A stretch of DNA of 64,000 bases. It comes from Edaphobacter aggregans DSM 19364 (GTDB taxonomy: Bacteria > Acidobacteriota > Terriglobia > Terriglobales > Acidobacteriaceae). The DNA is taken from assembly GCF_000745965.1 (NCBI RefSeq), contig NZ_JQKI01000016.1, positions 62,001-126,000 on the forward strand. Reading direction: 5' to 3'. The notes below the pieces were generated by a model. It did no database searches. It worked only from the letters and a program-made list of their open reading frames with translations, and was not told the DNA's origin. The position numbers and the translations under genes were made by a program. Shown piece after piece: positions 1 to 64,000 of the stretch (position 1 is its first letter; each line of letters opens with the position of its first letter).

Positions 1-456
1 AAGCTCCTCAACATTGTCGCACCCGATGTCGCGTACTTCGGCCAGAAGGATGCCGCTCAGGTCGCGGTGCTGCAGGCGCTGGTGGGCGAGCTCAATCTCC
101 CGGTACGCATCGCCGTCTGTCCCATCTTCCGTGAGAGCGATGGACTTGCCTTGAGCTCGCGCAACCGATATCTCACTCCCGATCAGCGCACACAGGCCCT
201 CGCGCTCTCCCGGGCTCTGCGCTCTATTCAGGATGCGATCGATCGCGGCGAGACGAACTCCGCAGCCCTGCGCGCCTTCGCCGTCGCAGAGCTCGAAAAG
301 GCGCCCGGCGCCAGGACGGACTACGTCGAAGTGGTGAACCCCCGGACACTCTTGCCCGTCGACTCCGTTCGCTCGGGCGCGCTCATCGCGCTGGCTGCAT
401 GGATCGGTGACACGCGGCTGATCGACAACCTCATAGTGCCCCCGGACAGATCCTGA
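1..456 (+). CDS. panC: Pantothenate synthetase, 3' part (5' end outside window)
   Basis: Pantothenate synthetase joins pantoate to beta-alanine using ATP, the last step of vitamin B5 synthesis, in the cytosol. The open frame runs from base 1, so the N-terminal half with the first nucleotide-binding motif is missing. What is visible is the conserved APDVAYFGQKDAAQ stretch, the family's FGxKDxxQ block, followed by PIFRESDGLALSSRNRYL, which matches the (R)E.DGLA.SSRN signature that contacts pantoate and ATP. The C-terminal domain ends normally at a TGA. A gap of about 90 bases separates it from the tolQ-type gene, so co-transcription is possible. Partial only because the window cuts it. Confidence 0.95.
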   Translation, partial: KLLNIVAPDVAYFGQKDAAQVAVLQALVGELNLPVRIAVCPIFRESDGLALSSRNRYLTPDQRTQALALSRALRSIQDAIDRGETNSAALRAFAVAELEKAPGARTDYVEVVNPRTLLPVDSVRSGALIALAAWIGDTRLIDNLIVPPDRS

Positions 457-546
457 GCAGGTAATTGGTCCGCACCACAGCAGATGCGTTTCTGCTGTAA
501 CCGCGCGCCGTCCCGATTTACACTAACCTCTGGTGGACAAATAACT

Positions 547-1347
547 ATGGTCTGGACTCTCGCCCTCGCCCTCCACTTCTTCCAGGAAGAAGCCGCATTA
601 GCGCCCCCGCCGCCAACGAACGGCAGCTCGGCCTTCGCCGAGATGATCCACAACAGCGGCCCGGTCGCCATCACGGTCCTCGTCATCCTCCTGCTCGCCA
701 GCATCTTCTCCTGGGCCATCATGCTCTCCAAGTGGTCCAGCTTCCGCCGCGCGCAGATACAGGGCCAGCGCTTCGTCCGCGCCTTCCGCAAGTCCAGCCG
801 CCTCAGCGAGGTCGCCACCGTCGCCGACCAGTTCCGCCCCAGCCCGCTCGTCGCCGTCTTCAACGAGATCCACGACGAGTACCAGCGTCAGAACGGCGGA
901 CGCGGCCTCCCGCGCAACCCCGTCGCCCTCGAGCGCGCCGCGCAGACCGCCTCCTCCGAAGCGCTCACCGCGATGGAGTCGCGCATGACCTGGCTCGCCA
1001 CCATCGCCGCCATCGCGCCCTTCATCGGCCTCTTCGGAACCGTCTGGGGCATCATCGACGCCTTCCACGGACTCGGCGTCTCCGGCACCGCCACGCTGCG
1101 CGCCGTCGCCCCCGGGATCTCCGAGGCCCTCATCACCACCGCCGCCGGCCTCGTCGTCGCCATCCCCGCCGTCATCGGCTATAACCAGCTCACCGCGCGC
1201 CTGCGTGAGTTCGGCTCGCGCATGGACGACTTCGGCCGCGAGTTGCTCAATGCCATCGAAAACGCCGCCATGGTCGCGCCTCCACCGCAGCCTCCCACCA
1301 CCACCTACGCGCCCGTCGAGGAGCCGCCGCGCCGGAGGGCCTTCTAG
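547..1347 (+). CDS. tolQ: TolQ/ExbB-type proton channel subunit
   Basis: Inner-membrane subunit of a proton-driven motor that, with the TolR-type protein, energises a periplasm-spanning partner. The protein has three predicted membrane segments: about residues 38-58, then a pair around 150-170 and 190-212. The channel-lining GLFGTVWGI block (about 160-168) and the APGISEALITTAAGL block (about 188-202) are the MotA/TolQ/ExbB signature. The ATG at 547, preceded by a GGTGG, is chosen because the 21 residues upstream of it are basic and unlike the family. It begins an unbroken run tolQ-tolR-tonB-like-tolB-pal-cpoB, which is why tolQ is preferred over exbB. The tail is proline-rich and ends in basic residues. 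Confidence 0.93.
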   Translation: MVWTLALALHFFQEEAALAPPPPTNGSSAFAEMIHNSGPVAITVLVILLLASIFSWAIMLSKWSSFRRAQIQGQRFVRAFRKSSRLSEVATVADQFRPSPLVAVFNEIHDEYQRQNGGRGLPRNPVALERAAQTASSEALTAMESRMTWLATIAAIAPFIGLFGTVWGIIDAFHGLGVSGTATLRAVAPGISEALITTAAGLVVAIPAVIGYNQLTARLREFGSRMDDFGRELLNAIENAAMVAPPPQPPTTTYAPVEEPPRRRAF

Positions 1348-1349
1348 CC

Positions 1350-1763
1350 ATGGCCTTCTCCACCAAAGGACGCACCCAGACCGCGCTCGCCGAGATCAAT
1401 ATCACCCCTCTCGTCGACGTCGTCCTCGTGCTCCTGCTCATCTTCATGCTCACCGCGCCCGTGCTGCAGTCCGGCATCGACGTCGCGATTCCGAAGACCC
1501 GCACCGTCAACCAGGTCACGGAGGAGCGCATGGTCGTCACCATCGACCGCGAGCAGAACGTCTTCCTGCAGGACAAGCCGATCAACGTCAACGAGCTCCC
1601 CGCGCGTCTCCGCACAACCGGCAAGGGCGACCCGGCAAAGCGCGTCATCTATCTCCGCGCCGACGAGCGCGTGCCCTTCGGCGCCTTCGCCTCCGTGATG
1701 GATGCTGTCAAGCAGGCCGGCATCACCAACATCAGCATCGTTACCCGCCCCATCGAAAAATAA
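1350..1763 (+). CDS. tolR: TolR/ExbD-type proton channel subunit
   Basis: Small inner-membrane protein (137 aa) that completes the proton channel with TolQ. It has one membrane span near residues 20-40. The INITPLVDVVLVLLLIFM segment carries the aspartate of the LVDVVLVLL motif that is essential for proton transfer in the family. The remainder is the periplasmic domain, ending in IVTRPIEK. The start lies 2 bases after the tolQ stop, so translation is probably coupled. Length and order are normal for the family. Confidence 0.94.
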   Translation: MAFSTKGRTQTALAEINITPLVDVVLVLLLIFMLTAPVLQSGIDVAIPKTRTVNQVTEERMVVTIDREQNVFLQDKPINVNELPARLRTTGKGDPAKRVIYLRADERVPFGAFASVMDAVKQAGITNISIVTRPIEK

Positions 1764-1772
1764 AACAGCATC

Positions 1773-2567
1773 ATGGCCGATCTCCGCTGGATTCACGACG
1801 AGCACCCCACAGGCGACAACCTGCGCGGCAACTTCTTCGGCTCGCTCGCGCTCCACGGCGCCGTAGCCGCTCTGATGGTCGGCCTCGCATGGTACAGCCA
1901 CCGTGGCCACAGCTGGGGAGAGAACTCCGCCACCGCCGGAGCCATCCAGGCCACCATGGTTTCCTCGCTTCCGCTCCCACCCAAGCAGCGCGAGCTCGAC
2001 ACCGGCGTCCTCACCTCCGAGGCCCCCAGCCCCGCACCCGTCACTACCAAGCAGGAGACCATCGAAGCGCCCAAGCCCGACGAGATTCCGCTACCCGAGA
2101 AGAAGGTCAAGCCGATCAAACAGGCGCCCGAGCCCACACCCGCGCCGCCAAAGCATCCCCAGCCTGCGCCCCCGCAGCCCAACAAGGCAGTCACCGGCGA
2201 GACCGCAGGCATCCGCATCCCGCAGGCCACGCTCGAGCTCAAGAACGGAACCGCCTCCGCCATGGTGCAGGATCGCACCTTCGGCACTCGCTTCGCTTAC
2301 TACGTCAACATCGTCAACCGCACCGTCGCGCAGAACTGGTTCACCCAGGAGGCCGACCCTCGCGCCTCAGTCGGCAAGAGCGTCACTGTCCTCTTCGACA
2401 TCGACCGTTCCGGCGCCCCCTCTAACGCACGCATCGAAACCCGCAGCGGCTCCCCATCGCTCGACCAGTCAGCCCTCCGCGCCGTCCAGCGCGTAGACGC
2501 CTTCGGCCCACTGCCCGCCGGAGACCACATCACCGTCGAGTACACCTTCCACTACACCCAGCCGTAA
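1773..2567 (+). CDS. TonB/TolA-like energy transducer
   Basis: Periplasm-spanning protein of 264 aa in the position where proteobacteria carry tolA. After a short cytosolic N-terminus there is one membrane anchor (about residues 22-40). A long proline/lysine-rich linker (about 60-140, many KP, AP and PP steps) follows, then a C-terminal TonB-type domain (about 170-264) containing AYYVNIVNRTVAQNWF and ending in VEYTFHYTQP. Inference: it transmits the TolQR proton-motive energy to TolB/Pal or to outer-membrane receptors. It starts 9 bases after tolR. Either a tonB or tolA label could be defended, so no symbol is given. Confidence 0.88.
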   Translation: MADLRWIHDEHPTGDNLRGNFFGSLALHGAVAALMVGLAWYSHRGHSWGENSATAGAIQATMVSSLPLPPKQRELDTGVLTSEAPSPAPVTTKQETIEAPKPDEIPLPEKKVKPIKQAPEPTPAPPKHPQPAPPQPNKAVTGETAGIRIPQATLELKNGTASAMVQDRTFGTRFAYYVNIVNRTVAQNWFTQEADPRASVGKSVTVLFDIDRSGAPSNARIETRSGSPSLDQSALRAVQRVDAFGPLPAGDHITVEYTFHYTQP

Positions 2568-2652
2568 TCCGCTAAAATAAATTACCCAAGTACATCCCTT
2601 GATTCACGGATAAGCTGCCATTCACACGCTGTTTGCGTCTACCATAAAAGTA

Positions 2653-4008
2653 ATGACTCATCGTCCCGCTCTATCCCTGTCAAAACTCTTCCTTTGCGCG
2701 GCAATCCTGCTCCTCTCTGCCGCGACGCGTGCGCAGGACTGGTTCAAGACCGAGACCTCCGCCGGCGTCTCCAACATCCGTCTCGCCGTCGCCGACTTCA
2801 AGGCCGTCTCTGCCGTCGATCCGCAGAGCGCGCCGCTGAAGCGCACCTTCGACACCACGCTCTACAACGACCTCGCCAACGCCGGCGTCTTCGACGTCGT
2901 CTCGAAGTCGCTGCTCCCGCAGACCACCCCCGGCGCGCCGGCTGAGATCAACCTGCAGCAGTGGTCCAACGCGCCCGCCTCCGCAGCCATGATCGCCTTC
3001 GGCGCGCTCGGCTCCTCCGGCGGACGCCTCACCGTCTCCGGCTATCTCTTCGACGCCAAGAACGCGCAGTACCCGCAGGTCCTCGCGAAGCAGTACAGCG
3101 AAGACGCAACCGAAGACATGGCCCGCCAGATCGCCCACCGCTTCGCCGACGAGATCATCTTCCGCCTCGGCGGCGGCGTCCCCGGCATCGCCGAGACCAA
3201 GATCGTCTACGTCAAGGTCGCCGGCGGAAACAAAGAGATCTGGGCCATGGACTACGACGGCGCCAACCAGCACGAAATCACGCACCTCGGAACCCTCTCC
3301 ATCTCCCCGCGCATCGCACCCGACAACTCGCGCGTCGCCTTCTCCTCGATGGGCCGCGACGGCTTCCAGATCCGCATGTACTCCATCCTGCTCAACCGCA
3401 TGGTCAATTTCCCATCCGGCGGCGGAACCAATCTCTCTCCCGCCTGGTCGCCCAACGGCCACGACATCGCCTACTCCTCCTCGCGCTCCGGCGATCCCGA
3501 GATCTACATCGCCGACGCCAACGGCGGAGTCCCGCGCCGCGTGACCAGCTTCCGCGGTCCCGACGTCTCGCCCGTCTTCAATCCCAAGACCGGCTCGCAG
3601 ATCGCCTGGATCAGCGGACGCACCGGCCTGCCCCAGCTCTACATCATGGACGCCGACGGCTCTGCCGTCACTCGCCTCACTGACGGAGGCTACGCTACCT
3701 CGCCCTCCTGGTCGCCCAACGGTCAGTTCCTCGCCTTCGCCTGGGACCGTAAGTACGGCCCCGGAGCCCCCGGCGGGCAGGACATCTACGTCATGGAGGT
3801 CGCCACCAAGCGCTGGATTCAGCTCACCCACGACATCGGCCGCTGCGACTTCCCCTCGTGGTCTCCCGACGGCCGCCACGTCGTCTTCGCGAATTCGCCC
3901 GACGGCCGCGCCTCTTCGATGCGTATCGTCAGCATGCTCGCCGACGGAACCGGACGCCGCACGCTCGCCGGTCCCGGAGCCGACATGCCAAACTGGAGTT
4001 GGAAGTAG
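2653..4008 (+). CDS. tolB: Tol-Pal system beta-propeller protein TolB
   Basis: Periplasmic TolB (451 aa), which links Pal at the outer membrane to the inner-membrane Tol motor. It opens with a Sec signal peptide (about residues 1-27, hydrophobic FLCAAILLLSAATRAQ). A TolB N-terminal domain follows, then a six-bladed propeller from about residue 175 with repeated PD40 motifs such as SPRIAPDNSRVAFSS, SPAWSPNGHDIAYSS, SPSWSPNGQFLAFAW and PSWSPDGRHVVFAN. It starts 85 bases after the TonB-like gene and lies upstream of pal in the usual order. Length is typical. Confidence 0.95.
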   Translation: MTHRPALSLSKLFLCAAILLLSAATRAQDWFKTETSAGVSNIRLAVADFKAVSAVDPQSAPLKRTFDTTLYNDLANAGVFDVVSKSLLPQTTPGAPAEINLQQWSNAPASAAMIAFGALGSSGGRLTVSGYLFDAKNAQYPQVLAKQYSEDATEDMARQIAHRFADEIIFRLGGGVPGIAETKIVYVKVAGGNKEIWAMDYDGANQHEITHLGTLSISPRIAPDNSRVAFSSMGRDGFQIRMYSILLNRMVNFPSGGGTNLSPAWSPNGHDIAYSSSRSGDPEIYIADANGGVPRRVTSFRGPDVSPVFNPKTGSQIAWISGRTGLPQLYIMDADGSAVTRLTDGGYATSPSWSPNGQFLAFAWDRKYGPGAPGGQDIYVMEVATKRWIQLTHDIGRCDFPSWSPDGRHVVFANSPDGRASSMRIVSMLADGTGRRTLAGPGADMPNWSWK

Positions 4009-4098
4009 TCGCCCTTCCGTGCGAGATAATGGATTCGCTCTCGCAGGTTTAAACCTTGGATTCACTCAATAACAAAAGAGCAGGAGCAGGAGATTCCG

Positions 4099-4854
4099 AT
4101 GAACGTTTCGCACGCTAGTCTTCGCAGAGCCCTCGCCATGGTCGCCTTCGCAGCCGCCCTCGGCGCCGTCACCGGCTGCCACAAGAAGGAACAGCCGGTG
4201 AGCCCGGCCTCCCTCCCCCCCACGCCTGCCGCCGCGCCCACCGCGACCCTCACGGCCGATCCCACCGCCATCGACCTCGGCCAGTCCGTCGTCCTCAACT
4301 GGCGCTCCCAGAACGCGACCGTCGTCACCATCGACGGCATCGGCGAGGTCCCGGCCAACGGAACCCAGACCGTCTCTCCCTCCAGTTCCACCAACTTCCA
4401 TCTCACCGCCAAAGGCGACGGTGGAACCACTGAGGCCAACGTCCGCGTCACCGTCCGCGTCCCCACCGCTCCCACGGCTCCCGCCGACAGCGGCGACATG
4501 GGCTCCGAGGCAGCCTTCCACCAGAACGTTCAGGACGTCTTCTTCGACTACGACAGCTACGACCTCCGTCCCGACGCCCAGTCCTCGGCCCAGACCGCTG
4601 CCACCTACCTCAACGCGCACTCCCCGATCAAGATCGTGATCGGTGGCTACTGCGACGAGCGCGGATCGGCCGAGTACAACCTGGCCCTCGGCGAGAACCG
4701 CGCCAACGCCGCCAAGACCGCTCTGGTCAACGCCGGCGTCAACGCCTCCCGCATCCGCGTCATCAGCTACGGCAAGGAGAAGCAGTTCTGCACCGAGTCC
4801 AACGAAAGCTGCTGGCAGCAGAACCGCCGTGCCCAGTTTTCGATGGACCGCTAA
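4099..4854 (+). CDS. pal: Peptidoglycan-associated lipoprotein Pal
   Basis: Outer-membrane lipoprotein (251 aa) that binds peptidoglycan and TolB. The signal peptide ends in a lipobox AVTGC with the lipidated cysteine at residue 27. Residues about 47-115 form a beta-rich, Ig-like spacer (ATLTADPTAIDLGQSVVLNW and following), which is longer than the linker of enteric Pal. The OmpA-like domain occupies about 145-251 and shows FFDYDSYDLRPDAQ, GGYCDERGSAEYNLALGENRA and the final RRAQFSMDR, the peptidoglycan-binding core. A purine-rich Shine-Dalgarno (GGAGCAGGAGA) precedes the ATG. Confidence 0.95.
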   Translation: MNVSHASLRRALAMVAFAAALGAVTGCHKKEQPVSPASLPPTPAAAPTATLTADPTAIDLGQSVVLNWRSQNATVVTIDGIGEVPANGTQTVSPSSSTNFHLTAKGDGGTTEANVRVTVRVPTAPTAPADSGDMGSEAAFHQNVQDVFFDYDSYDLRPDAQSSAQTAATYLNAHSPIKIVIGGYCDERGSAEYNLALGENRANAAKTALVNAGVNASRIRVISYGKEKQFCTESNESCWQQNRRAQFSMDR

Positions 4855-4884
4855 CCAGCGTACATTGCATTGCTTCTGAGGTAG

Positions 4885-4904
4885 GCCCGGGCTTCAGCCC
4901 GGGC
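4885..4904. repeat. GC-rich palindrome after pal
   Basis: The arms GCCCGGGCT and AGCCCGGGC flank 2 bases, giving a tight hairpin 30 bases after the pal stop. The context GAGGTAG..GGGCTTCAGCCC is shared with the palindrome at 6345-6374 and the broken one at 39336-39355. It is therefore a dispersed palindromic element that may also attenuate transcription. No T-run follows. Confidence 0.7.
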
Positions 4905-4926
4905 ACCCAGCTCCCTCCTTAGAATT

Positions 4927-4970
4927 GTCATCCTGAGCGGAGGCGAAGCAGGAGTCGAAGGATCTGCATT
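4927..4970 (+). repeat. Dispersed intergenic repeat, copy 1
   Basis: This reads GTCATCCTGAGCGGAGGCGA then GTCGAAGGATCTGCATT. Related copies are seen at 6154, 6251, 32153, 35488 and 38408, always in gaps. It is noncoding, and each copy begins GTCAT and, in most copies, ends near GCATT. Confidence 0.75.
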
Positions 4971-5106
4971 TTGATCGAAGTTGCAACGCTCTTTGGTCAA
5001 GGCCGATTTCGTAACACGATCTGAGCTACGATCCAACCCGGCCCTCGCATCCCAACGGACGCGAGGGCTCAACCGTCCAACCCACAGCATCACCGAGAGA
5101 CCCGTC

Positions 5107-6075
5107 ATGACCGTCCGCAAACGAAATCTCGCCGCCGCCGTCCTCGCCGTGGCCCTCATCCTCCCGGCCTCGCCGGCCTTCGCCGTCTCCAAGGAGATGG
5201 TGCAGCTCCAGACACAGGTCCAGCAACTTCAGGACGCAGTCGCCCGCCTCCAGCAGTCCAACGACGAGCGCATGGGCGTCATGAAGGATCTCATCCAGCA
5301 GAGCGCCGACTCCGTCAACCGCATGTCCTCCAACATCGATGCTCTCCAGAAGCAGCTCTCCACCCGTCAGGACGCGCAGAATGCCAAGACCGACCAGGTC
5401 TCCGGCCAGATCCAGTCCCTCAACGACTCGCTCGACGAGATGAAGGCCCGTATGGCTCGCCTCGAGAAGCTTATGCAGGACATCCAGAACCAGCAGCAGT
5501 CGATGTCCATGAGCATGCCCGCCGCCGGTACCGCTCCCGCTGACAACGCCGCTCCTCCCGCCAACACCCCGCCGCCCCCCCCAGCCCCCGCCACCACACC
5601 GGGCCGCAAAGGCAAGCCTGCTGCTGGAACCCCGCTGTCGTCGGCCCCAGTCGACTCCGGGCCGCCCACCCCGGCCGCCCCGCCCGTCGACGACCTCTAC
5701 AAGACCGCTCTCGGCGACTACATGGGCGCCAAGTACCAGCTGGCCTCCTCTGAGTTCTCCGACGTCGTCAAGTTCTACCCCGACCACCCGCTCGCCGGAA
5801 ACTCCTACTACTACCAGGCCGAGATCTCCTACCGCGCCGGCAAGTATCAGGACGCCATCCAGGACTACGACCGCGTCCTCGAGCAGTACCCCGACAACAA
5901 CAAGGTCCCCGTCTCCCACCTCCGCAAAGGCCAGGCCCTCATCGCCCTCAAACAGACCGACGCCGGCGTCCGCGAACTGCGCGCCCTCATCCAGCGCTTC
6001 CCCAACTCCCCCGAAGCCATGCAGGCCCGCAGCAAACTAAGCGGAATGGGCGTCCCAGTCACCCCCCGCCACTAA
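5107..6075 (+). CDS. cpoB: Tol-Pal cell-division coordinator CpoB/YbgF
   Basis: Periplasmic protein (322 aa from this start) that couples Tol-Pal constriction with peptidoglycan synthesis in the family. The ATG at 5107 is chosen because a Sec signal peptide (NLAAAVLAVALILPASPAFA) begins just after it. The longer in-frame extension upstream lies in repeat-rich intergenic DNA. Domains: signal peptide, a coiled coil (about 30-135, LQTQVQQLQDAVARLQ type), a proline/alanine-rich linker (about 140-190), and a TPR region (about 200-315) with YKTALGDYMGAKYQLA, YYQAEISYRAGKYQDAI and ALIALKQTDAG. It is the last gene of the tol-pal cluster. Confidence 0.93.
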   Translation: MTVRKRNLAAAVLAVALILPASPAFAVSKEMVQLQTQVQQLQDAVARLQQSNDERMGVMKDLIQQSADSVNRMSSNIDALQKQLSTRQDAQNAKTDQVSGQIQSLNDSLDEMKARMARLEKLMQDIQNQQQSMSMSMPAAGTAPADNAAPPANTPPPPPAPATTPGRKGKPAAGTPLSSAPVDSGPPTPAAPPVDDLYKTALGDYMGAKYQLASSEFSDVVKFYPDHPLAGNSYYYQAEISYRAGKYQDAIQDYDRVLEQYPDNNKVPVSHLRKGQALIALKQTDAGVRELRALIQRFPNSPEAMQARSKLSGMGVPVTPRH

Positions 6076-6153
6076 ATCCGCAACCTTTTTCCCCTCCGCA
6101 CTATCCTCCACCCCCTCCCGTACCCGCTTTTCCTTCTTCACATCAAATGAAGT

Positions 6154-6203
6154 GTCATTCCGACGAAGCGGCGCAGCCGCGGAGTCGAGGAACCCCCACA
6201 TTT
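6154..6203 (+). repeat. Dispersed intergenic repeat, copy 2
   Basis: Starts GTCATTCCGACGAAGCGGCG and ends GGAACCCCCACATTT. This is the variant in which the GGATCTGC tail is replaced by GAACCCCC. Confidence 0.7.
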
Positions 6204-6250
6204 CCTTCATGCCACCACACGCTCCCTGCTAGCCATACCCTTCCACGCGC

Positions 6251-6288
6251 GTCATTCTGAGCGAAGCGCGAAGAACCCCCGCATTTTT
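6251..6288 (+). repeat. Dispersed intergenic repeat, copy 3
   Basis: Starts GTCATTCTGAGCGAAGCGCG and ends AGAACCCCCGCATTTT. Same family as the copies at 4927 and 32153. Confidence 0.7.
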
Positions 6289-6344
6289 TCCAGGATGCTC
6301 AAGGACAACGACGCACTCTGTCGTTGCCGTTGCTTTTTTGAAGT

Positions 6345-6374
6345 AGAGCGGGGTTTCAGCTGAAGCCCCGCTCT
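6345..6374. repeat. 30-base near-perfect palindrome
   Basis: The arms AGAGCGGGGTTTCAG and CTGAAGCCCCGCTCT abut with a single mismatch. Same family as 4885-4904 and the interrupted copy at 39336. It sits between convergent genes, so it could act as a bidirectional hairpin. Confidence 0.75.
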
Positions 6375-6598
6375 CAATCGCCGTCGCGAAGCGACCTCCA
6401 CAGCCGGCAAGCCAAAAAAACGCTGTCAAGCCCCAAAATCCCCCAACCCTAACAAACCAAAGATGATCCAGGTTGCCGATTAATTACCCTCAACCGGCTA
6501 CGCTTAAAATCAGCCCAAGAAAAAGAAAAACACCCCGGCAGGAAGTACCAACCTAAAGTACCTTTTTCGAAGACTTTGCACCCTTAATACGGGGGACC

Positions 6599-7636
6599 CT
6601 AACTCCGGATCCCCTTCATCACCGCATCCACTTGCTCCCGGGCATCACCGCTCAAAGGCAGCAGAGGAAGCCGCGGCCGCCCCCCAAAATAACCGTTCAG
6701 GTCGCAGCCATACCGCAACCCGGGCACCCCAAGCTCCTCCTCAACCAGCGCAATCGCCGGAGCCAGCCGAGCCTGCTTCTCGTCCGCGAGCGCCTGGTCG
6801 TCGTCCTTCCAAGCGGCGAAGACCTCGTAACAAGCCTGCGGAGCACACGCCGCAAACCCCGGCATCGCGCCCACCGCCCCGGCCCGCAGCCCTCCGAGCA
6901 TCCGCGCCGAGCTGGCAGCCACAATCTGGAACCCGACCGTCTTCGTCCGCGTCTTCACCGCCGGCTTCGGAGGAGCCGTCGCTACCCCCGCCCCGCCCCC
7001 CAGCGACTCGGCCGAGACAAACGTCGCCGCCCCGCCCGTGTCCTTCACGGCCAGCATCCGGCCTGTCGCCGCCGCAAACACCGTCGTCACCGTAACCTCG
7101 CGCCGCACCTCGGCCGTCCGGGCTCGCAGATCGCCGACGCGAGCAACATCCTCATCCGCCAGCCCAATCACCTGCGGATGCAAGGCAAGCTCGGCAACCG
7201 CGTCCACCGAGAGCGGAGCCGCAGCCGTCGAATACAGCACCACGGGCACCGGCGAGCGATCCGCCACCGCCTGAAAATAAGTCAGCGCCTCGCGAACCTG
7301 TCCGCCGCGCAAAAACTCAGGACGCTTCACCAGCACCGCATCGTAGCGCAGCCCAGCGGCAATCTCAGCAAGCTCCAGCGTCCCTCGAACGCTACCGCGC
7401 GAGACCCCAGCAATCATCACCTTCGTCTCCGCGGCCGCGCCCATCGCAGCCCCAAGCAGCTCCCGCGACTCGGCGTCCGACAGCATCGCCACCTCGCCCA
7501 CCTCAGCCAGCGCCACCAGCGCCCCCACCGGCGTCCGCGAGTAGCGATCCACATTATGTTCCATCTTGCGAAGATTCAAACGCCCGTCCGGATAGAACGG
7601 CGTCGTCAAAGGCAGGTGTACTCCCTCAAGCAGCAT
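6599..7636 (-). CDS. DapA-family (dihydrodipicolinate synthase-like) protein, probably catalytically altered
   Basis: A TIM-barrel protein of 345 aa in the DapA / N-acetylneuraminate lyase superfamily, whose members use a Schiff-base lysine for aldol chemistry on pyruvate. Family marks are GVHLPLTTPFYPDGRLNLR at the N-terminus, a GE at the GTTGE position (AEVGEVAML) and the tyrosine of VVLYSTAAAPLS. At the usual GIKE motif, however, the protein reads IGLADEDV, so the catalytic lysine appears replaced. There is also an Ala/Gly/Lys-rich insertion around residues 210-235. It is convergent with the Tol cluster and divergent from the small membrane gene at 7772. It may be a non-aldolase paralogue; the substrate is unknown. 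Confidence 0.8.
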   Translation of the reverse strand: MLLEGVHLPLTTPFYPDGRLNLRKMEHNVDRYSRTPVGALVALAEVGEVAMLSDAESRELLGAAMGAAAETKVMIAGVSRGSVRGTLELAEIAAGLRYDAVLVKRPEFLRGGQVREALTYFQAVADRSPVPVVLYSTAAAPLSVDAVAELALHPQVIGLADEDVARVGDLRARTAEVRREVTVTTVFAAATGRMLAVKDTGGAATFVSAESLGGGAGVATAPPKPAVKTRTKTVGFQIVAASSARMLGGLRAGAVGAMPGFAACAPQACYEVFAAWKDDDQALADEKQARLAPAIALVEEELGVPGLRYGCDLNGYFGGRPRLPLLPLSGDAREQVDAVMKGIRS

Positions 7637-7771
7637 GATGACTCTATTTTAGAGCCCCCCGCGCTCCAGAGCAGCGAGGCCTCAAGGAAGTGAATAGATA
7701 ACCTAAAAGACGTAATTTCTGCGCTGGCCCAGCCCGCGCCGCTTCAGCTAACCTTCAAAGAGGAAACCAGC

Positions 7772-8254
7772 ATGATCGGACCACAGGACATCACGCAGGG
7801 AAAATCCGTCGGCGAGCTCGGCCGTGAGGCGTTCTCCTTCCTTAGCCACACCTTCATTGCCCTCCTGCTGCTAGGCGCCGTCGTCTTCGGCATGACGATG
7901 AATCATCCCGATCCCGACGCGCTGAATCCCAAGCTGCTCGCGACCGTGCTCGCGTTCATCGTCCCAATGGTCGGGGGCTTCCTCGTCGCGCGCCGCCAGC
8001 AGAACGATATCGCAGGCTACGTTTGGATCTCCGGTCTGGTCGTCTTCGCTGTCGTCTGCGTCTGGGTCCTCGACCTGCCCACTGGCAACGGCCTCTGCGA
8101 GAACTGCGGCGCCGTCGACAAGCTCTGGCGGACCTTCTTCTCCATCCAGAACGGCAGCGGTCTTATGGCCGGCGATGGTCTGCTCGCCGGGACCTGGGTT
8201 CCGCTCTCCATGATCGGCTACGCGGTCGGGGCCAGGTTTGGCCTCGACTCCTAA
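7772..8254 (+). CDS. Small integral membrane protein of unknown function
   Basis: A 160-aa protein that I do not recognise. It shows about four hydrophobic segments: [14 protein letters not shown] (about 31-45), [19 protein letters not shown] (about 57-75), [19 protein letters not shown] (about 86-104), and a weaker one near the C-terminus ([17 protein letters not shown]). A CENCG pair lies in the loop after the third span. An AGAGGAAA Shine-Dalgarno precedes the ATG. Its stop overlaps the convergent carB stop by 4 bases, so the two genes end tail to tail with no room for a terminator. Confidence 0.75.
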
Positions 8255-11200
8255 CTGCGCACCATCTGCCGATTTGCATGCAACTCCTGCAGCGCGCACA
8301 CGCTTAGCGTCCCGCGCTGCAACGCCGAGATTCCCTCTGCAGCCGCGCGCGCCGCAGCCAGCGTCGTAATCGTCGGAATCCGCGCCTGCACCGCAGCCCG
8401 CCGGATCGCCTTCTCATCAAAGAACGTGTCCTGCCCGCGCGGTGTGTTCACGATCAGCTGAATTCGATCGCCCTTGATCAGATCAACGACGTTCGGACGC
8501 CCTTCCTTCACCTTGTAAACACGCTCCGGCTGCAACCCAGCCGCCTCCAGCACCTCAGCCGTCCCATGCGTCGCCACCAGATGGAAGCCCATCTCGACGA
8601 ACTGCCGCGCCAGCGACACCGCGCCCTGCTTGTCGTGATCGTTCACACTCAGAAACACGGTGCCCTTCAGCGGAAGCTGCTGCCCGGCCGCAATCTGCGC
8701 CTTGGCAAACGCCTCACCGAAGTTGTCCGCGACTCCCATCACCTCGCCGGTCGAGCGCATCTCCGGCCCCAACACCGGATCAACCCCCTGGAACTTGCCC
8801 CACGGAAACACCGGCGACTTCACGTAGAAGTGCGACCCCGTCCCCAGGTCCTGCCCCGAGGCCACCTGCTCCGGCAGCAGCGCCTTCAACTTCTGCCCCA
8901 CCATGATGCGCGAAGCGATCTTCGCCAGCGGAATCCCCGTAGCCTTCGAGACGTACGGAACCGTCCGCGACGCGCGAGGGTTCACCTCGATGACATACAC
9001 CTTGCCGCGCTGGATCGCGAACTGAATGTTCACCAGGCCGCGAACGTCGAGCGACATCGCCAGCTTGCACGTGTAGTCACGAATCGTCTCCAGCACCTCA
9101 GGCGCGATGTCCACCGCAGGAAGAACACACGACGAGTCTCCGGAGTGAATCCCAGCCTCCTCGATGTGCTCCATGATGCCCGCGATCACAACATCATCGC
9201 CGTCGCACAACGCGTCAACGTCAACCTCGGTTGCGTCCTCCAGGAAGTGGTCGATCAGCACCGGCCTCTCCTGCGAGTACTCGATCGCTGTCGTCATGTA
9301 GCGCACGACCGCGTCGTCATCATACGCAATCACCATCGCGCGCCCGCCGAGAACATACGAAGGCCGCACGAGCACGGGGTAGCCCACGCGATTCGCGCCT
9401 GCGACGGCCTCGTCGACGCTGGTCGCCATCGCGCCCTGCGGCTGCGGAATCTTCAGGTCTTCTATCAGCTTGCCGAAACGCTTGCGATCCTCCGCGAGAT
9501 CGATCGACTCCGGCGAGGTCCCGATGATCGGCACGCCAGCCTTCTTCAGCGGCAGCGAGAGGTTCAGCGGCGTCTGTCCGCCGAACTGAACGATCATCCC
9601 GATCTCAGCGCCGCACGAGACCTCGTGCTCGTACACCGCAAGCACATCCTCGAGTGTCAGCGGCTCGAAGTAGAGGCGATCGCTCGTGTCGTAGTCCGTC
9701 GAGACCGTCTCAGGATTGCAGTTGATCATGATGGTCTCGTAGCCGTCCTCACGCAACGCGAACGCAGCGTGACAGCAGCAGTAGTCGAACTCGATTCCCT
9801 GCCCGATGCGGTTCGGTCCGCTGCCCAGGATCAGAATCTTCTTCTTCGCGGTCGGCTGCGCCTCATCCTCTTCGTCGTAGCAGCTGTAGAGGTACGGCGT
9901 GAAACTCTCGAACTCCGCCGCACAGGTATCGACCAGCTTGTAGACCGGCATCACGCCAAGCTTCTTGCGCAGCGCGCGAACCTTCGCCGTACCCTCAGCA
10001 CCGGTCAGCCCCCACACCGCGGCCAGCCGCTCGTCGGAGATGCCCATGCGCTTCGCAGCGCGAAGCTGCTCCGCCGTCACCTCGTCGATGCCGACGCCGC
10101 CGATGGCCGTAATCTCATCGGTGATCTGCTTGATCTGGTGCAGGAACCACGGATCCATCGAGGTCGTTCGAGCCACCTCGCGCACTGTCATACCACGCTC
10201 GAACGCGTAGCGGATATAGGCGAGCCTCTCCGGGTGCGGAGTCACCAGTCGCTGCGTCAGGCGCCGCGGCTCGATCTCATCGGCCGTCGCCTTCTTGCCC
10301 GTCTCGAGCGAGCGGACCGCCTTCATCATCGCTTCCTTGAAGGTGCGGCCGATCGCCATCACCTCGCCGACCGACTTCATCTGCGGTCCGAGCCCTTCAT
10401 CGGCTCCGGGAAACTTCTCGAACTGCCACTTCGGAATCTTCACCACCACGTAGTCGATCGTCGGCTCGAAGCACGCAGGCGTCGCCTTCGTGATGTCGTT
10501 CTGAATCTCATCAAGCGTATACCCGACAGCGAGGCGCGCCGCGATCTTCGCAATCGGAAAGCCCGTCGCCTTCGACGCCAGCGCCGACGAACGCGAGACG
10601 CGCGGGTTCATCTCGATCACCGTCATGCGCCCCGTAATCGGATTCACGGCAAACTGCACGTTGCTTCCGCCGGTCTCAACGCCGATCTCGCGGATCACGT
10701 TGATCGCTGCATCGCGCATCACCTGATACTCGCGATCAGTCAGCGTCTGCGCGGGTGCCACCGTGATCGAGTCGCCAGTGTGCACGCCCATCGGGTCGAA
10801 GTTCTCGATCGAGCAGATGATGATGACGTTGTCCTTCAGGTCACGCACAACCTCGAGCTCATACTCCTTCCAGCCGAGCACGCTCTCTTCGATAAGGCAC
10901 TCGTGCACTGGGCTCAGGTCGAGTCCGCGCGTCAGAATCTCCGTCATCTCCTCACGGTTGTATGCAATGCCACCGCCAGAACCGCCGAGCGTGAAGCTCG
11001 GACGAATCACTGCCGGGAAGCCAATCTTTGCTGCAAACTCAAGCCCACCGCTGACCGTGTTCACCAGCTGCGACTTTGGCATATCGAGACCGATCTTGTT
11101 CATCGCGTCCTTGAACAGCAGACGGTCCTCGGCCTTCTTGATGGCCTCGAGCTTCGCGCCTATCAACTCAACGCCGTGCTTCTCCAGGAAACCTGAGTCG

Positions 11201-11532
11201 GCGAGATCGACGGCGAGATTCAGCGCCGTCTGACCGCCCACCGTAGGCAGTACGGCGAACTTGCCCGAGCCAGGCTTCATCATCGCGGCCTCAGCGCGGA
11301 TGACCTCTTCGAGATAGGCCGTGCTCAACGGTTCGATGTAGGTGCGATCGGCGACCTCGGGGTCGGTCATGATCGAAGCCGGGTTCGAGTTGATCAGCAC
11401 CACCTCATAGCCCTCGGCCTTGAGGGCCTTGCACGCCTGCGTGCCGGAGTAGTCAAACTCCGCCGACTGGCCAATCACGATCGGTCCTGAGCCGATCACA
11501 AGAATCTTCGCGATGTCATTTCTGCGTGGCAT
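8251..11532 (-). CDS. carB: Carbamoyl-phosphate synthase large subunit
   Basis: Makes carbamoyl phosphate from bicarbonate, ammonia (channelled from CarA) and two ATP, feeding pyrimidine and arginine synthesis. At 1093 aa it is full length. It has two homologous ATP-grasp halves, each starting with a GSGP motif ([21 protein letters not shown] near 10 and [20 protein letters not shown] near 570) and each with an ExNPRxSRSS/T block ([19 protein letters not shown] and [19 protein letters not shown]). A C-terminal MGS-like allosteric domain begins near 950 with [13 protein letters not shown]. carA lies 88 bases upstream on the same strand, giving a carA-carB operon. Confidence 0.98.
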
Positions 11533-11620
11533 CTCTACGTCTTTCTCGTTACGAAACTTTGCGGCGTTTCAAAGGGCGCCTGCTTCGCGCCCTTTGTTTA
11601 CATGCCCGAAATCAAAACTG

Positions 11621-12760
11621 TTATCTCTTCCACTCTTCCATCATCTTGCGGAAGTCCTTGAAGAGGTAGTGCGAGTCGTGCGGTCCGGGGCTGGCCTCGG
11701 GGTGGTACTGCACGCTGAACATCGCGTCGGTTTTGTGCTTCAGACCCGCCAGCGTCTGATCGTTCAGGTTGGTGTGTGTCTTCTCTACGTTGTCTGGCAG
11801 CGAATCGGGATCGACGTTGAAGTTGTGGTTCTGCGCAGTAATCTCGACCTTGCCGGTCTGGTGGTTCATGATCGGATGATTGCCGCCGTGGTGGCCGAAC
11901 TTCAGCTTGTAGGTCTTGCCGCCCAGCGCGAGCCCGAAGATCTGGTGGCCGAGGCAGATGCCGAACATCGGCTTCTTGCCCTGAAGCTTCTGCACGTTCT
12001 TGATCGCGTAGTCCAGCGGCTCCGGGTCACCCGGACCATTCGAGAAGAAAACGCCGTCAGGATTCATCGCAACCACCTCTTCGGCAGGCGTCTTCGCAGG
12101 AACCACCGTCACGTCGATGTTCTCGCGCGCCAGCATGCGCAGGATGTTCTCCTTGATGCCGAAGTCGTACGCGACTACATGCAACGGCTTGTTCTCCCCG
12201 TCGATGGCAGGCTTCAACAGCGGATCGCCCGTCTGGTTCTTCGGCTCGCTCGCGTCCCACTTGTACGCTTCCTTCGTCGTCACGACGCTGGCAAGATCCG
12301 TGCCTTCCATCTTCGGGATCGACCGTGCCTTTGCGACCAGCGCATCCACGTCGAGGTTATCGCCGCTCGCGATCACGCCGCGCATCACGCCGTTCGCGCG
12401 CAGGTGGCGAACGATCGCACGCGTGTCAACTTCCGCGATCACCGGAACGTTATAGCGCTCAAGATACTCATCGGCCACCTGGGTCGAGCGCCAGTTCGAG
12501 CTCACCGGCGAGAACTCGCGCGTCACCAGGCCTTCGATGTAAGGCTTCTTCGACTCCGCATCGTGCGGTGTCGTTCCATAGTTGCCAATGTGGGGATTAG
12601 TAAGGACAACGATCTGTCCTGCGTATGAAGGGTCGGTGAATATCTCTTGATAGCCCGTCAGAGATGTATTGAAGACCACTTCGCCGGCACACTCCCGCTG
12701 TGCGCCAAAGCTTTTGCCGCGAAAGATGCGCCCGTCTTCGAGCGCCAAGATTGACTGCAT
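11621..12760 (-). CDS. carA: Carbamoyl-phosphate synthase small (glutaminase) subunit
   Basis: Glutamine amidotransferase subunit (379 aa) that supplies ammonia to CarB. The N-terminal CPSase small-chain domain begins ALEDGRIFRGKSFG and includes FNTSLTGYQEIFTDPSYAGQIV. The C-terminal class I GATase domain holds the nucleophile elbow FGICLGHQI and the His/Glu pair of SVQYHPEASPGPHD. Length is normal. It is first in a carA-carB pair; the 150 bases upstream contain no obvious attenuator that I could identify. Confidence 0.97.
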   Translation of the reverse strand: MQSILALEDGRIFRGKSFGAQRECAGEVVFNTSLTGYQEIFTDPSYAGQIVVLTNPHIGNYGTTPHDAESKKPYIEGLVTREFSPVSSNWRSTQVADEYLERYNVPVIAEVDTRAIVRHLRANGVMRGVIASGDNLDVDALVAKARSIPKMEGTDLASVVTTKEAYKWDASEPKNQTGDPLLKPAIDGENKPLHVVAYDFGIKENILRMLARENIDVTVVPAKTPAEEVVAMNPDGVFFSNGPGDPEPLDYAIKNVQKLQGKKPMFGICLGHQIFGLALGGKTYKLKFGHHGGNHPIMNHQTGKVEITAQNHNFNVDPDSLPDNVEKTHTNLNDQTLAGLKHKTDAMFSVQYHPEASPGPHDSHYLFKDFRKMMEEWKR

Positions 12761-12909
12761 TGCCTCTCCGAGGAGTGGATTTAATAGATTCTATCAGCAT
12801 TTGCGGCGCATGGGGACGCTCGGCCCGCCGAATCGTCGCACCATGAACTGCGCTTCGCTAGCACGATGAATGAAGGATGAAAGAGATGAAGGATCAGCGC
12901 ACAAAAGCG

Positions 12910-13224
12910 CTACTCGATCTCCACCAGCACGTCGCCGCCCTCGATCTTCAACGGAAAGACCGCGACCCGCTCACCCTCCGGAAACTCCGCCGCGCCGGTC
13001 TTTGCATGGAACATCCACGAGTGCCACGGGCACACGACGCAGTCGCCTTCGAGCCACCCCTGACCGAGCGGACCATGTCGATGCGGGCAGACATTGTCCA
13101 GTGCAGACAGCTCGCCGTTCAGGTTCGCCACGCAGATCGCGACGCCGCCCTCGACCTCAACCTCTGTCACAGCTCCCGGCCCAGGGGCCTCGGGGACCCC
13201 GCACAACCTCACCCACTTCGCCAC
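12910..13224 (-). CDS. Rieske [2Fe-2S] protein, NirD-like small subunit/ferredoxin
   Basis: A small soluble Rieske protein (104 aa). The cluster-binding motif is visible as CPHRHG followed by CPWHSWMF, i.e. C-x-H about 17 residues before C-x2-H, as in NirD and dioxygenase ferredoxins. The GTG at 13224 is preferred because AGGAGAG lies 4-5 bases upstream; a longer form from 13269 is possible. No reductase or oxygenase partner lies beside it. The role is probably electron transfer, with unknown partner. Confidence 0.88.
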   Translation of the reverse strand: MAKWVRLCGVPEAPGPGAVTEVEVEGGVAICVANLNGELSALDNVCPHRHGPLGQGWLEGDCVVCPWHSWMFHAKTGAAEFPEGERVAVFPLKIEGGDVLVEIE

Positions 13225-13327
13225 AATCTCTCCTCGCCTCTTTATCGTAATCTGCCCAACCGCTTTCATCTCGCCCGCCTCAATTTGCGAGGTTGCACGA
13301 TGCTAGAGTCATAGATGACGCTCTCCG

Positions 13328-14248
13328 ATGGCACGCTCCAAACCCAAACCAGCCCAACCCAGCCGCGACACAGAGAACATCAAAGTAAGCTGGCTCGTCA
13401 AGGCGCTCGGTGCCGTCATGCTCGGAGCTTTGCTGTGCAGCTATCTCAGCCTCTGCCTGCTCTACCATCAGGGCCAGTGGCAGATCGTCCTTCACCCAAC
13501 TCACACCGCCAGCCAGCCGCCTCAGTCCGCCAGCCTCGTCCGTTTCGGCCCCGGAGAGTCCGCACAGCCACAACTGCTCGGAGAGTGGCATCCTGCATCT
13601 CCGGGCAGCCGGTACAGCGGCCTCACCATCCTGTTCCTCCCTGCGGGCGATGGCTCGCTCTCTGACTCCACCTCTATGCTTGAGGCACTTCACGGCATCG
13701 GCCTCAACGTCTTCGCCTTCGACTATCGTGGTTACGGCCGCAGCGCCGACATCCATCCCAGCCAGCAGCGCATGACCGAAGATGCGGAGGCCGCTTGGCG
13801 CTACCTCACGACTACGCGCGACGTTCCCAACCATCAAATCATTCCCTACGGAACTGGCGTGGGAGCCTCGCTCGCCGCGAATCTCGCCGCGGAGCACCCT
13901 GAGATCCCCGCCCTCATCCTCGACTCCCCTCATGCCGACCTGCTCGATGAGGCACGCCGTGACTCCCGCTCGAGTCTTCTGCCAGTGGGATTGCTCTTTC
14001 ACGAACGATTTTCTCTCGCCGCTCCGCTGGCCAGCCTACATACCCCGAAGCTCCTCCTCACCGACTCCAGCGCTCCTCGTCCGGAGGCCTTCGCTAGAGC
14101 AGCCGAACCAAAAATCACCGTTACCCTGACATCGCGCTCCGGCGCCCTCCTTGACGAAACCATCACCCGCTTCCTCGATCAGTACCTCCCCGAACCCTCC
14201 CGCCAACTGGTGCCTTCTCCGGCACCCTCCGCGACAAACCCGCGCTGA
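13328..14248 (+). CDS. Membrane-anchored alpha/beta-hydrolase fold protein without the catalytic serine
   Basis: A 306-aa protein with a lysine-rich N-terminus, one membrane anchor (about 26-46, ALGAVMLGALLCSYLSLCLLY) and an ABHD13/Bem46-like alpha/beta-hydrolase domain. The oxyanion/turn motif FAFDYRGYGRS is intact. At the nucleophile elbow, where G-x-S-x-G is expected, the sequence reads YGTGVGAS, so glycine replaces serine. The usual GxGH near the C-terminus reads SRSGALLDE. It is therefore likely a non-enzymatic member, or it uses different residues. The divergent Rieske gene starts 104 bases upstream and a DoxX gene follows on the same strand. Confidence 0.8.
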   Translation: MARSKPKPAQPSRDTENIKVSWLVKALGAVMLGALLCSYLSLCLLYHQGQWQIVLHPTHTASQPPQSASLVRFGPGESAQPQLLGEWHPASPGSRYSGLTILFLPAGDGSLSDSTSMLEALHGIGLNVFAFDYRGYGRSADIHPSQQRMTEDAEAAWRYLTTTRDVPNHQIIPYGTGVGASLAANLAAEHPEIPALILDSPHADLLDEARRDSRSSLLPVGLLFHERFSLAAPLASLHTPKLLLTDSSAPRPEAFARAAEPKITVTLTSRSGALLDETITRFLDQYLPEPSRQLVPSPAPSATNPR

Positions 14249-14294
14249 AGGGCTCGTATCCGAGCTACCCTCAACTTCAGCTAGGAATCACATC

Positions 14295-14720
14295 ATGTCC
14301 AAATCACTGAACAATCTGCAGCCCTGGGGCGCACTCTTTCTGCGCCTTGTCCTTGGCATCGCAATGATCTATCACGGCTACGGTAAGGTCATCCCGGCCG
14401 GCGGATTCCACGGCGGCAATACCTTCTCCGCGCTCGAGCACCATAGCCATTTCGTCGCCTCGCTCGGCCTGCCGTACTGGCTCGGTATCGTCTCCGCGCT
14501 GACTGAGTTTCTCGGCGGAATCCTTGTACTCATCGGCCTCTTCACGCGGTTCGCGGCCTTCCTGATCTCCGCCAACATGCTTGTCGCGCTGGTCATGGTC
14601 ACCCGGCACCACGGCTATGCCGGCTCGGAGTACTCGCTCGCGCTCTTCGTCATCGCCCTGATGCTCTTCTTTTACGGATCAGGCAGCTGCGCCCTCGACC
14701 GGAAGTTCGGGTTCGCCTGA
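14295..14720 (+). CDS. DoxX family membrane protein
   Basis: A four-span inner-membrane protein (141 aa) of the DoxX family, which in various bacteria accompanies oxidative or metal stress systems. Motifs are LFLRLVLGIAMIYHGYGKVIP at the first span, LTEFLGGILVLIGLFTRFAA at the second and a C-terminal LALFVIALMLFFYGSG span. The ATG at 14295 is chosen; the longer frame would read through the preceding hydrolase gene. It lies 46 bases after that gene, so it is likely co-transcribed. It is not linked to the other DoxX genes near 50 kb. Confidence 0.9.
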   Translation: MSKSLNNLQPWGALFLRLVLGIAMIYHGYGKVIPAGGFHGGNTFSALEHHSHFVASLGLPYWLGIVSALTEFLGGILVLIGLFTRFAAFLISANMLVALVMVTRHHGYAGSEYSLALFVIALMLFFYGSGSCALDRKFGFA

Positions 14721-15003
14721 CAGGACGAGCCTACGGGAATCCGGAACCTGTCCAGAAACAGTTGAAAACAAAAGGCGAGAAGGCCCCCGATACACTGGAG
14801 GCCTTACATTTGGTGGGGAGTTGTCGTGCGGATAGGTGAAGCCGAAACTGTGGGAACTGCTAGCTTCGGCGCTTTCGTGTTACATCCAATAAGACGCCCG
14901 CGGGGGGGAAAAGTTGTTTAGGTTTTGTACATTTTTTAGAAGAATCCTGTGGGTAACTCTTCTAAAACCAGAATTATGAATAATCATTCAATTCCTGGTT
15001 ACT
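14721..15003. other. Intergenic region with inverted repeats between convergent genes
   Basis: No gene seen. There is an inverted repeat, TTTTAGAAGA (14934-14943) with TCTTCTAAAA (14958-14967), and a second one, AACCAGAATT with AATTCCTGGTT, in the last 35 bases. They may be a bidirectional terminator for doxX and the DUF1501 gene, although neither is followed by a clear T-run. Confidence 0.45.
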
Positions 15004-16263
15004 TTAGAGAATCTTCAGGAACATCGCGGGGTCGACTCTTCCCCCGGGAAATACCAGATCAAGGTTTCTTGAGCCCAACGACTTATAAGTAACCTCTCCG
15101 AGAACCTGCCTAAAGTCGGTTGTGACAGCAAGATCACGTCCTTCATTCAACTGTTCGTCGGCCAGTCCGGGCCAGCGCCCGTAGACCTTTCCACCCTTCA
15201 CCTGTCCACCCAGAACGAACATCACATTCGCATGGCCGTGATCGGTGCCACCGGTTCCATTCTGCCGGGCCGTCCTGCCGAACTCCGACATAGTAACTAA
15301 AGTGATATTACCGGCATCATTACCTATGTCTGTCCAGAAGGCGGCGATGGTGTCGGAGAACTCGCGTAGCCGGTTGGCCAGCTGGCCGCTTGTATTGCCC
15401 TGATTCTGGTGGGTGTCCCAGCCGCCGACCTCCGAGAAGGCAGCCTCCACTCCGAGGTTCGCCTTCAATAGCTGAGCCACCTGTCGCAGGCTGTTCCCGA
15501 AGGTGGTATTCGGGTACACCACCCCGGCGGCCGGCTGATACTTCGACGGATTCGCCGCCTTGAGCATCTTCACCGCTTCGAAGGTCTCCTGTCCGGTGCC
15601 ATGCAGCACAGCGTCGGTACTTGAGTCGTACATCGCCTGGAAGGCGTTGCTGATCGCCGACGTCTGGGGGCCGCGGCCGGCGATGGAGAAGTCTGCCAGA
15701 TTACTGACCGCGATCGCCGGAACCTTGCCCTGCAGCGTGCGCGGCACCTGCGTTCCCAACGCGACGGCGCGAAACGCCGAGGCCTTGCCCGAGATGGCCT
15801 CTGCCTGCAGGGCACGGTTCAGCCAGCCATCTTCGGTGATCTTCACGCCCGGCGTCCCGCTCTCCATGTAGTCCTGCGCATCGAAGTGCGAGCGCGTCGT
15901 ATCGGGCGACCCCGAGGCGTGCACCATCGCCAGATGACCCTGGTCGTAGAGCGGCTTCAGCGATGCCATCGCAGGATGCAGCCCGAAGAACCCATCGAGG
16001 TCCAGAACCTCGTTCTCTTTGATCGCGATCGACGGTCGCATCGCGTAGTAGTTCTTCTCGCGATACGGCACCACGATATTCAGGCCATCCGCCGCGCCGC
16101 GCTGAAACAGCACGACGAGCTTCTTATTGTTGGCTGCCGCGGTCGTCGCCTCGGCCATTACGCTGCGCTCAAGAAAGCTCGGGATCGCCGAGGTCCCCAC
16201 TAGCGCCAGCGCGCCACCCTTCATGAAGCCTCGCCTCGTAATCTCCGGCTGAATCTTCGTCAT
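15004..16263 (-). CDS. DUF1501 secreted protein (Tat signal)
   Basis: A 419-aa protein of the DUF1501 family, which is related to the alkaline-phosphatase/sulfatase fold. Its role is not established. The N-terminus carries a twin-arginine signal, TRRGFMKGGALALVG, so it is exported folded. VLFQRGAADGLNIVVPY, SRSHFDAQDYMESG-like and SEFGRTARQNGTGGTDHGHANVMFVLGG blocks match the family. The start at 16263 is chosen for its AGGAG 7 bases upstream. It directly follows a DUF1800 gene, the standard pairing for this family. Confidence 0.9.
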   Translation of the reverse strand: MTKIQPEITRRGFMKGGALALVGTSAIPSFLERSVMAEATTAAANNKKLVVLFQRGAADGLNIVVPYREKNYYAMRPSIAIKENEVLDLDGFFGLHPAMASLKPLYDQGHLAMVHASGSPDTTRSHFDAQDYMESGTPGVKITEDGWLNRALQAEAISGKASAFRAVALGTQVPRTLQGKVPAIAVSNLADFSIAGRGPQTSAISNAFQAMYDSSTDAVLHGTGQETFEAVKMLKAANPSKYQPAAGVVYPNTTFGNSLRQVAQLLKANLGVEAAFSEVGGWDTHQNQGNTSGQLANRLREFSDTIAAFWTDIGNDAGNITLVTMSEFGRTARQNGTGGTDHGHANVMFVLGGQVKGGKVYGRWPGLADEQLNEGRDLAVTTDFRQVLGEVTYKSLGSRNLDLVFPGGRVDPAMFLKIL

Positions 16264-16319
16264 CGTCGTCTCCTCGACCTGCCTTTCAATCATGAAGTCC
16301 TATGGACGTGACGCCATAC

Positions 16320-18464
16320 CTACCTGCGCTGAAACTCCGGCGAACCCAGCAGAAGCCCCGCCATGACAGCCGCCTCGCGATCGATCGGAGCTCGCACAGG
16401 ACTGGCCGGCGTCGCTGCATTCAAGACGGCCCACATCGGTTCCGCGTCACGGGCCCGAATGCCGAACTCCCGCTGCGCAGCCTGTCCGTCAAGCTGCCTG
16501 ATCACCGTCGCACGCGTCTGCTCGCTCGCCGGCTGCCCCAGCAGAAGCGCCTCCAGCCGCGATTCTTTCGCCGCCGAGCCAGCCGTCGGATCTATTGAAA
16601 CCGTCTGCACAGGTTCCTTCTGGTCCAGCAGCGCGCTCCAGTTCACATTGGTCCCGCCGACACGATTCGAGCTGAGCGCAACCGCGAAGTTCATCCGGTT
16701 CACCAGCGCTCCTGTGCTCACCCAGGGCTCTGCCGTCCAGCTGTATCCGTTCGGAGTCTGCATGCCGTAGAGCGGCATCCCCAGCTTCTCGAGCGAGCGC
16801 ACCAGCGGCAACGGATTGTTCACTTCGGTATCTGTGGCCCGCACCGCCGAGACCACAAACTCAATCGGCGTCTTGATCTTCGCGCGATACACCTCAGGGG
16901 ACCAGAACTCAGCCGACTCGAACATCGTCCGCAGCACCGTGGCGATGTCTCCGTCGCTCACAAGAAACGCCTTCGCCATCCTGTCGACCAGCATCGGCGG
17001 AGGCGTATCGCTCACGAACCGCACCGCCAGCTGGTTCGAGATGAACCGTGCCGTCGCCGGGCTGGTCGCCAGCATGTGCAGCACCTGCAGCCCCTCGCGT
17101 TCGCCGCCCTCACGAATCGTCATTCCCATCACGGTCTTCGAGCCCGGCTCGTGCCGTCGCTCCTCGAACAGGAAGCCCCCGCCGCGCAGCGGCTGATCCA
17201 CCGTCCAGCCCGTAAAGACCTTCGCCACCTGGGTCACATCGGCCTGGGTGTAGCCTCCGTTGACGCCGAGCGTATGCAACTCCATCAGCTCGCGCGCGTA
17301 GTTCTCGTTCAGTCCCTGCGGCAGCCCATTGGCGATCTTCGCGTCAGGCATCTGCGCCTTCAGCCGCTCCACGCGGATCGCCGCCATGGACCTCGGACCG
17401 ATGCTCTGCGCGTTATCCAGGTACACCAGCATCGCCGGACTCTTGGCCGTAGCTACCAGCAGGTCCTCGAACCGGCCGAGCGCATGAGGCCGGATCGTGT
17501 CGCGCTCGTAGGAGGGCAGCAGATACGGCTCGTTCTGGTTCTTCCGGAGGTAGACATTGAAGTGATTCAGCCAGAAGTCGGTCATCACCGCCTCCAGCTG
17601 GCGCTGGCTGTAGATGTCCCGCAGCAGCCGTGTCCCCAGCAGCTCCGCTCCCGCCATCCTGGAGCCACCACCCAGCGCCATCAGGGTCTCGCGCTGCTCC
17701 GCGGAAAGCCCTTCGGCCGCCGCGGCCAACTCGGCAGCACTCAGGCTCTTGCGGAAGCTCGCAAGTTCGTCAGGCTGCATCGCGAGAATCCGCTTCATCC
17801 TCTCGTCCGGCGGAAGGTTGATGATCTTCACAGCCTCGAGGCCGGAGTAGAACTGCTCCTCGTGCGTGGCCATCGCCGGGGCTGCGGGATCGACGCCGGC
17901 GCCCGGCAGTGCCGCTGCGGCATCGGAGCCCTTCGCCATCTCCGGAGCGTTCATGTCCTTGGCCGTCATCGGCGCGGACTGTGCGGCCTCCTGTTTCGCC
18001 TTCGCCTGCTCGTACCGCGCAATGCCGTCGCGATAGATCGCCCGCTCCACAGGATCGCTGGGCATCGGCAGCCGCTGCTGGATCACCTGCCGCAGAACCT
18101 GCGGGCTCGGGAACCTCCGCAGCAACTCGGCCTGCTGGAGCTTCATCGCCGGGAACATCGCCAGCCGCGCATCGAGTGCCGAGTCATCTATCTTCTCAGG
18201 ATGAAGCTGCTGCTCGAACCAGCGGTCGAGGCCCTTCTTCTGCACTGCCGCAACGTCGCCCGGCCGCGGTCCGAAGGTCAGCCGGTTCAGAGCATGCTGC
18301 AAGCGCGCGTCGCCCTGGATCTGTCCTACCTGGAACGCCAGCTTCTTCTTCGCCGATGCCTCCGCCGGAACCGGAGGCACAATCAGAAGGACACAGAGAA
18401 CTGCCGCAATCGTCGCCTCGATCGAGGAGTTCACCCGCCCACCGGAAAGTCGCACCAGATCCAT
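16320..18464 (-). CDS. DUF1800 secreted protein
   Basis: A 714-aa exported protein with a Sec-type signal (ATIAAVLCVLLIVPPVPAEA, about residues 17-36) and the DUF1800 domain. Visible family marks are ALNRLTFGPRPGDVAAVQKKGLDRWFEQQL, MTDFWLNHFNVY, NENYARELMELHTLGVNGGYTQADVTQVAKVFTGW and PEVYRAKIKTPIEFVVSAVRA. An Ala-rich linker around 150-190 interrupts the domain. The start at 18464 is chosen because AAGGAA lies 7 bases upstream. It ends 56 bases before the DUF1501 gene and is probably co-transcribed with it. The biochemical function of the pair is not known. Confidence 0.9.
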   Translation of the reverse strand: MDLVRLSGGRVNSSIEATIAAVLCVLLIVPPVPAEASAKKKLAFQVGQIQGDARLQHALNRLTFGPRPGDVAAVQKKGLDRWFEQQLHPEKIDDSALDARLAMFPAMKLQQAELLRRFPSPQVLRQVIQQRLPMPSDPVERAIYRDGIARYEQAKAKQEAAQSAPMTAKDMNAPEMAKGSDAAAALPGAGVDPAAPAMATHEEQFYSGLEAVKIINLPPDERMKRILAMQPDELASFRKSLSAAELAAAAEGLSAEQRETLMALGGGSRMAGAELLGTRLLRDIYSQRQLEAVMTDFWLNHFNVYLRKNQNEPYLLPSYERDTIRPHALGRFEDLLVATAKSPAMLVYLDNAQSIGPRSMAAIRVERLKAQMPDAKIANGLPQGLNENYARELMELHTLGVNGGYTQADVTQVAKVFTGWTVDQPLRGGGFLFEERRHEPGSKTVMGMTIREGGEREGLQVLHMLATSPATARFISNQLAVRFVSDTPPPMLVDRMAKAFLVSDGDIATVLRTMFESAEFWSPEVYRAKIKTPIEFVVSAVRATDTEVNNPLPLVRSLEKLGMPLYGMQTPNGYSWTAEPWVSTGALVNRMNFAVALSSNRVGGTNVNWSALLDQKEPVQTVSIDPTAGSAAKESRLEALLLGQPASEQTRATVIRQLDGQAAQREFGIRARDAEPMWAVLNAATPASPVRAPIDREAAVMAGLLLGSPEFQRR

Positions 18465-18545
18465 ACGTCGTTCCTTTCGGCGCGCAAGCCCGCATACGGT
18501 TGTGCAAACACGCATCCCCGACGGCAGTTGCGGATATTTCTGAAT

Positions 18546-20732
18546 CTAAAACGCGGCCAGATCATCCATCGCGCGGTACAGATCCTCAGGCTGAGGCAGA
18601 ATCACGTCCTCCAGCAGCGGCTGATAGGCCACAAACACATCCATTGCGGCCACGCGCCGCACCGGTGCGTCGAGATCGTGAAAGAGCTCATCGGCGATGC
18701 GGGCGGCAATCTCAGCGCCGTAGCCCCAGCTCATCATGTCCTCGTGCGAGACGATCACGCGATTGGTTTTGCGGACACTCTCGGCGATCGCCTCCCAGTC
18801 GTACGGCGTCAGGCTGCGCAGGTCGATCAGCTCCACGTCAATTCCCTTTTCACGATGAATCTTCTGCGCGGCCTGCAGCGCACGAGGGACCACCGCACCG
18901 TAGGTGACGACCGTCAGGTCCTTTCCTGGGCGGACGATCTTCGCCTTGCCAAAGGGAATCGTGTACTCCGGTCCCGGATACACTGCCCTGCCGAAGGTCT
19001 CGCGGTACAGGCGCTTGTGTTCGAGAAACAGCACCGGGTCATCGCAGCGGATCGCGGTCCGCAGCAGCCCCAGCGCATCGAGCGCGTTCGACGGCATCAC
19101 AATGCGCACACCAGGCGTATGCGTAAAAATGCTCTCGCCTGACTGCGAGTGATAGATCGAGCCGCCGGTCAGGTAGCCGCCGATCGGAACGCGCACCACG
19201 AGCGGACAGCTGAAACCATTGTTCGACCTCCACCGCATCACCGATAGCTCGTTGCGCATCTGGTGCATCGCCGGCCAGATGTAGTCGAAGAACTGTATCT
19301 CCACCACCGGCTTCAGACCGCGCACCGCCATGCCGGTCGCGCGCCCCACGATGTTCGCTTCGGCCAGCGGAGAGTTCCACACGCGGTCATTGCCGAACTC
19401 CATCTGCAGCCCCGAGGTCAGCTTGAAGACCCCGCCTTTGCCCTTCAGCTTGCCTGCGCGCAGCGGCTCGTCGCGCGTCGCATCGGCCACGTCTTCGCCG
19501 AAGACGACGATCCTGTCGTCGCGCCGCATCTCGTCCTTCAGGCATGCATTAATCAGGTCCGCCATCGTGCGCTCAGTCTGGTCCGCCGTAGCCACCGGCT
19601 CGCTGTAGAAACGCGCGTTCATAGGACCCAGATTCTCCGAATACACATGCCGCAGGATCGTATCCGGCGCTGGCAGCGTCGCCATCACGGCCTTGTCGGC
19701 TGCACGTTGCACCTCGTCGTCCACCTGCCGCTCCAGCCGGTTGATCGCCTCCGCGTCCAGAATCCCCTCACGCAGAAGCCACATCTGCATCCGCGAAATC
19801 GGATCGCGCAGCGCGTCCGCCTCAAGCTCCGCCTGTGTGCGGTATAGCCGCTCGTCGTCGCTCAAGGAATGCGAGTATGGCCGGATCACATGACCATGCA
19901 CCAGCGCCGGCCCTTTACCCGCGCGGCACCATGCCACCGCCTCCACCATCGCGTTGTAGCTCGCAATCGGATCTGTTCCGTCGATCTCCGCAAAGTGGAA
20001 GTTCGGGAAGTTCGCCACCAGCCGCGAGATGTTGCCGCCCGGAGTATTCGCCTCCACTGGCGTCGAGATCGCATAGCCGTTGTCTTCCACGACGTACAGC
20101 ACTGGCAGCTTGCCGTTGCTCGCCGTGTTCAGCGACTCCCAGAACTCGCCCTGGCTCGTCGAGCCCTCGCCGATCGAGACATACACCACCTCATCGCCGT
20201 GAAACGTCACGTCCTTGAACTCGCGGTAGTCGCCCTCATGTTTCGCCGCGGCCTCAGGATGCTTTGCGAAGTAGCGCCCCCCCTCCGCGCAGCCCACCGC
20301 ATGAAGGCACTGCGTCGCCGTCGACGACGACGGGCTCACGATGTTCAGCTTCGGACTCGACCAGTGCGACGGCATCTGCCGCCCGCCGCTGGCCGGATCG
20401 GCCGCCGCGCCGACGGCCTGCAGCATCTGCTCCTCGACCGTGTTTCCGAGCGCCAGACAGAGTGCACGATCGCGGTAGTACGGAAAGAACCAGTCGTATC
20501 CTGGCTTCATCGCCATGCCTGCGGCCACCAGCAGGGCCTCGTGCCCAGCGCACGATATCTGGAAGAAGATCTTCTGCTGCCGCTTCAGCACAATCTCGCG
20601 GTCGTCCGTCCTGCGCGACAGATACATCAGCCGGTAGAACTCCACCAGCTGCTCCCGCGTCAGCGACGTCTCCGCCACCCCGCCCTCCGCCTTCTTCTTC
20701 TCCACAACGCCACTGCCAGACTGACGAGCCAT
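18546..20732 (-). CDS. Fused E1 alpha/beta subunit of a 2-oxoacid dehydrogenase (branched-chain/acetoin type)
   Basis: A thiamine-diphosphate enzyme (728 aa) that carries both E1 halves in one chain. The alpha half (about 20-370) has the [13 protein letters not shown] motif and the ThDP-binding [12 protein letters not shown]...[10 protein letters not shown] motif. The beta half (about 390-728) begins near [12 protein letters not shown] and contains [43 protein letters not shown] and the C-terminal transketolase domain ending [16 protein letters not shown]. It would decarboxylate a 2-oxoacid and pass the acyl group to an E2 lipoamide transferase, which is not in the window. The ATG at 20732 has an AAGG upstream. 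Substrate cannot be told from sequence alone. Confidence 0.9.
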
Positions 20733-20916
20733 ACGCCTTATCCTCAAACCTCGGAAGCGGCAGCCGGACCCGCGCCACCAAAGAAGATTGTACCGGGAAG
20801 CCGCATGACCTGACTTGCCCCTACGGCTCCCCTACAAGCGAATTTCCACTCACACTGTCAATGCCTCCTACTGAAGAGAGGCAACCCGCAGGCCGCCCCT
20901 GTTCCTGCGCCTCGCA

Positions 20917-23226
20917 CTAAACGAACAGCGGAGCCAGCACCAGCGTAATCGTGGCGAGCAGCTTGATCAGCACGTGCAGGCTAGGGCCCGCGGTGTCCTT
21001 AAACGGATCGCCCACTGTGTCGCCCACGACAGCTGCCTTGTGCGCCTCGCTCTTCTTGCCGCCATACTGCCCGGTCTCGATAAACTTCTTCGCGTTGTCC
21101 CAGGCACCGCCGCCGTTGTTCATCAGCATCGCCAGCAGCACGCCAGCGATCGTGCCAACCATCAGCAGACCAGCAACCGCCTCGGCCCCGGCCAAGTTCA
21201 CCGCGTGGCCCGCGATCGCCGGAACAGGAAGGATCGTGCCCGGAGCATAGCTCGCCGTCCCTGCCTGATAGCTCGAGCTGAAGTGCCGGAAGATCAGCCC
21301 GACCGCCACCGGCAGGCCGACTGCAAGGACTCCCGGTAGCACCATCTCCTTCAGTGCAGCGCCGGTCACAATATGGACGCAGCGTGCGTAATCCGGCTTC
21401 GCCGTCCCCTCCATGATGCCCGGGTTCTCGCGAAACTGCGCGCGCACATCCTGCACCACCATCTGCGCCGTCCGTCCCACCGCCTTGATCGCGAGCGAGC
21501 TGAACAGATACGTCAGCATCGCGCCCAGCAGCGCACCCACAAACACCGGAATCTGCGCCAGATTGATGTTCGTGAAGCTCCATCCCGCCGGCATGTAGCC
21601 GCCCGCGTGCGTCACCTTGTCTGTCACGATCGCCTTGATCTCCTCCAGGTACGCCGAGAACAGCAGGAACGCCGCCAGCGAGGCCGACCCGATCGCATAG
21701 CCCTTGGTCAGCGCCTTCGTCGTGTTGCCAGCCGAATCCAGCTTGTCCGTGCGCTCGCGAATCTCATGAGGCTGGTGCGACATCTCGATGATGCCACCGG
21801 CGTTGTCCGTAATCGGCCCGAAGGTATCCATCGCAAGGATGTAAGCCGCGCAGCTCAACATACCCATCGTGGCGATCGCCGTTCCGTAGATCCCCTTCTC
21901 GTAGTCGCCGATTCCCGCAACCGCTGCGAGCCCGCGCACGCCGAAGTAGTAGCTCAGCAGCAGTGCCGCCGAGATCACGATCACCGGCAGCGCCGGAGTC
22001 TCCATGCCCACAGCGAGCCCGCTAATGATGTTCGTCGCCGGTCCGGTCAGCGAAGCCTCCGCGATCGACTTCACCGGCCGATACACCGACTCCGTGTAGT
22101 ACTCCGTGATCCACACGAACAGAAACGCCGTCGCCAGCCCGATCACGCCGCAGCCCAGCAGCCATATCGGCTGCACCATCGGCCCGTTGAGCATCGTATA
22201 CACCGCACCGGCAAACCCAAGCAGCGCCAGCCCTGACGTCAGGTAGAACCCACGGTTCAGCGCATGCATCGGGTCTTCCTGCTCATTCGTCTTCACCACG
22301 AAGACGCCCACAGTGCTCGCAATCAAATTGATCGCATGCACGATCAGGGGAAACAGAATCCCCTTCACCCCGAACACCGGATACAGCGCCGCGCCCAGAA
22401 TCATCGCGCCCACGTTCTCCGCTGCCGTCGACTCGAACAGGTCGGCGCCGCGGCCTGCGCAGTCGCCAACGTTGTCACCCACCAAGTCTGCGATCACCGC
22501 CGGGTTACGCGGATCGTCCTCCGGAATCCCCGCCTCCACCTTGCCCACGAGGTCCGCTCCCACGTCGGCGGCCTTCGTATAGATACCGCCGCCGAGCTGC
22601 GCAAACAGCGCGACCAGCGAAGCTCCGAATCCAAATCCCACCAGCTGATACGGCACCGCCCGCGGATTCTCAAGCCCTCCGAAGAACAGGAACAGCACAC
22701 CGACGCCCAGCAGCGACAGCGCCACGACCACCAGGCCCGTCACCGCGCCGCCTCGCAGCGCCATCTGCAGCGCCTGGTTCAGGCTCGTCCGCGCCGCTGC
22801 GGCCGTGCGGATGTTCGCCCGGATCGAGCAGTACATGCCCGTATAGCCCGCCAGCGCCGAGCAGACCGCTCCCATCAGAAAGCTCACCACCGTCTTCAGC
22901 GCGTAAGGCGCCGTCCGCTCCGACATGTGATACCCGATGAAGAGCACCACCGCCAGCACCAGCGCAATCGCCCCGATCGTCCGATACTGCCTCTTCAGGA
23001 ACGCCTCCGCCCCTTCGCGGATCGCATTCGAGATCATCTGCATGTCCGCCGTTCCCGTATCGGCCGAGATCACCTTGCGTGCCAGGATCAGCGCAGCCAC
23101 CAGCGCCAGCGCGCCCACCCCCAACGCAATCCACAACCACATCCGCCCGTCGCTGCCATCCCCCACCGCAGATGTATAAGGAACTTGCTCTCCAACTGCC
23201 ATAGCCAGAAGGCTTACCACATGCAT
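20917..23226 (-). CDS. hppA: Membrane-bound proton-pumping pyrophosphatase (K+-independent type)
   Basis: An integral membrane pump (769 aa, about 16 spans) that hydrolyses pyrophosphate and moves H+ out of the cytosol. The substrate-binding block DVGADLVGKVEAGIPEDDPRNPAVIADLVGDNVGDCAGRGADLFES is intact, with the acidic/lysine ligands DVGADLVGKVE and DDPRNPAVIADNVGD-type pattern. The diagnostic segment reads GNTTKALTKG. Established work on this family assigns Lys at that position to K+-independent H+-pumps, where K+-dependent ones have Ala. The C-terminus includes GGAWDNAKKFIE and VGDTVGDPFKDTAGPSLHVLIKL. It is alone on its strand and divergent from the subtilase pseudogene. Confidence 0.96.
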   Translation of the reverse strand: MHVVSLLAMAVGEQVPYTSAVGDGSDGRMWLWIALGVGALALVAALILARKVISADTGTADMQMISNAIREGAEAFLKRQYRTIGAIALVLAVVLFIGYHMSERTAPYALKTVVSFLMGAVCSALAGYTGMYCSIRANIRTAAAARTSLNQALQMALRGGAVTGLVVVALSLLGVGVLFLFFGGLENPRAVPYQLVGFGFGASLVALFAQLGGGIYTKAADVGADLVGKVEAGIPEDDPRNPAVIADLVGDNVGDCAGRGADLFESTAAENVGAMILGAALYPVFGVKGILFPLIVHAINLIASTVGVFVVKTNEQEDPMHALNRGFYLTSGLALLGFAGAVYTMLNGPMVQPIWLLGCGVIGLATAFLFVWITEYYTESVYRPVKSIAEASLTGPATNIISGLAVGMETPALPVIVISAALLLSYYFGVRGLAAVAGIGDYEKGIYGTAIATMGMLSCAAYILAMDTFGPITDNAGGIIEMSHQPHEIRERTDKLDSAGNTTKALTKGYAIGSASLAAFLLFSAYLEEIKAIVTDKVTHAGGYMPAGWSFTNINLAQIPVFVGALLGAMLTYLFSSLAIKAVGRTAQMVVQDVRAQFRENPGIMEGTAKPDYARCVHIVTGAALKEMVLPGVLAVGLPVAVGLIFRHFSSSYQAGTASYAPGTILPVPAIAGHAVNLAGAEAVAGLLMVGTIAGVLLAMLMNNGGGAWDNAKKFIETGQYGGKKSEAHKAAVVGDTVGDPFKDTAGPSLHVLIKLLATITLVLAPLFV

Positions 23227-23488
23227 GCAAAGGTCTCCTTGAAATCAGCCCAACATCAGATCCAGCAGATTATCCACTGTGCTCCCGGAAGTGCCCGCGA
23301 TGCGGTGCCCTAAGAGCGGCCAATTAGAGCATGTGCCGATAAACAGGGTCAATGTATCGACAGGTTCAGGCCAACACGACTTGAGCCCCGATACACAAAT
23401 CAAAGTAATAGCACAGGCGCCCACCTCCGCTAATGCCTTTTCGCCAAAGTGCCGATCAGGAAGACAGCGCAAATCATCGAGGTGTCCT

Positions 23489-25068
23489 GTGCATGTTCGC
23501 CGCTGTCTCCGCCTTACCCTGTGTTCTGCTCTCTCCCTCGCGCCATGCCTGCAGGCGCAGACCGCAGCCACCTCCAGCGCAGACAACATCGTCCCCAACC
23601 GCTACATCGTCGTCTACCGCAACGCCTCCATTCGAGGTGACGCCGAACTCCGCGCGCAGGCCGTCGGCGCCCGCGTTCAGCGCCACGACCGTCTCGGCAT
23701 CGCCACCGTTCAAACGCTTCAACACTCCGCCTCGCCTCTTTCCGCGAAGATCACACTACCTCAGGAAGACGATCGCGCCATCATTCGCCTGCTCGCCGCG
23801 CAACCCGGCGTCGAGTTCGTCCTGCACGACCGCATCGTCACCGCGCACCGCCTCCGCATCCGTCCCGTGCCCGGCTCCCTCGACCCCACCTTCTCGGTCG
23901 TCTCCGGACCGGCCGCCGCCTTCGACACCTACTACAACTCGCCCCAGGGATGGGCCGTCCGTCAGGCAGGTGGCTACGGCCGCAACACTCCCGGCGGTCC
24001 AGCGCAGGGCCCCTGGGACACGACCACCGGTCGGGGCGTCCGCATCGCCGTCATTGACAGCGGGGTCGATGCCGCCCACCCCGACATCGCCCCGAATCTC
24101 GGCCTCAATGTCTCCGAGGTCGATCCCACCGTGCTTCCCAGCGTCTGCGACGACGGCTCCCTGCAGGATCAGGCCGGTCACGGCACCTGGACCGCATCGC
24201 TCGCCGCCGCCGCTCTCGGCCCCGGCACAGGCCGCGTCGTCGGAGTCGCTCCCACCGCAACCATCCTCAACATCAAGGTCCTCGAGCGCATGCCGCTGGC
24301 GATCGTCGGAGCCTCCAATGCCGCACGCTGTACCTCAGGCGACTCCAGCGGCGTCCGGCGCTTAGTTGGGTCATCCAAGGCATCGACGACGCCATCGCCA
24401 ACCACGCCGACGTCATCTCCATGTCGCTTGGCGCCACCATCGATCTCTCCACTGGCGACGGTGCAGGCATAAAGGCGACCTTCGACCGCGTCACCTACGC
24501 GGCCACCCAGGCGGGAGCGGTCGTCATCGCGGCAGCGGGCAACAACGGCTACAACCTCTCGAACCCACGCTACGTCGAGATCCCCGCGCAGTCCCGCGGC
24601 GTCCTCGCCATCGCCGCCTCCACCAACCCCGACTGCATGGAGGACACCCGCACCGGAGCCGTCTGCGTTCCAGGCCCACCGCCGCTCGCCTACTACAGCA
24701 CTACGGAGCGCCCCTCAATGCGCTCGCCGCGCCCGGCGGAAGCTACCCCTCAGGGTCCGACATGGCCGTCAGCGGGTGGGTTCGCGGAGCCCGCACCTCC
24801 GGCCTTCCCAACACGGCCGATGGCGTGCCCTCCGACCCCGGACACAGCTTCGGCTGTTTCGACCTCGGACACACTGCCTATGTCCAGGCCATCGGAACCA
24901 GCGCCTCGGCTCCGCTCGTCGCAGGCGCCGCCGCACTCCTGCGAGCCGCGCATCCTGACTGGGACGCCACAAAGACCGTCAACGTTCTGCGCTCCACCGC
25001 CACCACACCCACGCCCACCTCTGCCAATCCCCGAGATCGACACGGCCGACGCACTCAAACAGCCGTAA
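23489..25068 (+). pseudogene. Frameshifted subtilisin-like (S8) serine protease
   Basis: A secreted subtilase whose parts lie in three reading frames. A GTG at 23489 with GAGGTG upstream opens a signal peptide (LTLCSALSLAPCLQAQ) and a propeptide, then the Asp motif IAVIDSGVDAAHPD and the His motif QAGHGTWTA in frame 2. Near 24362-24370 one base appears lost, and WVIQGIDDAIANHADVISMSLG and the oxyanion AAAGNNG continue in frame 1. Near 24694-24700 another base appears lost (YYS then NYGAPLNALAAPGG), and the Ser motif GTSASAPLVAGAAALLRAAHP reads in frame 3. Near 25030 one extra base restores frame 1 for PEIDTADALKQP and the TAA. The catalytic triad is conserved but cannot be translated as one chain. 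Confidence 0.85.
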
Positions 25069-25080
25069 GAGAGGCCACGC

Positions 25081-25473
25081 TCAGCCCTTCATTCTGTCCT
25101 TCACGCTCTTGGCCAGCTTCTCGATCTCCTCGGCCTTCTTGCTCAGATCGGTTGGCGACAAGCCCTTGTCGCTCTGCACTTGCTCCTTGAAGTTCGACAC
25201 CAGTCCTACCAGCTTTTCGGTGTCCGACTCCAGCCGCCTCTGCCGCTCGCTGTTCCGCGACCGAGCCTGTTGCTCGGCCATCCGCGCTCCCAGCATGTCA
25301 GGAGCCCCCGACGAATCGAGTCCACCCATCGGCGACATCGGAACCATCGGAGGGTAGTTCGTCCTCGGAGGCGGCGGCGGCTGCGGATTGCTCTGCCGCT
25401 GCCCCAGCACAATCACACCCGACGCGCCCACCAGCAGCGCCGTTCCTATCAGGGAAATCCGTCGTGTCTTCAC
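25081..25473 (-). CDS. Small exported or membrane-anchored protein, unknown
   Basis: 130 aa from a GTG preceded by AGGAGAGGGGG. The N-terminus is a signal or anchor (ISLIGTALLVGASGVIVLG), followed by a proline/asparagine-rich stretch (NPQPPPPPRTNYPP). A predicted helical C-terminal half rich in Glu/Lys/Gln follows (MAEQQARSRNSERQRRLESD and FKEQVQSDKGLSPTDLSKKAEEIEKLAKSVKDRMK). I do not recognise the family. It ends 13 bases from the subtilase pseudogene (convergent) and is divergent from the MscS gene. Confidence 0.75.
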   Translation of the reverse strand: MKTRRISLIGTALLVGASGVIVLGQRQSNPQPPPPPRTNYPPMVPMSPMGGLDSSGAPDMLGARMAEQQARSRNSERQRRLESDTEKLVGLVSNFKEQVQSDKGLSPTDLSKKAEEIEKLAKSVKDRMKG

Positions 25474-25573
25474 GTGTCCCCCTCTCCTCGCCTTCCGGCT
25501 TTGCATCCAATCCACGAATTACTGCATTCTGAAGGAAACCCGAACTCAACCGCGAAAGCGAGATGCCAGTATC

Positions 25574-26506
25574 ATGCTCCTTCTGGCCCAGGCCCTGCAA
25601 GAACCTCCCCCGGAAGAACGTCTCTCCCAGCTCCTCGCCCGGGAGTGGAACCAGGACATATCCGTCTTCCTTCACGAGAAACTGCCGAAGCTCATCGTCG
25701 TCCTCGTCCTCACCTTCATCGTCTGGCGCATCGTAATCTTCTTCGTCAACCGGCTACGCAAGCATGCCGAACTGCAGGTTGGCAACTTCCACCGCGCCGC
25801 TCAGCTCCGAACCATGGCCTCTATCCTCCGAGCCACCTCCTTTGGCGTCCTCGGATTCCTCGCCTTCCTGCAGGTCCTCACCATCTTCAACATTCCCTAT
25901 CAACCGCTGCTGGCCTCGGCCGGCATCCTCGGCGTCGGCATCGGACTCGGAGCCCAGTCCATCTTCAAGGACATGCTCAACGGTATCTTTATCCTGCTCG
26001 AAGATCAGTACAAGGTCATCACTATCGCCGGTCTCAAGGGCACTGTTGAGGATCTCTCCCTCCGCAGTACCCGCCTCCGCGACGGCGACGGAACCCTCCA
26101 CCTCATCCCCAACAGCCAGATCGCCACTGTCTCCAACCAGTCGCGCGACTTCTCCATCGCCTCGCTACCAGTCTCCGTCGACGCCACCGCGAATCCCGAC
26201 AAGGTCATGGCACTCCTCCGCCGCGTCGCCACCGAGGTCCGCAACGATCCTGCATTCAAAGACATCGCCGTCGCCGACCCCGACATCGCCGGCGTCAACG
26301 ACATCCGCGGCCGCGAGATCATCTACCCGATCAGCATCCGCGTCCGCGCCAACCAGCGCGACGGCGTCCTCCGCGAGTTGCGCCGCCGCATCATCCTCGC
26401 CTTCGAGAAGGATGGAATCCCCCTGGGAACCTCCTCCAACATGCTCGTCATGCAGCAGAAGCCGGACCCCACCGCCCCACCGGCCCCGCCAACCATCGGC
26501 GCATGA
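25574..26506 (+). CDS. MscS-type mechanosensitive channel
   Basis: A small-conductance mechanosensitive channel-like protein (310 aa). A first span (about 35-55, LIVVLVLTFIVWRIVIFF) is followed by a second (about 83-103) and the pore-lining span (about 115-140, LLASAGILGVGIGLGAQSIFKDMLNGIFIL) with the glycine/alanine-rich face of MscS TM3. The beta domain (EDQYKVITIAGLKGTVEDLSLRSTRLRDGDGTLHLIPNSQIATVSNQSRD) matches the family closely. The ATG at 25574 is chosen because the longer frame overlaps the divergent gene. The role is likely osmotic-shock relief or signalling. The C-terminus is a proline/alanine tail. Confidence 0.93.
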   Translation: MLLLAQALQEPPPEERLSQLLAREWNQDISVFLHEKLPKLIVVLVLTFIVWRIVIFFVNRLRKHAELQVGNFHRAAQLRTMASILRATSFGVLGFLAFLQVLTIFNIPYQPLLASAGILGVGIGLGAQSIFKDMLNGIFILLEDQYKVITIAGLKGTVEDLSLRSTRLRDGDGTLHLIPNSQIATVSNQSRDFSIASLPVSVDATANPDKVMALLRRVATEVRNDPAFKDIAVADPDIAGVNDIRGREIIYPISIRVRANQRDGVLRELRRRIILAFEKDGIPLGTSSNMLVMQQKPDPTAPPAPPTIGA

Positions 26507-26513
26507 ATAGTCG

Positions 26514-28673
26514 CTACAGCGCCTGGTTCATCGCCGCAATCAGCTCATCCACGGTTCCGACCGGAGGCAGGCATCCCTTGCCTGTGCAGACCACCGCAAA
26601 GCTGCCCGACGATTCGTCCTTCAACCACGGCAGATGCGGAAGCGTCTCCGCGAGCGTCGGCGGCAGCGCTGCAAGCTCCTCCCGCCGGAAGCGGATCACG
26701 CTCTTGTTCACCGCGTACCGAGCCAGCGCAACCGCCTCAAGCCTGCGGGCCTCCGCGTCGTCGCCGATCACGCAGACCTGAACAGGCCGCTGCACCATGC
26801 GCTGCAGCGCCAGCCCGTAGCTCGCCGCATACAGCCCGAAGTGCTCCACGATCCCCGCAAACGTCTCCAGCGTCTCCTGCGCCTTCACCGCATCGTCCTC
26901 GCGGCCGTTCAGAGCCTCCAGGCGCAGCAGCAGCGTCGCCGCTACGGAGTTCCCCGCCGGCGTCGGCGAGTCCTGCAGAGGCTTTCTCCGCACCGTCAAA
27001 GCGCCTAGGCGTTGCTCTCCACCCGCAGCTGCCTCGGTGTCGAAGAACCCTCCGCCAACCGGATCGTAGAACCGCCTGACCACCGCCCGGGCAATCGCCT
27101 CCGCGGCATCGTAGTAGCGAATCTCCCCAGTCGCCTCCCAGGCATCGAGCGCTGCATTACCCATGAACCCATAGTCTTCGAGAACTCCAGCGACGCGCTG
27201 CCCCGGACTCTGTCCTTCGCCATACGCCACGACATGCGCCATGCCGGCATCGCCGTCCCACGCGCTCTTCAGCACGCGGTCCAGCGATTTCAGGGCAAAC
27301 TCCCGCACCTCCGGCATATCGAGCACACGCCCGGCCTCAAGGTATGCCGAGATGCACATCCCGTTCCAGCCCACGTATACCGTCTTATCCACATACGGCG
27401 TCGGCCTCTTCAGCCGCGCCGCGTACATCTTTCTCTTCGCAACCGTCAGCAGTTCCCTGGCCGTCTCCGGAGAGATGCCATTCGACTTCGCCACTCCCTC
27501 CAGCGTCCCGCGCACGTGCAGCACGTTCTTCGCAGGATTGTGATGCATGTCCCCGATATCGCCGATGTCGTAGTAGGCGCTCGCAACCGCAAGCTCCTCG
27601 GGCGTCAGCACCGCAGCCGCCTCATCCAAGGTCCATGTAAAGTAGTCGCCATCGTCGTCGAGGGAAAAGTCCGCGTCCTGCGAGGCATAGAATCCTCCGC
27701 GCTCGCGGTCGCTCAACCACTCGTCCATCCACCGGATGATCTCTCGCGCCACACGCGCGCACTCCGGTTCGACGAACGTCTGGAAGGCGTGCACATAGTT
27801 CTTCAGCAGTTCGCTGTTGTCGTACGCCATCTTCTCGAAGTGCGGCACCACCCATCGCTCATCCACTGAGTAGCGATGAAACCCGCCGGCCAGATGATCG
27901 TAGATTCCCCCGCGCGACATCTTTTCGAGCGTCACCATCGCGGCCGTCTTCGCGTCCTCGCCCACCTGCTCTCCAGCCCCCACCCATACCCGCGACGACG
28001 CATCCAGCAGAAGGTCGATCGCTCCCGAGTGCGGAAACTTCGGCTGCGACCCGAAGCCGCCCGAGCGCGCATCGAACTGCTTCAGCGCCGATCCCACCAG
28101 CTTCGCTACCAGCTCCGGCCCCGGATTCCCTGCCCGACCCACAAACGACTCGTTGTGCTCAATCGCCGCCATCACGCTGCCCGCCGAGTCGTTCACCTCC
28201 TCGCGCCGCTTCTGGAAGGCCTCGGCCATCGTCAGCAGCACGCGCGGAAAGCCCGGTCTGCCATGCCTGTCGTCCGGCGGAAAATACGTCCCTCCAAAGT
28301 AGGGCTTGCCCTCCGGCGTGAGAAACGCCGTCAACGGCCAGCCTCCTTGTCCACTGATCGCCGCTACCGCAGCCTGGTAGCGCGTATCGACGTCCGGCCT
28401 CTCGTCCCGGTCCACCTTCACCGCGATAAAGTGCTCGTTGATCAGCTTCGCCGTCTCCGCGTTCTCATACGACTCGCGATCCATCACGTGGCACCAGTGG
28501 CACCACACCGCTCCAATATCCAGCAGGACCGGCTTGTCCTCAGACTTCGCTCTGGCAAACGCCTCTTCACTCCACTCATGCCACTCCACCGGCTGATGCA
28601 TCGCAGACCGAAGGTATGCTGAGGCCGCCTTCGCCAGGGCGTTCCACTGCTCCGTTTTCTGTCCGTCACTCAT
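26514..28673 (-). CDS. DUF255 thioredoxin-domain protein (YyaL/SPATA20 family)
   Basis: A 719-aa cytosolic protein with an N-terminal thioredoxin-like DUF255 domain and a C-terminal alpha/alpha toroid resembling glycosidases. The diagnostic HQPVEWHEWSEEAF and the active-site-like GAVWCHWCHVMDRESYE are intact, followed by FIAVKVDRDERPDVD and GQGGWPLTAFLTPEGKPYFGGTYFPP. The toroid includes SHHEKMAYDNSELLK-type and YVGWNGMCISAYLEAGR segments. It ends 8 bases from the convergent MscS gene. The biochemical role of the family is unproven; members have been proposed to act in redox or carbohydrate metabolism. Confidence 0.92.
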   Translation of the reverse strand: MSDGQKTEQWNALAKAASAYLRSAMHQPVEWHEWSEEAFARAKSEDKPVLLDIGAVWCHWCHVMDRESYENAETAKLINEHFIAVKVDRDERPDVDTRYQAAVAAISGQGGWPLTAFLTPEGKPYFGGTYFPPDDRHGRPGFPRVLLTMAEAFQKRREEVNDSAGSVMAAIEHNESFVGRAGNPGPELVAKLVGSALKQFDARSGGFGSQPKFPHSGAIDLLLDASSRVWVGAGEQVGEDAKTAAMVTLEKMSRGGIYDHLAGGFHRYSVDERWVVPHFEKMAYDNSELLKNYVHAFQTFVEPECARVAREIIRWMDEWLSDRERGGFYASQDADFSLDDDGDYFTWTLDEAAAVLTPEELAVASAYYDIGDIGDMHHNPAKNVLHVRGTLEGVAKSNGISPETARELLTVAKRKMYAARLKRPTPYVDKTVYVGWNGMCISAYLEAGRVLDMPEVREFALKSLDRVLKSAWDGDAGMAHVVAYGEGQSPGQRVAGVLEDYGFMGNAALDAWEATGEIRYYDAAEAIARAVVRRFYDPVGGGFFDTEAAAGGEQRLGALTVRRKPLQDSPTPAGNSVAATLLLRLEALNGREDDAVKAQETLETFAGIVEHFGLYAASYGLALQRMVQRPVQVCVIGDDAEARRLEAVALARYAVNKSVIRFRREELAALPPTLAETLPHLPWLKDESSGSFAVVCTGKGCLPPVGTVDELIAAMNQAL

Positions 28674-28787
28674 AATCACCAGTGTATTGCAGCGCGCTCC
28701 CTAAATCCCCGCAACACTCTATCTCATCGGCAAACAGCAAGGCCCGGACCGAAGCCCGGACCTGCCTTGCATGCGTTGAAATCCAGA

Positions 28788-30908
28788 CTACTGCGGAGGA
28801 GGACCTGTCGGAGTCCCCGGAATCGGCTTCGGCGCTTCAGGAGCCTTCGGCGTCGTCAGTCCCGGAATCACGGGTGGCCGCGTGATGTTGCCCGTGGCCG
28901 CATCCTCAATCCTGATTCCGTACTTGTCCAGCAGATTCGAAAGCAGCTGCCCCAGCGCAACGCGATCCTTTGCGTAAGCCGCCAGCGCCGAGATCAGGTT
29001 ATTATCGGCCGTCGCCAGGTTCCGCTGCTGCTGCAGAACCAGTGCGGTCGTCGAAGCACCCAGCCGGTACTTCTTCTGCTCAGCGTCAAGGCTCTGCGCC
29101 GCAAAGTCGCGCGAGGCCTGCGCCGCCTGCACCTGCGCCCGGTCGTTGGTCAACGCATACTGCCCGTTGATCACATTGATGCGAATCTGCGTATAGAGCT
29201 GCTGCAAACGCATCTCCGACTGGCGGTACTCCATCTGCGACCGCGCCTGGTCCGCCTGCGCAATCCGGTTCCGCAGCGGAATATTGATGCTCACGCCCAC
29301 ACCCTTGTCCGGGAAGTTGTTGTTGAAGGTGTTGCTGAGCACATCTCCGTAACCCGTCGTTGGAACGGGGCAGACTCCCGGACCAGCCAGTGCACAGTTC
29401 AGATTCGGATTTTGAGGGCCACCCAGCCCCGATCCACCGTAGAAGCCATACGCATCCACCGTCGGCAGCAGATTGTTCTTGAACGCCTTGATCGTGATCT
29501 CGTTGTTCTTCATGTTCAGCACGGCCTGTTCGATCTGCGGATTGTTCGCATACGCCTGCCGCACGAGATCTTCCGTCGGCATGTCCTCTTCCGGCAGCCG
29601 TTCCAGGCCCACGCGGTCGGTTGGAATCACTGGAGCAGCCGACAGCGTCGGATCATTCAGGTTCCGCGCGATCGCCTGCTTCATCAGCAGCTGTTGATAC
29701 TCAAGGTTCGTCTGCGAGGCCACCAGGGCCTGCTTGTCCGTCGCCACCTGCGCGTCCGAGTTCACCACATCCAGCGGAGCCAGCGTTCCAATCTCCAGCT
29801 GCTTGCGGTTATCCGAGGTCAGCTGCGTCGACTGGGCCAGAGCGCGCGTCTTCGCCTGCTCGTCCTCATACGCGCTCACCAGACCAATGTAGATGTTCTC
29901 CACCTGGGTCACCGTGAACAGCAGTTGCTGCCGGAACGCGGAATCCGTAATCCGCCGGTCATTCTTCGCCTGCAGAAGCAAGCGCGTGTTCAGCCACGGT
30001 CCGAAGCCCTGCAGCAGGTGCTGCGTTCCCCTGATCTGGAAGAACGAGTTCACCTGCGGGCTGTAGGTCGCTCGGATGCTGTTCGTGGTCGTCCGCGAAT
30101 TATTGAAGCTGAAATTCAGCAGGGTGCCCGTGACAAAGCCCTGTTGATAGCCGAAGTTGTAAGTACCAGTGTTCTGGTTAAGCGTATTGGTTCCAGTAAG
30201 GAACGTCGTGGACTGCTGCGTGCTTGCCGATTCGTACTGCAGCGTGCCTGTCAGCACCGGATCACGGTTGATCGGCAGCGGTCCACCGCCGTTGGTGCTC
30301 AGCACGATACCCGTAGCGCCGGCAGCTCCGCCACCCGCGCCGGTCGTCGTTCCGCCCGGACCACCGCCGCCCGTGATCGTGGATGTGGTTCCGCCAATGG
30401 TGTTCGTCACCAGACCCGTCGAAACACCGCGGATTGTTCCACCAGCCTTCGTACGCAGAATATCCGTGTCTGCAATATCCAGGTTGATGCGCGCAATCTC
30501 GATGTCGTAGTTGTTCTGCAGTGCAAGCATCACCGCATCCGACAGGCTCAGATAAATCTTGCCGTCGCGCAGCAGCTGAGCCAGTTGCGGCGAGTTGCCC
30601 AGCCGTGTCTCAGGAACGTTCGTCGCCGTATACGGCGCAAGCGGATTCCAAATATGGCTCTTCGGCTTCGTGTAATCCACATTCGTGTCCCGCAGATACA
30701 GCGGCTCGGTCGGCTTCGGCGCCGGAGCCTGCGGCAGCCCAGGGGTCCCTGTCGTGTCCGTCACCACCGGCTGCTGCGGCGCCGGTGCCGTGGGATTGGT
30801 CTGAGTCTGCGGCTGAGGGTTCGCCTGCTGCGCCACCACCGGTTGTGTGCTCACGCTCATCAGCAGCAATCCGATGCTCGCCGCCGCCTGCATATCCCTT
30901 AATCTCAC
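28788..30908 (-). CDS. TolC-family outer-membrane efflux protein
   Basis: A large outer-membrane factor (about 706 aa). The GTG at 30908 gives a signal peptide with basic residues and AAASIGLLLMSVSTQPVVAQ. ATGs at 30938 and 30893 are alternatives. A proline/threonine-rich N-terminal extension precedes the OEP domains, whose paired helical repeats show LSLSDAVMLALQNNYDIEIARINL, LGTLAPLDVVNSDAQVATDKQALV-like and GVGVSINIPLRNRIAQADQARSQMEYR. A glycine/threonine-rich insertion (about 195-235) is unusual. The C-terminus is Pro-rich. No MFP or RND partner is adjacent, so its pump is encoded elsewhere. Confidence 0.9.
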   Translation of the reverse strand: MRLRDMQAAASIGLLLMSVSTQPVVAQQANPQPQTQTNPTAPAPQQPVVTDTTGTPGLPQAPAPKPTEPLYLRDTNVDYTKPKSHIWNPLAPYTATNVPETRLGNSPQLAQLLRDGKIYLSLSDAVMLALQNNYDIEIARINLDIADTDILRTKAGGTIRGVSTGLVTNTIGGTTSTITGGGGPGGTTTGAGGGAAGATGIVLSTNGGGPLPINRDPVLTGTLQYESASTQQSTTFLTGTNTLNQNTGTYNFGYQQGFVTGTLLNFSFNNSRTTTNSIRATYSPQVNSFFQIRGTQHLLQGFGPWLNTRLLLQAKNDRRITDSAFRQQLLFTVTQVENIYIGLVSAYEDEQAKTRALAQSTQLTSDNRKQLEIGTLAPLDVVNSDAQVATDKQALVASQTNLEYQQLLMKQAIARNLNDPTLSAAPVIPTDRVGLERLPEEDMPTEDLVRQAYANNPQIEQAVLNMKNNEITIKAFKNNLLPTVDAYGFYGGSGLGGPQNPNLNCALAGPGVCPVPTTGYGDVLSNTFNNNFPDKGVGVSINIPLRNRIAQADQARSQMEYRQSEMRLQQLYTQIRINVINGQYALTNDRAQVQAAQASRDFAAQSLDAEQKKYRLGASTTALVLQQQRNLATADNNLISALAAYAKDRVALGQLLSNLLDKYGIRIEDAATGNITRPPVIPGLTTPKAPEAPKPIPGTPTGPPPQ

Positions 30909-30938
30909 GATGCGCTCTCCAACTCTTCCTTGTGTCAT

Positions 30939-31340
30939 GCTCCCGTGTCATGCCCAGACGGGCACTTCCCTACACCTGGGCAATTTGCCGGAACTTCCCT
31001 CTTGCTTGCTAAACCCGGCACAACCCGCGCCAAGTCACAACGGCTCTTTCTCTCTCAGTAGCTCTCTAAGACGCGCAGCATGTTCCCAAGGACTCATAAA
31101 GATGATGATGACCTGCAGGAGACCTTCCCTGCAGACCAATCCAACCGGAAGGCTGCGGCTTGGCTCTGATACGCACACACCTGCCGCTTCGTTCCCACCG
31201 ACTCCGCAAATTTTCCCCGATTCGCAACGCGCTAAGTATATCAACCCCCATCCGTTACTCCCCTCAACCGAGCCCGGGGAACCAACACTCTCACCTCATT
31301 CACGTCCCCCACGCTCGCATGTTACCGTCCATCTATCCCC
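30939..31340. other. About 400-base intergenic region upstream of truA
   Basis: Contains the divergent promoters for the TolC-like gene and truA. I see no convincing gene: short open stretches on both strands lack a Shine-Dalgarno and any recognisable domain. Confidence 0.5.
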
Positions 31341-32138
31341 ATGCCTCACTGGAAGCTCACAGTCGCCTACGACGGCTCGTCCTACAACGGATGGCAGATT
31401 CAGCCCGGCCTCCCCACCGTCCAGGGAACCCTCGCCCGCGCCCTCCACCACATCACGGGCGAGATCGTTCTCCCCCAGGGCTCCGGCCGCACCGACACCG
31501 GCGTCCACGCCCTCGGACAGGTCGCCAGCGTCTCCCTCCAATCCCCCATCCCCGCGTCCAATCTCCAGCGCGCCCTCAACCACATCCTCCCCGCCAGCAT
31601 CCGCATCGTCTCCCTTGAAGAAGCCCCCGCTGACTTCCACGCCCGCCACAGCGCCCGCCGCAAGACCTACGAGTACCGCATCGCCACCCAGCCCATCTGC
31701 CCGCCCACGCTCGCTCCCTTCGTCTGGAACTGCACATGGCCCCTCTCGCTCACCGACATGCAGCAAGGCGCCGCACACGTCATCGGAACCCACGATTTCA
31801 CCTCCTTCGCCGCCACCGATCCCGACCTCGCCAACCGCAATGCCTCAGATGAATCAGATGAAGACGACAACACCTCGTCTGACGGGCCCGCAAAGACCGC
31901 CATCCGCACCATCTTCGCCTCCACCTGGCACCGCGACGGCGACCTGCTCTTCTACCGCGTCACCGGCTCCGGCTTCCTTCACCACATGGTCCGCAACCTC
32001 GTCGGAACCTTCGTCGACGTGGGCCGCGGACGCACCGCCCCCGGCCTCGTCCCCACCATCATCGCTGCCCGCTCCCGCACCGCCGCCGGCCCCACTGCCC
32101 CACCGCAAGGCCTCTTTCTCGTTGAAGTCGACTACTGA
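31341..32138 (+). CDS. truA: tRNA pseudouridine synthase A
   Basis: Modifies U38-U40 in the anticodon stem-loop of tRNAs. At 265 aa it is of normal length. The catalytic aspartate lies in GSGRTDTGVHALGQVAS (about residues 49-65), and the N-terminus WKLTVAYDGSSYNGWQIQP is the usual start. RKTYEYRIATQP, HDFTSFAATD and FLHHMVRNLVGTFVDVGRGR are conserved blocks. A short acidic insertion (DESDEDDNTSSDGP, about 172-185) lies in the variable loop. The start is supported by the conserved MPHWKLTVAYDG. Confidence 0.96.
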   Translation: MPHWKLTVAYDGSSYNGWQIQPGLPTVQGTLARALHHITGEIVLPQGSGRTDTGVHALGQVASVSLQSPIPASNLQRALNHILPASIRIVSLEEAPADFHARHSARRKTYEYRIATQPICPPTLAPFVWNCTWPLSLTDMQQGAAHVIGTHDFTSFAATDPDLANRNASDESDEDDNTSSDGPAKTAIRTIFASTWHRDGDLLFYRVTGSGFLHHMVRNLVGTFVDVGRGRTAPGLVPTIIAARSRTAAGPTAPPQGLFLVEVDY

Positions 32139-32152
32139 CGTTTAGTAGAAGC

Positions 32153-32198
32153 GTCATTCCGACCCTGAGCGAAGTCGAAGGGGAAGAACCCCCGCATT
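32153..32198 (+). repeat. Dispersed intergenic repeat, copy 4
   Basis: GTCATTCCGACCCTGAGCGA then AGTCGAAGGGGAAGAACCCC and GCATT, just after truA. It is nearly the composite of the two variants seen at 4927 and 6251. Confidence 0.75.
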
Positions 32199-32297
32199 AA
32201 ACACCGCTCTCGCCGGCATAAATCCCAGTCTTCCGCCATCCCCTCGATCACACTCCACAAACCCAAACCCAAAATCGCGCTACTCTTCCTAGAAGCC

Positions 32298-33560
32298 ATG
32301 TCTGCCGCCAACCATCAGCGCATCACGCAGCTTGCGACCCTCACCGCGGTCCATCGTGCCTTCCACTGGCTTCATCTCCATCAGCCGCAGATCCGCCACT
32401 GGCTCCTAGACACCGTCCGCATTCCCGCTCCCCCCTTCCACGAACAGCAACGTGCCGAGTTCTTCCTCGACCGCTTCCGCTCCCTCGGTCTCTCCAACGT
32501 CCACGCCGACGAAGAGGGCAACGCCCTCGCCGAACTCACCCCCGAGGACCACACCTCCGATCACCCCGTCATCCTGCTCTCCGCACACCTCGACACCGTC
32601 TTCCCCCCAGGCACCCATTGCGAACCCGTCGAGCGCACCGACACCCAGCGCATTCACTGCCCCGGCATCTGCGACAACGGTGCCGGCCTCTCCGCGCTCC
32701 TCGCCATCGCCGCTGCACTGCGCTACGCCCGCATCAACCCGCCCGCAACCATCCTCTTCGCCGCAAACGTAGGCGAAGAGGGCGAAGGCGACCTCCGCGG
32801 CAGTCGCTACCTCTTCGAGCACGGCACCTATCGCGGGCGCATCGCCGCCGCCATCGCGCTCGAGGGCAGCGGAACCTCAACCGTCGTCACCCGCGCACTC
32901 GGCAGCGTTCGCTTCCGCGTCACCATCACCGGTCCCGGCGGCCACTCCTGGTCCGACGCCGGAGCACCCAACCCCATCCTTCTCCTCAGCCGAGGCCTCG
33001 CAGCCATCGCAGACCTTCCCCTCTCCACCTCGCCCGTCACCACCCTCAACGTCGGCCACATCTCCGGCGGAACCTCCGTCAACTCCATCCCCTCCTCCGC
33101 CACCGCGCTCATCGAACTCCGCTCCACCCACTCCGAGCACCTTCACATCGCCACCCGTGAGATCCAACGAATCTTCGACGAACTCATGGCTCCGCTCGCA
33201 GCCACGTCCAACCCCGCAACGCATCACATCGAGACCATCGGCGACCGCCCAGCCGCTTCTCTTCCCGACAACTCCGCCCTCCTCTCCACCCTCCGCGCCG
33301 TCGACCGCCACCTCAACCTCTCCACGGAGCAGCGCCTCGGCTCCACCGACGCCAACCTCCCCCTCTCCCTCGGCATCCCCGCCCTCGCCATCGGCACCGG
33401 AGGCATCGGAGGCAACATCCACACCATCGAGGAGTGGTACGACCCCACCGGTCGCGAGACCGCTCTCCGCCGCATCCTCCTTCTCCTGCTCGCCGCCACC
33501 CAGATCGCTCCCAAGCTCGCCGCCGAATCAAAGCAGGAATCCTCCGCAACCGTCTCCTGA
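32298..33560 (+). CDS. M20-family metallopeptidase
   Basis: A zinc-dependent M20/M25-type peptidase (420 aa), probably cytosolic. The metal-site motifs are present in order: LLSAHLDTVFPPG (His, Asp; about 94-107), CDNGAGLSALLAIAAAL (bridging Asp), VGEEGEGDLRGSRYLF (the catalytic Glu pair), and a dimerisation domain with GPGGHSWSDAGAPN and GHISGGTSVNSIPSSA. The final block GIPALAIGTGGIGGNIHTIEEWYDP provides the last histidine. Closest in layout to tripeptidase/acetylornithine-deacetylase-like M20 enzymes; the substrate cannot be inferred. Confidence 0.92.
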   Translation: MSAANHQRITQLATLTAVHRAFHWLHLHQPQIRHWLLDTVRIPAPPFHEQQRAEFFLDRFRSLGLSNVHADEEGNALAELTPEDHTSDHPVILLSAHLDTVFPPGTHCEPVERTDTQRIHCPGICDNGAGLSALLAIAAALRYARINPPATILFAANVGEEGEGDLRGSRYLFEHGTYRGRIAAAIALEGSGTSTVVTRALGSVRFRVTITGPGGHSWSDAGAPNPILLLSRGLAAIADLPLSTSPVTTLNVGHISGGTSVNSIPSSATALIELRSTHSEHLHIATREIQRIFDELMAPLAATSNPATHHIETIGDRPAASLPDNSALLSTLRAVDRHLNLSTEQRLGSTDANLPLSLGIPALAIGTGGIGGNIHTIEEWYDPTGRETALRRILLLLLAATQIAPKLAAESKQESSATVS

Positions 33561-33686
33561 GCCGGGTGCCGGTGCCCCAGGACCTGCCCTGAGCGCAGTC
33601 GAATGGGTCGCTTCTGAGACCTGGGATCATTCGAGCGGAGCGAATCCTTTGCTAGAACGAAGATTTCCTGCGATACACTCAAGCGC

Positions 33687-35459
33687 GTGAAAGCCCCCAT
33701 CGCAGTCATTCTCCTGCTCGCCGCCGCGGCGCACGCCCAGTCCGTGCCTCAACCCATCCCGCCGCCCCTCACGATCAGCACCATCTACATCAACGGAAAC
33801 ATCCTCACCGGCGCGCATCTGCGGCCCGACGACCCCTCGCCGACACCCGCGCGCGTCTCCGCAATCGCTATCGGGGGAAGCGGCGCGATTACCGCTGTCG
33901 GCGAAGACTCGGCTGTGCTCTTTCGCAAAACCGCGAATACGAAGATCATCGACCTCCACGGCGCCTTCGTCATGCCCGGTTTCATCGACGCCCACACCCA
34001 CATCGCCGGAGCCGGTCAGCAGAAGCTGACGATCGACCTGGACGGCACCAAATCACTCACTGATATGCAGCAGCGCATCCGCGACTACGCCGCCAAACAG
34101 CAGCCCGGCGCCTGGCTCCAGGGTGGAGGCTGGGACCAGACCAAGTGGCCCACCAAGACTCTCCCCACCCGCCAGGACATCGACGCCGTCACGGCTGGCC
34201 ACCCCGCAGTCCTCGAGCGCACTGATGGCCACATCCTCGTCGCCAACTCCGCCGCCCTCGCCGCCGCACACATCACCCGCGACACCCCCGACCCCGCAGG
34301 CGGCAAGATCGACCGCGACGCCAAGGGCGACCCCACAGGCATCGTCCGCGAAGGCCCCGCCACCTCGCTGCTCTTCAACATCGTCCCCCCACCCACGCCG
34401 GAACAACGCCGCAAGGCCTTACTCCTTGCCATCAATGATGCCCTCGCCAACGGCGTCACCTCCGTCGAAGACCTCTCCTCCTGGGACGATTACTTCGTTC
34501 TCCAGGATCTCCGCAGTAAAAACCAGCTCCACCTCCGCATCAGCGAGTGGCTCGCCTACGACACCCCACTCGATACTCTCTTCGAGCGCCGCACACCCGG
34601 AGTACCCGGTTACACTGACCCGTTCCTCCACACCGGCATGCTCAAGGGCTACATGGACGGCTCACTCGGCTCCCGTACAGCCGCCCTCGCCGCCCCCTAC
34701 TCCGATGACTCCAAGAACTCCGGCATCCCCCGCTACGATCAGGACAAATTGAACGCCATGGCCATCGAGCGCGCCGAAGCGGGCTTTCAACTCGGCTTCC
34801 ATGCCATTGGTGACCGCGCCAACCACATGGCCCTCGAAGCCTTCCAACTCGCCATCAACGCCCGTTCCCAGCAGCAAAAGGAGGCCACCGCTCGCGCCGA
34901 AGCCAACCTTGGCACACGGCTCATGCCTAAATCCGACGACCCTCGCTTCCGCATCGAGCACTCCCAGGTCCTCCTCCCCGCCGACTTCGACACCTACTCC
35001 AAGCTCGGCATCATCGCCTCCATGCAGCCCTCCCACCTCCTCACCGACATGAACTGGGCTGGCGACCGCCTCGGCCCCGACCGCGCCAAATACTCCTACG
35101 CCTGGCGCTCCTTCCTCGACCATAATGTCGTCTTGGCCTTCGGCACCGACTACCCCGTCGAGTCCATCAATCCCTTCCGCGGCCTCTACGCCGCCATCAC
35201 CCGCCAGAACGAAGCCGGCACACGCACCTACGAACCCCAGGAAAAACTAACCTTCAACGAAGCCCTCTACGCCTACACCCAGGGCTCCGCCTTCGCCGAC
35301 TTCCGCGAAAAAGAAAAAGGCCGTCTCGAGCCCGGCTTCTTGGCCGACTTCATCGTCCTCGACCGCGACATCACCACCGCCACCCCGCAGCAGCTCCTCC
35401 ACACCCGCGTCCTTCAAACCATCGTCAACGGCGAAACCGTCTATACAGCGCCAAAATAA
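33687..35459 (+). CDS. Secreted YtcJ-like amidohydrolase
   Basis: A metal-dependent amidohydrolase (590 aa) with a GTG start and a Sec signal peptide (IAVILLLAAAAHAQ), so probably periplasmic. Motifs are FVMPGFIDAHTHIAGAG (the HxH of the first metal site), WLQGGGWDQTKWP, GYMDGSLGSRTAALAAPYSDD, GFQLGFHAIGDRANHMALEAF, FRIEHSQVLLPADFDTYSKLGIIASMQP and AFGTDYPVESINPFRGLYAAITRQ. All are typical of the YtcJ/exoenzyme-regulator AepA group. Substrate unknown. It follows the M20 peptidase by 126 bases on the same strand. Confidence 0.92.
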   Translation: MKAPIAVILLLAAAAHAQSVPQPIPPPLTISTIYINGNILTGAHLRPDDPSPTPARVSAIAIGGSGAITAVGEDSAVLFRKTANTKIIDLHGAFVMPGFIDAHTHIAGAGQQKLTIDLDGTKSLTDMQQRIRDYAAKQQPGAWLQGGGWDQTKWPTKTLPTRQDIDAVTAGHPAVLERTDGHILVANSAALAAAHITRDTPDPAGGKIDRDAKGDPTGIVREGPATSLLFNIVPPPTPEQRRKALLLAINDALANGVTSVEDLSSWDDYFVLQDLRSKNQLHLRISEWLAYDTPLDTLFERRTPGVPGYTDPFLHTGMLKGYMDGSLGSRTAALAAPYSDDSKNSGIPRYDQDKLNAMAIERAEAGFQLGFHAIGDRANHMALEAFQLAINARSQQQKEATARAEANLGTRLMPKSDDPRFRIEHSQVLLPADFDTYSKLGIIASMQPSHLLTDMNWAGDRLGPDRAKYSYAWRSFLDHNVVLAFGTDYPVESINPFRGLYAAITRQNEAGTRTYEPQEKLTFNEALYAYTQGSAFADFREKEKGRLEPGFLADFIVLDRDITTATPQQLLHTRVLQTIVNGETVYTAPK

Positions 35460-35487
35460 CTTCGCCTAGACTCAATTCCACAGCGTT

Positions 35488-35533
35488 GTCATCTCGACCC
35501 GAGCGCAGCGGAGCAGAGAGAGCCGCTTCTCCA
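35488..35533 (+). repeat. Dispersed intergenic repeat, copy 5 (variant)
   Basis: GTCATCTCGACCCGAGCGCA then GCGGAGCAGAGAGAGCCGCT. It belongs to the same GTCAT...GAGCG family but has a different tail. Confidence 0.55.
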
Positions 35534-35555
35534 CCACCGAGCACCGCCCAATCAC

Positions 35556-36479
35556 TTGCCCCGCCTATCCCCATCCACCATCGCCCACCTCCTGCTCCTC
35601 GCCGTCGTCGCCGTCTGGGGAGCCACCTTCGCGCTCATCAAGGACGCCCTCCGCGACGCCTCCCCGCTCCTCTTCAATCTCCTGCGAATGACCCTCGCCG
35701 CCATCGCACTCGCCCTCATCAATCGTCGCCAACTCCGCTCCATCCCTCGCACCACCCTCGCCGCCTCAGCCGTCGTCGGCCTCTTCCTCGCCGCTGGCTA
35801 TCAGCTTCAGACCGCCGGCCTCGCTCGCACCACCGCCGCCAAATCCGCCTTCATCACCGGACTCGTCGTCGTCTTCGTCCCTCTGTTGACCGCCATCCCC
35901 GCGATCCGCCCCGCCAGCGCGCACCCTCCGCGCGCGGCCGCATACCTCGGAGCACTCCTCGCCTTCGCCGGCCTCCTCCTCCTCACCGCACCCGCCGGAA
36001 CCACTGCCTCAAACATCTTCACCTCCATCAGCCTCGGCGACCTCCTCACCCTCCTCTGCGCCATCGCCTTCGCCGGACACCTCCTCTCTCTCGCCCACAC
36101 CTCCTCCCAGATCCCAATCCCCCAGCTAGCCACCCTGCAGATCACCTTCGCCGCCGCCTTCATGCTCCTCACACTCTCCTTCGGAGGCCCCATCTATCTC
36201 ACCCTCACCCCACGCCTCATCACGGCCCTCGCCATCACCAGCCTGCTCGCCACCGCCGCCGCCTTCACTATTCAGAGCTGGGCCCAGCAGCATCTCCCTC
36301 CCACGCACACCGCACTGCTCCTCACCCTCGAACCAGTCTTCGCCTGGCTCATCTCCTTCCTCTTCCTCCACGAGCGCCTCAGCCCTCGCTCCCTCGCAGG
36401 AGCAGCGCTCATCCTCACTGGCATCCTCTTCACCGAACTCCTACCCACATCCGCCCCAACTCCCACGCACCCATCCTGA
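35556..36479 (+). CDS. EamA/DMT-family transporter
   Basis: A ten-span inner-membrane exporter-type protein (307 aa) with two EamA repeats. The first repeat begins LLLAVVAVWGATFALIKDALRDASPLLFNLLRM, with the WG-x3 and RM motifs of the family. The second ends in ALLLTLEPVFAWLISFLFLHERLSPRSLAGAALILTGI, with the usual EP..A and GAxLI.G pattern. The TTG start at 35556 is the most upstream that fits; an internal start is less likely because span 1 begins at residue 10. Substrate unknown; amino-acid or metabolite export is typical. Confidence 0.9.
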   Translation: MPRLSPSTIAHLLLLAVVAVWGATFALIKDALRDASPLLFNLLRMTLAAIALALINRRQLRSIPRTTLAASAVVGLFLAAGYQLQTAGLARTTAAKSAFITGLVVVFVPLLTAIPAIRPASAHPPRAAAYLGALLAFAGLLLLTAPAGTTASNIFTSISLGDLLTLLCAIAFAGHLLSLAHTSSQIPIPQLATLQITFAAAFMLLTLSFGGPIYLTLTPRLITALAITSLLATAAAFTIQSWAQQHLPPTHTALLLTLEPVFAWLISFLFLHERLSPRSLAGAALILTGILFTELLPTSAPTPTHPS

Positions 36480-36683
36480 ACTCCATCCATCCGATCCTCA
36501 TCTTCCTCCGTCAGATACCCATCCCATTGGGGAGACCACCTTTGCCAATCCTTCGCGTCTAATCAACCGGATGACTCCCTAATCGCTCTCACCAGCGAAT
36601 CCGGACAAAGACTATACTTAAGACTCCGCCCGCTCCCCGGTGTCCGGGCGACAGGAAGCAATCGAAAGAGGTCTCATTTACCG

Positions 36684-38327
36684 ATGGACACACCGACAAG
36701 CACCAACCCAAGCTGGCTCGAGCGGCTGCGCACACACCGACTCAGCACGACCTTCGCACTCCTGGCCACGCTCTCCGCCGGCATCCTCGCAGGCTCCATC
36801 CTGACCCGCGGCGTCAGCGGCAAGGAACAGACCCGCGTCGATACCTCCGACGCCAAGCCGCTCGTCGTCCCCGCGGCCGCCTCCCTCTCCAACGGCTTCT
36901 CCCAGATCGCCAAACAGGTCGGTCCCGCCGTCGTCAACATCAACACCGAGTCGCTCCCCAAGCAGTCCACCACCAAGGGCCGCCGTCGTCCCGGCCAGCG
37001 TCCTCCCAGCGGCGACGACCAGGGCGACATGCAGGACTTCTTCAACCGCTTCTTCGGAAACCCTGGCGGCGGTGACGATGACGGCCAGTTCGGTCCCAGC
37101 GAGCGCCGCGCCCTCGGCTCCGGCTTCATCGTCGATTCCCGTGGCTACATCATCACCAACAACCACGTCGTCGACAAGGCCGACAAGATCTACGTCAAGC
37201 TCTCCACCGACCCTGACGGCGGCCCCGACACTGAAGGCCGTCCCGCCACGGTCATCGGAACCGACAAGGACACCGACATCGCCGTCATCAAGATCGACAC
37301 CGACAAGCCTCTGCCCTCCGTCAAGCTAGGCAACTCCGACGGCGCGCAGGTCGGTGACTGGGTCCTCGCCGTCGGCAGCCCCTTCGGCCTCTCCCAGACC
37401 GTCTCCGCCGGCATCGTCTCCGCCAAGAACCGCTCCATCGACGAGCCCACGCCCTCCGGCGTCTCCCAGTCGCAGTTCCAGAAGTTCATCCAGACTGACG
37501 CCGCCATCAACCCCGGCAACTCCGGCGGTCCGCTCGTCGACATGGCAGGCCAGGTCATCGGCATGAACACCGCCATCTACACCCAGTCCATGGGCTCCCA
37601 GGGCGTCGGCTTCGCCATGCCCTCCAACATCATCGTCAACGTCTACAACAGCCTCATCGGGCCGGAGCATAAGGTCGTCCGCGGTTCCATCGGAATCTCC
37701 TTCCAGTCCTCGCTCAGCTCCGCAGTCGGCCGCATGTACGGCTTCAAGAACGGAGTCATCGTCTCCACCGTTACGCCCACCGGCGGAGCCGCCAAGGCCG
37801 GCATCCAGCCCGGCGACGTCATCGTCTCCATCGACGGCCGCGAGATTAAGGACGGCGACGACCTCGTCAACGACATCTCCGCCCGCAAGGTCGGCACCAC
37901 CGTCAAGCTCGGCTACCTCCGCGACGGCAAACAGAACACCGCCAACGTCGCCATTGGCGACCGCAACAAGACCTACGCCGATCTCGCCGGGAACAACGAC
38001 GACGACGACAACAGCCCGCAGGAGTCTGACGCCGGCCAGAGCAAGCTCGGCATCACCGTCTCAGCCATCCCACCCACCGTCGCCCAGAAGACCGGGATCT
38101 CCAAGGGGGTCATCGTTACCAACGTCCGCCCCGGCTCCTTCGCTGACGAGATCAACCTTGTCAAGGGAACCATCATCACTGAGATCAACAAGAAACCCGT
38201 CACCGATGAGGCCTCCTACCGGGCCATCGTCACCGCCCTCAAGTCCAAGGATGATGTGGTCTTCGTCGTCCACTCGCCCCTGCAAAAGGGCGGCGGAAAC
38301 TCCTACGTTGGAGGAACCCTCCCGTAG
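36684..38327 (+). CDS. HtrA/DegP-type serine protease with two PDZ domains
   Basis: An envelope quality-control protease of 547 aa. An N-terminal signal-anchor (about 23-43, STTFALLATLSAGILAGSIL) leads to a trypsin-like domain. The triad is His about 161 (TNNHVVDKADKIYV), Asp about 198 (TDIAVIKID) and Ser about 279 (NPGNSGGPLVD). PDZ1 (about 345-430) contains GAAKAGIQPGDVIVSIDGREI, and PDZ2 (about 455-545) contains ITEINKKPVTDEASYRAIV. A basic/Gln-rich loop precedes the protease domain. It ends in front of a good terminator at 38359. Probably induced by envelope stress, but I find no clear promoter motif. Confidence 0.95.
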   Translation: MDTPTSTNPSWLERLRTHRLSTTFALLATLSAGILAGSILTRGVSGKEQTRVDTSDAKPLVVPAAASLSNGFSQIAKQVGPAVVNINTESLPKQSTTKGRRRPGQRPPSGDDQGDMQDFFNRFFGNPGGGDDDGQFGPSERRALGSGFIVDSRGYIITNNHVVDKADKIYVKLSTDPDGGPDTEGRPATVIGTDKDTDIAVIKIDTDKPLPSVKLGNSDGAQVGDWVLAVGSPFGLSQTVSAGIVSAKNRSIDEPTPSGVSQSQFQKFIQTDAAINPGNSGGPLVDMAGQVIGMNTAIYTQSMGSQGVGFAMPSNIIVNVYNSLIGPEHKVVRGSIGISFQSSLSSAVGRMYGFKNGVIVSTVTPTGGAAKAGIQPGDVIVSIDGREIKDGDDLVNDISARKVGTTVKLGYLRDGKQNTANVAIGDRNKTYADLAGNNDDDDNSPQESDAGQSKLGITVSAIPPTVAQKTGISKGVIVTNVRPGSFADEINLVKGTIITEINKKPVTDEASYRAIVTALKSKDDVVFVVHSPLQKGGGNSYVGGTLP

Positions 38328-38358
38328 GCCCTCCACTGGAAACCTTCGAGAAACTAAG

Positions 38359-38384
38359 GGGAGTGGCCCAGCCACTCCCTTTTT
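38359..38384 (+). terminator. Rho-independent terminator of the htrA-type gene
   Basis: The stem GGGAGTGGC / GCCACTCCC (9 bp, 3-base loop) is followed by TTTTT, 31 bases after the stop codon. Confidence 0.9.
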
Positions 38385-38407
38385 CCATCTTCAGTCCTCT
38401 ACGATGT

Positions 38408-38450
38408 GTCATCCTGAGCGGAGCCCAGCGGAGTCGAAGGACCCGCATTT
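38408..38450 (+). repeat. Dispersed intergenic repeat, copy 6
   Basis: GTCATCCTGAGCGGAGCCCA then GCGGAGTCGAAGGACCCGCA, directly after the terminator. The rest of 38451-38851 shows no gene. An ACTGTCAA at about 38731 and a TTGACAGT at about 38793 form a spaced inverted repeat upstream of the next gene. Confidence 0.75.
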
Positions 38451-38851
38451 CTTCCGGCCCCTGCCGTAATCTCCGAGGACGGAGCGCAGTAGTAATGCCG
38501 GACCGGGTTCAGGGGTAAACCCCAACCCTCATAAACAAGAGGCTTTCGCGGACGCCAATGATCCGTCTTGCTTCAAGGCAACGGCTTCAGCCGTGCCGCA
38601 AGTCTCCTGTTTTCAAGGAGGATTTAGCCGCCGAGGTTACGATTTTCGCCCGCGGAGCACTTTTCAGCACCCTCCTCATCCCCCGGGTCTCTCCCTATAT
38701 CCATATCCGCCTCCCCAAAAAGCTGTACCACACTGTCAACCTTTTCTTGCATCCCCTTTACTCTCGGGATACCCTTATACGATAGTAATGATTTGACAGT
38801 AGGCTCCCCGGCCATCTGCATCATACTGCTCACGCGAGGTCTCACAACTCC

Positions 38852-39229
38852 ATGCGGCCAGGCCGACTCCTTACCTCCGCCCTTCTTCTGGCAACCGCCC
38901 TGACCCCTTGTATCGCGATGACGCACCCCCGCCGCGGACCCACCTCGCCCACCAAACGGAAGCCCACCGCCAAGCACACCTCCGGCCAACGCTCCATCGA
39001 CGACAACCGCGCCACCGAGATCCAGGACGCCCTCGTCCGCTCCGGCTACATGACCGAGCCCAGCGGCCACTGGGATTCGGCCACCGAGAGCGCCATGCGC
39101 AAGTTCCAGTCCGACAACGGCTGGCAGACCAAGCTGATGCCCGACTCCCGCGCCATCATCAAGCTAGGCCTCGGCCCCTCCCAGAACTCCAACCTCGAAG
39201 CCGCCGCAACCACCAGCTCCGATCGCTGA
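38852..39229 (+). CDS. Small secreted protein with peptidoglycan-binding domain
   Basis: 125 aa: a signal peptide (LLTSALLLATALTPCIA), a basic Pro/Thr/Lys-rich linker, and a PG_binding_1 helical domain (about 48-105, RATEIQDALVRSGYMTEPSGHWDSATESAMRKFQSDNGW). That domain matches the family's xxxIQxxLxxxGYxxGxxxGxxxxxTxxAxxxFQ pattern. It is likely periplasmic, attached to cell wall. No catalytic domain is fused. It is the last gene before the IS element. Confidence 0.88.
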   Translation: MRPGRLLTSALLLATALTPCIAMTHPRRGPTSPTKRKPTAKHTSGQRSIDDNRATEIQDALVRSGYMTEPSGHWDSATESAMRKFQSDNGWQTKLMPDSRAIIKLGLGPSQNSNLEAAATTSSDR

Positions 39230-39335
39230 AGCCCACCCCTCCTAGCGCAACGTACCCCAAAAACAAAGTTTTTGGGGTACAAAGTCCGGTCAGCCGGCAC
39301 CTTGCCTTACGCCCGATGCCCTTGCTGTTGTCTCT

Positions 39336-39355
39336 GAGGTAGAGCGGGGCTTCAG
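39336..39355 (+). repeat. Half of the dispersed palindrome, cut at the IS boundary
   Basis: GAGGTAGAGCGGGGCTTCAG is the left half of the palindrome family seen whole at 4885 and 6345. The expected right half (CTGAAGCCCCGCTCT-like) is absent, and IS-like sequence follows. This places the left junction of the accessory zone near 39355. Confidence 0.65.
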
Positions 39356-40617
39356 AGGATGCTGAAAAACTGTGTTTTGCTTATGGGCACGGCTTTACAG
39401 GCTGCGGAAAAACTCTCTGAGTTTTTAAATTGGTAAAAGAGGAGATTGCGAGGCGACGATCTTCAGCAAGGCGCAGTGTTCAGCTATATCAGTGCGGAGC
39501 AGCGGGTTCCGCCGGACCATCCGCTACGAGCGATTCGGCCGATGACAGATGCTGCGCTGTCGGAGCTGTCGGCGCACTTCGACACGACGCTGTATGCCGT
39601 CGGTGGGCGTCCCTCCATTGCGCCGGAGAAGCTGGTGCGTGCGCTTCTGCTGCAGGCGCTGTACTCGGTGCGCAGCGAGCGGCAGTTGATGGAGCAGCTG
39701 GATTACAACCTTCTGTTCCGCTGGTTCGTGGGCCTGAACATGGACGACACCATCTGGGATGTGACCGTGTTCACCAAGAACCGCCAGCGTCTGATGAAGG
39801 GCGAGGTGGTCGAGCGGCTGCTGGCCGTCGTCGAGCAGGCGCATGCCCAACAGCTGTTGAGCGAAGAACACTTCACCGTGGATGGCACGTTGATCCAGGC
39901 CTGGGCAAGCCGGCGCAGCTTCCGGGAGAAGCAGGACCCGCCGGATCGCGGCACGGGAGCGCGCGGGCGCAAGCTGCTGCGCGACACCACCCATGAGTCG
40001 GCCACCGATCGGGAGGCGCGGCTGTACCGCAAGAGCTCCTCCGCCGCGGTGGTGCCGAGCTATCTGGGCCATGTGCTGACGGAGAACCGCAACGGCCTGG
40101 TCGTGCAGGCGCTGGCCACTCCGTCCAGCACCACCGCCGAGCGAGACGCGGCGCTGCGCATGATCAACCTGCACCGGCAACGAAGGAGACCGTCTGGCTC
40201 GATGACGCTGGGGGCAGACAAGAGCTATCAGCACGAGTCGTTCCTCGAGCAGATACGCACCCGGCAGGTGGTGCCGCACGTCGCCGAGTATGCACCGAAC
40301 CCCAAGTGGACCAAAACTTGCTGACCGAGGCCGAGCGCTCGAGCGACGGCTTCCGGCTGAGTCAGCAGAAGCGCAAGCTGGTGGAGAAGGTCTTCGGCTG
40401 GGCCAAGCTGGACCGCGCGCTCCACCAAGTCAAGCTGCGTGGCTTGCGCCGCGTCAACTGGCTGGTGCAGCTGGTCGTCCAGCACCTTCTTCATCAACTG
40501 CTCTCGACCACGCGCCGTCTCACGGGCATGATAGTGGTAGTCCATCTGACCTCCGAAGTCACTCATTGCTCGTCACAATCAGCTTCTTCGTTCTCGGTCA
40601 GATGGACAACAACCTAG
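39356..40617 (+). mobile_element. IS5-type insertion sequence, probably defective
   Basis: Covers a transposase split by a frameshift, with A/T-rich leader sequence in which GCTG(CG)GAAAAACT occurs twice (39362 and 39405 regions). No matching inverted terminus is visible on the right, so the element is probably truncated. The right limit is uncertain. A 12-base inverted repeat (GTCCATCTGACC at 40540, GGTCAGATGGAC at 40596) lies near it. Confidence 0.7.
39446..40617 (+). pseudogene. IS5-type transposase, frameshifted
   Basis: The TTG at 39446, with AGAGGAGA just upstream, fits the conserved family start MRGDDLQQGAVFSYISAEQRVPPDHPLRAIRP. The frame continues through an InsH-type N-terminal domain and HFTVDGTLIQAWASRRSF to 40324, where it ends in PNPKWTKTC. 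One base earlier in phase, the sequence reads KNLLTEAERSSDGFRLSQQKRKLVEKVFGWAKLDRALHQVKLRGLRRVNWLVQ, the normal C-terminal DDE region. The break is at ACCAAAACTT (about 40312-40318): one missing A, or a -1 slip on AAAA. After about 40470 the sequence no longer resembles the family, so the 3' end is also damaged. Confidence 0.8.
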
Positions 40618-41621
40618 TGAAACTTCATAGCTAAAGGCTGATCGCTAAAAGACTCGCCAACCATTTCTTCGCTCTTCTTCCAGAGCGCCTCGGCATTGTT
40701 GGGATCAAGCGCATATCCGCGTACTCCTTCGCTAATAGCGCTGATGGTCACGTCGTCCGATACGATCTTGCCGACATGACAGTTCTCGCAATACTGGCCA
40801 CCAATCTCTCCAGCCGAGGCGACGACACCCGCCCACACGGAAGTTGCGGCTCCCTGAGGGACCGTCTTGAATTGGAAGGGTCCTTTACCCTCTGCTTCAA
40901 GCTGCTTACTCATCTGGTCGACCATGGCTTGCAGGTGGCTCGGATCCATGTGGCGGGCCAACTCGGTCTGTATACCGCCAGGATGCACGGCTGCGGCACG
41001 TACGCCACGCCCGCGATGCCGTTGATCGAAAGCTACAGCAAAGAGAATGTTTGCCGTCTTCGATCGGCCATAAGCGACGAAGGGGTCATAGGGTGTGCGC
41101 TCAAAGTTGGGATCGTCCAGGTCGACGTTGGCGAAGCGATGCCCCGAAGAAGACAGATCGACCAGCCGCCCTCCGCTACCAATAAGCGGCGCAATCCGAT
41201 TGACGAAGACAAAGTGGCCCAGGTGGTTGGTGCCGAACTGTGTTTCAAAACCGTCTGCCGTATGTCCGAACGGTGTGGCCATCACTCCCGCGTTCGCGAT
41301 GACCACGTCGAAGGGTTCACCTTTTGCTAACAGTCCGTCGGCGCAGGCTCGCACGCTCTTAAGGCTGGCGAGGTCTAGTTCAACGAGCCCGAAGCTTCCA
41401 CCGGAGGCCGCAGCGTCCGTTCGTACCTGGGCGGTCGCCGCTTCAGCCTTAGTCAAATCTCGCGCCGCGCCAACCACCTGCGCACCATGCGCAGCCAGAG
41501 CCCGCGCAGTCTCGATACCAAGCCCAGCTGAAACTCCCGTAACGAGAATCCGTTTGCCCTGTAAATTTACGCCAGACAGCACATCTTCCGTTGTTGAGGT
41601 CGCACCAAACACGTTCGCCAT
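40614..41621 (-). CDS. Short-chain dehydrogenase/reductase
   Basis: An NAD(P)-dependent SDR of 335 aa, similar in layout to the retinol-dehydrogenase/WW-oxidoreductase-like group. It shows the cofactor motif ILVTGVSAGLGIETARALAAHG, the NAG motif VVIANAGVMATPFG, and the catalytic YGRSK with the upstream Ser in VDLSSSGH. The start at 41621 is chosen for an AAGGAGGAAG 6 bases upstream. It is divergent from a TetR gene with two operator-like palindromes between them, so it is probably that regulator's target. Substrate unknown. Confidence 0.92.
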   Translation of the reverse strand: MANVFGATSTTEDVLSGVNLQGKRILVTGVSAGLGIETARALAAHGAQVVGAARDLTKAEAATAQVRTDAAASGGSFGLVELDLASLKSVRACADGLLAKGEPFDVVIANAGVMATPFGHTADGFETQFGTNHLGHFVFVNRIAPLIGSGGRLVDLSSSGHRFANVDLDDPNFERTPYDPFVAYGRSKTANILFAVAFDQRHRGRGVRAAAVHPGGIQTELARHMDPSHLQAMVDQMSKQLEAEGKGPFQFKTVPQGAATSVWAGVVASAGEIGGQYCENCHVGKIVSDDVTISAISEGVRGYALDPNNAEALWKKSEEMVGESFSDQPLAMKFH

Positions 41622-41700
41622 TCTCTTCCTCCTTGAACCAGCCGTTCCAGGCGTGTGCTTGCGCACCGATATTGACTGTCGCTCTCGGCTGGGAATAAAA

Positions 41701-41747
41701 CGGAGAGTGACTCCGTAAAAGACTACGATAATCGGAGACGGCCTCCG
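41701..41747. promoter_or_regulatory. Paired TetR-type operator between SDR and TetR genes
   Basis: Two palindromes of the same form, CGGAG-N5-CTCCG, lie at 41701-41715 (spacer AGTGA) and 41733-41747 (spacer ACGGC). Their centres are 32 bases apart, about three helical turns. They sit in the 144-base divergent gap, as expected for a TetR repressor controlling itself and the SDR gene. Confidence 0.7.
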
Positions 41748-41765
41748 GTTGCAAATATTTTGGGC

Positions 41766-42350
41766 ATGACCACAAAACATTCACAACTCGTTAGTCGGAA
41801 GCCCCGCGCAGATGCGCAGCGCAACCGGGAGCGCATTCTGGAAATAGCGAAGAAAGCTTTCACCCGGTCAGGCGCAAACATCAGCCTGGACGATGTCGCC
41901 AAGAGGGCAGGCGTTGGTGCGGGAACTTTGTATCGCCATTTCCCCACCCGCGAGGCACTCCTTGAGGAGGTCTATCGCACCGAAGTAGAAAAGCTAGCGG
42001 CGGCAGAGAGGGAGTTTGCCAGGACGATGCCACCCATCGAGGCATTGCAGGCCTGGATGTTGCTCTTCGTCGACTATATTGCGACCAAGCAGATCATCGC
42101 ACCGGCACTGAATACTCTTGTCGGAGAACACTGTAAGGTGTTTGAAGCATCAGGCGCCCAAATCATAGGAGCGATCAACGCTCTGGTGGAACGCGCTATC
42201 AAGAGCGGCGACATACGTTCCGATCTTGCCCCCCTCGATCTGCTTCGGGCTCTTATCGGCGTCTCCAACGTGGCGTCCGCGCCAGACTGGCAGCAAAGCG
42301 CAAGAAGACTCGTGCAGATCCTCATCATCGGTTCGCGGCCGATCACTTAG
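41766..42350 (+). CDS. TetR/AcrR-family transcriptional regulator
   Basis: A 194-aa repressor-type protein. The N-terminal helix-turn-helix (about 15-62) reads RERILEIAKKAFTRSGANISLDDVAKRAGVGAGTLYRHFPTREALL, a textbook TetR DNA-binding domain. The C-terminal ligand domain contains AWMLLFVDYIATKQIIAPAL and LLRALIGVSNV, typical of the SDR-linked subgroup. The ATG at 41766 is chosen over an upstream TTG at 41760. It is divergently transcribed from the SDR gene; the ligand is unknown. Confidence 0.92.
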   Translation: MTTKHSQLVSRKPRADAQRNRERILEIAKKAFTRSGANISLDDVAKRAGVGAGTLYRHFPTREALLEEVYRTEVEKLAAAEREFARTMPPIEALQAWMLLFVDYIATKQIIAPALNTLVGEHCKVFEASGAQIIGAINALVERAIKSGDIRSDLAPLDLLRALIGVSNVASAPDWQQSARRLVQILIIGSRPIT

Positions 42351-42803
42351 AGCAGGTATCTTTATGTGTGGGTGCCCACCCGCTGCCACTCATCGAGGTC
42401 TCAATGATGTAAGTTGAGTAGGGCCTTACCCCAACACCGATACCTTTACCGGTACTTGTATGAGGGGTGGTTTTCGGCTGCGACCCGAGGTAACACGAGT
42501 TGCTGAATCCGACTCCGCCTCTACCGCCCTGCGCGTCGGCGGTCTGCGGCGTCCTGGCTTGATCGTGCGAGGAATAGTCTCTTGTCAACATCACGATGAA
42601 CTCGCGTTCTGTCTCTTTGAAGATCGTCGATTGAAGGTGGGTGGGAGGCGGGGATGAACCAAACGCCGCATTCTGCACCCGGGGAAGCTCCTTAATTTCC
42701 GTGAGTGCCCATCTCAGTTCGTTGATTCTTTAAGAGCAGTTCGCAGATCCATTGCTGCAGGCTCCGAAGCCGCTCTGCCACTCTTCAGCCCTTCTAAAGG
42801 TAA
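42351..42803. other. About 450-base region without a recognisable gene
   Basis: A reverse-strand open stretch (to about 42678) lacks any known motif and a convincing Shine-Dalgarno. The GTGTGGGTGCCCACCC at 42366 is a small palindrome. It separates convergent regulator and kinase genes. Confidence 0.4.
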
Positions 42804-43634
42804 TCATCTGTTCTTCGTCAGACTCAGCGTGAATACCGTCCTCTCTCGATTCAATTCCTCGAGGCAGACACTACCACCGTGCTCTTCAGCTATTCGACGA
42901 GCCAGGGTGAGCCCCAGGCCTGTTCCGTTGGGTTTTCCTGCGGTCACGAATGGATCGAACAACGTACTCCGGACAGAGGCAGGTATGCCGGGACCATTGT
43001 CCACGATTGTGAGGTAGATCCGTTCATCGACTTCCGTCAGGTGGACCTTCACCTCAGGCACACGAGTTGAGCGTGTCGCAGCTTGGCAGGCATTGAGCAG
43101 CAAGTTATATATGGCACTTTCAAGATTCCTCGCATCGATGTCTGCTTCCGCCGGCGGTAACTTGCCAACTGTGATGGAAACGTTCTGTCCGTCTGGATGA
43201 AACTTCACTGCCGCAACAGCTTTCTCAACTACCAAGGAAACGCGCGCATGGACAAGCGGATTTTTCCGTCCGCTACTACCGAATTGCAGTAATGAATCGA
43301 TGCGGTCCGTCATCGCGAGCACTGCTTCTTGAATTTCGAGCAGCAGATCAGCCCGCGCGCCCGCACATAAATCGTGGCGCTCGAGGAACTCGGCGTTCGC
43401 ATAGATCGCCGTGAGCGAGTGGCGCATATCGTGGGATATCGAGCATGCCATCCTGCCGATTGCCGACATCCTCTCTGCCTCTATCAGTTGGCGTGGTGCA
43501 TGCAGCTGCGGTTCGTTTCGCAGATCCAGACCAACGCCCTTATCAAACACGAGGATATTGCCGCGGTCTGAAATCTTTGTTTTCCTACGGTGTGTTCTCA
43601 CTGTTCCCCTGTGTTCCCTGCTCTTGTTGCTCAC
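42804..43634 (-). CDS. Orphan sensor histidine kinase lacking an obvious sensor domain
   Basis: 276 aa. The dimerisation/phosphoacceptor helix is SAIGRMACSISHDMRHSLTAIYANAEFLER with the H-box histidine (ISHDMRH). The ATPase domain carries N (IYNLLLNACQAA), G1 (VDNGPGIPASV), F (LFDPFVTAGK) and G2 (GTGLGLTLARRIAEEHGG) boxes. Only about 50 mostly basic residues precede the H-box region, with no membrane span or PAS domain. It is therefore either cytosolic with a missing partner or 5'-truncated. No response regulator is adjacent. Confidence 0.88.
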   Translation of the reverse strand: MSNKSREHRGTVRTHRRKTKISDRGNILVFDKGVGLDLRNEPQLHAPRQLIEAERMSAIGRMACSISHDMRHSLTAIYANAEFLERHDLCAGARADLLLEIQEAVLAMTDRIDSLLQFGSSGRKNPLVHARVSLVVEKAVAAVKFHPDGQNVSITVGKLPPAEADIDARNLESAIYNLLLNACQAATRSTRVPEVKVHLTEVDERIYLTIVDNGPGIPASVRSTLFDPFVTAGKPNGTGLGLTLARRIAEEHGGSVCLEELNRERTVFTLSLTKNR

Positions 43635-43889
43635 GACAAGTTGCCTCGAAGTTAATCACTGGTGGTGAAGAACACGGCGCCACTGTTTTTATTCCCGGCG
43701 CAAATAAATAGCTTCGACGTGTTCTCGAAATCTAAATTCAGGATGGAGGCCGCTGCCAATGCCCTTGCCCTCTAGCTACGAGCGCAATGTTCTGATCATT
43801 GCCCCGCTTCATAGAAGGAATATGTCGCTGTGTAAGGAACTCTGCGCGTTGCGCTCTGGCTGCAACTACCGTCAGGCGCATTTTCCCCG

Positions 43890-46644
43890 TGCGTCCCGGT
43901 ACGCTGGACAACACAATCTCTGAAAACGTTCAGGAGTTAAGCACGCAGGCCCCGCATCCGTCCGTTGACACAATCCAACAGTTCACCATCGTCACGAATC
44001 CCTATTCGGCCGAGTATGGCCGCGCGCCCGGAGCAGCTCTCTCTGTCAACACGATGGGCGGCAACAACCGCTTTCATCTCCTTGCCTTCGAATATCTCCG
44101 TAACGACTTTTTCGATGCGACGGACTACTTCACCAAGCGCAGTCAAACTCGCAAGGCACAAAACAATCAGCACCAGTTTGGCGGAAGCGTCAGCGGCCCC
44201 ATCATCCACGATCGCCTCTTCGCCTTCTTCAACTACGAAGGCACCCGCATCAAGCAAGGCGTCTCCCGCACATCGACCGTGCCTCTGCCGAATGAGCGCA
44301 TCGGCGACTTCAGCCCCGCTACCGCGGCTTTACTCGGCGTGAAATATCCCACCATCTACGACCCCCTCACCAACAAACCTTCCCCAACAATCAGATTCCT
44401 GCCACGCGGCTCAGACAATGCCATGCAGGGCATCATCGCTCTCTTTCCGCAGCCTAACCGGCCGGGGTCAGCTCAACAATTACTTTCGCAACGCCGGCCT
44501 GAGCGACAACAACGACAGCTATGACGGCCGGGTTGACTGGACCGCCTCCAAAACCGACAACCTTTTCGTCCGCTACAGCTATATCAGCCGCTCGCGCTTC
44601 ATCCCCGGTAACTACGGAGGCATCGCCGACGGCACCTCGACCTCCGCATTTGGCCGCCAGAAGATTTACTCCCACAGCGCAGTCCTCGGCTGGACCCACA
44701 TTCTCTCTCCCAACATTCTCAACGAATTTCATCTGGGCTTCATCCGAAATCGGTCGATTGCCCAGCAGGATCCCTTCGGCTTGAACGCTGCGGACGAATT
44801 TGTTCCTGGCATCCCCAACAACCCAGCCGTCGCCGGTGGCGTTCCGTTGACTCAATTCGCCAACTTCACCTTCATCGGCTCGCCCGACTTCCTGCCCAAA
44901 TCTCAGACGCCCCAGCAGATTCAGTGGGTCGACACGGTCTCACTTGCACTGGGCAAGCATTCACTCAAGCTAGGCGGCACCCTCTACGCTCCCATGCGCA
45001 ACATCTTCCAGGATGAGCCGGCACTCGCGGCGATCTTGGCTTCACCGGCATCTTCAGTTGCCGGCGCGGCGGTGCGAGCAATCACTGCCTTGCGCCCGGC
45101 CTCTCTTACGCGGACGGACTGCTCGGCCTCGCACAGTCGACGCAGCTGACCAACGTACAATTCGTGGACCAGCGGCTCTGGATGGTCTCGGGCTTCGCGC
45201 AGGACGATTGGAAGCTGCTGCCAAATCTCACCGTCAACCTTGGGCTCCGTTACGACTTCGCTACCCCGGCCCTGGAAGGCAAGAACCAACAGGCCAACTT
45301 CGACCCCACTGCCAACGGAGGCGCCGGCGGACTAGTCTTTGCCAAGAGCGGCTCTCTCAAGGACCGCGCGCTGATCAACCCCAACTACAAGAACTTCGGC
45401 CCACGCCTCGGCATCTCCTATTCTCCGGATACGAAGACTGTCATTCGAGCCGGATATGGCTACTATTACTCGATGTTTGAGCGCTTCGGCAGCGAGAACC
45501 AGCTCGCACTCAACCCGCCCTTCCTTATCAACAAGGCGCCGGCGGTTGCCTCAAACTCTACGACTCCAGCTCTGATTACCCAGAATGGCTTTCCGCAAAC
45601 TTCCTGGATCCCTCGACGATCAATCTGTCGCAGCTTCAGGCCTTCCATCTCCGCACGATGAACCCGCACGCCCGGCTCCGAACGTGCAGCAGTGGCGCTT
45701 CGGCTTCCAGCGTGATCTGCCCAGCAAACTTACCGTCGAGGTAAACTACGTTGGCACCAAGTCCACCCATCTCGACGTCATCAGCGATCTCAATCAGCCC
45801 AGCATCGCCTCCCCTAGCGCACCCAGCAAGGTTCCTTTCGCTAACTTCGGCTACATCGAATACACCAACTCGATCGGATTCGGAAACTATAACGGCCTCG
45901 AGGCGACGCTAACTCGCCGCTTCGCCAGTGGCTTCAGCTTCCGCACTGCTTACACCTACTCCCGCAGCCTCGACAATACACCGCAGGAGCTTGAGAGCAA
46001 CTCCGGAGCACCCCCCCGATGGGAGAAACTACGCTGCCTGGTACAGCCTCAGCGACTTCGACATCCCGCATCGCATTTCCGCAAACTACGTTTACGAGTT
46101 GCCCTTCGGCAAGGGCAAGACCTTCGCCAACCACGGAATTCTCAGCTCCATCCTCGGCGGTTTCCGCACCTCGGGCGTCTACACCTACTACAGCGGTCAT
46201 CCTTTCACCGTCAACGGCGGTGGATGGCTCGGCACGGCACTAGATCCATACGGGGCAGCCACCGCCACTGTCAACCTGATCGGCAAGCCCACGCTGGTCC
46301 ACAATACGGACTGTTGGTTCTACGCCGCGCAAAACCCGCAGTGCCGCGCCAACGCTCCCAACCTCACTGATGCCTTTTCGCTCACGGCTCCCGGCGTCAT
46401 TGGCAACAGTGGTCGCAACACGCTCCGGGGTCCGCACACCAACGTTTTCGACGCTGCGCTCCTGCGCGAATTCCCAATCCACGAAATAGCCAACCTTGAG
46501 TTCCGTTGGGAGGTCTTCAACGTCAGCAACACACCTCTCTTTGGCCAACCCAACAATAACTTCTCCAGCGGTGCGGCCGGCCAGATCACCACGCTTTCAG
46601 GCGACCCCCGCGTGATGCAGCTCGCCCTCCGTCTTTCCTATTAA
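43890..46644 (+). pseudogene. Oar-like TonB-dependent receptor, 5'-truncated and multiply frameshifted
   Basis: An outer-membrane receptor of the carboxypeptidase-regulatory-domain/Oar type common in Acidobacteriota. The signal peptide, N-terminal domain and first part of the plug are missing. Homology starts at LDNTISENVQEL and TIQQFTIVTNPYSAEYGRAPGAALSV. The barrel then runs through five single-base shifts: near 44465 (extra G in a G run), 45030 (lost C), 45595 (lost G), 45668 (lost C) and 46013 (extra C in a C run). It ends normally at FRWEVFNVSNTPLFGQPNNNF...LALRLSY with a TAA. Between shifts the frames are open and well conserved, so decay looks recent. Confidence 0.85.
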
Positions 46645-46877
46645 CAGTCTGTACCACCCGAGGCTGGATACTGCGTTTTCAGCAGTGTCCAGCCTTTCTC
46701 TTGCCTCCTTTGCTTTTCCTGGTTGTGACGTCACGTGTAGCAGGTCGCGCAGAGGCCTTTCCTGCTCCAAACAATTGCTGAACAGACTGTGTTGAGCAGG
46801 CGCTCAACGTCGGTGTTCGTGCGGGTGCGCTTCCATGCATTAGCATGCGGCGCTGACACGAAAAAAGTATTTTCGTG

Positions 46878-46897
46878 AAAGTATCCCAAAGTATCCC
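46878..46897 (+). repeat. Tandem 10-base repeat, candidate integrase arm-type site
   Basis: AAAGTATCCC occurs twice head to tail. The nearly identical tandem AAAGTATCCCC is at 47139-47160, and the tRNA fragment lies between them. Confidence 0.65.
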
Positions 46898-46965
46898 AAT
46901 TCCAGGAGGACCCGGATCGGCTTCTTGCCGATGCTCTTATATCTTGCTGATAAGAAATGAAATCT

Positions 46966-47013
46966 GGTGGCCCGGGCAGGAGTCCAACCTGCGACCTTCG
47001 CGTTAGGAGTGCG
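46966..47013 (-). other. 3' fragment of a tRNA-Arg(CCT) gene, candidate attachment core
   Basis: On the minus strand, CTCCTAA (a CCT anticodon loop) is followed by CGCGAAGGTCG, a T arm GCAGGTTGGACTCCTGC, the acceptor strand CCCGGGC and CCACCA. The 5' half of a tRNA does not follow. TTGG replaces the usual TTCG of the T loop and the anticodon stem is imperfect. Such 3' halves are typical crossover cores for tyrosine integrases, and one lies 190 bases away. Confidence 0.75.
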
Positions 47014-47138
47014 TTCAATGAAGTTTTGCACCGATTCGCACAGGAACGCATAATGACGGTTAACATAACTATTTACAGCTACTTACTGGAATCAGCTAGA
47101 CGCCAATCGTTGCACACAGACGCCCTAAACTCCACTTA

Positions 47139-47160
47139 AAAGTATCCCCAAAGTATCCCC
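47139..47160 (+). repeat. Tandem 11-base repeat, candidate integrase arm-type site
   Basis: AAAGTATCCCC occurs twice head to tail, ending 41 bases before the integrase start. It matches the repeat pair at 46878. Confidence 0.65.
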
Positions 47161-47200
47161 AAGCGGCTATGATGGCGATACGGAAGACAAAGGGGGATCT

Positions 47201-48409
47201 GTGGCAAGGGGACCAAAACCGCAGAAGATTCGTGGGGTGTACTGGCGCGAGGATCGCAATGCCTGGGCCGCACAGTACCGGGCAAACGGTAAGTTAGTGC
47301 GTAAGGTTTTCGGACCAAACCCGGAAGACCGACAACAGGCTATTGCATGGTTGGAGGATGCCCGGTCCCTGAAGCGCAAAGAAGGTGCTGACGCGCTGCC
47401 CGTAAAGGCAACAGAACCGATCCTTACCATGGCGGAAAAGAAGGCACTGCGAGACGAAAAGGCCAGCGGCGTGACCGTCGGGGAGCTATGCGACGATCTC
47501 AAGGACTACATCGCCAAGCATCCCACTCAATACAAAGATCAGGTCAATCCACCTAGGCGCCTTGATCGGATCAAGGCAGGTCTCGGAGGTCGACACGCTG
47601 CTGGCCTCAAGCCGCGCGAGGTCGAGGCTTGGCTGGACGGACTCACCAATGGACACACCCAGAAAGCCAAGGACAAAGGGAAGCCGCTCGCCGACGCTTC
47701 CGTCAACAGATACCGAGTCATGCTCAGCGCCTCGTACAAGCGCGGCATCAAGAACGAGAAGGTTACGGACAATCCGGTCAAGGGTACGTCCCAGCGCAAA
47801 CTCAAGAATGGCGTGATCCGCTGGCTCAAGCCGGAAGAGGAGAAAGCTATCCGCGCGGCCATCCAGAAGCGTATCGATGATTGTGACAAAGCCGGTCATC
47901 ATCAGGAGGGGAATTGGGAACAACATCATCTGTGCGAGTTCGTCATCTCCCTGCAAACCGGAATGCGCCGAGGGGAGCAATACGGACTAAACTGGGCCGA
48001 AGTCGACTTCAAACACAAACAGATCCACGTGAAGGAGTCGAAGAACGGCACCGAACGCTACATCCCAATGCTTCCCGAGGTCGTCCAGTCATTCCAAACT
48101 CTAAAGATGATGAAGCTCCAGAGGAAGGACAGGAGAGAGGGAGAGCCGAATCAATCACCGGAAGGCTGCTGCTTCGCTCTGGCAGATCCGAAGAAGTGGT
48201 GGGCTGCCGTGTTGAAGGAGGCAAAGGTGAAGAACTATCGATGGCACGATAACCGACACACGTTCTGTTCCCGGCTAGTCCAAGCCGGGAAGAGCTTAAA
48301 GGTTGTTCAGGAGCTTGCCGGTCACCGAGATATCAAGATGACCGCGCGATATGCCCATCTGGATCATCAGTCTAAGCGAGAGGCACTAGAAGACGCGTTC
48401 GCCGCCTGA
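47201..48409 (+). CDS. Phage/island-type tyrosine integrase
   Basis: A site-specific recombinase (402 aa) with a GTG start preceded by AAAGGGGG. The N-terminal part has the AP2-like arm-binding start (RGVYWREDRNAWAAQYRANGKLVRKVFG), followed by a core-binding SAM-like domain. The catalytic domain has Arg about 256 (LQTGMRRGEQYGLNW), HDNRHTF with His and Arg at about 348-351, His about 374 (LAGHRDI) and the nucleophile Tyr about 383 (TARYAHLD). It is next to a tRNA-Arg fragment and two repeat pairs, so the locus is an integration site. No further phage or conjugation genes are visible nearby. Confidence 0.93.
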   Translation: MARGPKPQKIRGVYWREDRNAWAAQYRANGKLVRKVFGPNPEDRQQAIAWLEDARSLKRKEGADALPVKATEPILTMAEKKALRDEKASGVTVGELCDDLKDYIAKHPTQYKDQVNPPRRLDRIKAGLGGRHAAGLKPREVEAWLDGLTNGHTQKAKDKGKPLADASVNRYRVMLSASYKRGIKNEKVTDNPVKGTSQRKLKNGVIRWLKPEEEKAIRAAIQKRIDDCDKAGHHQEGNWEQHHLCEFVISLQTGMRRGEQYGLNWAEVDFKHKQIHVKESKNGTERYIPMLPEVVQSFQTLKMMKLQRKDRREGEPNQSPEGCCFALADPKKWWAAVLKEAKVKNYRWHDNRHTFCSRLVQAGKSLKVVQELAGHRDIKMTARYAHLDHQSKREALEDAFAA

Positions 48410-48824
48410 ACCACCCCACGGTGAGAGGTCGCTTCCCTTCTCGGGGAGGATCGTGGTTCACGAGTTGGCTCACGCCAAACTCGGAACCGCGAACGAGGAG
48501 ATCGCCGACCGCAGGTCAATTGGATCGAGGCTCATAGGTCGAATCCAACGTTGAAGAATTCGGTGAAGTTTCTCGACAGCAGATGACTTGCTGTTGAAAC
48601 GAACATCGTTCAAAACGCTTCTGAACGCCTGGTCGTGGACAGAACGGTTTGGAAGACTACAGCAATCTTAGCGATGTCTTCGCTACGATCTGCCAGTTCT
48701 TGATCGAAAACGCCAAACTGCGTCGACTTCCATCGTGTGAAGGTGTACGAACGGTGGACGGCTAAACATTCTAAAGGAGTTAATAGCCGGTAGAACCCGC
48801 AAAAACCGGTATTCCGGGCTCTGT

Positions 48825-48845
48825 TTGGCATCAAATTGGCATCAA
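48825..48845 (+). repeat. Second tandem repeat of 11-base period
   Basis: TTGGCATCAA occurs twice, 11 bases apart. It has the same architecture as the AAAGTATCCCC pairs but a different sequence, so it could be arm-type sites of a second, lost integrase. Confidence 0.55.
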
Positions 48846-48864
48846 CTTTTCTAACCAGTGGGCG

Positions 48865-48898
48865 TGGGCTGACCGTTGGGGTTCAGCCCATTTTCTTT
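48865..48898 (+). terminator. Hairpin with T-rich tail
   Basis: TGGGCTGA / TCAGCCCA (8 bp, 10-base loop) is followed by TTTTCTTT. No gene ends directly before it on the plus strand; the nearest is the integrase 450 bases upstream. Confidence 0.6.
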
Positions 48899-48939
48899 GC
48901 CTATTTAGCTTGAGAGCCTCGTGTTCTTGTTCACAAAAT

Positions 48940-48969
48940 CAGCTTGTTCACGTTTACGTGAACAAGCTG
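48940..48969. promoter_or_regulatory. Long perfect palindrome with an extra half-site
   Basis: The arms CAGCTTGTTCACGT and ACGTGAACAAGCTG flank TT. A third CTTGTTCAC lies 17 bases upstream (48926-48934). This spacing of one direct and one inverted copy looks like an operator or a replication/recombination protein site. It lies 22 bases before the small open frame at 48992. Confidence 0.6.
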
Positions 48970-48991
48970 CAATCATGAACAGGGGCAGGAC

Positions 48992-49105
48992 ATGGAGCTA
49001 GCAGGCCGGCAATATCAGACTCTTCAAACTGCAATTGCCGCCCTTCAGGCCACCGCTGGCCTGAAGACGCTCAAGGTTGACGTTCGCCCGTTAGCGTCGG
49101 AATAG
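48992..49105 (+). CDS. 37-aa open frame, possibly a truncated effector-associated domain
   Basis: The ATG is preceded by GGGGCAGGA. The peptide begins MELAGRQYQTLQTAIAAL, which resembles the opening helix of effector-associated domain 1 (M-x-L-S-G-x-x-x-x-x-L-x-x-A-L), then diverges and stops. If so, it is a remnant of a conflict-type gene. This is a weak similarity seen by eye only, and a random frame is equally possible. Confidence 0.3.
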   Translation: MELAGRQYQTLQTAIAALQATAGLKTLKVDVRPLASE

Positions 49106-49313
49106 GGACACAAGATGTCTGCAAACCACTGATCGAAAGCGAGCCCGGCAAGATCCGTTGTTAGGAGTCTTTTTTGGCAACGTCGACATCACTAAATGCT
49201 TGATGAAAATTTCCCGATCTAGCCGTTTTACCGTCGCCAATATCTTTGCCCGTTGCATATTCAATTCGAATCGGTACTGCTGCTTATCTCGATATCTATT
49301 TTGCAATTTCCTC

Positions 49314-49559
49314 TCACGATCCAGCTTTCATCAGCTCAAGGTCGATGCGTGCATGAAGCCGATCACTGAACCCAACCGGCAGTTCAAAGACACGATCGTC
49401 GGCAGTGAGAATGATGATGTTTCGTGTCGAGTCCAGAATCGCTGAGCAGATCTCACAATGATCGAGGTGCTTCTGAACTATGTCGCGAGTCTCCTCCGGC
49501 AGATCGTCATCCAGATAGCCATAGATGTAGTTCCAGACGTGTTTGCAATCTATGACCAT
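49314..49559 (-). CDS. Soluble zinc-finger (ZAS-type) anti-sigma factor
   Basis: 81 codons including stop. It has the H-x3-C-x2-C motif of the zf-HC2/ZAS family (His31, Cys35, Cys38 in KHLDHCEIC), and no membrane span. It is therefore a cytosolic anti-sigma that could itself sense thiol oxidation or metal through the zinc site. The ATG at 49559 has GGAGGTGG upstream. It overlaps the sigma gene's stop by 10 bases, so translation is coupled. Function follows from this pairing plus the motif. A copper- or oxidant-triggered release is inference. Confidence 0.88.
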   Translation of the reverse strand: MVIDCKHVWNYIYGYLDDDLPEETRDIVQKHLDHCEICSAILDSTRNIIILTADDRVFELPVGFSDRLHARIDLELMKAGS

Positions 49560-50179
49560 GGGAGCCACCTCCGTTTCAATGTTTTGTTTATTGTTTTCAG
49601 CTGAGGGGCCAGTTGTTTTTGCAGCATCATACGGGCACGATGCAATCGGACCTTCACATTAGGAATGTTAATGCCCAGTGCCTCGGCAGTTTCATTGACA
49701 TTGAGCTCCTGGACATCCCGCAAAAGAAAGACCTCGCGATAAATGTCAGGAAGACTTTCAACTGCGTGTTGAATCAGTTGCCGTATTTCTGCTCGCTCCA
49801 CGACCTCTGACGGTATTTCGCGCCAATCGCGTAAGAGCGCCGGTGAAACACCACTGTTGTCGTCAGCAGGCCCATCCAGCGATTGCATTCGGATGACAGA
49901 CTGTCTGCGAAGTCGGCTGCGCGCTTCATTTAGGGTAATGCTGATAAGCCACGTGCTGAACTTCGCCTCCGCGCGAAACGTTGAGAGACTCCGGAAGGCT
50001 TTCACAAAGGCTTCCTGAGCAACATCCTCCGCATCGGCCTCATTCTTGATGTACGACAAAGCCATCAAATACACACTTCGTTCGTAGGGACGGATCAACT
50101 CGTGATAGAGCTGGGTGTCCCCGGCGAGGATCGCGGCAATCATTCCCGCCTCAGAACGAGTTGAAGTCTCAGCGGTCAT
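49550..50179 (-). CDS. ECF-type RNA polymerase sigma factor
   Basis: 209 aa. Region 2 (about 25-95) contains YERSVYLMALSYIKNEADAEDVAQEAFVKAFRSLSTFRAEAKFSTWLISITLNEARSRLR. Region 4 (about 140-195) contains LPDIYREVFLLRDVQELNVNETAEALGINIPNVKVRLHRARMML. The ATG at 50179 sits in an ATGA overlap with the DoxX stop, and the anti-sigma start lies inside its own 3' end. DoxX, sigma and anti-sigma thus form a tightly coupled operon. It is the probable reader of the shared TGTAAC-N16-(n)(C/G/T)TC promoters across 50-62 kb, including the one in front of its own operon. Confidence 0.95.
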   Translation of the reverse strand: MTAETSTRSEAGMIAAILAGDTQLYHELIRPYERSVYLMALSYIKNEADAEDVAQEAFVKAFRSLSTFRAEAKFSTWLISITLNEARSRLRRQSVIRMQSLDGPADDNSGVSPALLRDWREIPSEVVERAEIRQLIQHAVESLPDIYREVFLLRDVQELNVNETAEALGINIPNVKVRLHRARMMLQKQLAPQLKTINKTLKRRWLPWS

Positions 50180-50646
50180 CGCTGTTTTGTGACCTGCAGC
50201 CGTTTGGAAATAAGAGCATCGATCGAGAACAGGCCGGCCCCGAAGATCAGGATCATCAAAGATGCGAACAGGAAGGTATATGGATCGGCCACGTAGAACT
50301 TTTCTGGATCGGAGAAGATCGCGGTCAGCGCCTCCCGATCGGCGGTCCAGTATGCAACGAACATGTTGCAGGCCAGAAGGAAAGCGATCGGCCTGGAGAA
50401 GAGACCAAGCATCATCAGAATACCGCCAACAAACTCCAGCGACGCAATGAACGGCGCGTTGAAACCCGGAAACGGGATATTGAGGCTGGCGAAGAAGCCT
50501 GTGATCTTTGCCAGATGATGCAGCTTGCCCCATCCGGTCTGGGCAAACTGAAAGCCCCAGTAAAGCCGAACTGCGAGCAGCATCGGAGATTGAAGTGAAG
50601 CGAGTGCAGACACGGCACGATGATAGATGCGTAAGATTTGAGCCAT
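50176..50646 (-). CDS. DoxX family membrane protein of the sigma operon
   Basis: 156 aa with four membrane spans: VRLYWGFQFAQTGWGKLHHLAKITGFF, IASLEFVGGILMMLGLFSRPIAFLLACNMFVAYW and FLFASLMILIFGAGLFSIDAL. DoxX proteins accompany MNIO/DUF692 copper-peptide loci in many bacteria (the GigD/BufD position). Here it leads the operon with the sigma factor. Its stop overlaps the sigma start as ATGA. A candidate ECF promoter lies at 50706-50733, about 60-85 bases upstream. Confidence 0.92.
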   Translation of the reverse strand: MAQILRIYHRAVSALASLQSPMLLAVRLYWGFQFAQTGWGKLHHLAKITGFFASLNIPFPGFNAPFIASLEFVGGILMMLGLFSRPIAFLLACNMFVAYWTADREALTAIFSDPEKFYVADPYTFLFASLMILIFGAGLFSIDALISKRLQVTKQR

Positions 50647-50705
50647 ATACTCCTCATCTGGCGGCTGAGCCGCTTATTCATAGCGGGAATGCCTTATCGC
50701 ATCGT

Positions 50706-50733
50706 TAGAGTCACGGGGTACGCTCCGGTTACA
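50706..50733 (-). promoter_or_regulatory. Candidate ECF promoter of the DoxX-sigma-anti-sigma operon
   Basis: On the minus strand: TGTAAC (50733-50728), 16 bases, ACTCTA (50711-50706), then ACG. The -10 part is identical to that at 58355. It suggests autoregulation. Confidence 0.65.
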
Positions 50734-50754
50734 AACGATTTAAGAAGTTCTGGC

Positions 50755-50782
50755 TGTAACTCTTAAGCCAAACGCACGTCAG
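50755..50782 (+). promoter_or_regulatory. Candidate ECF promoter of the DUF1223 gene
   Basis: TGTAAC (50755-50760), 16 bases, CGTCAG (50777-50782). It lies back to back with the DoxX-operon promoter in the same 164-base gap, about 28 bases before the ATG at 50811. Confidence 0.65.
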
Positions 50783-50810
50783 ATGAACGCTGTCTGGCTG
50801 GAGGTTGATT

Positions 50811-51590
50811 ATGCATTTTCGTGTTCTGCTCACCGCTTCGTGTGCTCTTCTCGTCACTCATGCGGTACCGTCTTCAGCGTTTGCCCAGGATGTATCCGCG
50901 AGCAAACCTGCTTCCGTCGCAATCGTAGAGCTGTTCACTTCTGAGGGATGTTCGAGTTGTCCGCCCGCCGATGCATTGCTGCGTCAGATCAATCTGAAGC
51001 AGACAAACGCCGGGCAGCTCATCGTCGGCATCAGTGAGCATGTCACCTATTGGAACAATCTGGGATGGCGAGATCCTTATTCTTTGCCGGTCTTCACGGA
51101 AAGGCAGAGTGTCTACGCATCCCGCCTGTCCGCGGAGGGCTCCTACACGCCGCAGATGGTATTGAACGGGCGGGATCAGTTCGTAGGGAGCGATGGCGGT
51201 GCTCTTGAGCGCGCGCTCCTCGACGACACAAAGCGGACACATTTTGATCTGCGGATCATAACCTCGACGCTTTCAGCGGATGGCGTCGATGTGAAGTTTT
51301 CCTTCTCAGGCCACACCTCCAAGCCCCTGGATGTTGTCGCAGTCCTCACCGATGACGCGGACCGCTCGAATGTCCTGCGGGGAGAAAACTCGGGCAGACT
51401 CCTGCAGCATGTCTCGGTCGCTCGATCTCTGACCAAGGTTGCCACGGTGGCAGGAGATGCCGAAAAGTCCATCCATTTATCGCTCCCGGAGGGCTTTCAA
51501 GTGACGGCCGGTCCGGGACACCACCTCGTCCTTTTCGTACAGGAAGCGCATCAGGGGACGATTCTGGGAGCTGCCACGGCATCCCTCTGA
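50811..51590 (+). CDS. DUF1223 secreted thioredoxin-like protein
   Basis: 259 aa with a Sec signal peptide (VLLTASCALLVTHAVPSSAFAQ) and a DUF1223 domain. IVELFTSEGCSSCPPADALLRQ carries a CxxC pair (CSSC) in thioredoxin-like position, with ISEHVTYWNNLGWRDPYSLPVFTERQSVYA and YTPQMVLNGRDQFVGSDG as family blocks. A periplasmic redox or metal-binding role is likely but unproven. The ATG at 50811 has GGAGG 6 bases upstream. It sits between the sigma operon and the precursor-peptide operon, with its own ECF-type promoter. Confidence 0.92.
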   Translation: MHFRVLLTASCALLVTHAVPSSAFAQDVSASKPASVAIVELFTSEGCSSCPPADALLRQINLKQTNAGQLIVGISEHVTYWNNLGWRDPYSLPVFTERQSVYASRLSAEGSYTPQMVLNGRDQFVGSDGGALERALLDDTKRTHFDLRIITSTLSADGVDVKFSFSGHTSKPLDVVAVLTDDADRSNVLRGENSGRLLQHVSVARSLTKVATVAGDAEKSIHLSLPEGFQVTAGPGHHLVLFVQEAHQGTILGAATASL

Positions 51591-51620
51591 AGTATCCATG
51601 TCAAGATTCTTTTCTTCTCT

Positions 51621-51648
51621 TGTAACCAACCTTGCTTTCGCACCTCAA
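51621..51648 (+). promoter_or_regulatory. Candidate ECF promoter of the precursor-peptide/MNIO operon
   Basis: TGTAAC (51621-51626), 16 bases, CCTCAA (51643-51648). It leaves an mRNA leader of about 110 bases before the precursor ATG. Confidence 0.6.
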
Positions 51649-51767
51649 ACAGGCGGCATGGGAAGAGCAGCCTCCCAGGTCGTAGATGACGCTCTTCCCG
51701 GCCTCCGGGTCATGACCCCAAACCTCCAGGTGGAAACACCTGGCCCAACCGAAGAAAGGAACTCTTC

Positions 51768-52058
51768 ATGAAGACCAACACCGTAAGCAACCTCGCACTG
51801 GCCGCAGCTTTCGCGGGCCTCCTGGGCGGCACCGCTGTCCGTCTCAATGCTCAACCCCTCGCCGGCCACACGGGCATCTCAAGCGTCTCGCCGGCTATCA
51901 CTGGTGTGATGGCTGAAGATGGCCAGAAGGCGCTCCCCAAGCATGCCTGCAAGGGACAGAACGACTGCAAGGGACAGGGCGGCGGCGACAAGAAGCATGC
52001 TGGCAAGAACGACTGCAAAGGACAAGGTGCCTGCGCGACCGACGGCTCCAAGCACTAA
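51768..52058 (+). CDS. Bufferin-like precursor peptide (Cys/Lys/Gly/Gln repeats)
   Basis: A 96-aa exported peptide and the candidate substrate of the MNIO encoded next to it. A Sec signal (LALAAAFAGLLGGTAVRLNA, cleavage near residue 28) is followed by a short spacer. A low-complexity C-terminal region has four cysteines: Cys61, Cys67, Cys83 and Cys89, three of them in CKGQ units (ACKGQ, NDCKGQ, NDCKGQGAC). In the DUF692-associated RiPP families (bufferins, GigA/HvfA-like) such cysteines are modified to bind copper. The Gly/Lys-rich context HACKGQND is the commonly seen form. AAAGGAA lies upstream of the ATG. The first gene of a peptide-MNIO-DUF2063 run. Confidence 0.88.
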   Translation: MKTNTVSNLALAAAFAGLLGGTAVRLNAQPLAGHTGISSVSPAITGVMAEDGQKALPKHACKGQNDCKGQGGGDKKHAGKNDCKGQGACATDGSKH

Positions 52059-52138
52059 TCTCGACCCGCGTGGGAGGCTTGTGTATGCAAGCATGAGCCT
52101 CCTGCCGATTACGCCGCCTCACCCGGATCGGAGCTTCT

Positions 52139-53020
52139 ATGTCTGCCAATCGCTTCAACGGATATACCGACTGCGGAGTCGGTATTGGCCTGAGAGTTCC
52201 TCACTACGACCACATTCTCTCGAAGAAGCCGCTCGTGGACTGGTTTGAGATCATCTCGGAGAACTACATGGTCGACGGTGGGCGTCCGCTCAAGATTCTC
52301 GACCAGATCCTCGACCAGTATCGAGTGGTCCAACATGGGGTCTCCATGTACTTCGGTAGCGCACAGCCGTTGAACCGGGACCACCTCCGGCGCATCAAGG
52401 AGCTGACCAAGCGCACCAAGACTCCCTGGCTCTCCGATCATCTTTGCTGGGGCAGCGTGGACGGGCGCTATACCCACGACCTTCTGCCGCTGCCGTATAC
52501 ATTCGAGGCTGTGCGGGCGACAGCCGAACGGATTCGTATAGTGCAGGACTACCTCGAAATTCCTGTCGCTGTCGAAAACGTCAGCAGCTATGCGGCATAT
52601 AACGACTCCCAAATGACCGAGTGGGAGTTTCTGAATGAGGTGGTCCATACCGCCGATTGCGGCATCCTGCTCGACGTTAATAACATCTACGTGTCGTCGC
52701 AGAACCATGAGTTCGATCCCATGGACTACGTCAACAGCATCCCGGCGGAGCGCGTCGCGCAGATCCACATCGCTGGCCATTCGAAGTTCGAGAAGTACAT
52801 CCTCGACACGCACGATCACCCGGTTCTTGACCCTGTTTGGAAACTGTACGAGCGCGCCATCGAGCGTTCCGGACCGACAGCCACTCTGCTGGAGTGGGAT
52901 GACAACATTCCCTCCTTCGACGAGGTACATGCCGAAGCGCTCAAGGCGAATCGCTTCCTCCTTGCGGCCGAGGTGGCGACGAGTAGCGGTGTTGAAGTTC
53001 TCGAGGAGGCCCATGTATGA
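52139..53020 (+). CDS. DUF692 multinuclear iron-dependent oxidase (MNIO), bufferin maturase
   Basis: A 293-aa TIM-barrel iron enzyme of the MbnB/TglH/BufB family, which oxidatively modifies cysteines of precursor peptides. All expected metal-ligand positions are visible: His66 (QHGVS), Asp100-His101 (LSDHLCWG), Glu146-Asn147 (AVENVSS), Asp179/Asn181 (LLDVNNIY), His210 and His214 (IHIAGH), Asp223/His225/His227 (DTHDH) and Glu252/Asp254 (LEWDD). GGAG precedes the ATG by 6 bases. It is 80 bases after the peptide gene and overlaps the DUF2063 gene by ATGA. Product chemistry (thiooxazole versus oxazolone/thioamide) cannot be read from sequence. Confidence 0.94.
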   Translation: MSANRFNGYTDCGVGIGLRVPHYDHILSKKPLVDWFEIISENYMVDGGRPLKILDQILDQYRVVQHGVSMYFGSAQPLNRDHLRRIKELTKRTKTPWLSDHLCWGSVDGRYTHDLLPLPYTFEAVRATAERIRIVQDYLEIPVAVENVSSYAAYNDSQMTEWEFLNEVVHTADCGILLDVNNIYVSSQNHEFDPMDYVNSIPAERVAQIHIAGHSKFEKYILDTHDHPVLDPVWKLYERAIERSGPTATLLEWDDNIPSFDEVHAEALKANRFLLAAEVATSSGVEVLEEAHV

Positions 53021-53919
53021 ACCTGCTTGAGCTTCAGCGTCGCATGGCAGAGGACGTGCGCCGGCCACTCACTGCCGATTACGAGATGCAAAGGACGACG
53101 GATGATGGCACTCCGACCTCAGACATTGCCGCAAGCTATATCAGCCCCAATAATCGGCTCACGTCATTCGAACGTCTGGAGATCTACAACCGCCAGTACT
53201 GGTTCCGCCTGATCACCGCAGTCTCTGAGGACTATCTGACGCTTAACGCTGTACTTGGCACGAAGCGATTCGATGCTCTGATCCTTGCTTATCTTGGTGA
53301 GCACCCATCGGCCTCATGGACCTTGCGCGACCTGGGTGCAAAGCTCCCAGCATTCCTGACAGCCCATCCGGAGTTCAGCGGTCGCCGCCATCGCCTTGCA
53401 GTCGACGTTGCAAATCTGGAGTTGGCGTATGTCGATGCGTTTGATGGAAAGCACCTCGATCCTTTGACGACGGAAGAGGCGCAGGTCATCGGACCGGACT
53501 CGCGGCTTTCCCTGCAACCGCACTTGCAACTTCTCGAACTAGCCTACCCGGTGGACAATCTGGTGTTGGCCGTGAAGAAGGAAACGCCCGAGGTCGACAT
53601 CGTAAGCAGTGCAGCCATGCAACGCGATGCTCGAGATCGCGAGAAGATACCGCCGATAAAAAGAGAGGCAGTGTTTCTCGCTGTGCATCGCTACGATGAC
53701 TCTGTCTACTACCGCCGACTGGAAAAAGAAACGTTCCTCTTGTTGAGAGGACTACGGGCAGGCGCGTCCGTTGCGGTGGCCGTTTCTCAGGCCTTTGCGA
53801 AATCGAAGCTGACACCGGACGCACAGGCCACTCTGTTGCAGGAGAGCTTCGCGCATGCTTCGCAACTCGGATGGCTATGCCCACTAGCCAACATGGAACT
53901 GCCAGACCTAGTGATGTAG
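53017..53919 (+). CDS. DUF2063 partner protein of the MNIO (BufC-like)
   Basis: A 300-aa protein with an N-terminal DUF2063 domain (about 1-100): LLELQRRMAEDVRRPLTADY, ASYISPNNRLTSFERLEIYNRQYWFRLITAVSEDYLTLNAVLG and FLTAHPEFSGRRHRLAVDVANLELAYVDAFD. The family is annotated as putative DNA-binding, but beside DUF692 enzymes it serves as the partner that recruits the precursor. The C-terminal half resembles the RiPP-recognition-type domain of such partners (inference). Its start overlaps the MNIO stop by 4 bases, so the two are translationally coupled. Confidence 0.9.
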   Translation: MNLLELQRRMAEDVRRPLTADYEMQRTTDDGTPTSDIAASYISPNNRLTSFERLEIYNRQYWFRLITAVSEDYLTLNAVLGTKRFDALILAYLGEHPSASWTLRDLGAKLPAFLTAHPEFSGRRHRLAVDVANLELAYVDAFDGKHLDPLTTEEAQVIGPDSRLSLQPHLQLLELAYPVDNLVLAVKKETPEVDIVSSAAMQRDARDREKIPPIKREAVFLAVHRYDDSVYYRRLEKETFLLLRGLRAGASVAVAVSQAFAKSKLTPDAQATLLQESFAHASQLGWLCPLANMELPDLVM

Positions 53920-53937
53920 GCCGGGAAGGAAGCGTTC

Positions 53938-54365
53938 ATGTCCAAAGAGCAAGATCGTGGAGCGTGAATGTATCTCGCGCATACGGGCTCTTGCGAGTCA
54001 CCCTTGGACTGAACATCTGACTGCATGGAGTCGTACGCTGGATAAAGGGCCTTCACAGTTTCCCGAATCGCTGGTTCCTATGTTCGCGAAGACCCCTCTG
54101 CCGCCATGGAGCGTGTATGACTTCTTATACGTCCTTCCGATCTTTGAAGCCCTTGTGGGTGGGGCCGTTCTGTTTGGGCTGGAGACTCGACGCGCGTTGC
54201 GCGCGGCTCGATCCTCATGCTGATCCCATGTTTGGATCGGCGTTGCGCGAAGGCTGGCCAACCGTAAGCATTCAACTGGCGTAATCCGTGGTCTATTGCA
54301 TTCTGATCGCCGGGGTGCAGTTCGATGGCTTTGGGATCGACCGTCTGAAAAGATCTTCTCCCTAA
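53938..54365 (+). pseudogene. Decayed DoxX gene at the end of the MNIO operon
   Basis: Pieces of a DoxX protein lie in three frames. YGLLRVTLGLNI then a TGA at 54018 and LHGVVRWIKGLHSF come first, then (shift near 54060) ESLVPMFAKTPLPPWSVYDFLYVLPIFEALVGGAVLFGLETR. After a second shift near 54200 come MLIPMFGSALREGWPTVSIQLA, a TAA at 54282, and SVVYCILIAGVQFDGFGIDRLK to 54365. This is the BufD/GigD slot of the operon. The function may have been taken over by the DoxX of the sigma operon. Confidence 0.8.
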
Positions 54366-54373
54366 GCAAATCC

Positions 54374-54401
54374 TGTAACCATTTCGGAGTTCCTTTGTCT
54401 C
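54374..54401 (+). promoter_or_regulatory. Candidate ECF promoter of the redoxin gene
   Basis: TGTAAC (54374-54379), 16 bases, TGTCTC (54396-54401). It ends just before an ATG at 54402, which supports the later start at 54429. Confidence 0.65.
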
Positions 54402-54428
54402 ATGAGCATCTTGGTAAGGAGTGCCCGT

Positions 54429-55007
54429 ATGCAGGTCTATAGCTTCAATCGATTTCATAAGCTGTTTCGCGTCTTCGTGGCTCTATCGGCAGTGTTCTTC
54501 GGAACAGCTTTGTTAGCCGAGACCCCCGCTGTCGGGGCCAAGGCCCCCGACTTTACCCTTTCGACCCCTACGGGCAAAACCGTACAGATGTCCAAGGAAC
54601 TGCATGGGCACGATTTGGTACTGGTTGTGCTACGAGGTTTCCCCGGCTATCAGTGCCCGTACTGCGTCAAACAGGTTCACGATTTCGTGGATCATGCAGC
54701 CGACTTTGCGGCGAAGAACGTAAAGGTTCTCCTTGTCTACCCCGGACCTCCCGCGGACCTGGATCAGCACGCCAAAGACTTTCTTGCGAAGCAGTCGGAG
54801 TTGCCCTCCAACATCGTTCTGGTTACCGATCCGGATTACACGATGACCAATTCGTACGGCCTACGTTGGGATGCCCCGCATGAGACGGCCTATCCGTCGA
54901 CGTTCATTCTCGACAAAAATCAGACAGTTCTTTTCGAGAAGATCAGTCACAGTCACGGGGATCGCTTGTCCGCACAGGATGCCCTCGACCAGTTCGCGAC
55001 GAAGTAG
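54429..55007 (+). CDS. Exported redoxin/peroxiredoxin-like protein
   Basis: 192 aa with a signal peptide (LFRVFVALSAVFFGTALLAE) and an AhpC/TSA-redoxin domain: VGAKAPDFTLSTPTGKTVQMSKEL, VVLRGFPGYQCPYCVKQVHDFV with a CPYC pair, and ETAYPSTFILDKNQTVLFEKIS. The ATG at 54429 has AAGGAG 7 bases upstream, and the earlier ATG at 54402 lies against the promoter. It probably reduces peroxides or acts as a periplasmic thiol protein. The DsbD/ScsB-like gene follows by 63 bases and could supply its electrons. Confidence 0.9.
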   Translation: MQVYSFNRFHKLFRVFVALSAVFFGTALLAETPAVGAKAPDFTLSTPTGKTVQMSKELHGHDLVLVVLRGFPGYQCPYCVKQVHDFVDHAADFAAKNVKVLLVYPGPPADLDQHAKDFLAKQSELPSNIVLVTDPDYTMTNSYGLRWDAPHETAYPSTFILDKNQTVLFEKISHSHGDRLSAQDALDQFATK

Positions 55008-55070
55008 TCGCTCCTGGCTGCGTCCGGATTCCGGCGCAGCCTCTTTATTCTTCGTTCCCCAGGTCATGTC

Positions 55071-57140
55071 ATGCGAACCCTCCGCTACCATCTTCTGTCG
55101 TTTCTCGCGCTTCTGATGCTGTCCGTATCCGCCGTTGCTCAGATCCATGAAGTGGGAACGGGGATTCCAGGACCAATTCAGGCTCCACATCTGACCGCCG
55201 AGTTGATCGCCGACTCTGGCACGATCTCGCCGGGCGGCACGAGTCATGTCGCACTGTCCTTGACGCTTGAGCCCGGCTGGCACGTCTACTGGGTCTATGC
55301 CGGCGACTCAGGCGAGGCTCCGAGCGTCGCGTGGTCCGCGCCGCAAGGAATCGTGCTGGGTCCGATGCAATATCCCGCGCCCTCCCGGCTTCCTCTCGGG
55401 CCGTTGATGGACTACGGATATGAGGGAACGGCAATCTTTCCCTTTAGCCTGACGGCATCGCAGCAACTCCCTCTCGGCACGACGTTGCTGAAAGCGCATG
55501 TGCAGTGGCTGGTGTGCCGGGAGATATGCCTCCCAGGCAAGGCTTTTCTTGGGCTGAATCTGAAGGTCGCACCGACTGCGCCTTCGGCAACGAATGCACT
55601 GATCGACGCGGCGCTTCATGCTGAGCCGCTTCCGTTGCCGAGTTCCGTCAAAGTTCACGTGATTGCCACCCGCAGCCTTCTCACAGTGGACGTCGAAACC
55701 GGCCACAGGGAGACAGCACTTGAATACTATCCTCTCGACGACGACTCGATTCGTAACGCAGCTGAGCAGAAGGTCGAGCCCACCCCGCAAGGGGCGAAGC
55801 TCGTCACTGAACGTGCGGAGACCTCGGACACCCTTCCCAAGCAGATCAAAGGACTTCTGAAGCTGAGTGGAGGCCGATCTTATACCTTCGATGTTCCTGT
55901 CGGAGCACTCGTAGCGCAGACAGCCTCAAGCGGCGAGCCCGGACTCTTCTTCGCCATTGTTCTCGCATTCGCTGGTGGCATCATCCTGAATCTGATGCCA
56001 TGTGTCTTCCCGGTACTCTTCTTGAAGGCTCTCTCGCTGGTCAACAGCGCAAACGAAAGCACCTCGCGGCAGCGGCGTCATGGAATGGCCTATACAGCCG
56101 GGATACTTTTCTCTTTCTGGGTCATCGTCGCCGTCCTGTTGACACTGCGCCTCGTCGGGAAGCAAGCGGGCTGGGGCTTCCAGCTTCAGTCCCCAGGCTT
56201 TGTCGTCGCCATGACCTTCCTGCTTTTCTTTATGGGACTCTCGCTGGCCGGGATGTTCGATCTTGGCCTGACACTGACAAGCGCCGGAGACAGCCTCACG
56301 CGCAAGGATGGCTACACCGGTTCCTTCTTTACCGGAGTACTGGCCACCATCGTTGCGACTCCCTGCACAGCGCCGCTCATGGGAGCGGCGATTGGCTTCG
56401 CCCTCTCTCAGAGTGCGATTGTGACGTTTACGGTATTCACGGCCCTCGCGCTCGGTCTGGCCGTGCCGTACCTGCTTCTGACCCTTGTGCCCGGCTGGGC
56501 GAACAAGCTGCCGCGGCCTGGCCGCTGGATGGAGACGTTGAAACAGCTCACCGCCATCCCTCTCTTTTTGACGACAGTTTGGCTTATCTGGGTATACGGA
56601 CGCTTGAGTGGAGGCGCGCCGGGCGATAGCTCTGACCATATCGCCCGCCTGCTGGTTGGGCTCGTCGTCCTCGCGATCGCAGGCTGGATTCTTGCGCGTT
56701 GGCCCGCGCGCCGATGGGCCTACCTCGCGGCACTACTCATCGCGGCTGCGGGTTTCGCCGTTCCACTTTCAGGCAGTCATTCTGACCAGCTGCAATGGGG
56801 GCCCTTTTCCAATGCAGCGCTCGCGGCGGCCCAGAGTCAGGGCAAGCCGGTCTTCGTTGACTTCACCGCGGCGTGGTGCCTTTCCTGCCAGGTCAATGAG
56901 AAGGCCGTGCTGCAGGACAAGAGCGTGGAGCAAGAGCTTCTTCGGCGACATTACGTTCTGCTACGCGCTGATTGGACTCGCTATGATCCGGAGATTACAA
57001 GCGCACTGAACAAAGTCGGTCGTAGCGGTGTCCCAACCTACGTCGTGTTCTCCGGCCACGCGGATGGCGATAGCCACGTTCTGCCGGAGCTGCTGACGCG
57101 GGGCATCGTGCTCGATGCCATTCGGCAAAACGGGACGTAG
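55071..57140 (+). CDS. DsbD/ScsB-like thiol-disulfide transmembrane reductase
   Basis: A 689-aa membrane protein that would carry electrons from cytosolic thioredoxin to the periplasm. A signal peptide is followed by an N-terminal DsbD-like domain (about 30-180) with its own Cys pair (WLVCREICLPG). A transmembrane core (about 285-550) has the reactive cysteines of LNLMPCVFPVLFLKALSL and VATPCTAPLMGAAIGFAL. A C-terminal thioredoxin domain has VDFTAAWCLSCQVNEKAVL (WCLSC). This three-part layout matches ScsB/DsbD, families tied to copper tolerance and envelope thiol repair. It sits directly after the redoxin, and is likely in the same transcript. Confidence 0.93.
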   Translation: MRTLRYHLLSFLALLMLSVSAVAQIHEVGTGIPGPIQAPHLTAELIADSGTISPGGTSHVALSLTLEPGWHVYWVYAGDSGEAPSVAWSAPQGIVLGPMQYPAPSRLPLGPLMDYGYEGTAIFPFSLTASQQLPLGTTLLKAHVQWLVCREICLPGKAFLGLNLKVAPTAPSATNALIDAALHAEPLPLPSSVKVHVIATRSLLTVDVETGHRETALEYYPLDDDSIRNAAEQKVEPTPQGAKLVTERAETSDTLPKQIKGLLKLSGGRSYTFDVPVGALVAQTASSGEPGLFFAIVLAFAGGIILNLMPCVFPVLFLKALSLVNSANESTSRQRRHGMAYTAGILFSFWVIVAVLLTLRLVGKQAGWGFQLQSPGFVVAMTFLLFFMGLSLAGMFDLGLTLTSAGDSLTRKDGYTGSFFTGVLATIVATPCTAPLMGAAIGFALSQSAIVTFTVFTALALGLAVPYLLLTLVPGWANKLPRPGRWMETLKQLTAIPLFLTTVWLIWVYGRLSGGAPGDSSDHIARLLVGLVVLAIAGWILARWPARRWAYLAALLIAAAGFAVPLSGSHSDQLQWGPFSNAALAAAQSQGKPVFVDFTAAWCLSCQVNEKAVLQDKSVEQELLRRHYVLLRADWTRYDPEITSALNKVGRSGVPTYVVFSGHADGDSHVLPELLTRGIVLDAIRQNGT

Positions 57141-57151
57141 CAATAATCGTG

Positions 57152-57799
57152 ATGGACTCACCGCATCCGGAAAGGCAGGGCCTCAACATGATCCAGGCAG
57201 GCAACACTGAGGGCATCTCCGACATCATTCGATTCGTCCTTGAGATCGACAAACTCAAGGGAGTCCTGCGTAAGGTCAAGCCTACGGGAGAAGACCGCTA
57301 CGAAAACACCGCCGAACATAGCTGGCAGATCGCATTATTTGCACTCTCCCTCGAACAGGTCGTGGAGATATCAGTCGATGTCAACCGGGTGATTGCGATG
57401 CTTCTCGTGCATGATCTCGGGGAGATCGATGCAGGAGATAAATTCGTCTTCGCGCAGGATGGTTGGGAAGACCGCAAGGTTGTCGAGCTTCGCGCCGTCG
57501 AGCGAATCTGTGATATCGCCCCATTAAAGGTGGCCGATTGGCTGATCACGTTATGGAAAGAGTTCGATGGGGGCGGAACTTCGGAAGCCCGTTTCGCAAA
57601 AGCCATCGACCGATGCATGCCGGTCTTGCTGAATCTGAGCCATCAAGGCGGAAGCTGGCTGGAGAACGGTGTGACCTATGAGCGCGTCGTCGGACGAGTC
57701 GGCCCAGAGATCGAGAACGGCTGTCCTGAACTCTGGACCTACATGAAGGAGAAATTGGAAGAAGGTCGCCGCAAAGGATTCTTTGCGGCGACCTCGTAA
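57152..57799 (+). CDS. HD-domain phosphohydrolase (YfbR/HDDC2-like)
   Basis: A metal-dependent HD-domain protein (215 aa) resembling 5'-deoxynucleotidases. The ligands appear as ENTAEHSWQIALFALSL (His), LLVHDLGEIDAGD (the HD pair and second Asp) and the late Asp of FAKAIDRCMPVLLNLSHQG. The start is uncertain: ATG at 57152, or ATG at 57188 with AAAGGCAGGG upstream. It follows the DsbD-like gene by 11 bases, so it may be in the same transcript. A link to copper or thiol stress is not evident. Confidence 0.85.
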   Translation: MDSPHPERQGLNMIQAGNTEGISDIIRFVLEIDKLKGVLRKVKPTGEDRYENTAEHSWQIALFALSLEQVVEISVDVNRVIAMLLVHDLGEIDAGDKFVFAQDGWEDRKVVELRAVERICDIAPLKVADWLITLWKEFDGGGTSEARFAKAIDRCMPVLLNLSHQGGSWLENGVTYERVVGRVGPEIENGCPELWTYMKEKLEEGRRKGFFAATS

Positions 57800-57934
57800 C
57801 GGTTTTACCGGCCCTTCACCCCTCGTCTTCGAAAAGTGCGTCGCGTGAGTGATCGTCGGCTCTGCGCGGATCGTCCCAAGTTCAAATGCTGCTTTATCGA
57901 ACGCCCACTCTAGCCAAGGACTTAGATCTTTGAT

Positions 57935-58231
57935 TCAGAGCTTTTCCGCGAGGATGTCGACCATCTGAATCTGCGGCGCAGAGACGAATAGCTCTTCGGC
58001 ACGAGCAAAGAGAGCTTTTGCCACCTCACCGGTTACATGTGCATTACGTCCTTCGTCATCCTTGAAGGTGTCAAAGATGCCAAACGTCGCCGACCCAATC
58101 TTGAATGCGAACCAAGCCGTCGTGCCAACCTCAGCTGCTACGAGGGGAGTCGCCGAACTAAGAAATTGTTCGACGTCTTCCTCCTTACCTGTACGTGCCT
58201 GCAATGTCGCCAAAATACCAACTTTATTCAT
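57935..58231 (-). CDS. Antibiotic-biosynthesis-monooxygenase (quinol monooxygenase)-like protein
   Basis: A 98-aa ferredoxin-like-fold ABM-domain protein: VGILATLQARTGKEEDVEQFLSSATPLV, TTAWFAFKIGSATFGIFDTFKDDEGRNAHVTGEVAKALFARAEELF and MVDILAEKL. Small ABM proteins of this type oxidise quinols or act in heme/ROS handling; the exact substrate is unknown. A candidate ECF promoter lies at 58355-58382, giving a leader of about 120 bases. A decayed copy of the same gene is at 62222-62524. Confidence 0.9.
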   Translation of the reverse strand: MNKVGILATLQARTGKEEDVEQFLSSATPLVAAEVGTTAWFAFKIGSATFGIFDTFKDDEGRNAHVTGEVAKALFARAEELFVSAPQIQMVDILAEKL

Positions 58232-58634
58232 CTGATTTTTCCCTCGCGATTGGTTAAGCCGCGCGCCTCAGTTTCGGCGCGCAGGGTCGTTAGTTAGATC
58301 GCAATCGGTCGAGCGCGACCGAAATCGGGCAGACGCGAATCCGACCTCGACCGTTAGAGTTGAGATCCGGTAAAAGGTTACAGCGACCAATGCGACAACC
58401 ACTCAATTGATGCGGGAAAGAGATGCACCGCTGGGATTAAGCTGTCATGAAACGTCTAGGATGTTGTTACATAGGACGGATGATGTCTCCCTTATGCGGA
58501 GAGAGCGTTTCCAGTCTCTTAGAAAAGTTACAGCGCTCATCTACTTTCTACTGGTGAATAACACGCCCTAAGCCGGTGTTCGAGCGCAAATCTAACCTCT
58601 TAAGGGATCAAGATGCCTGGTCACAAGTGCCATT
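58232..58634. other. About 400-base intergenic region
   Basis: No gene seen. It holds a hairpin GCGCGCC/GGCGCGC near 58259-58280 and the ABM promoter. Two further TGTAAC words on the minus strand (near 58470 and 58525) lack a matching -10 at 16 bases. Confidence 0.5.
58355..58382 (-). promoter_or_regulatory. Candidate ECF promoter of the ABM gene
   Basis: Minus strand: TGTAAC (58382-58377), 16 bases, ACTCTA (58360-58355), then ACG. The 9-base -10 region ACTCTAACG is identical to that of the DoxX-sigma operon. Confidence 0.7.
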
Positions 58635-58683
58635 AAAAAGAGGGGGTTGTTCAAACCCAACGATGTCGCGTTTGAACAACCCC
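58635..58683 (-). terminator. Strong terminator of the secreted-protein gene
   Basis: The arms GGGGTTGTTCAAAC and GTTTGAACAACCCC (14 bp, 13-base loop) are followed on the minus strand by CTCTTTTTAAT. It lies 20 bases after the stop of the gene at 58704. Confidence 0.88.
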
Positions 58684-58703
58684 ACAAGGAACAGTCCTGT
58701 TGA

Positions 58704-60122
58704 TTAATCCAATCTTTGGACGATTGGGCAATTGATGGAGAAGCCAGAACTGCCGAACGGTGCTCCGCCTGGACCGGTCAACAGACCATCCTGGACGAAG
58801 GTCAATATCTGAAACTCCTCGCGAAGTTGACCCCGGTATCCCTGGTTGATAGCGTCCTGAGTCCACTCGTAAAGGTTGGCATCCCACGCCGGGCTGTAGT
58901 CCAGTGCGATCGTGGGAATACCGCCGAGTGTGTTGTTTGGCCTGAATCCATCCGCGAAGTCTGCAGAAAGACCCTGGCGCAGAGGGTTGTTGCAGCTTCC
59001 GGCCTCCGGACCGTTCGTTGCAATAAAGATGCGCTCGATCGGGCTGAAGGCACCGTCGTCGTGGCCCAAAAGAAGGTTAGCCATCAAAGGTGCGTAGGTG
59101 TTGTGTTCGATCGCCGCCGCCAGAGGGATGCTTGCGTCCATGGAGATGTACCAAACGGGTCTGCCGAAGCTGAAGCCGTTAACCAGGTTCAGCGTCACCG
59201 TCATCTTGACTGTATCGATGGCAGCCACCGCATCGTGGACCTTCGAATAATCAACATTTCCGTTGGGGAAATTGATCTCATTCTCGTCGACATTGTATGC
59301 AATCATTGGAGCGTTATAGACCACGTTGCCAGCATTCGTGATGGTTACAAACGGACTATAGTTCTTGTCTCCAATTTCCCCCGGAGCGAACGACTTCGGC
59401 GGAAATTCCTGTCCAGCGGGCCCCGGCACGATGTTCCGTTGGGGACTGAAATCCACAGTTCCTGCATCGAAGACAATGTTTCCGTTTGCATCGAGTGTGC
59501 CGGTTCTGGCAGCATTCTCCGCGAACCCCAGCTTGGCCGAAAAGTTCAGCCCGAGTTCGTTGGCGATTCCCTGGTCGGAAACGTCTGTGAGAATGTACCA
59601 AACGGTTTTGCCCCTAACAGTACCTTTGTAAAGCGGCAGGGTGATAGTCCCGTTCAAAGCATCGACCGTGCCTGAGTTCAAGAGTTGAACAGGTCCGACT
59701 AAGCTCGGATTAACGGTGGATGGAGGTGGCCCAAAGTATGACAGACCAACAGCGGCGCCGGTAGAGGCGGGCGCAGGGAATAGATTACATCCAGGCCCAG
59801 GGCTCTGTCGTGCAGTTCCGCCAAAGCCCTGCTCCGAGTTGAAGCCAGTCGAAGCGCCAGTGCCCGACGTAGTGGCAGGTGTCGTTGCCGGAGTCGTTGC
59901 CACTGGACGTTTTGCATTGCTGTGCACGGCCAGCACCTCAGGAGACACGGGTGGCTTAGCTGCCGCAGTTTTTTGCGCGAAGGCCGTTGATGGTACGAGA
60001 CCACTCATCATCGTCGCACTGGCCAAGATGAGTAGCTTGCTGGAGGAGAATAAGCGCGACCGCAGAGCGGCCACATTCAGGTCATTCCCGAGAGGGAAAG
60101 ACATACGAGGATTGGTAGCCAT
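58704..60122 (-). CDS. Secreted protein of unknown function under the ECF-type promoter
   Basis: 472 aa that I cannot assign to a described function. A signal peptide (KLLILASATMMSGLVPSTAFA, about 29-49) is followed by a Thr/Ala/Pro-rich linker. Two similar beta-rich segments come next, each with an L-NGTITLPLYKG or LNLVNGFSFGRP element leading to a VWYI(L/S)xD motif (KTVWYILTDVSDQGIANELG near 174-193 and RPVWYISMDASIPLAAAIE near 330-348). This suggests an internal duplication. Four cysteines include GPGCNLFPAP, GSCNNPL and the C-terminal NCPIV. A probable ECF promoter at 60205 and a strong terminator make it a single-gene unit. Confidence 0.75.
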   Translation of the reverse strand: MATNPRMSFPLGNDLNVAALRSRLFSSSKLLILASATMMSGLVPSTAFAQKTAAAKPPVSPEVLAVHSNAKRPVATTPATTPATTSGTGASTGFNSEQGFGGTARQSPGPGCNLFPAPASTGAAVGLSYFGPPPSTVNPSLVGPVQLLNSGTVDALNGTITLPLYKGTVRGKTVWYILTDVSDQGIANELGLNFSAKLGFAENAARTGTLDANGNIVFDAGTVDFSPQRNIVPGPAGQEFPPKSFAPGEIGDKNYSPFVTITNAGNVVYNAPMIAYNVDENEINFPNGNVDYSKVHDAVAAIDTVKMTVTLNLVNGFSFGRPVWYISMDASIPLAAAIEHNTYAPLMANLLLGHDDGAFSPIERIFIATNGPEAGSCNNPLRQGLSADFADGFRPNNTLGGIPTIALDYSPAWDANLYEWTQDAINQGYRGQLREEFQILTFVQDGLLTGPGGAPFGSSGFSINCPIVQRLD

Positions 60123-60204
60123 TGTTGGACTCCTTCGATTTGAGAGGCTTACACGATGAGGTGTTGAGTGAGTGAATGTCTCTACGCCTAAATCGTGTGC
60201 CAGT

Positions 60205-60232
60205 GAGAATGACGGGCGCCTGAATAGTTACA
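60205..60232 (-). promoter_or_regulatory. Candidate ECF promoter of the secreted-protein gene
   Basis: Minus strand: TGTAAC (60232-60227), 16 bases, ATTCTC (60210-60205). It is a weaker -10 than at 58355 but at the same spacing, and about 83 bases from the start codon. Confidence 0.5.
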
Positions 60233-60310
60233 ATAAATCCGCTCATATTCGCACTTTTTATACTTTCACTAAGCCGACTCTGAGAGGTGTAGTCCAATCA
60301 GCAAGACAGT

Positions 60311-60338
60311 TGTAACTTATCTGGAGTTAAAATCTCTA
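60311..60338 (+). promoter_or_regulatory. Candidate ECF promoter facing a gene-less stretch
   Basis: TGTAAC (60311-60316), 16 bases, TCTCTA (60333-60338). Only a 31-codon open frame from the ATG at 60361 follows, which I do not recognise. Confidence 0.4.
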
Positions 60339-60975
60339 ATAACGGGGACGTGTGCTAAACATGCGACTACCAACCTTATTAGCGGCACACTCATCATTCG
60401 AGGACGCCTCTCGACATGCGCTTGTTTGGGACATTGGCAGCGGCATCACTTATTAAATGACCGATGTTCGTTTCCAGAGGTGTTGAGCGCAACACCCAAC
60501 TATCCGGTCATCTCCACAAGCCCCCGGCGCCAAAGTGCAAACCATCACGATCGAATCTAGATTGGCTTGTGACCTGAAGGAATGGTCGGGCTTCACGAGA
60601 TTGCCTGACAGTAAGAATGAACGGAGTGACGAAAGCTACAACAATAGCTGAAAAAGTGTCTAACGCAGATCACACATGATATTTTCCGCGATGTGCTTCC
60701 GTCTGCTGCGTGCGGAGCGCCCAATCTTAATTGGCTAAAGCGTACTCACCCTTGCGGGATTACTGCCGACCGGAGCATCGTGGAGAGTTTGCCTGTTGAC
60801 GTACGTCGCGGTCATCACAAAGAAGAAGCCTCCACCCCGCTAATCTGGAAGTACGCGTAACCTTCGCATCGAAGAATTATTTGGCGGCGAAGAAGTCGCT
60901 CGCGTATGCGGAGCCGTGCAGCAGCAAAGGATATGAACGCTTGTTGTCGATGTTTCCTGAGCATCAGCCCGTGAG
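60339..60975. other. About 640-base stretch without an intact gene
   Basis: Contains only short open frames. A piece at about 60740-60840 (LAGLLPTGASWRVCLLTYVAVIT) looks like a membrane-protein tail but stops at once. The base composition is less G+C-rich than the core region. Probably decayed DNA. Confidence 0.4.
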
Positions 60976-61908
60976 TTACTCTGACGGGCTGATCTCCGAA
61001 TGTGAGAAGCGAAAGACATCGGGACGAGCGTAGTGACCTGTCACGTCAAGAGCCATACTTTCCCGGTCAATCTTCGCGAGATCCAAATCTGCGATGATGA
61101 GATCCTCGCGATCGAAAACAGGCTCCACAACGTAGGTCGAGTCGGGCGCAATGATACAACTTCCTCCGCGTTCTACCCATTTGTCTGTGACCTCATGAGG
61201 CAGTTGGCGCGGAACTTCGGCGGCAGGCATCATGAGACCAACGGACATCACGAAGCATCGGCCTTCGAAGGCATAGTGACGACTCGCGAGCTGTGCCATC
61301 TCGTTCACGGTAGGCCAAACAGCGACATGTATGTGTTCTCCAGCCTGGTGCATAGCCATTCGCGCCAGGGGCATCCAATGCTCCCAGCAAATCAGTCCCC
61401 CTACACGTGCTTGACCGATATCAACTGACTTCAGCCCGCGGCCATCACCGGCCCCCCACACAAGACGTTCTGTGAATGTGGGTACGAGTTTGGGATGATG
61501 GTTTGCCAGGCGTCCATCGGGTGAAAACGTAAGAAGGCTGTTATAGAGCGTCTTAGCACCAGGTCCCCGCTCAATCCGTTCATTGATCCCGATGACAACG
61601 CCCATCTGGAGGTCGCGTGCAATTTCCGACAACTGAGCGACTTCGGGGCCATCGATGGAGATACTGTTCTCTCGAAGTTCGGCAAAGATCTCTTTCGTCG
61701 GCGCGTGATTCCAAAGCGCGGCGCCGGGGCAGATGTCGAGCCAAACGGGATATCCAGGAATCCAGGTCTCACCGAACGCAATGAAACTGGCTCCCTGGCC
61801 GGAGGCCCTTCGAATGAGTTCGAGAGCCTTTTCGAGGCTTGCGCTCTTGTTGTGATATACAGGTCCCGCTTGGGCGATCGCAACACGAATTACAGAAGAA
61901 GAATTCAT
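60976..61908 (-). CDS. Nitrilase-type carbon-nitrogen hydrolase
   Basis: 310 aa of the nitrilase branch of the C-N hydrolase superfamily, converting nitriles to acids and ammonia. The catalytic triad is Glu47 (FGETWIPGYPVWLD), Lys140 (NHHPKLVPTFTERLVWG) and Cys174 (GGLICWEHWMPLAR). The CWEH motif is characteristic of true nitrilases rather than amidases. The ATG at 61908 (MNSSSVIRVAIAQAGPVY) matches the family start; an in-frame extension to 62052 has no family likeness. The hairpin TCAGCCCGT/ACGGGCTGA overlaps its stop. A fragment of a second nitrilase lies at 63291. Confidence 0.92.
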   Translation of the reverse strand: MNSSSVIRVAIAQAGPVYHNKSASLEKALELIRRASGQGASFIAFGETWIPGYPVWLDICPGAALWNHAPTKEIFAELRENSISIDGPEVAQLSEIARDLQMGVVIGINERIERGPGAKTLYNSLLTFSPDGRLANHHPKLVPTFTERLVWGAGDGRGLKSVDIGQARVGGLICWEHWMPLARMAMHQAGEHIHVAVWPTVNEMAQLASRHYAFEGRCFVMSVGLMMPAAEVPRQLPHEVTDKWVERGGSCIIAPDSTYVVEPVFDREDLIIADLDLAKIDRESMALDVTGHYARPDVFRFSHSEISPSE

Positions 61909-62066
61909 TGTCACAATTTCACCAGGATGTAACATTAGACCTCGCGACCGAAGTAAGGTGTCCCAGCCAATGGGGCACGAGGAATCCGGCGCCGCGTCCA
62001 GTGTATCGGAGATAGAGAGCGCGCTGCCCTCTGGCGGGATGAACTTACTCATTTGTGAGCGGTGCC

Positions 62067-62094
62067 TGTAACCTTCAAGGCGCTTCTGCTTCTA
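62067..62094 (+). promoter_or_regulatory. Candidate ECF promoter before the ABM pseudogene
   Basis: TGTAAC (62067-62072), 16 bases, CTTCTA (62089-62094). It lies 128 bases before the ABM pseudogene start, close to the promoter-gene distance of the intact ABM copy. Confidence 0.5.
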
Positions 62095-62221
62095 ATGGTC
62101 AGTGTGACCCCTCGCAGGAAATAACATCTATGGGCTCAAATCGGCTGATCGACTTCCATCAAGGACGCATTCGAGGCGAGTCAAACGATGTGGTTCGCAC
62201 AACCAACGAAGGAGACATTAC

Positions 62222-62524
62222 GTGAACAAAAGTCGGAATACTAGCAACGTTGCAGGCCCGTCCCGGTAAAGAGGCAGATGTGGAGGAGTTCTTGTGGTCA
62301 ACTGGGCCACTGGTAGAGGCAGAAACAGTGACAACAACGTGGTTCGCGTTTCAAAGTCGCGACCGCAACGTTTGGCATATTCGATACCTTCAGGGATGAG
62401 GATGGAAGAAACGCTCACTTCAAGGGTGAGATAGCCAAGGCACTCTTCGCGCGCGATGAAGAGTTGTTTGTCGTTCATCCATCCCGAAATCAAGCCCGCG
62501 GATATCGTTGCCGAGAAACTCTAG
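62222..62524 (+). pseudogene. Frameshifted copy of the ABM monooxygenase gene
   Basis: A GTG opens NK, then an extra A in GAACAAAAGTC shifts the frame. VGILATLQARPGKEADVEEFL, TTTWFAF, then (shift) KVATATFGIFDTFRDEDGRNAHFKGEIAKALFARDEELFVVHPS, then (shift) PEIKPADIVAEKL and a TAG follow. It aligns along its whole length with the intact gene at 57935-58231, so it is a paralogue with at least three indels. Confidence 0.85.
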
Positions 62525-62772
62525 TTTCGAGACTCGATCCACAGTTTCCTAGGAGAGACACACTGAAGCCCTTCTCAGCTTCATAACTGCGCTGGCATAC
62601 CTCTCGACGGAATGAAGCCAAGCGCGCTCTTGTCCATAAAGAAGGGCTGCCTTCGTGTGAGAAACAGACGCTCCTTCATGCAGTTCCGTGCCCAACGCAA
62701 CAAAGCATCAAGCAAGCCACAGTCGCAAACAGTCACTCATCCGTCATCATAAAACGCAAGGAGGAAACGAAA

Positions 62773-63126
62773 ACGAAAGTTCAAAACCCCATTCTGAAGG
62801 AAGTATCCGACCGAAAGGTATCTGAGATACGAGACAGGTTAACAATTACCGTTAGGGAGATCGCCCCGGAACAGCGATGGACCCTACACGGCCGATTGAC
62901 GGACTACTCGGTAGCTGAAGTGCTTTCGAATTGGTATGCGTCTAAGGATCCGGAGTCAGTGGGCCGTCGCGTTATTGACCTCGACGGCGTTTCCGTCATT
63001 GATAGAAGTGGCGAGCGAGTTCTCTCAATGCTGATTCAGGATGGGGCCAGATTCGGTGGAATCTATGCAAAATATCTTCTTGTAGCTTTGCAGGAGCGCG
63101 CGGAATCGAACGCTCAACTCAATTGA
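62773..63126 (+). CDS. STAS-like domain protein with no standard start codon
   Basis: The open frame reads RLTITVREIAPEQRWTLHGRLTDYSVAEVLSNWY, RRVIDLDGVSVIDRSGERVLSMLIQDGARF and YAKYLLVALQERAESNAQLN. This matches the STAS pattern of W-x-L-x-G-x-L...DL-x-x-V-x-x-ID-x-x-G and suggests an anti-sigma-antagonist or MlaB-like role. A strong AAGGAGG lies at 62758, but at the right distance there is only ACG (62773). No ATG, GTG or TTG is found in frame until 62896. It is translated from a rare start or silenced by an ATG-to-ACG change. Confidence 0.6.
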   Translation, partial: TKVQNPILKEVSDRKVSEIRDRLTITVREIAPEQRWTLHGRLTDYSVAEVLSNWYASKDPESVGRRVIDLDGVSVIDRSGERVLSMLIQDGARFGGIYAKYLLVALQERAESNAQLN

Positions 63127-63290
63127 TCGCTGTCATGAGAGGCACGAGCGATTATGAGTCGACGCCACCAAAGTGTTCCAGCCATAGATGAATTTCGAGC
63201 ACGTTTCCACTCCATTGGCTGCACACACCGCCGCTGAGCTTTAGCCGGCCGCATAAAGCCCATCAAACACCTCAAGCTCGTCCGGACAGT

Positions 63291-63370
63291 AACCTTCGTG
63301 GGCTCGAGATTCCAAAGCGCGGCGCTCGGACAGATGTCGAGCCAAACGGGATATCCGGGAACCTTCACAT
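63291..63370 (-). pseudogene. Nitrilase gene fragment
   Basis: The minus strand encodes VPGYPVWLDICPSAALWNLEPTKV, almost identical to residues 50-72 of the nitrilase at 60976-61908. Blocks of 17 and 26 identical bases are shared. Nothing before or after it is nitrilase-like, so it is a remnant. Confidence 0.8.
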
Positions 63371-63449
63371 CACCCCCAGCGGCGATGGCAAGTATCTCTT
63401 CAACCTCCAGTCCGGGGCCGGAGTCATCGGCGTCTTCACCATCAATTTC
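63366..63449 (+). pseudogene. Beta-propeller (lactonase-like) gene fragment
   Basis: The plus strand reads HITPSGDGKYLFNLQSGAGV then IGVFTINF, one blade of a YncE/6-phosphogluconolactonase-like propeller (TPSGKYLYVxxSGSGTIGVF). It abuts the nitrilase fragment on the other strand and continues into sequence with no likeness. A remnant. Confidence 0.5.
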
Positions 63450-63600
63450 CGATGGAACTCTGAACCAACTTGGAGACATCGAGGGACTTCCCACCAATGC
63501 CCGGCTTCAACGGAATTGCTGCTCTCTAACGGAATCCTTGTGACACTATGTGAAGTAGGACAGAGCACTTCGTGGAATAAGCTCGTCGGCTACTGAGAAG

Positions 63601-64000
63601 CTAAAAGATTTCGTCGATCCATTGGAGTGCTGTCTCGGGTGCCAACCGTTTCATATAATCCACCTCGACGTATGACCTGATGACCTCGCCAGCCTTTGAG
63701 ACGAGAAATGCTGCAGGTACTGGCAGTTCATACCGACTGTCTCCGTTGTAGGCCGCAACGTCGACGCCGAAGAGGTCCTGAACTTGCTTCAAAGCCGGAT
63801 CCATTTGAAAGACAATTCCGAACTGACGAGCAACGCCATTCCCTGAATCGGACAACACTTGAAACTTCAGATGGTGTTTTTCTTGCAGCGCTAAAGAATG
63901 ATCCGGCGTCTGCGGGGAAATCGCGACGAGTGTTACTCCTCGATCCTGAAACGACTGCAACTGCTCCTGATACGCCTGAACCGTCAGGTTACAGAATGGG
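63601..64000 (-). CDS. Peroxiredoxin/AhpC-TSA-like protein, 5' end outside window
   Basis: An open frame from the window edge: PFCNLTVQAYQEQLQSFQDRGVTLVAISPQTPDHSLALQEKHHLKFQVLSD, then YELPVPAAFLVSKAGEVIRSYVEVDYMKRLAPETALQWIDEIF. The CPFCN-type cysteine just inside the edge is the likely peroxidatic residue, and the C-terminal half is the usual redoxin fold. At least 133 residues are present, and the N-terminal strand is missing. It belongs to the peroxiredoxin-like group with a CPxC motif rather than classical AhpC. Confidence 0.88.
   Translation of the reverse strand, partial: PFCNLTVQAYQEQLQSFQDRGVTLVAISPQTPDHSLALQEKHHLKFQVLSDSGNGVARQFGIVFQMDPALKQVQDLFGVDVAAYNGDSRYELPVPAAFLVSKAGEVIRSYVEVDYMKRLAPETALQWIDEIF

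Follow-up and report, generated by a model that had tools for sequence, protein, structure and literature searches.

Predicted promoters of an ECF sigma factor and its local regulon beside a bufferin-like gene cluster in Edaphobacter aggregans

Bufferins, modified peptides that handle copper, were described only recently as a class. In the 64,000-nucleotide stretch of Edaphobacter aggregans DNA analysed here (the window), a bufferin-like precursor operon lies close to a gene for an ECF sigma factor, and eight promoter-like sites with a TGTAAC block are scattered around that gene. The locus raises the question of whether these sites are promoters read by the neighbouring sigma factor and, if so, which genes they would control. 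Judged from sequence comparison, there is a strong likelihood that the sites are promoters of the ECF sigma factor encoded at 49550–50173, which would be held by a soluble zinc anti-sigma factor and would drive a local regulon. Since related bacteria keep such sites at the corresponding genes, the control circuit predicted here very probably exists.

The sigma factor locus and its promoter-like sites

The sigma protein contains regions 2 and 4 only, as expected of an ECF (group IV) factor. It scored 102 bits against the sigma70-ECF superfamily (cut-off 42.9), and its nearest solved structure was SigW (E 1.1e-24). The genes are arranged in the order DoxX–sigma–anti-sigma with a promoter-like site ahead of DoxX (Table 1). 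In the anti-sigma protein, C8, H34, C38 and C41 were invariant in all 57 aligned sequences. The N-terminal Cys together with H-x3-C-x2-C matches the ZAS (zinc anti-sigma) motif of RsrA/RsiW-like proteins, which calls for an N-terminal Cys or His. RsiW and RsrA were the only solved anti-sigma factors that it matched, albeit weakly (E 0.01 and 0.49, respectively), and its 37.9 bits lay below the RsrA NCBIfam equivalog cut-off of 62.5.

Table 1. Promoter-like sites and genes of the locus (window coordinates)
Feature	Coordinates	Strand	-10 element or supporting match	Location
Promoter-like site	50704..50733	-	-10 ACTCTAAC	before DoxX–sigma–anti-sigma
Promoter-like site	50755..50784	+	-10 CGTCAGAT	before DUF1223
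Promoter-like site	51621..51650	+	-10 CCTCAAAC	before precursor–MNIO–DUF2063 operon
Promoter-like site	54374..54403	+	-10 TGTCTCAT	before redoxin–DsbD–HD
Promoter-like site	58353..58382	-	-10 ACTCTAAC	before ABM
Promoter-like site	60203..60232	-	-10 ATTCTCAC	before DUF7482
Promoter-like site	60311..60340	+	-10 TCTCTAAT	divergent from DUF7482 site, target gene not found
Promoter-like site	62067..62096	+	-10 CTTCTAAT	before broken second ABM copy (about 62222 on)
Soluble zinc-type anti-sigma gene, 84 aa	49314..49568	-	zf-HC2, sole Pfam match	
ECF sigma factor gene, 207 aa	49550..50173	-	Sigma70_r2 and Sigma70_r4_2 above cut-off	
DoxX-family membrane protein gene	50176..50646	-	Pfam DoxX; HvfX-like, below cut-off	
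DUF1223 gene	50811..51590	+	Pfam DUF1223	
Bufferin-like precursor gene, 4 Cys after leader	51768..52058	+	NCBIfam BufA2 21.8 bits, cut-off 60; alignment	
MNIO bufferin maturase gene (BufB)	52139..53020	+	NF050167 354.8 bits, cut-off 310	
DUF2063 partner protein gene	53017..53919	+	Pfam DUF2063	
Exported redoxin gene	54429..55007	+	AhpC-TSA/Redoxin; start chosen by reading	
DsbD/ScsB-type thiol:disulfide protein gene	55071..57140	+	DsbD_N, DsbD_TM, thioredoxin	
HD-domain protein gene	57149..57799	+	Pfam HD_3	
Small protein gene, named ABM in the initial annotation	57935..58231	-	no Pfam or NCBIfam match	
Exported DUF7482 protein gene	58704..60122	-	Pfam DUF7482	

All eight sites listed in the initial annotation were present with the letters given there, its minus-strand positions denoting the low end of each site. 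Seven of them are aimed at the start of a gene or broken gene. Counted from where the -10 hexamer ends, the intervening stretch measured 59 (DoxX), 119 (precursor), 123 (ABM) and 82 bases (DUF7482) and, by reading of the sequence, to 28 bases for DUF1223 (ATG 50811), 27 for the redoxin (ATG 54429) and about 127 for the broken second ABM copy. Downstream of the orphan site 60311(+), neither an open frame of note nor an Rfam match was found. A counterpart of this site occurs on contig C239 (79% over 43 bases), and G018:C392 in a relative has a divergent site pair like that of 60311 and DUF7482; no ORF of 60 aa was found at these counterparts either.

Local clustering of the motif and its conservation in relatives

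TGTAAC occurs 17 times in the window and is followed by TC at the noted offset in nine cases, namely the eight sites and the previously unlisted 58037(-) inside the ABM gene. As an offset control, we counted TC at every offset between 8 and 31: the 23 positions other than 24 gave 0–3 of 17, compared with 9 of 17 at offset 24 (binomial P about 9e-7). The eight noted sites all fit the strict form TGTAAC-N16-NNTCNNAY, which was composed after inspecting them; 58037(-) has TGTAAC-N16-nnTC but departs from the strict form and is intragenic, and it was therefore taken as chance. The strict motif has 19 matches in the 8.18-Mb genome. Ten lie in the 14.7 kb surrounding the sigma gene, two of these just past the window end, where an AhpC-like gene and an exported peptidase-like gene are located, and five further matches adjoin other copies of sigma or regulon genes. 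The four strict matches on contigs C1 (two), C49 and C184 overlap open frames of at least 100 codons from a mechanical listing and were taken as background; no homologs of window proteins were found in the four stretches fetched around them. The looser form TGTAAC-N18-TC showed the same clustering, with 11 of its 88 genomic matches in 14.7 kb of contig C11 (0.14 expected; Poisson P 8e-18). Genome-wide, no excess was found for the looser form (88 versus 152 for the reversed control) or for the strict form (19 versus 25 for reversed controls). The whole-genome matrix scan proposed in the initial annotation thus fails in its simplest form, and we dropped genome-wide excess as proof, the motif being no commoner than its reversed control and therefore informative only locally. 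Taken together, the eight sites are genuine and cannot be put down to chance, though chance might still account for individual ones (ABM, orphan 60311).

In relatives, the pattern as noted before refinement recurred: TC stood at offset 24 after 45 of 135 TGTAAC in 26 close loci (3–17 at other offsets) and after 35 of 158 in 54 further loci (3–22 at other offsets). De novo ranking of hexamers placed TGTAAC first upstream of the orthologs of DoxX (18/23, 0.5 expected), the precursor (13/19, 0.3 expected) and DUF1223 (7/13, 0.2 expected). The promoters of relatives are in part shared by descent, which lessens the weight of this conservation. TGTAAC-N16/17-nnTC was counted upstream of DoxX in 18 of 23 cases, the precursor in 14 of 19, DUF1223 in 6 of 14 and the redoxin in 4 of 5, and was absent upstream of the operon-internal MNIO (0/19) and DUF2063 (0/18) genes. 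Across five target classes, all 52 sites had TC at a spacing of 16 (41 sites) or 17 (11 sites). The strict form was found in the upstreams of DoxX (10/23), precursor (8/19), DUF1223 (4/13) and redoxin (4/5); on the opposite strand it occurred in 3, 2, 5 and 2 of these upstreams, respectively, several gene pairs being divergent. Sites likewise precede the DUF7482 copies on C239 and G018:C392; of the two ABM orthologs looked at, neither has one. Within 5 kb of the sigma gene, 12 relatives together hold at least 22 strict sites (0.24 expected), and in genome G003, where bufferin operon and sigma gene lie on separate contigs, the operon still carries sites. Cultured relatives bearing the sigma gene include Acidipila rosea, Terriglobus roseus and Granulicella mallensis.

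The offset control and the conservation at orthologous genes thus support the original reading of the sites as ECF promoters. Most members of the proposed regulon hold in relatives, with the exception of ABM, which lacks ortholog support, and of 60311(+), which lacks a target gene. Of the two-block motif, the TGTAAC-N16 part stands; the -10 element is better described as NNTCNNAY, and the spacer is also 17 in some relatives. The marker gene of the system, bufB, is confined to sigma-bearing genomes: it was found in 11 of 31 genomes, each of which also has the sigma gene. Motif density is higher in the 13 sigma-bearing genomes (137 matches in about 67.8 Mb; reversed control 194) than in the 18 genomes without the sigma gene (33 in about 62.6 Mb; reversed control 95). 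This difference is largely one of composition, since the reversed controls differ as well and the contrast is nearly gone within the genus, where six genomes without the sigma gene gave 22 matches versus 39 reversed, little different from 137/194.

Paralogs, residue 175 and alternative readings

Residue 175 of the sigma factor aligns with the base-contacting Thr171 of SigW. Sigma factors with Val175 go with TGTAAC (26 loci) and those with Met175 with TGTTAC (5 loci). The Met175 clade includes a paralog in the window's genome, and the TGTTAC variant of the motif occurs once genome-wide, ahead of this paralog's own bufferin operon. The co-variation ties the sigma factor to its promoter and, as seen in this one clade, suggests that the sigma paralogs may be insulated from one another. 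Neither -35 form was found at 13 of 44 close sigma loci. Among homologs below 55% identity, TGTAAC sites lie near the sigma gene at 6 of 42 loci (two of the Val class, four of the Thr class) and TGTTAC at one, of the Thr class; with such mixed pairings, the residue code is not confirmed at that distance. The Thr class comprises 38 of the 78 sigma orthologs; no shared ECF-like hexamer was found upstream of its members, the top words not being ECF-like.

The genome contains 39 matches to the window sigma at E 0.001, and the paralogs on C26 (78%) and C239 (74%) each combine Val175 with their own TGTAAC sites. The sites might thus be read mainly by another sigma factor such as one of these two, the local one having a different regulon or sharing this one. 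We consider this improbable, as the densest cluster (10 of 19 strict matches) surrounds the local sigma gene and the sites are retained in relatives that have just one copy of it. Moreover, the contigs C26 and C239 could be contaminants, the assembly being rated 7.21% contaminated; its single rpoB copy speaks against a second full genome without settling the case of C26 or C239/C148. Two-block conserved DNA by itself cannot separate a promoter from an operator, so that sites bound by a repressor or another DNA-binding protein would look similar. The fixed orientation toward genes, the spacing of 16 or 17, the ECF-like blocks without a palindrome and the co-variation with a sigma residue make this very unlikely. 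That the sites are chance matches picked by eye would agree with the missing genome-wide enrichment of TGTAAC-N18-TC, but is hardly credible in view of the local clustering of this form, the offset control and the conservation in relatives.

Proposed regulation and comparison with known systems

Under the preferred reading, that the sites are promoters of the local sigma factor, the latter would be held by the soluble zinc anti-sigma factor encoded just behind its gene. Disturbance of the zinc–cysteine anti-sigma factor by a stress, which is most likely thiol-reactive and could come from surplus copper, some other metal or an oxidant, would free the sigma factor to direct RNA polymerase to TGTAAC(C)-N16-NNTCNNAY. 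The sigma factor would thereby switch on its own DoxX–sigma–anti-sigma operon and a local regulon comprising the bufferin-like peptide with MNIO maturase and partner, DUF1223, redoxin–DsbD, ABM and DUF7482. Just past the window, the regulon would extend to the AhpC-like and the exported peptidase-like gene.

By analogy, the system may work like Caulobacter SigF–NrsF (ECF16), with another anti-sigma family and -10 element. As in this system and in Sinorhizobium RpoE7 (ECF16), an ECF sigma factor is associated with MNIO (DUF692), DUF2063, DoxX and precursor operons, which it drives in those bacteria. Passages in PMC3511200 and PMC6180224 give the SigF promoter as GTAACC-N16-CGAA and the ECF16 -35 element as containing GTAAC with a 16-base spacer. 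NrsF is a six-helix membrane anti-sigma factor (DUF1109), and the ECF16 precursors are DUF2282. The predicted window promoters share the GTAAC-containing -35 element and the 16-base spacer, whereas their -10 element is NNTCNNAY instead of CGAA, the anti-sigma factor is a soluble zf-HC2 protein, with no NrsF/DUF1109, and the precursor is not DUF2282. In Haemophilus (RpoE2–HrsE) and Neisseria (SigE), an ECF sigma factor with a small anti-sigma factor controls a DoxX–UPF0276–DUF2063 cluster and envelope redox repair; that regulon is centred on msrAB, and the relevant passages of PMC7907618 name no DUF1223 or DUF7482 targets. Bacillus subtilis SigW reads C-31 and G-35 with a Lys and an Arg (passages in PMC6713349). 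Both residues are kept in the aligned window sigma, which differs by Val175 in place of Thr171, its predicted promoters having T at -34 where the SigW promoter has A.

The cluster resembles Buf2-type bufferin clusters in its maturase above the BufB cut-off, its DUF2063 partner and DoxX. It differs in the precursor, which with four Cys and a score far below the BufA2 cut-off falls outside BufA2 (6 or 12 Cys); of 20 aligned precursors, 7 have six Cys and 13 have four. A bufferin-cluster survey reports sigma factors with Buf1 and not with Buf2 clusters (PMC12452194, section 14). In the open-licence literature, no coupling of DUF1223 with a sigma factor was found; among the matches listed, bufferin with anti-sigma returned only PMC12452194 on bufferins, and bufferin with Acidobacter only apparent 'buffering' matches. 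On acidobacterial sigma factors, the relevant passages of PMC7074687 name SigW only.

We tentatively propose, with slightly less than even confidence, that an acidobacterial ECF sigma family outside ECF16 took over bufferin clusters, its paralogs being separated by one -35 base (TGTAAC/TGTTAC) matched to one recognition-helix residue (Val175/Met175). The window genome would then contain a single copy that is insulated and has one promoter to itself, alongside islands with a common promoter code. Compared with the Buf1 association reported in the survey section cited above (PMC12452194), a different sigma factor with a different type of anti-sigma factor lies in or beside Buf2-like clusters of many Acidobacteriaceae and has a readable promoter code. 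The natural pair Val/TGTAAC versus Met/TGTTAC may provide material for studying how ECF sigma factors shift promoter specificity. In this soil acidobacterium, the putative regulon genes neighbouring the sigma gene encode metal-binding peptides and thiol-redox enzymes, and the predicted regulon would be testable in an abundant, little-studied soil phylum.

Promoter-like sites in the window and in the genome

The initial annotation had described eight sites near the sigma gene with the pattern TGTAAC-N16-nnTC (TC at offset 24), and all eight were found at their positions. The window contains 17 TGTAAC hexamers, nine of which carry TC at this offset, as against 0–3 at the 23 other offsets examined. 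The pattern showed no whole-genome excess (8.18 Mb, 345 contigs; 88 matches vs. 152 for the reversed motif); 11 of the 88 matches lie inside 14.7 kb of the window's contig (the window being C11:62001-126000), where 0.14 were expected. A strict form, TGTAAC-N16-NNTCNNAY, which adds an A and a pyrimidine further on, is fitted by all eight sites, having been drawn up post hoc from these and from relatives' sigma loci scanned with the looser pattern. It has 19 matches genome-wide (reversed control, 25), ten of which are the eight sites and two directly beyond the window end. Others lie on contigs C26, C239 and C148 (Table), and the four remaining matches were dismissed as background. C239 and C148 are probably a single broken locus, since the DUF7482 gene stops at residue 162 at the end of C239 and resumes at residue 164 at the start of C148.

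The GC content of the window drops from 0.60–0.66 over the first 38 kb to 0.52–0.58 over 40–64 kb, with a phage-type integrase (tyrosine recombinase) gene at the edge; no tRNA genes were found within the window. The sigma regulon may be located on an acquired island. Duplication and decay have occurred in this low-GC region, as seen in a carbon–nitrogen hydrolase gene and its fragment. A broken second ABM copy has kept its upstream site at a distance similar to that of the intact copy. The site divergent from the DUF7482 promoter site recurs in three island copies with no recognizable gene downstream, and could possibly serve a target that has decayed or a small RNA. Beside the far end of the island lies a gene for a small membrane protein, which recurs near the anti-sigma gene in relatives (L148, L151, L152 and L154).

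Strict sites outside the window and other features (C, contigs of the window's genome; L, loci examined)
Feature	Location	Strand	Context
Strict site	C11:126282	-	upstream of AhpC-like gene, start apparently frameshifted
Strict site	C11:127362	-	upstream of exported peptidase-like gene
Strict site	C26		upstream of DoxX-sigma-anti-sigma operon
Three strict sites	C239		near another copy; one upstream of DoxX, one upstream of DUF7482, one orphan
Strict site	C148		upstream of redoxin-DsbD
Orphan divergent site	window 60311-60340	+	no target gene
Orphan divergent site	L141 3885-3914	-	
Orphan divergent site	L148 908-937	+	
17-spacer site	L149 4519	-	upstream of gene
17-spacer site	L142 4882	-	upstream of gene
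Tyrosine recombinase gene	window 47201-48409		
Carbon-nitrogen hydrolase gene	window 60976-62052	-	
Hydrolase fragment, 66% identical	window 63114-63497	-	1 kb on
Broken second ABM copy	window about 62222-62520	+	
Small membrane protein gene	L031 19351-19944		

Conservation of the sites in relatives

Conservation of the sites and their orientation was seen in relatives when the best 80 sigma loci among the matches listed were searched for counterparts of the window genes. The pattern as first proposed held up here, with TC standing at offset 24 after 45 of the 135 TGTAAC hexamers from 26 close loci (3–17 at other offsets) and after 35 of 158 from 54 further loci (3–22). When all hexamers in 200 upstream bases were ranked with no motif assumed, TGTAAC came first before the orthologs of DoxX (18/23, expected 0.5), the precursor (13/19, expected 0.3) and DUF1223 (7/13, expected 0.2), in promoters that partly share inheritance. 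It occurred in 42 of 60 pooled upstreams, redoxin included (expected 0.8), where CTCTAA was also among the top words. All 52 sense TGTAAC sites before DoxX, sigma, precursor, DUF1223 and redoxin orthologs were followed by TC, at a spacing of 16 in 41 and of 17 in 11; outside these five classes there was one TC-bearing site before an anti-sigma gene (1/56) and one TGTAAC without TC before an MNIO gene. With no condition set on the –10 element, the column frequencies were 0.79 for C after TGTAAC and 0.81 (T), 0.79 (C), 0.65 (A) and 0.81 (A) in the –10. The operon-internal genes, serving as a control, lacked the pattern (MNIO, 0/19; DUF2063, 0/18).

The strict form was found upstream of DoxX in 10/23, precursor in 8/19, DUF1223 in 4/13 and redoxin in 4/5, the looser pattern being commoner; these upstreams contained no reversed strict pattern, and the opposite-strand strict form occurred 3, 2, 5 and 2 times, respectively. 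Only 9 of 78 sigma orthologs have a site directly upstream, because many stand second in an operon, after DoxX, and the distant class with Thr at sigma residue 175 accounts for 38. Both ABM orthologs examined were without a site. The 17-spacer sites in L149 and L142 precede a candidate further target, a gene whose letters resemble an AhpD/carboxymuconolactone decarboxylase.

Association with the sigma factor and residue 175

The sites are also associated with the sigma gene across 31 genomes (the window's own and 30 relatives). Sigma, counted at E below 1e-60, was present in 13, which all belong to a single genus represented by 19 genomes, and the 12 sigma-bearing relatives have at least 22 strict sites within 5 kb of the sigma gene (expected 0.24). 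Six of these come from G014, G015 and G016, which share sequence with loci scanned earlier, and from G007, whose site letters are those of L051; the other genomes contribute 16. The bufferin maturase family NF050167 was detected in 11 of the 31 genomes, every one among the 13 with sigma (hypergeometric P 9e-7 over 31 genomes and 0.001 within the genus, kinship ignored). In relative G003, one contig carries sigma and DUF1223 and another DoxX, a peptidase and the bufferin operon, with sites on both, which points to action in trans. Two large genomes have four sigma copies each, namely the window's own (C11, C26, C239, C23) and G018 (C392, C360, C77, C230), while the rest of the genus has one (11 genomes) or none (six). 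Both four-copy assemblies are rated at ~7% contamination (7.21% for the window's genome); rpoB is present in one copy in the latter.

A variant, TGTTAC-N16-nnTCTAAC, stands upstream of the precursor in L053, L062, L063, L064 and on C23 of the window's genome, and TGTTAC-N18-TCTAAY has exactly one genome match, upstream of the C23 bufferin operon. Among 44 sigma loci at ≥55% identity (one duplicate dropped), residue 175 is Val in all 26 with a nearby TGTAAC site and Met in all five with TGTTAC; in 13 neither form was seen. This residue aligns to SigW Thr171. According to the available portion of the structural account, Thr171 corresponds to E. coli sigma-E Ser172 and both contact base –34 (PMC6713349); the base altered between TGTAAC and TGTTAC is its neighbour, –33. 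The Val and Met loci are also set apart by eight further alignment columns, and the latter possibly form a single clade; the split is therefore probably one event. Judged from sequence, the pairing of residue 175 with the –35 would add to the case that sigma recognizes the sites.

Proteins of the system and proposed regulation

The sigma protein has regions 2 and 4, with SigW as the nearest solved structure, and the anti-sigma (84 aa, zf-HC2) has C8, H34, C38 and C41 invariant in 57/57. The MNIO protein scores above the BufB cut-off, and the four-cysteine precursor falls far under that for BufA2; seven of 20 aligned precursors have six cysteines, as do those of L053 and L055. L053, L055 and the C23 paralog share the one-strand order precursor, MNIO, DUF2063, DoxX, sigma, anti-sigma. 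In a published survey of bufferin clusters, sigma factors accompany Buf1 and none Buf2 (PMC12452194), so that these clusters would be exceptions if their precursors count as Buf2.

We propose that the window sigma reads the sites and that the zinc anti-sigma would hold it. In its working the system resembles SigF–NrsF, but two features of SigF–NrsF are lacking, and it was therefore kept out of that group. The signal would be thiol-reactive (a metal or an oxidant), because the targets include a bufferin, a redoxin and DsbD and because known ECF systems control MNIO operons, as described in the available parts of the reports on Caulobacter SigF (PMC3511200), S. meliloti RpoE7 (PMC6180224) and Haemophilus RpoE2 (PMC7907618).
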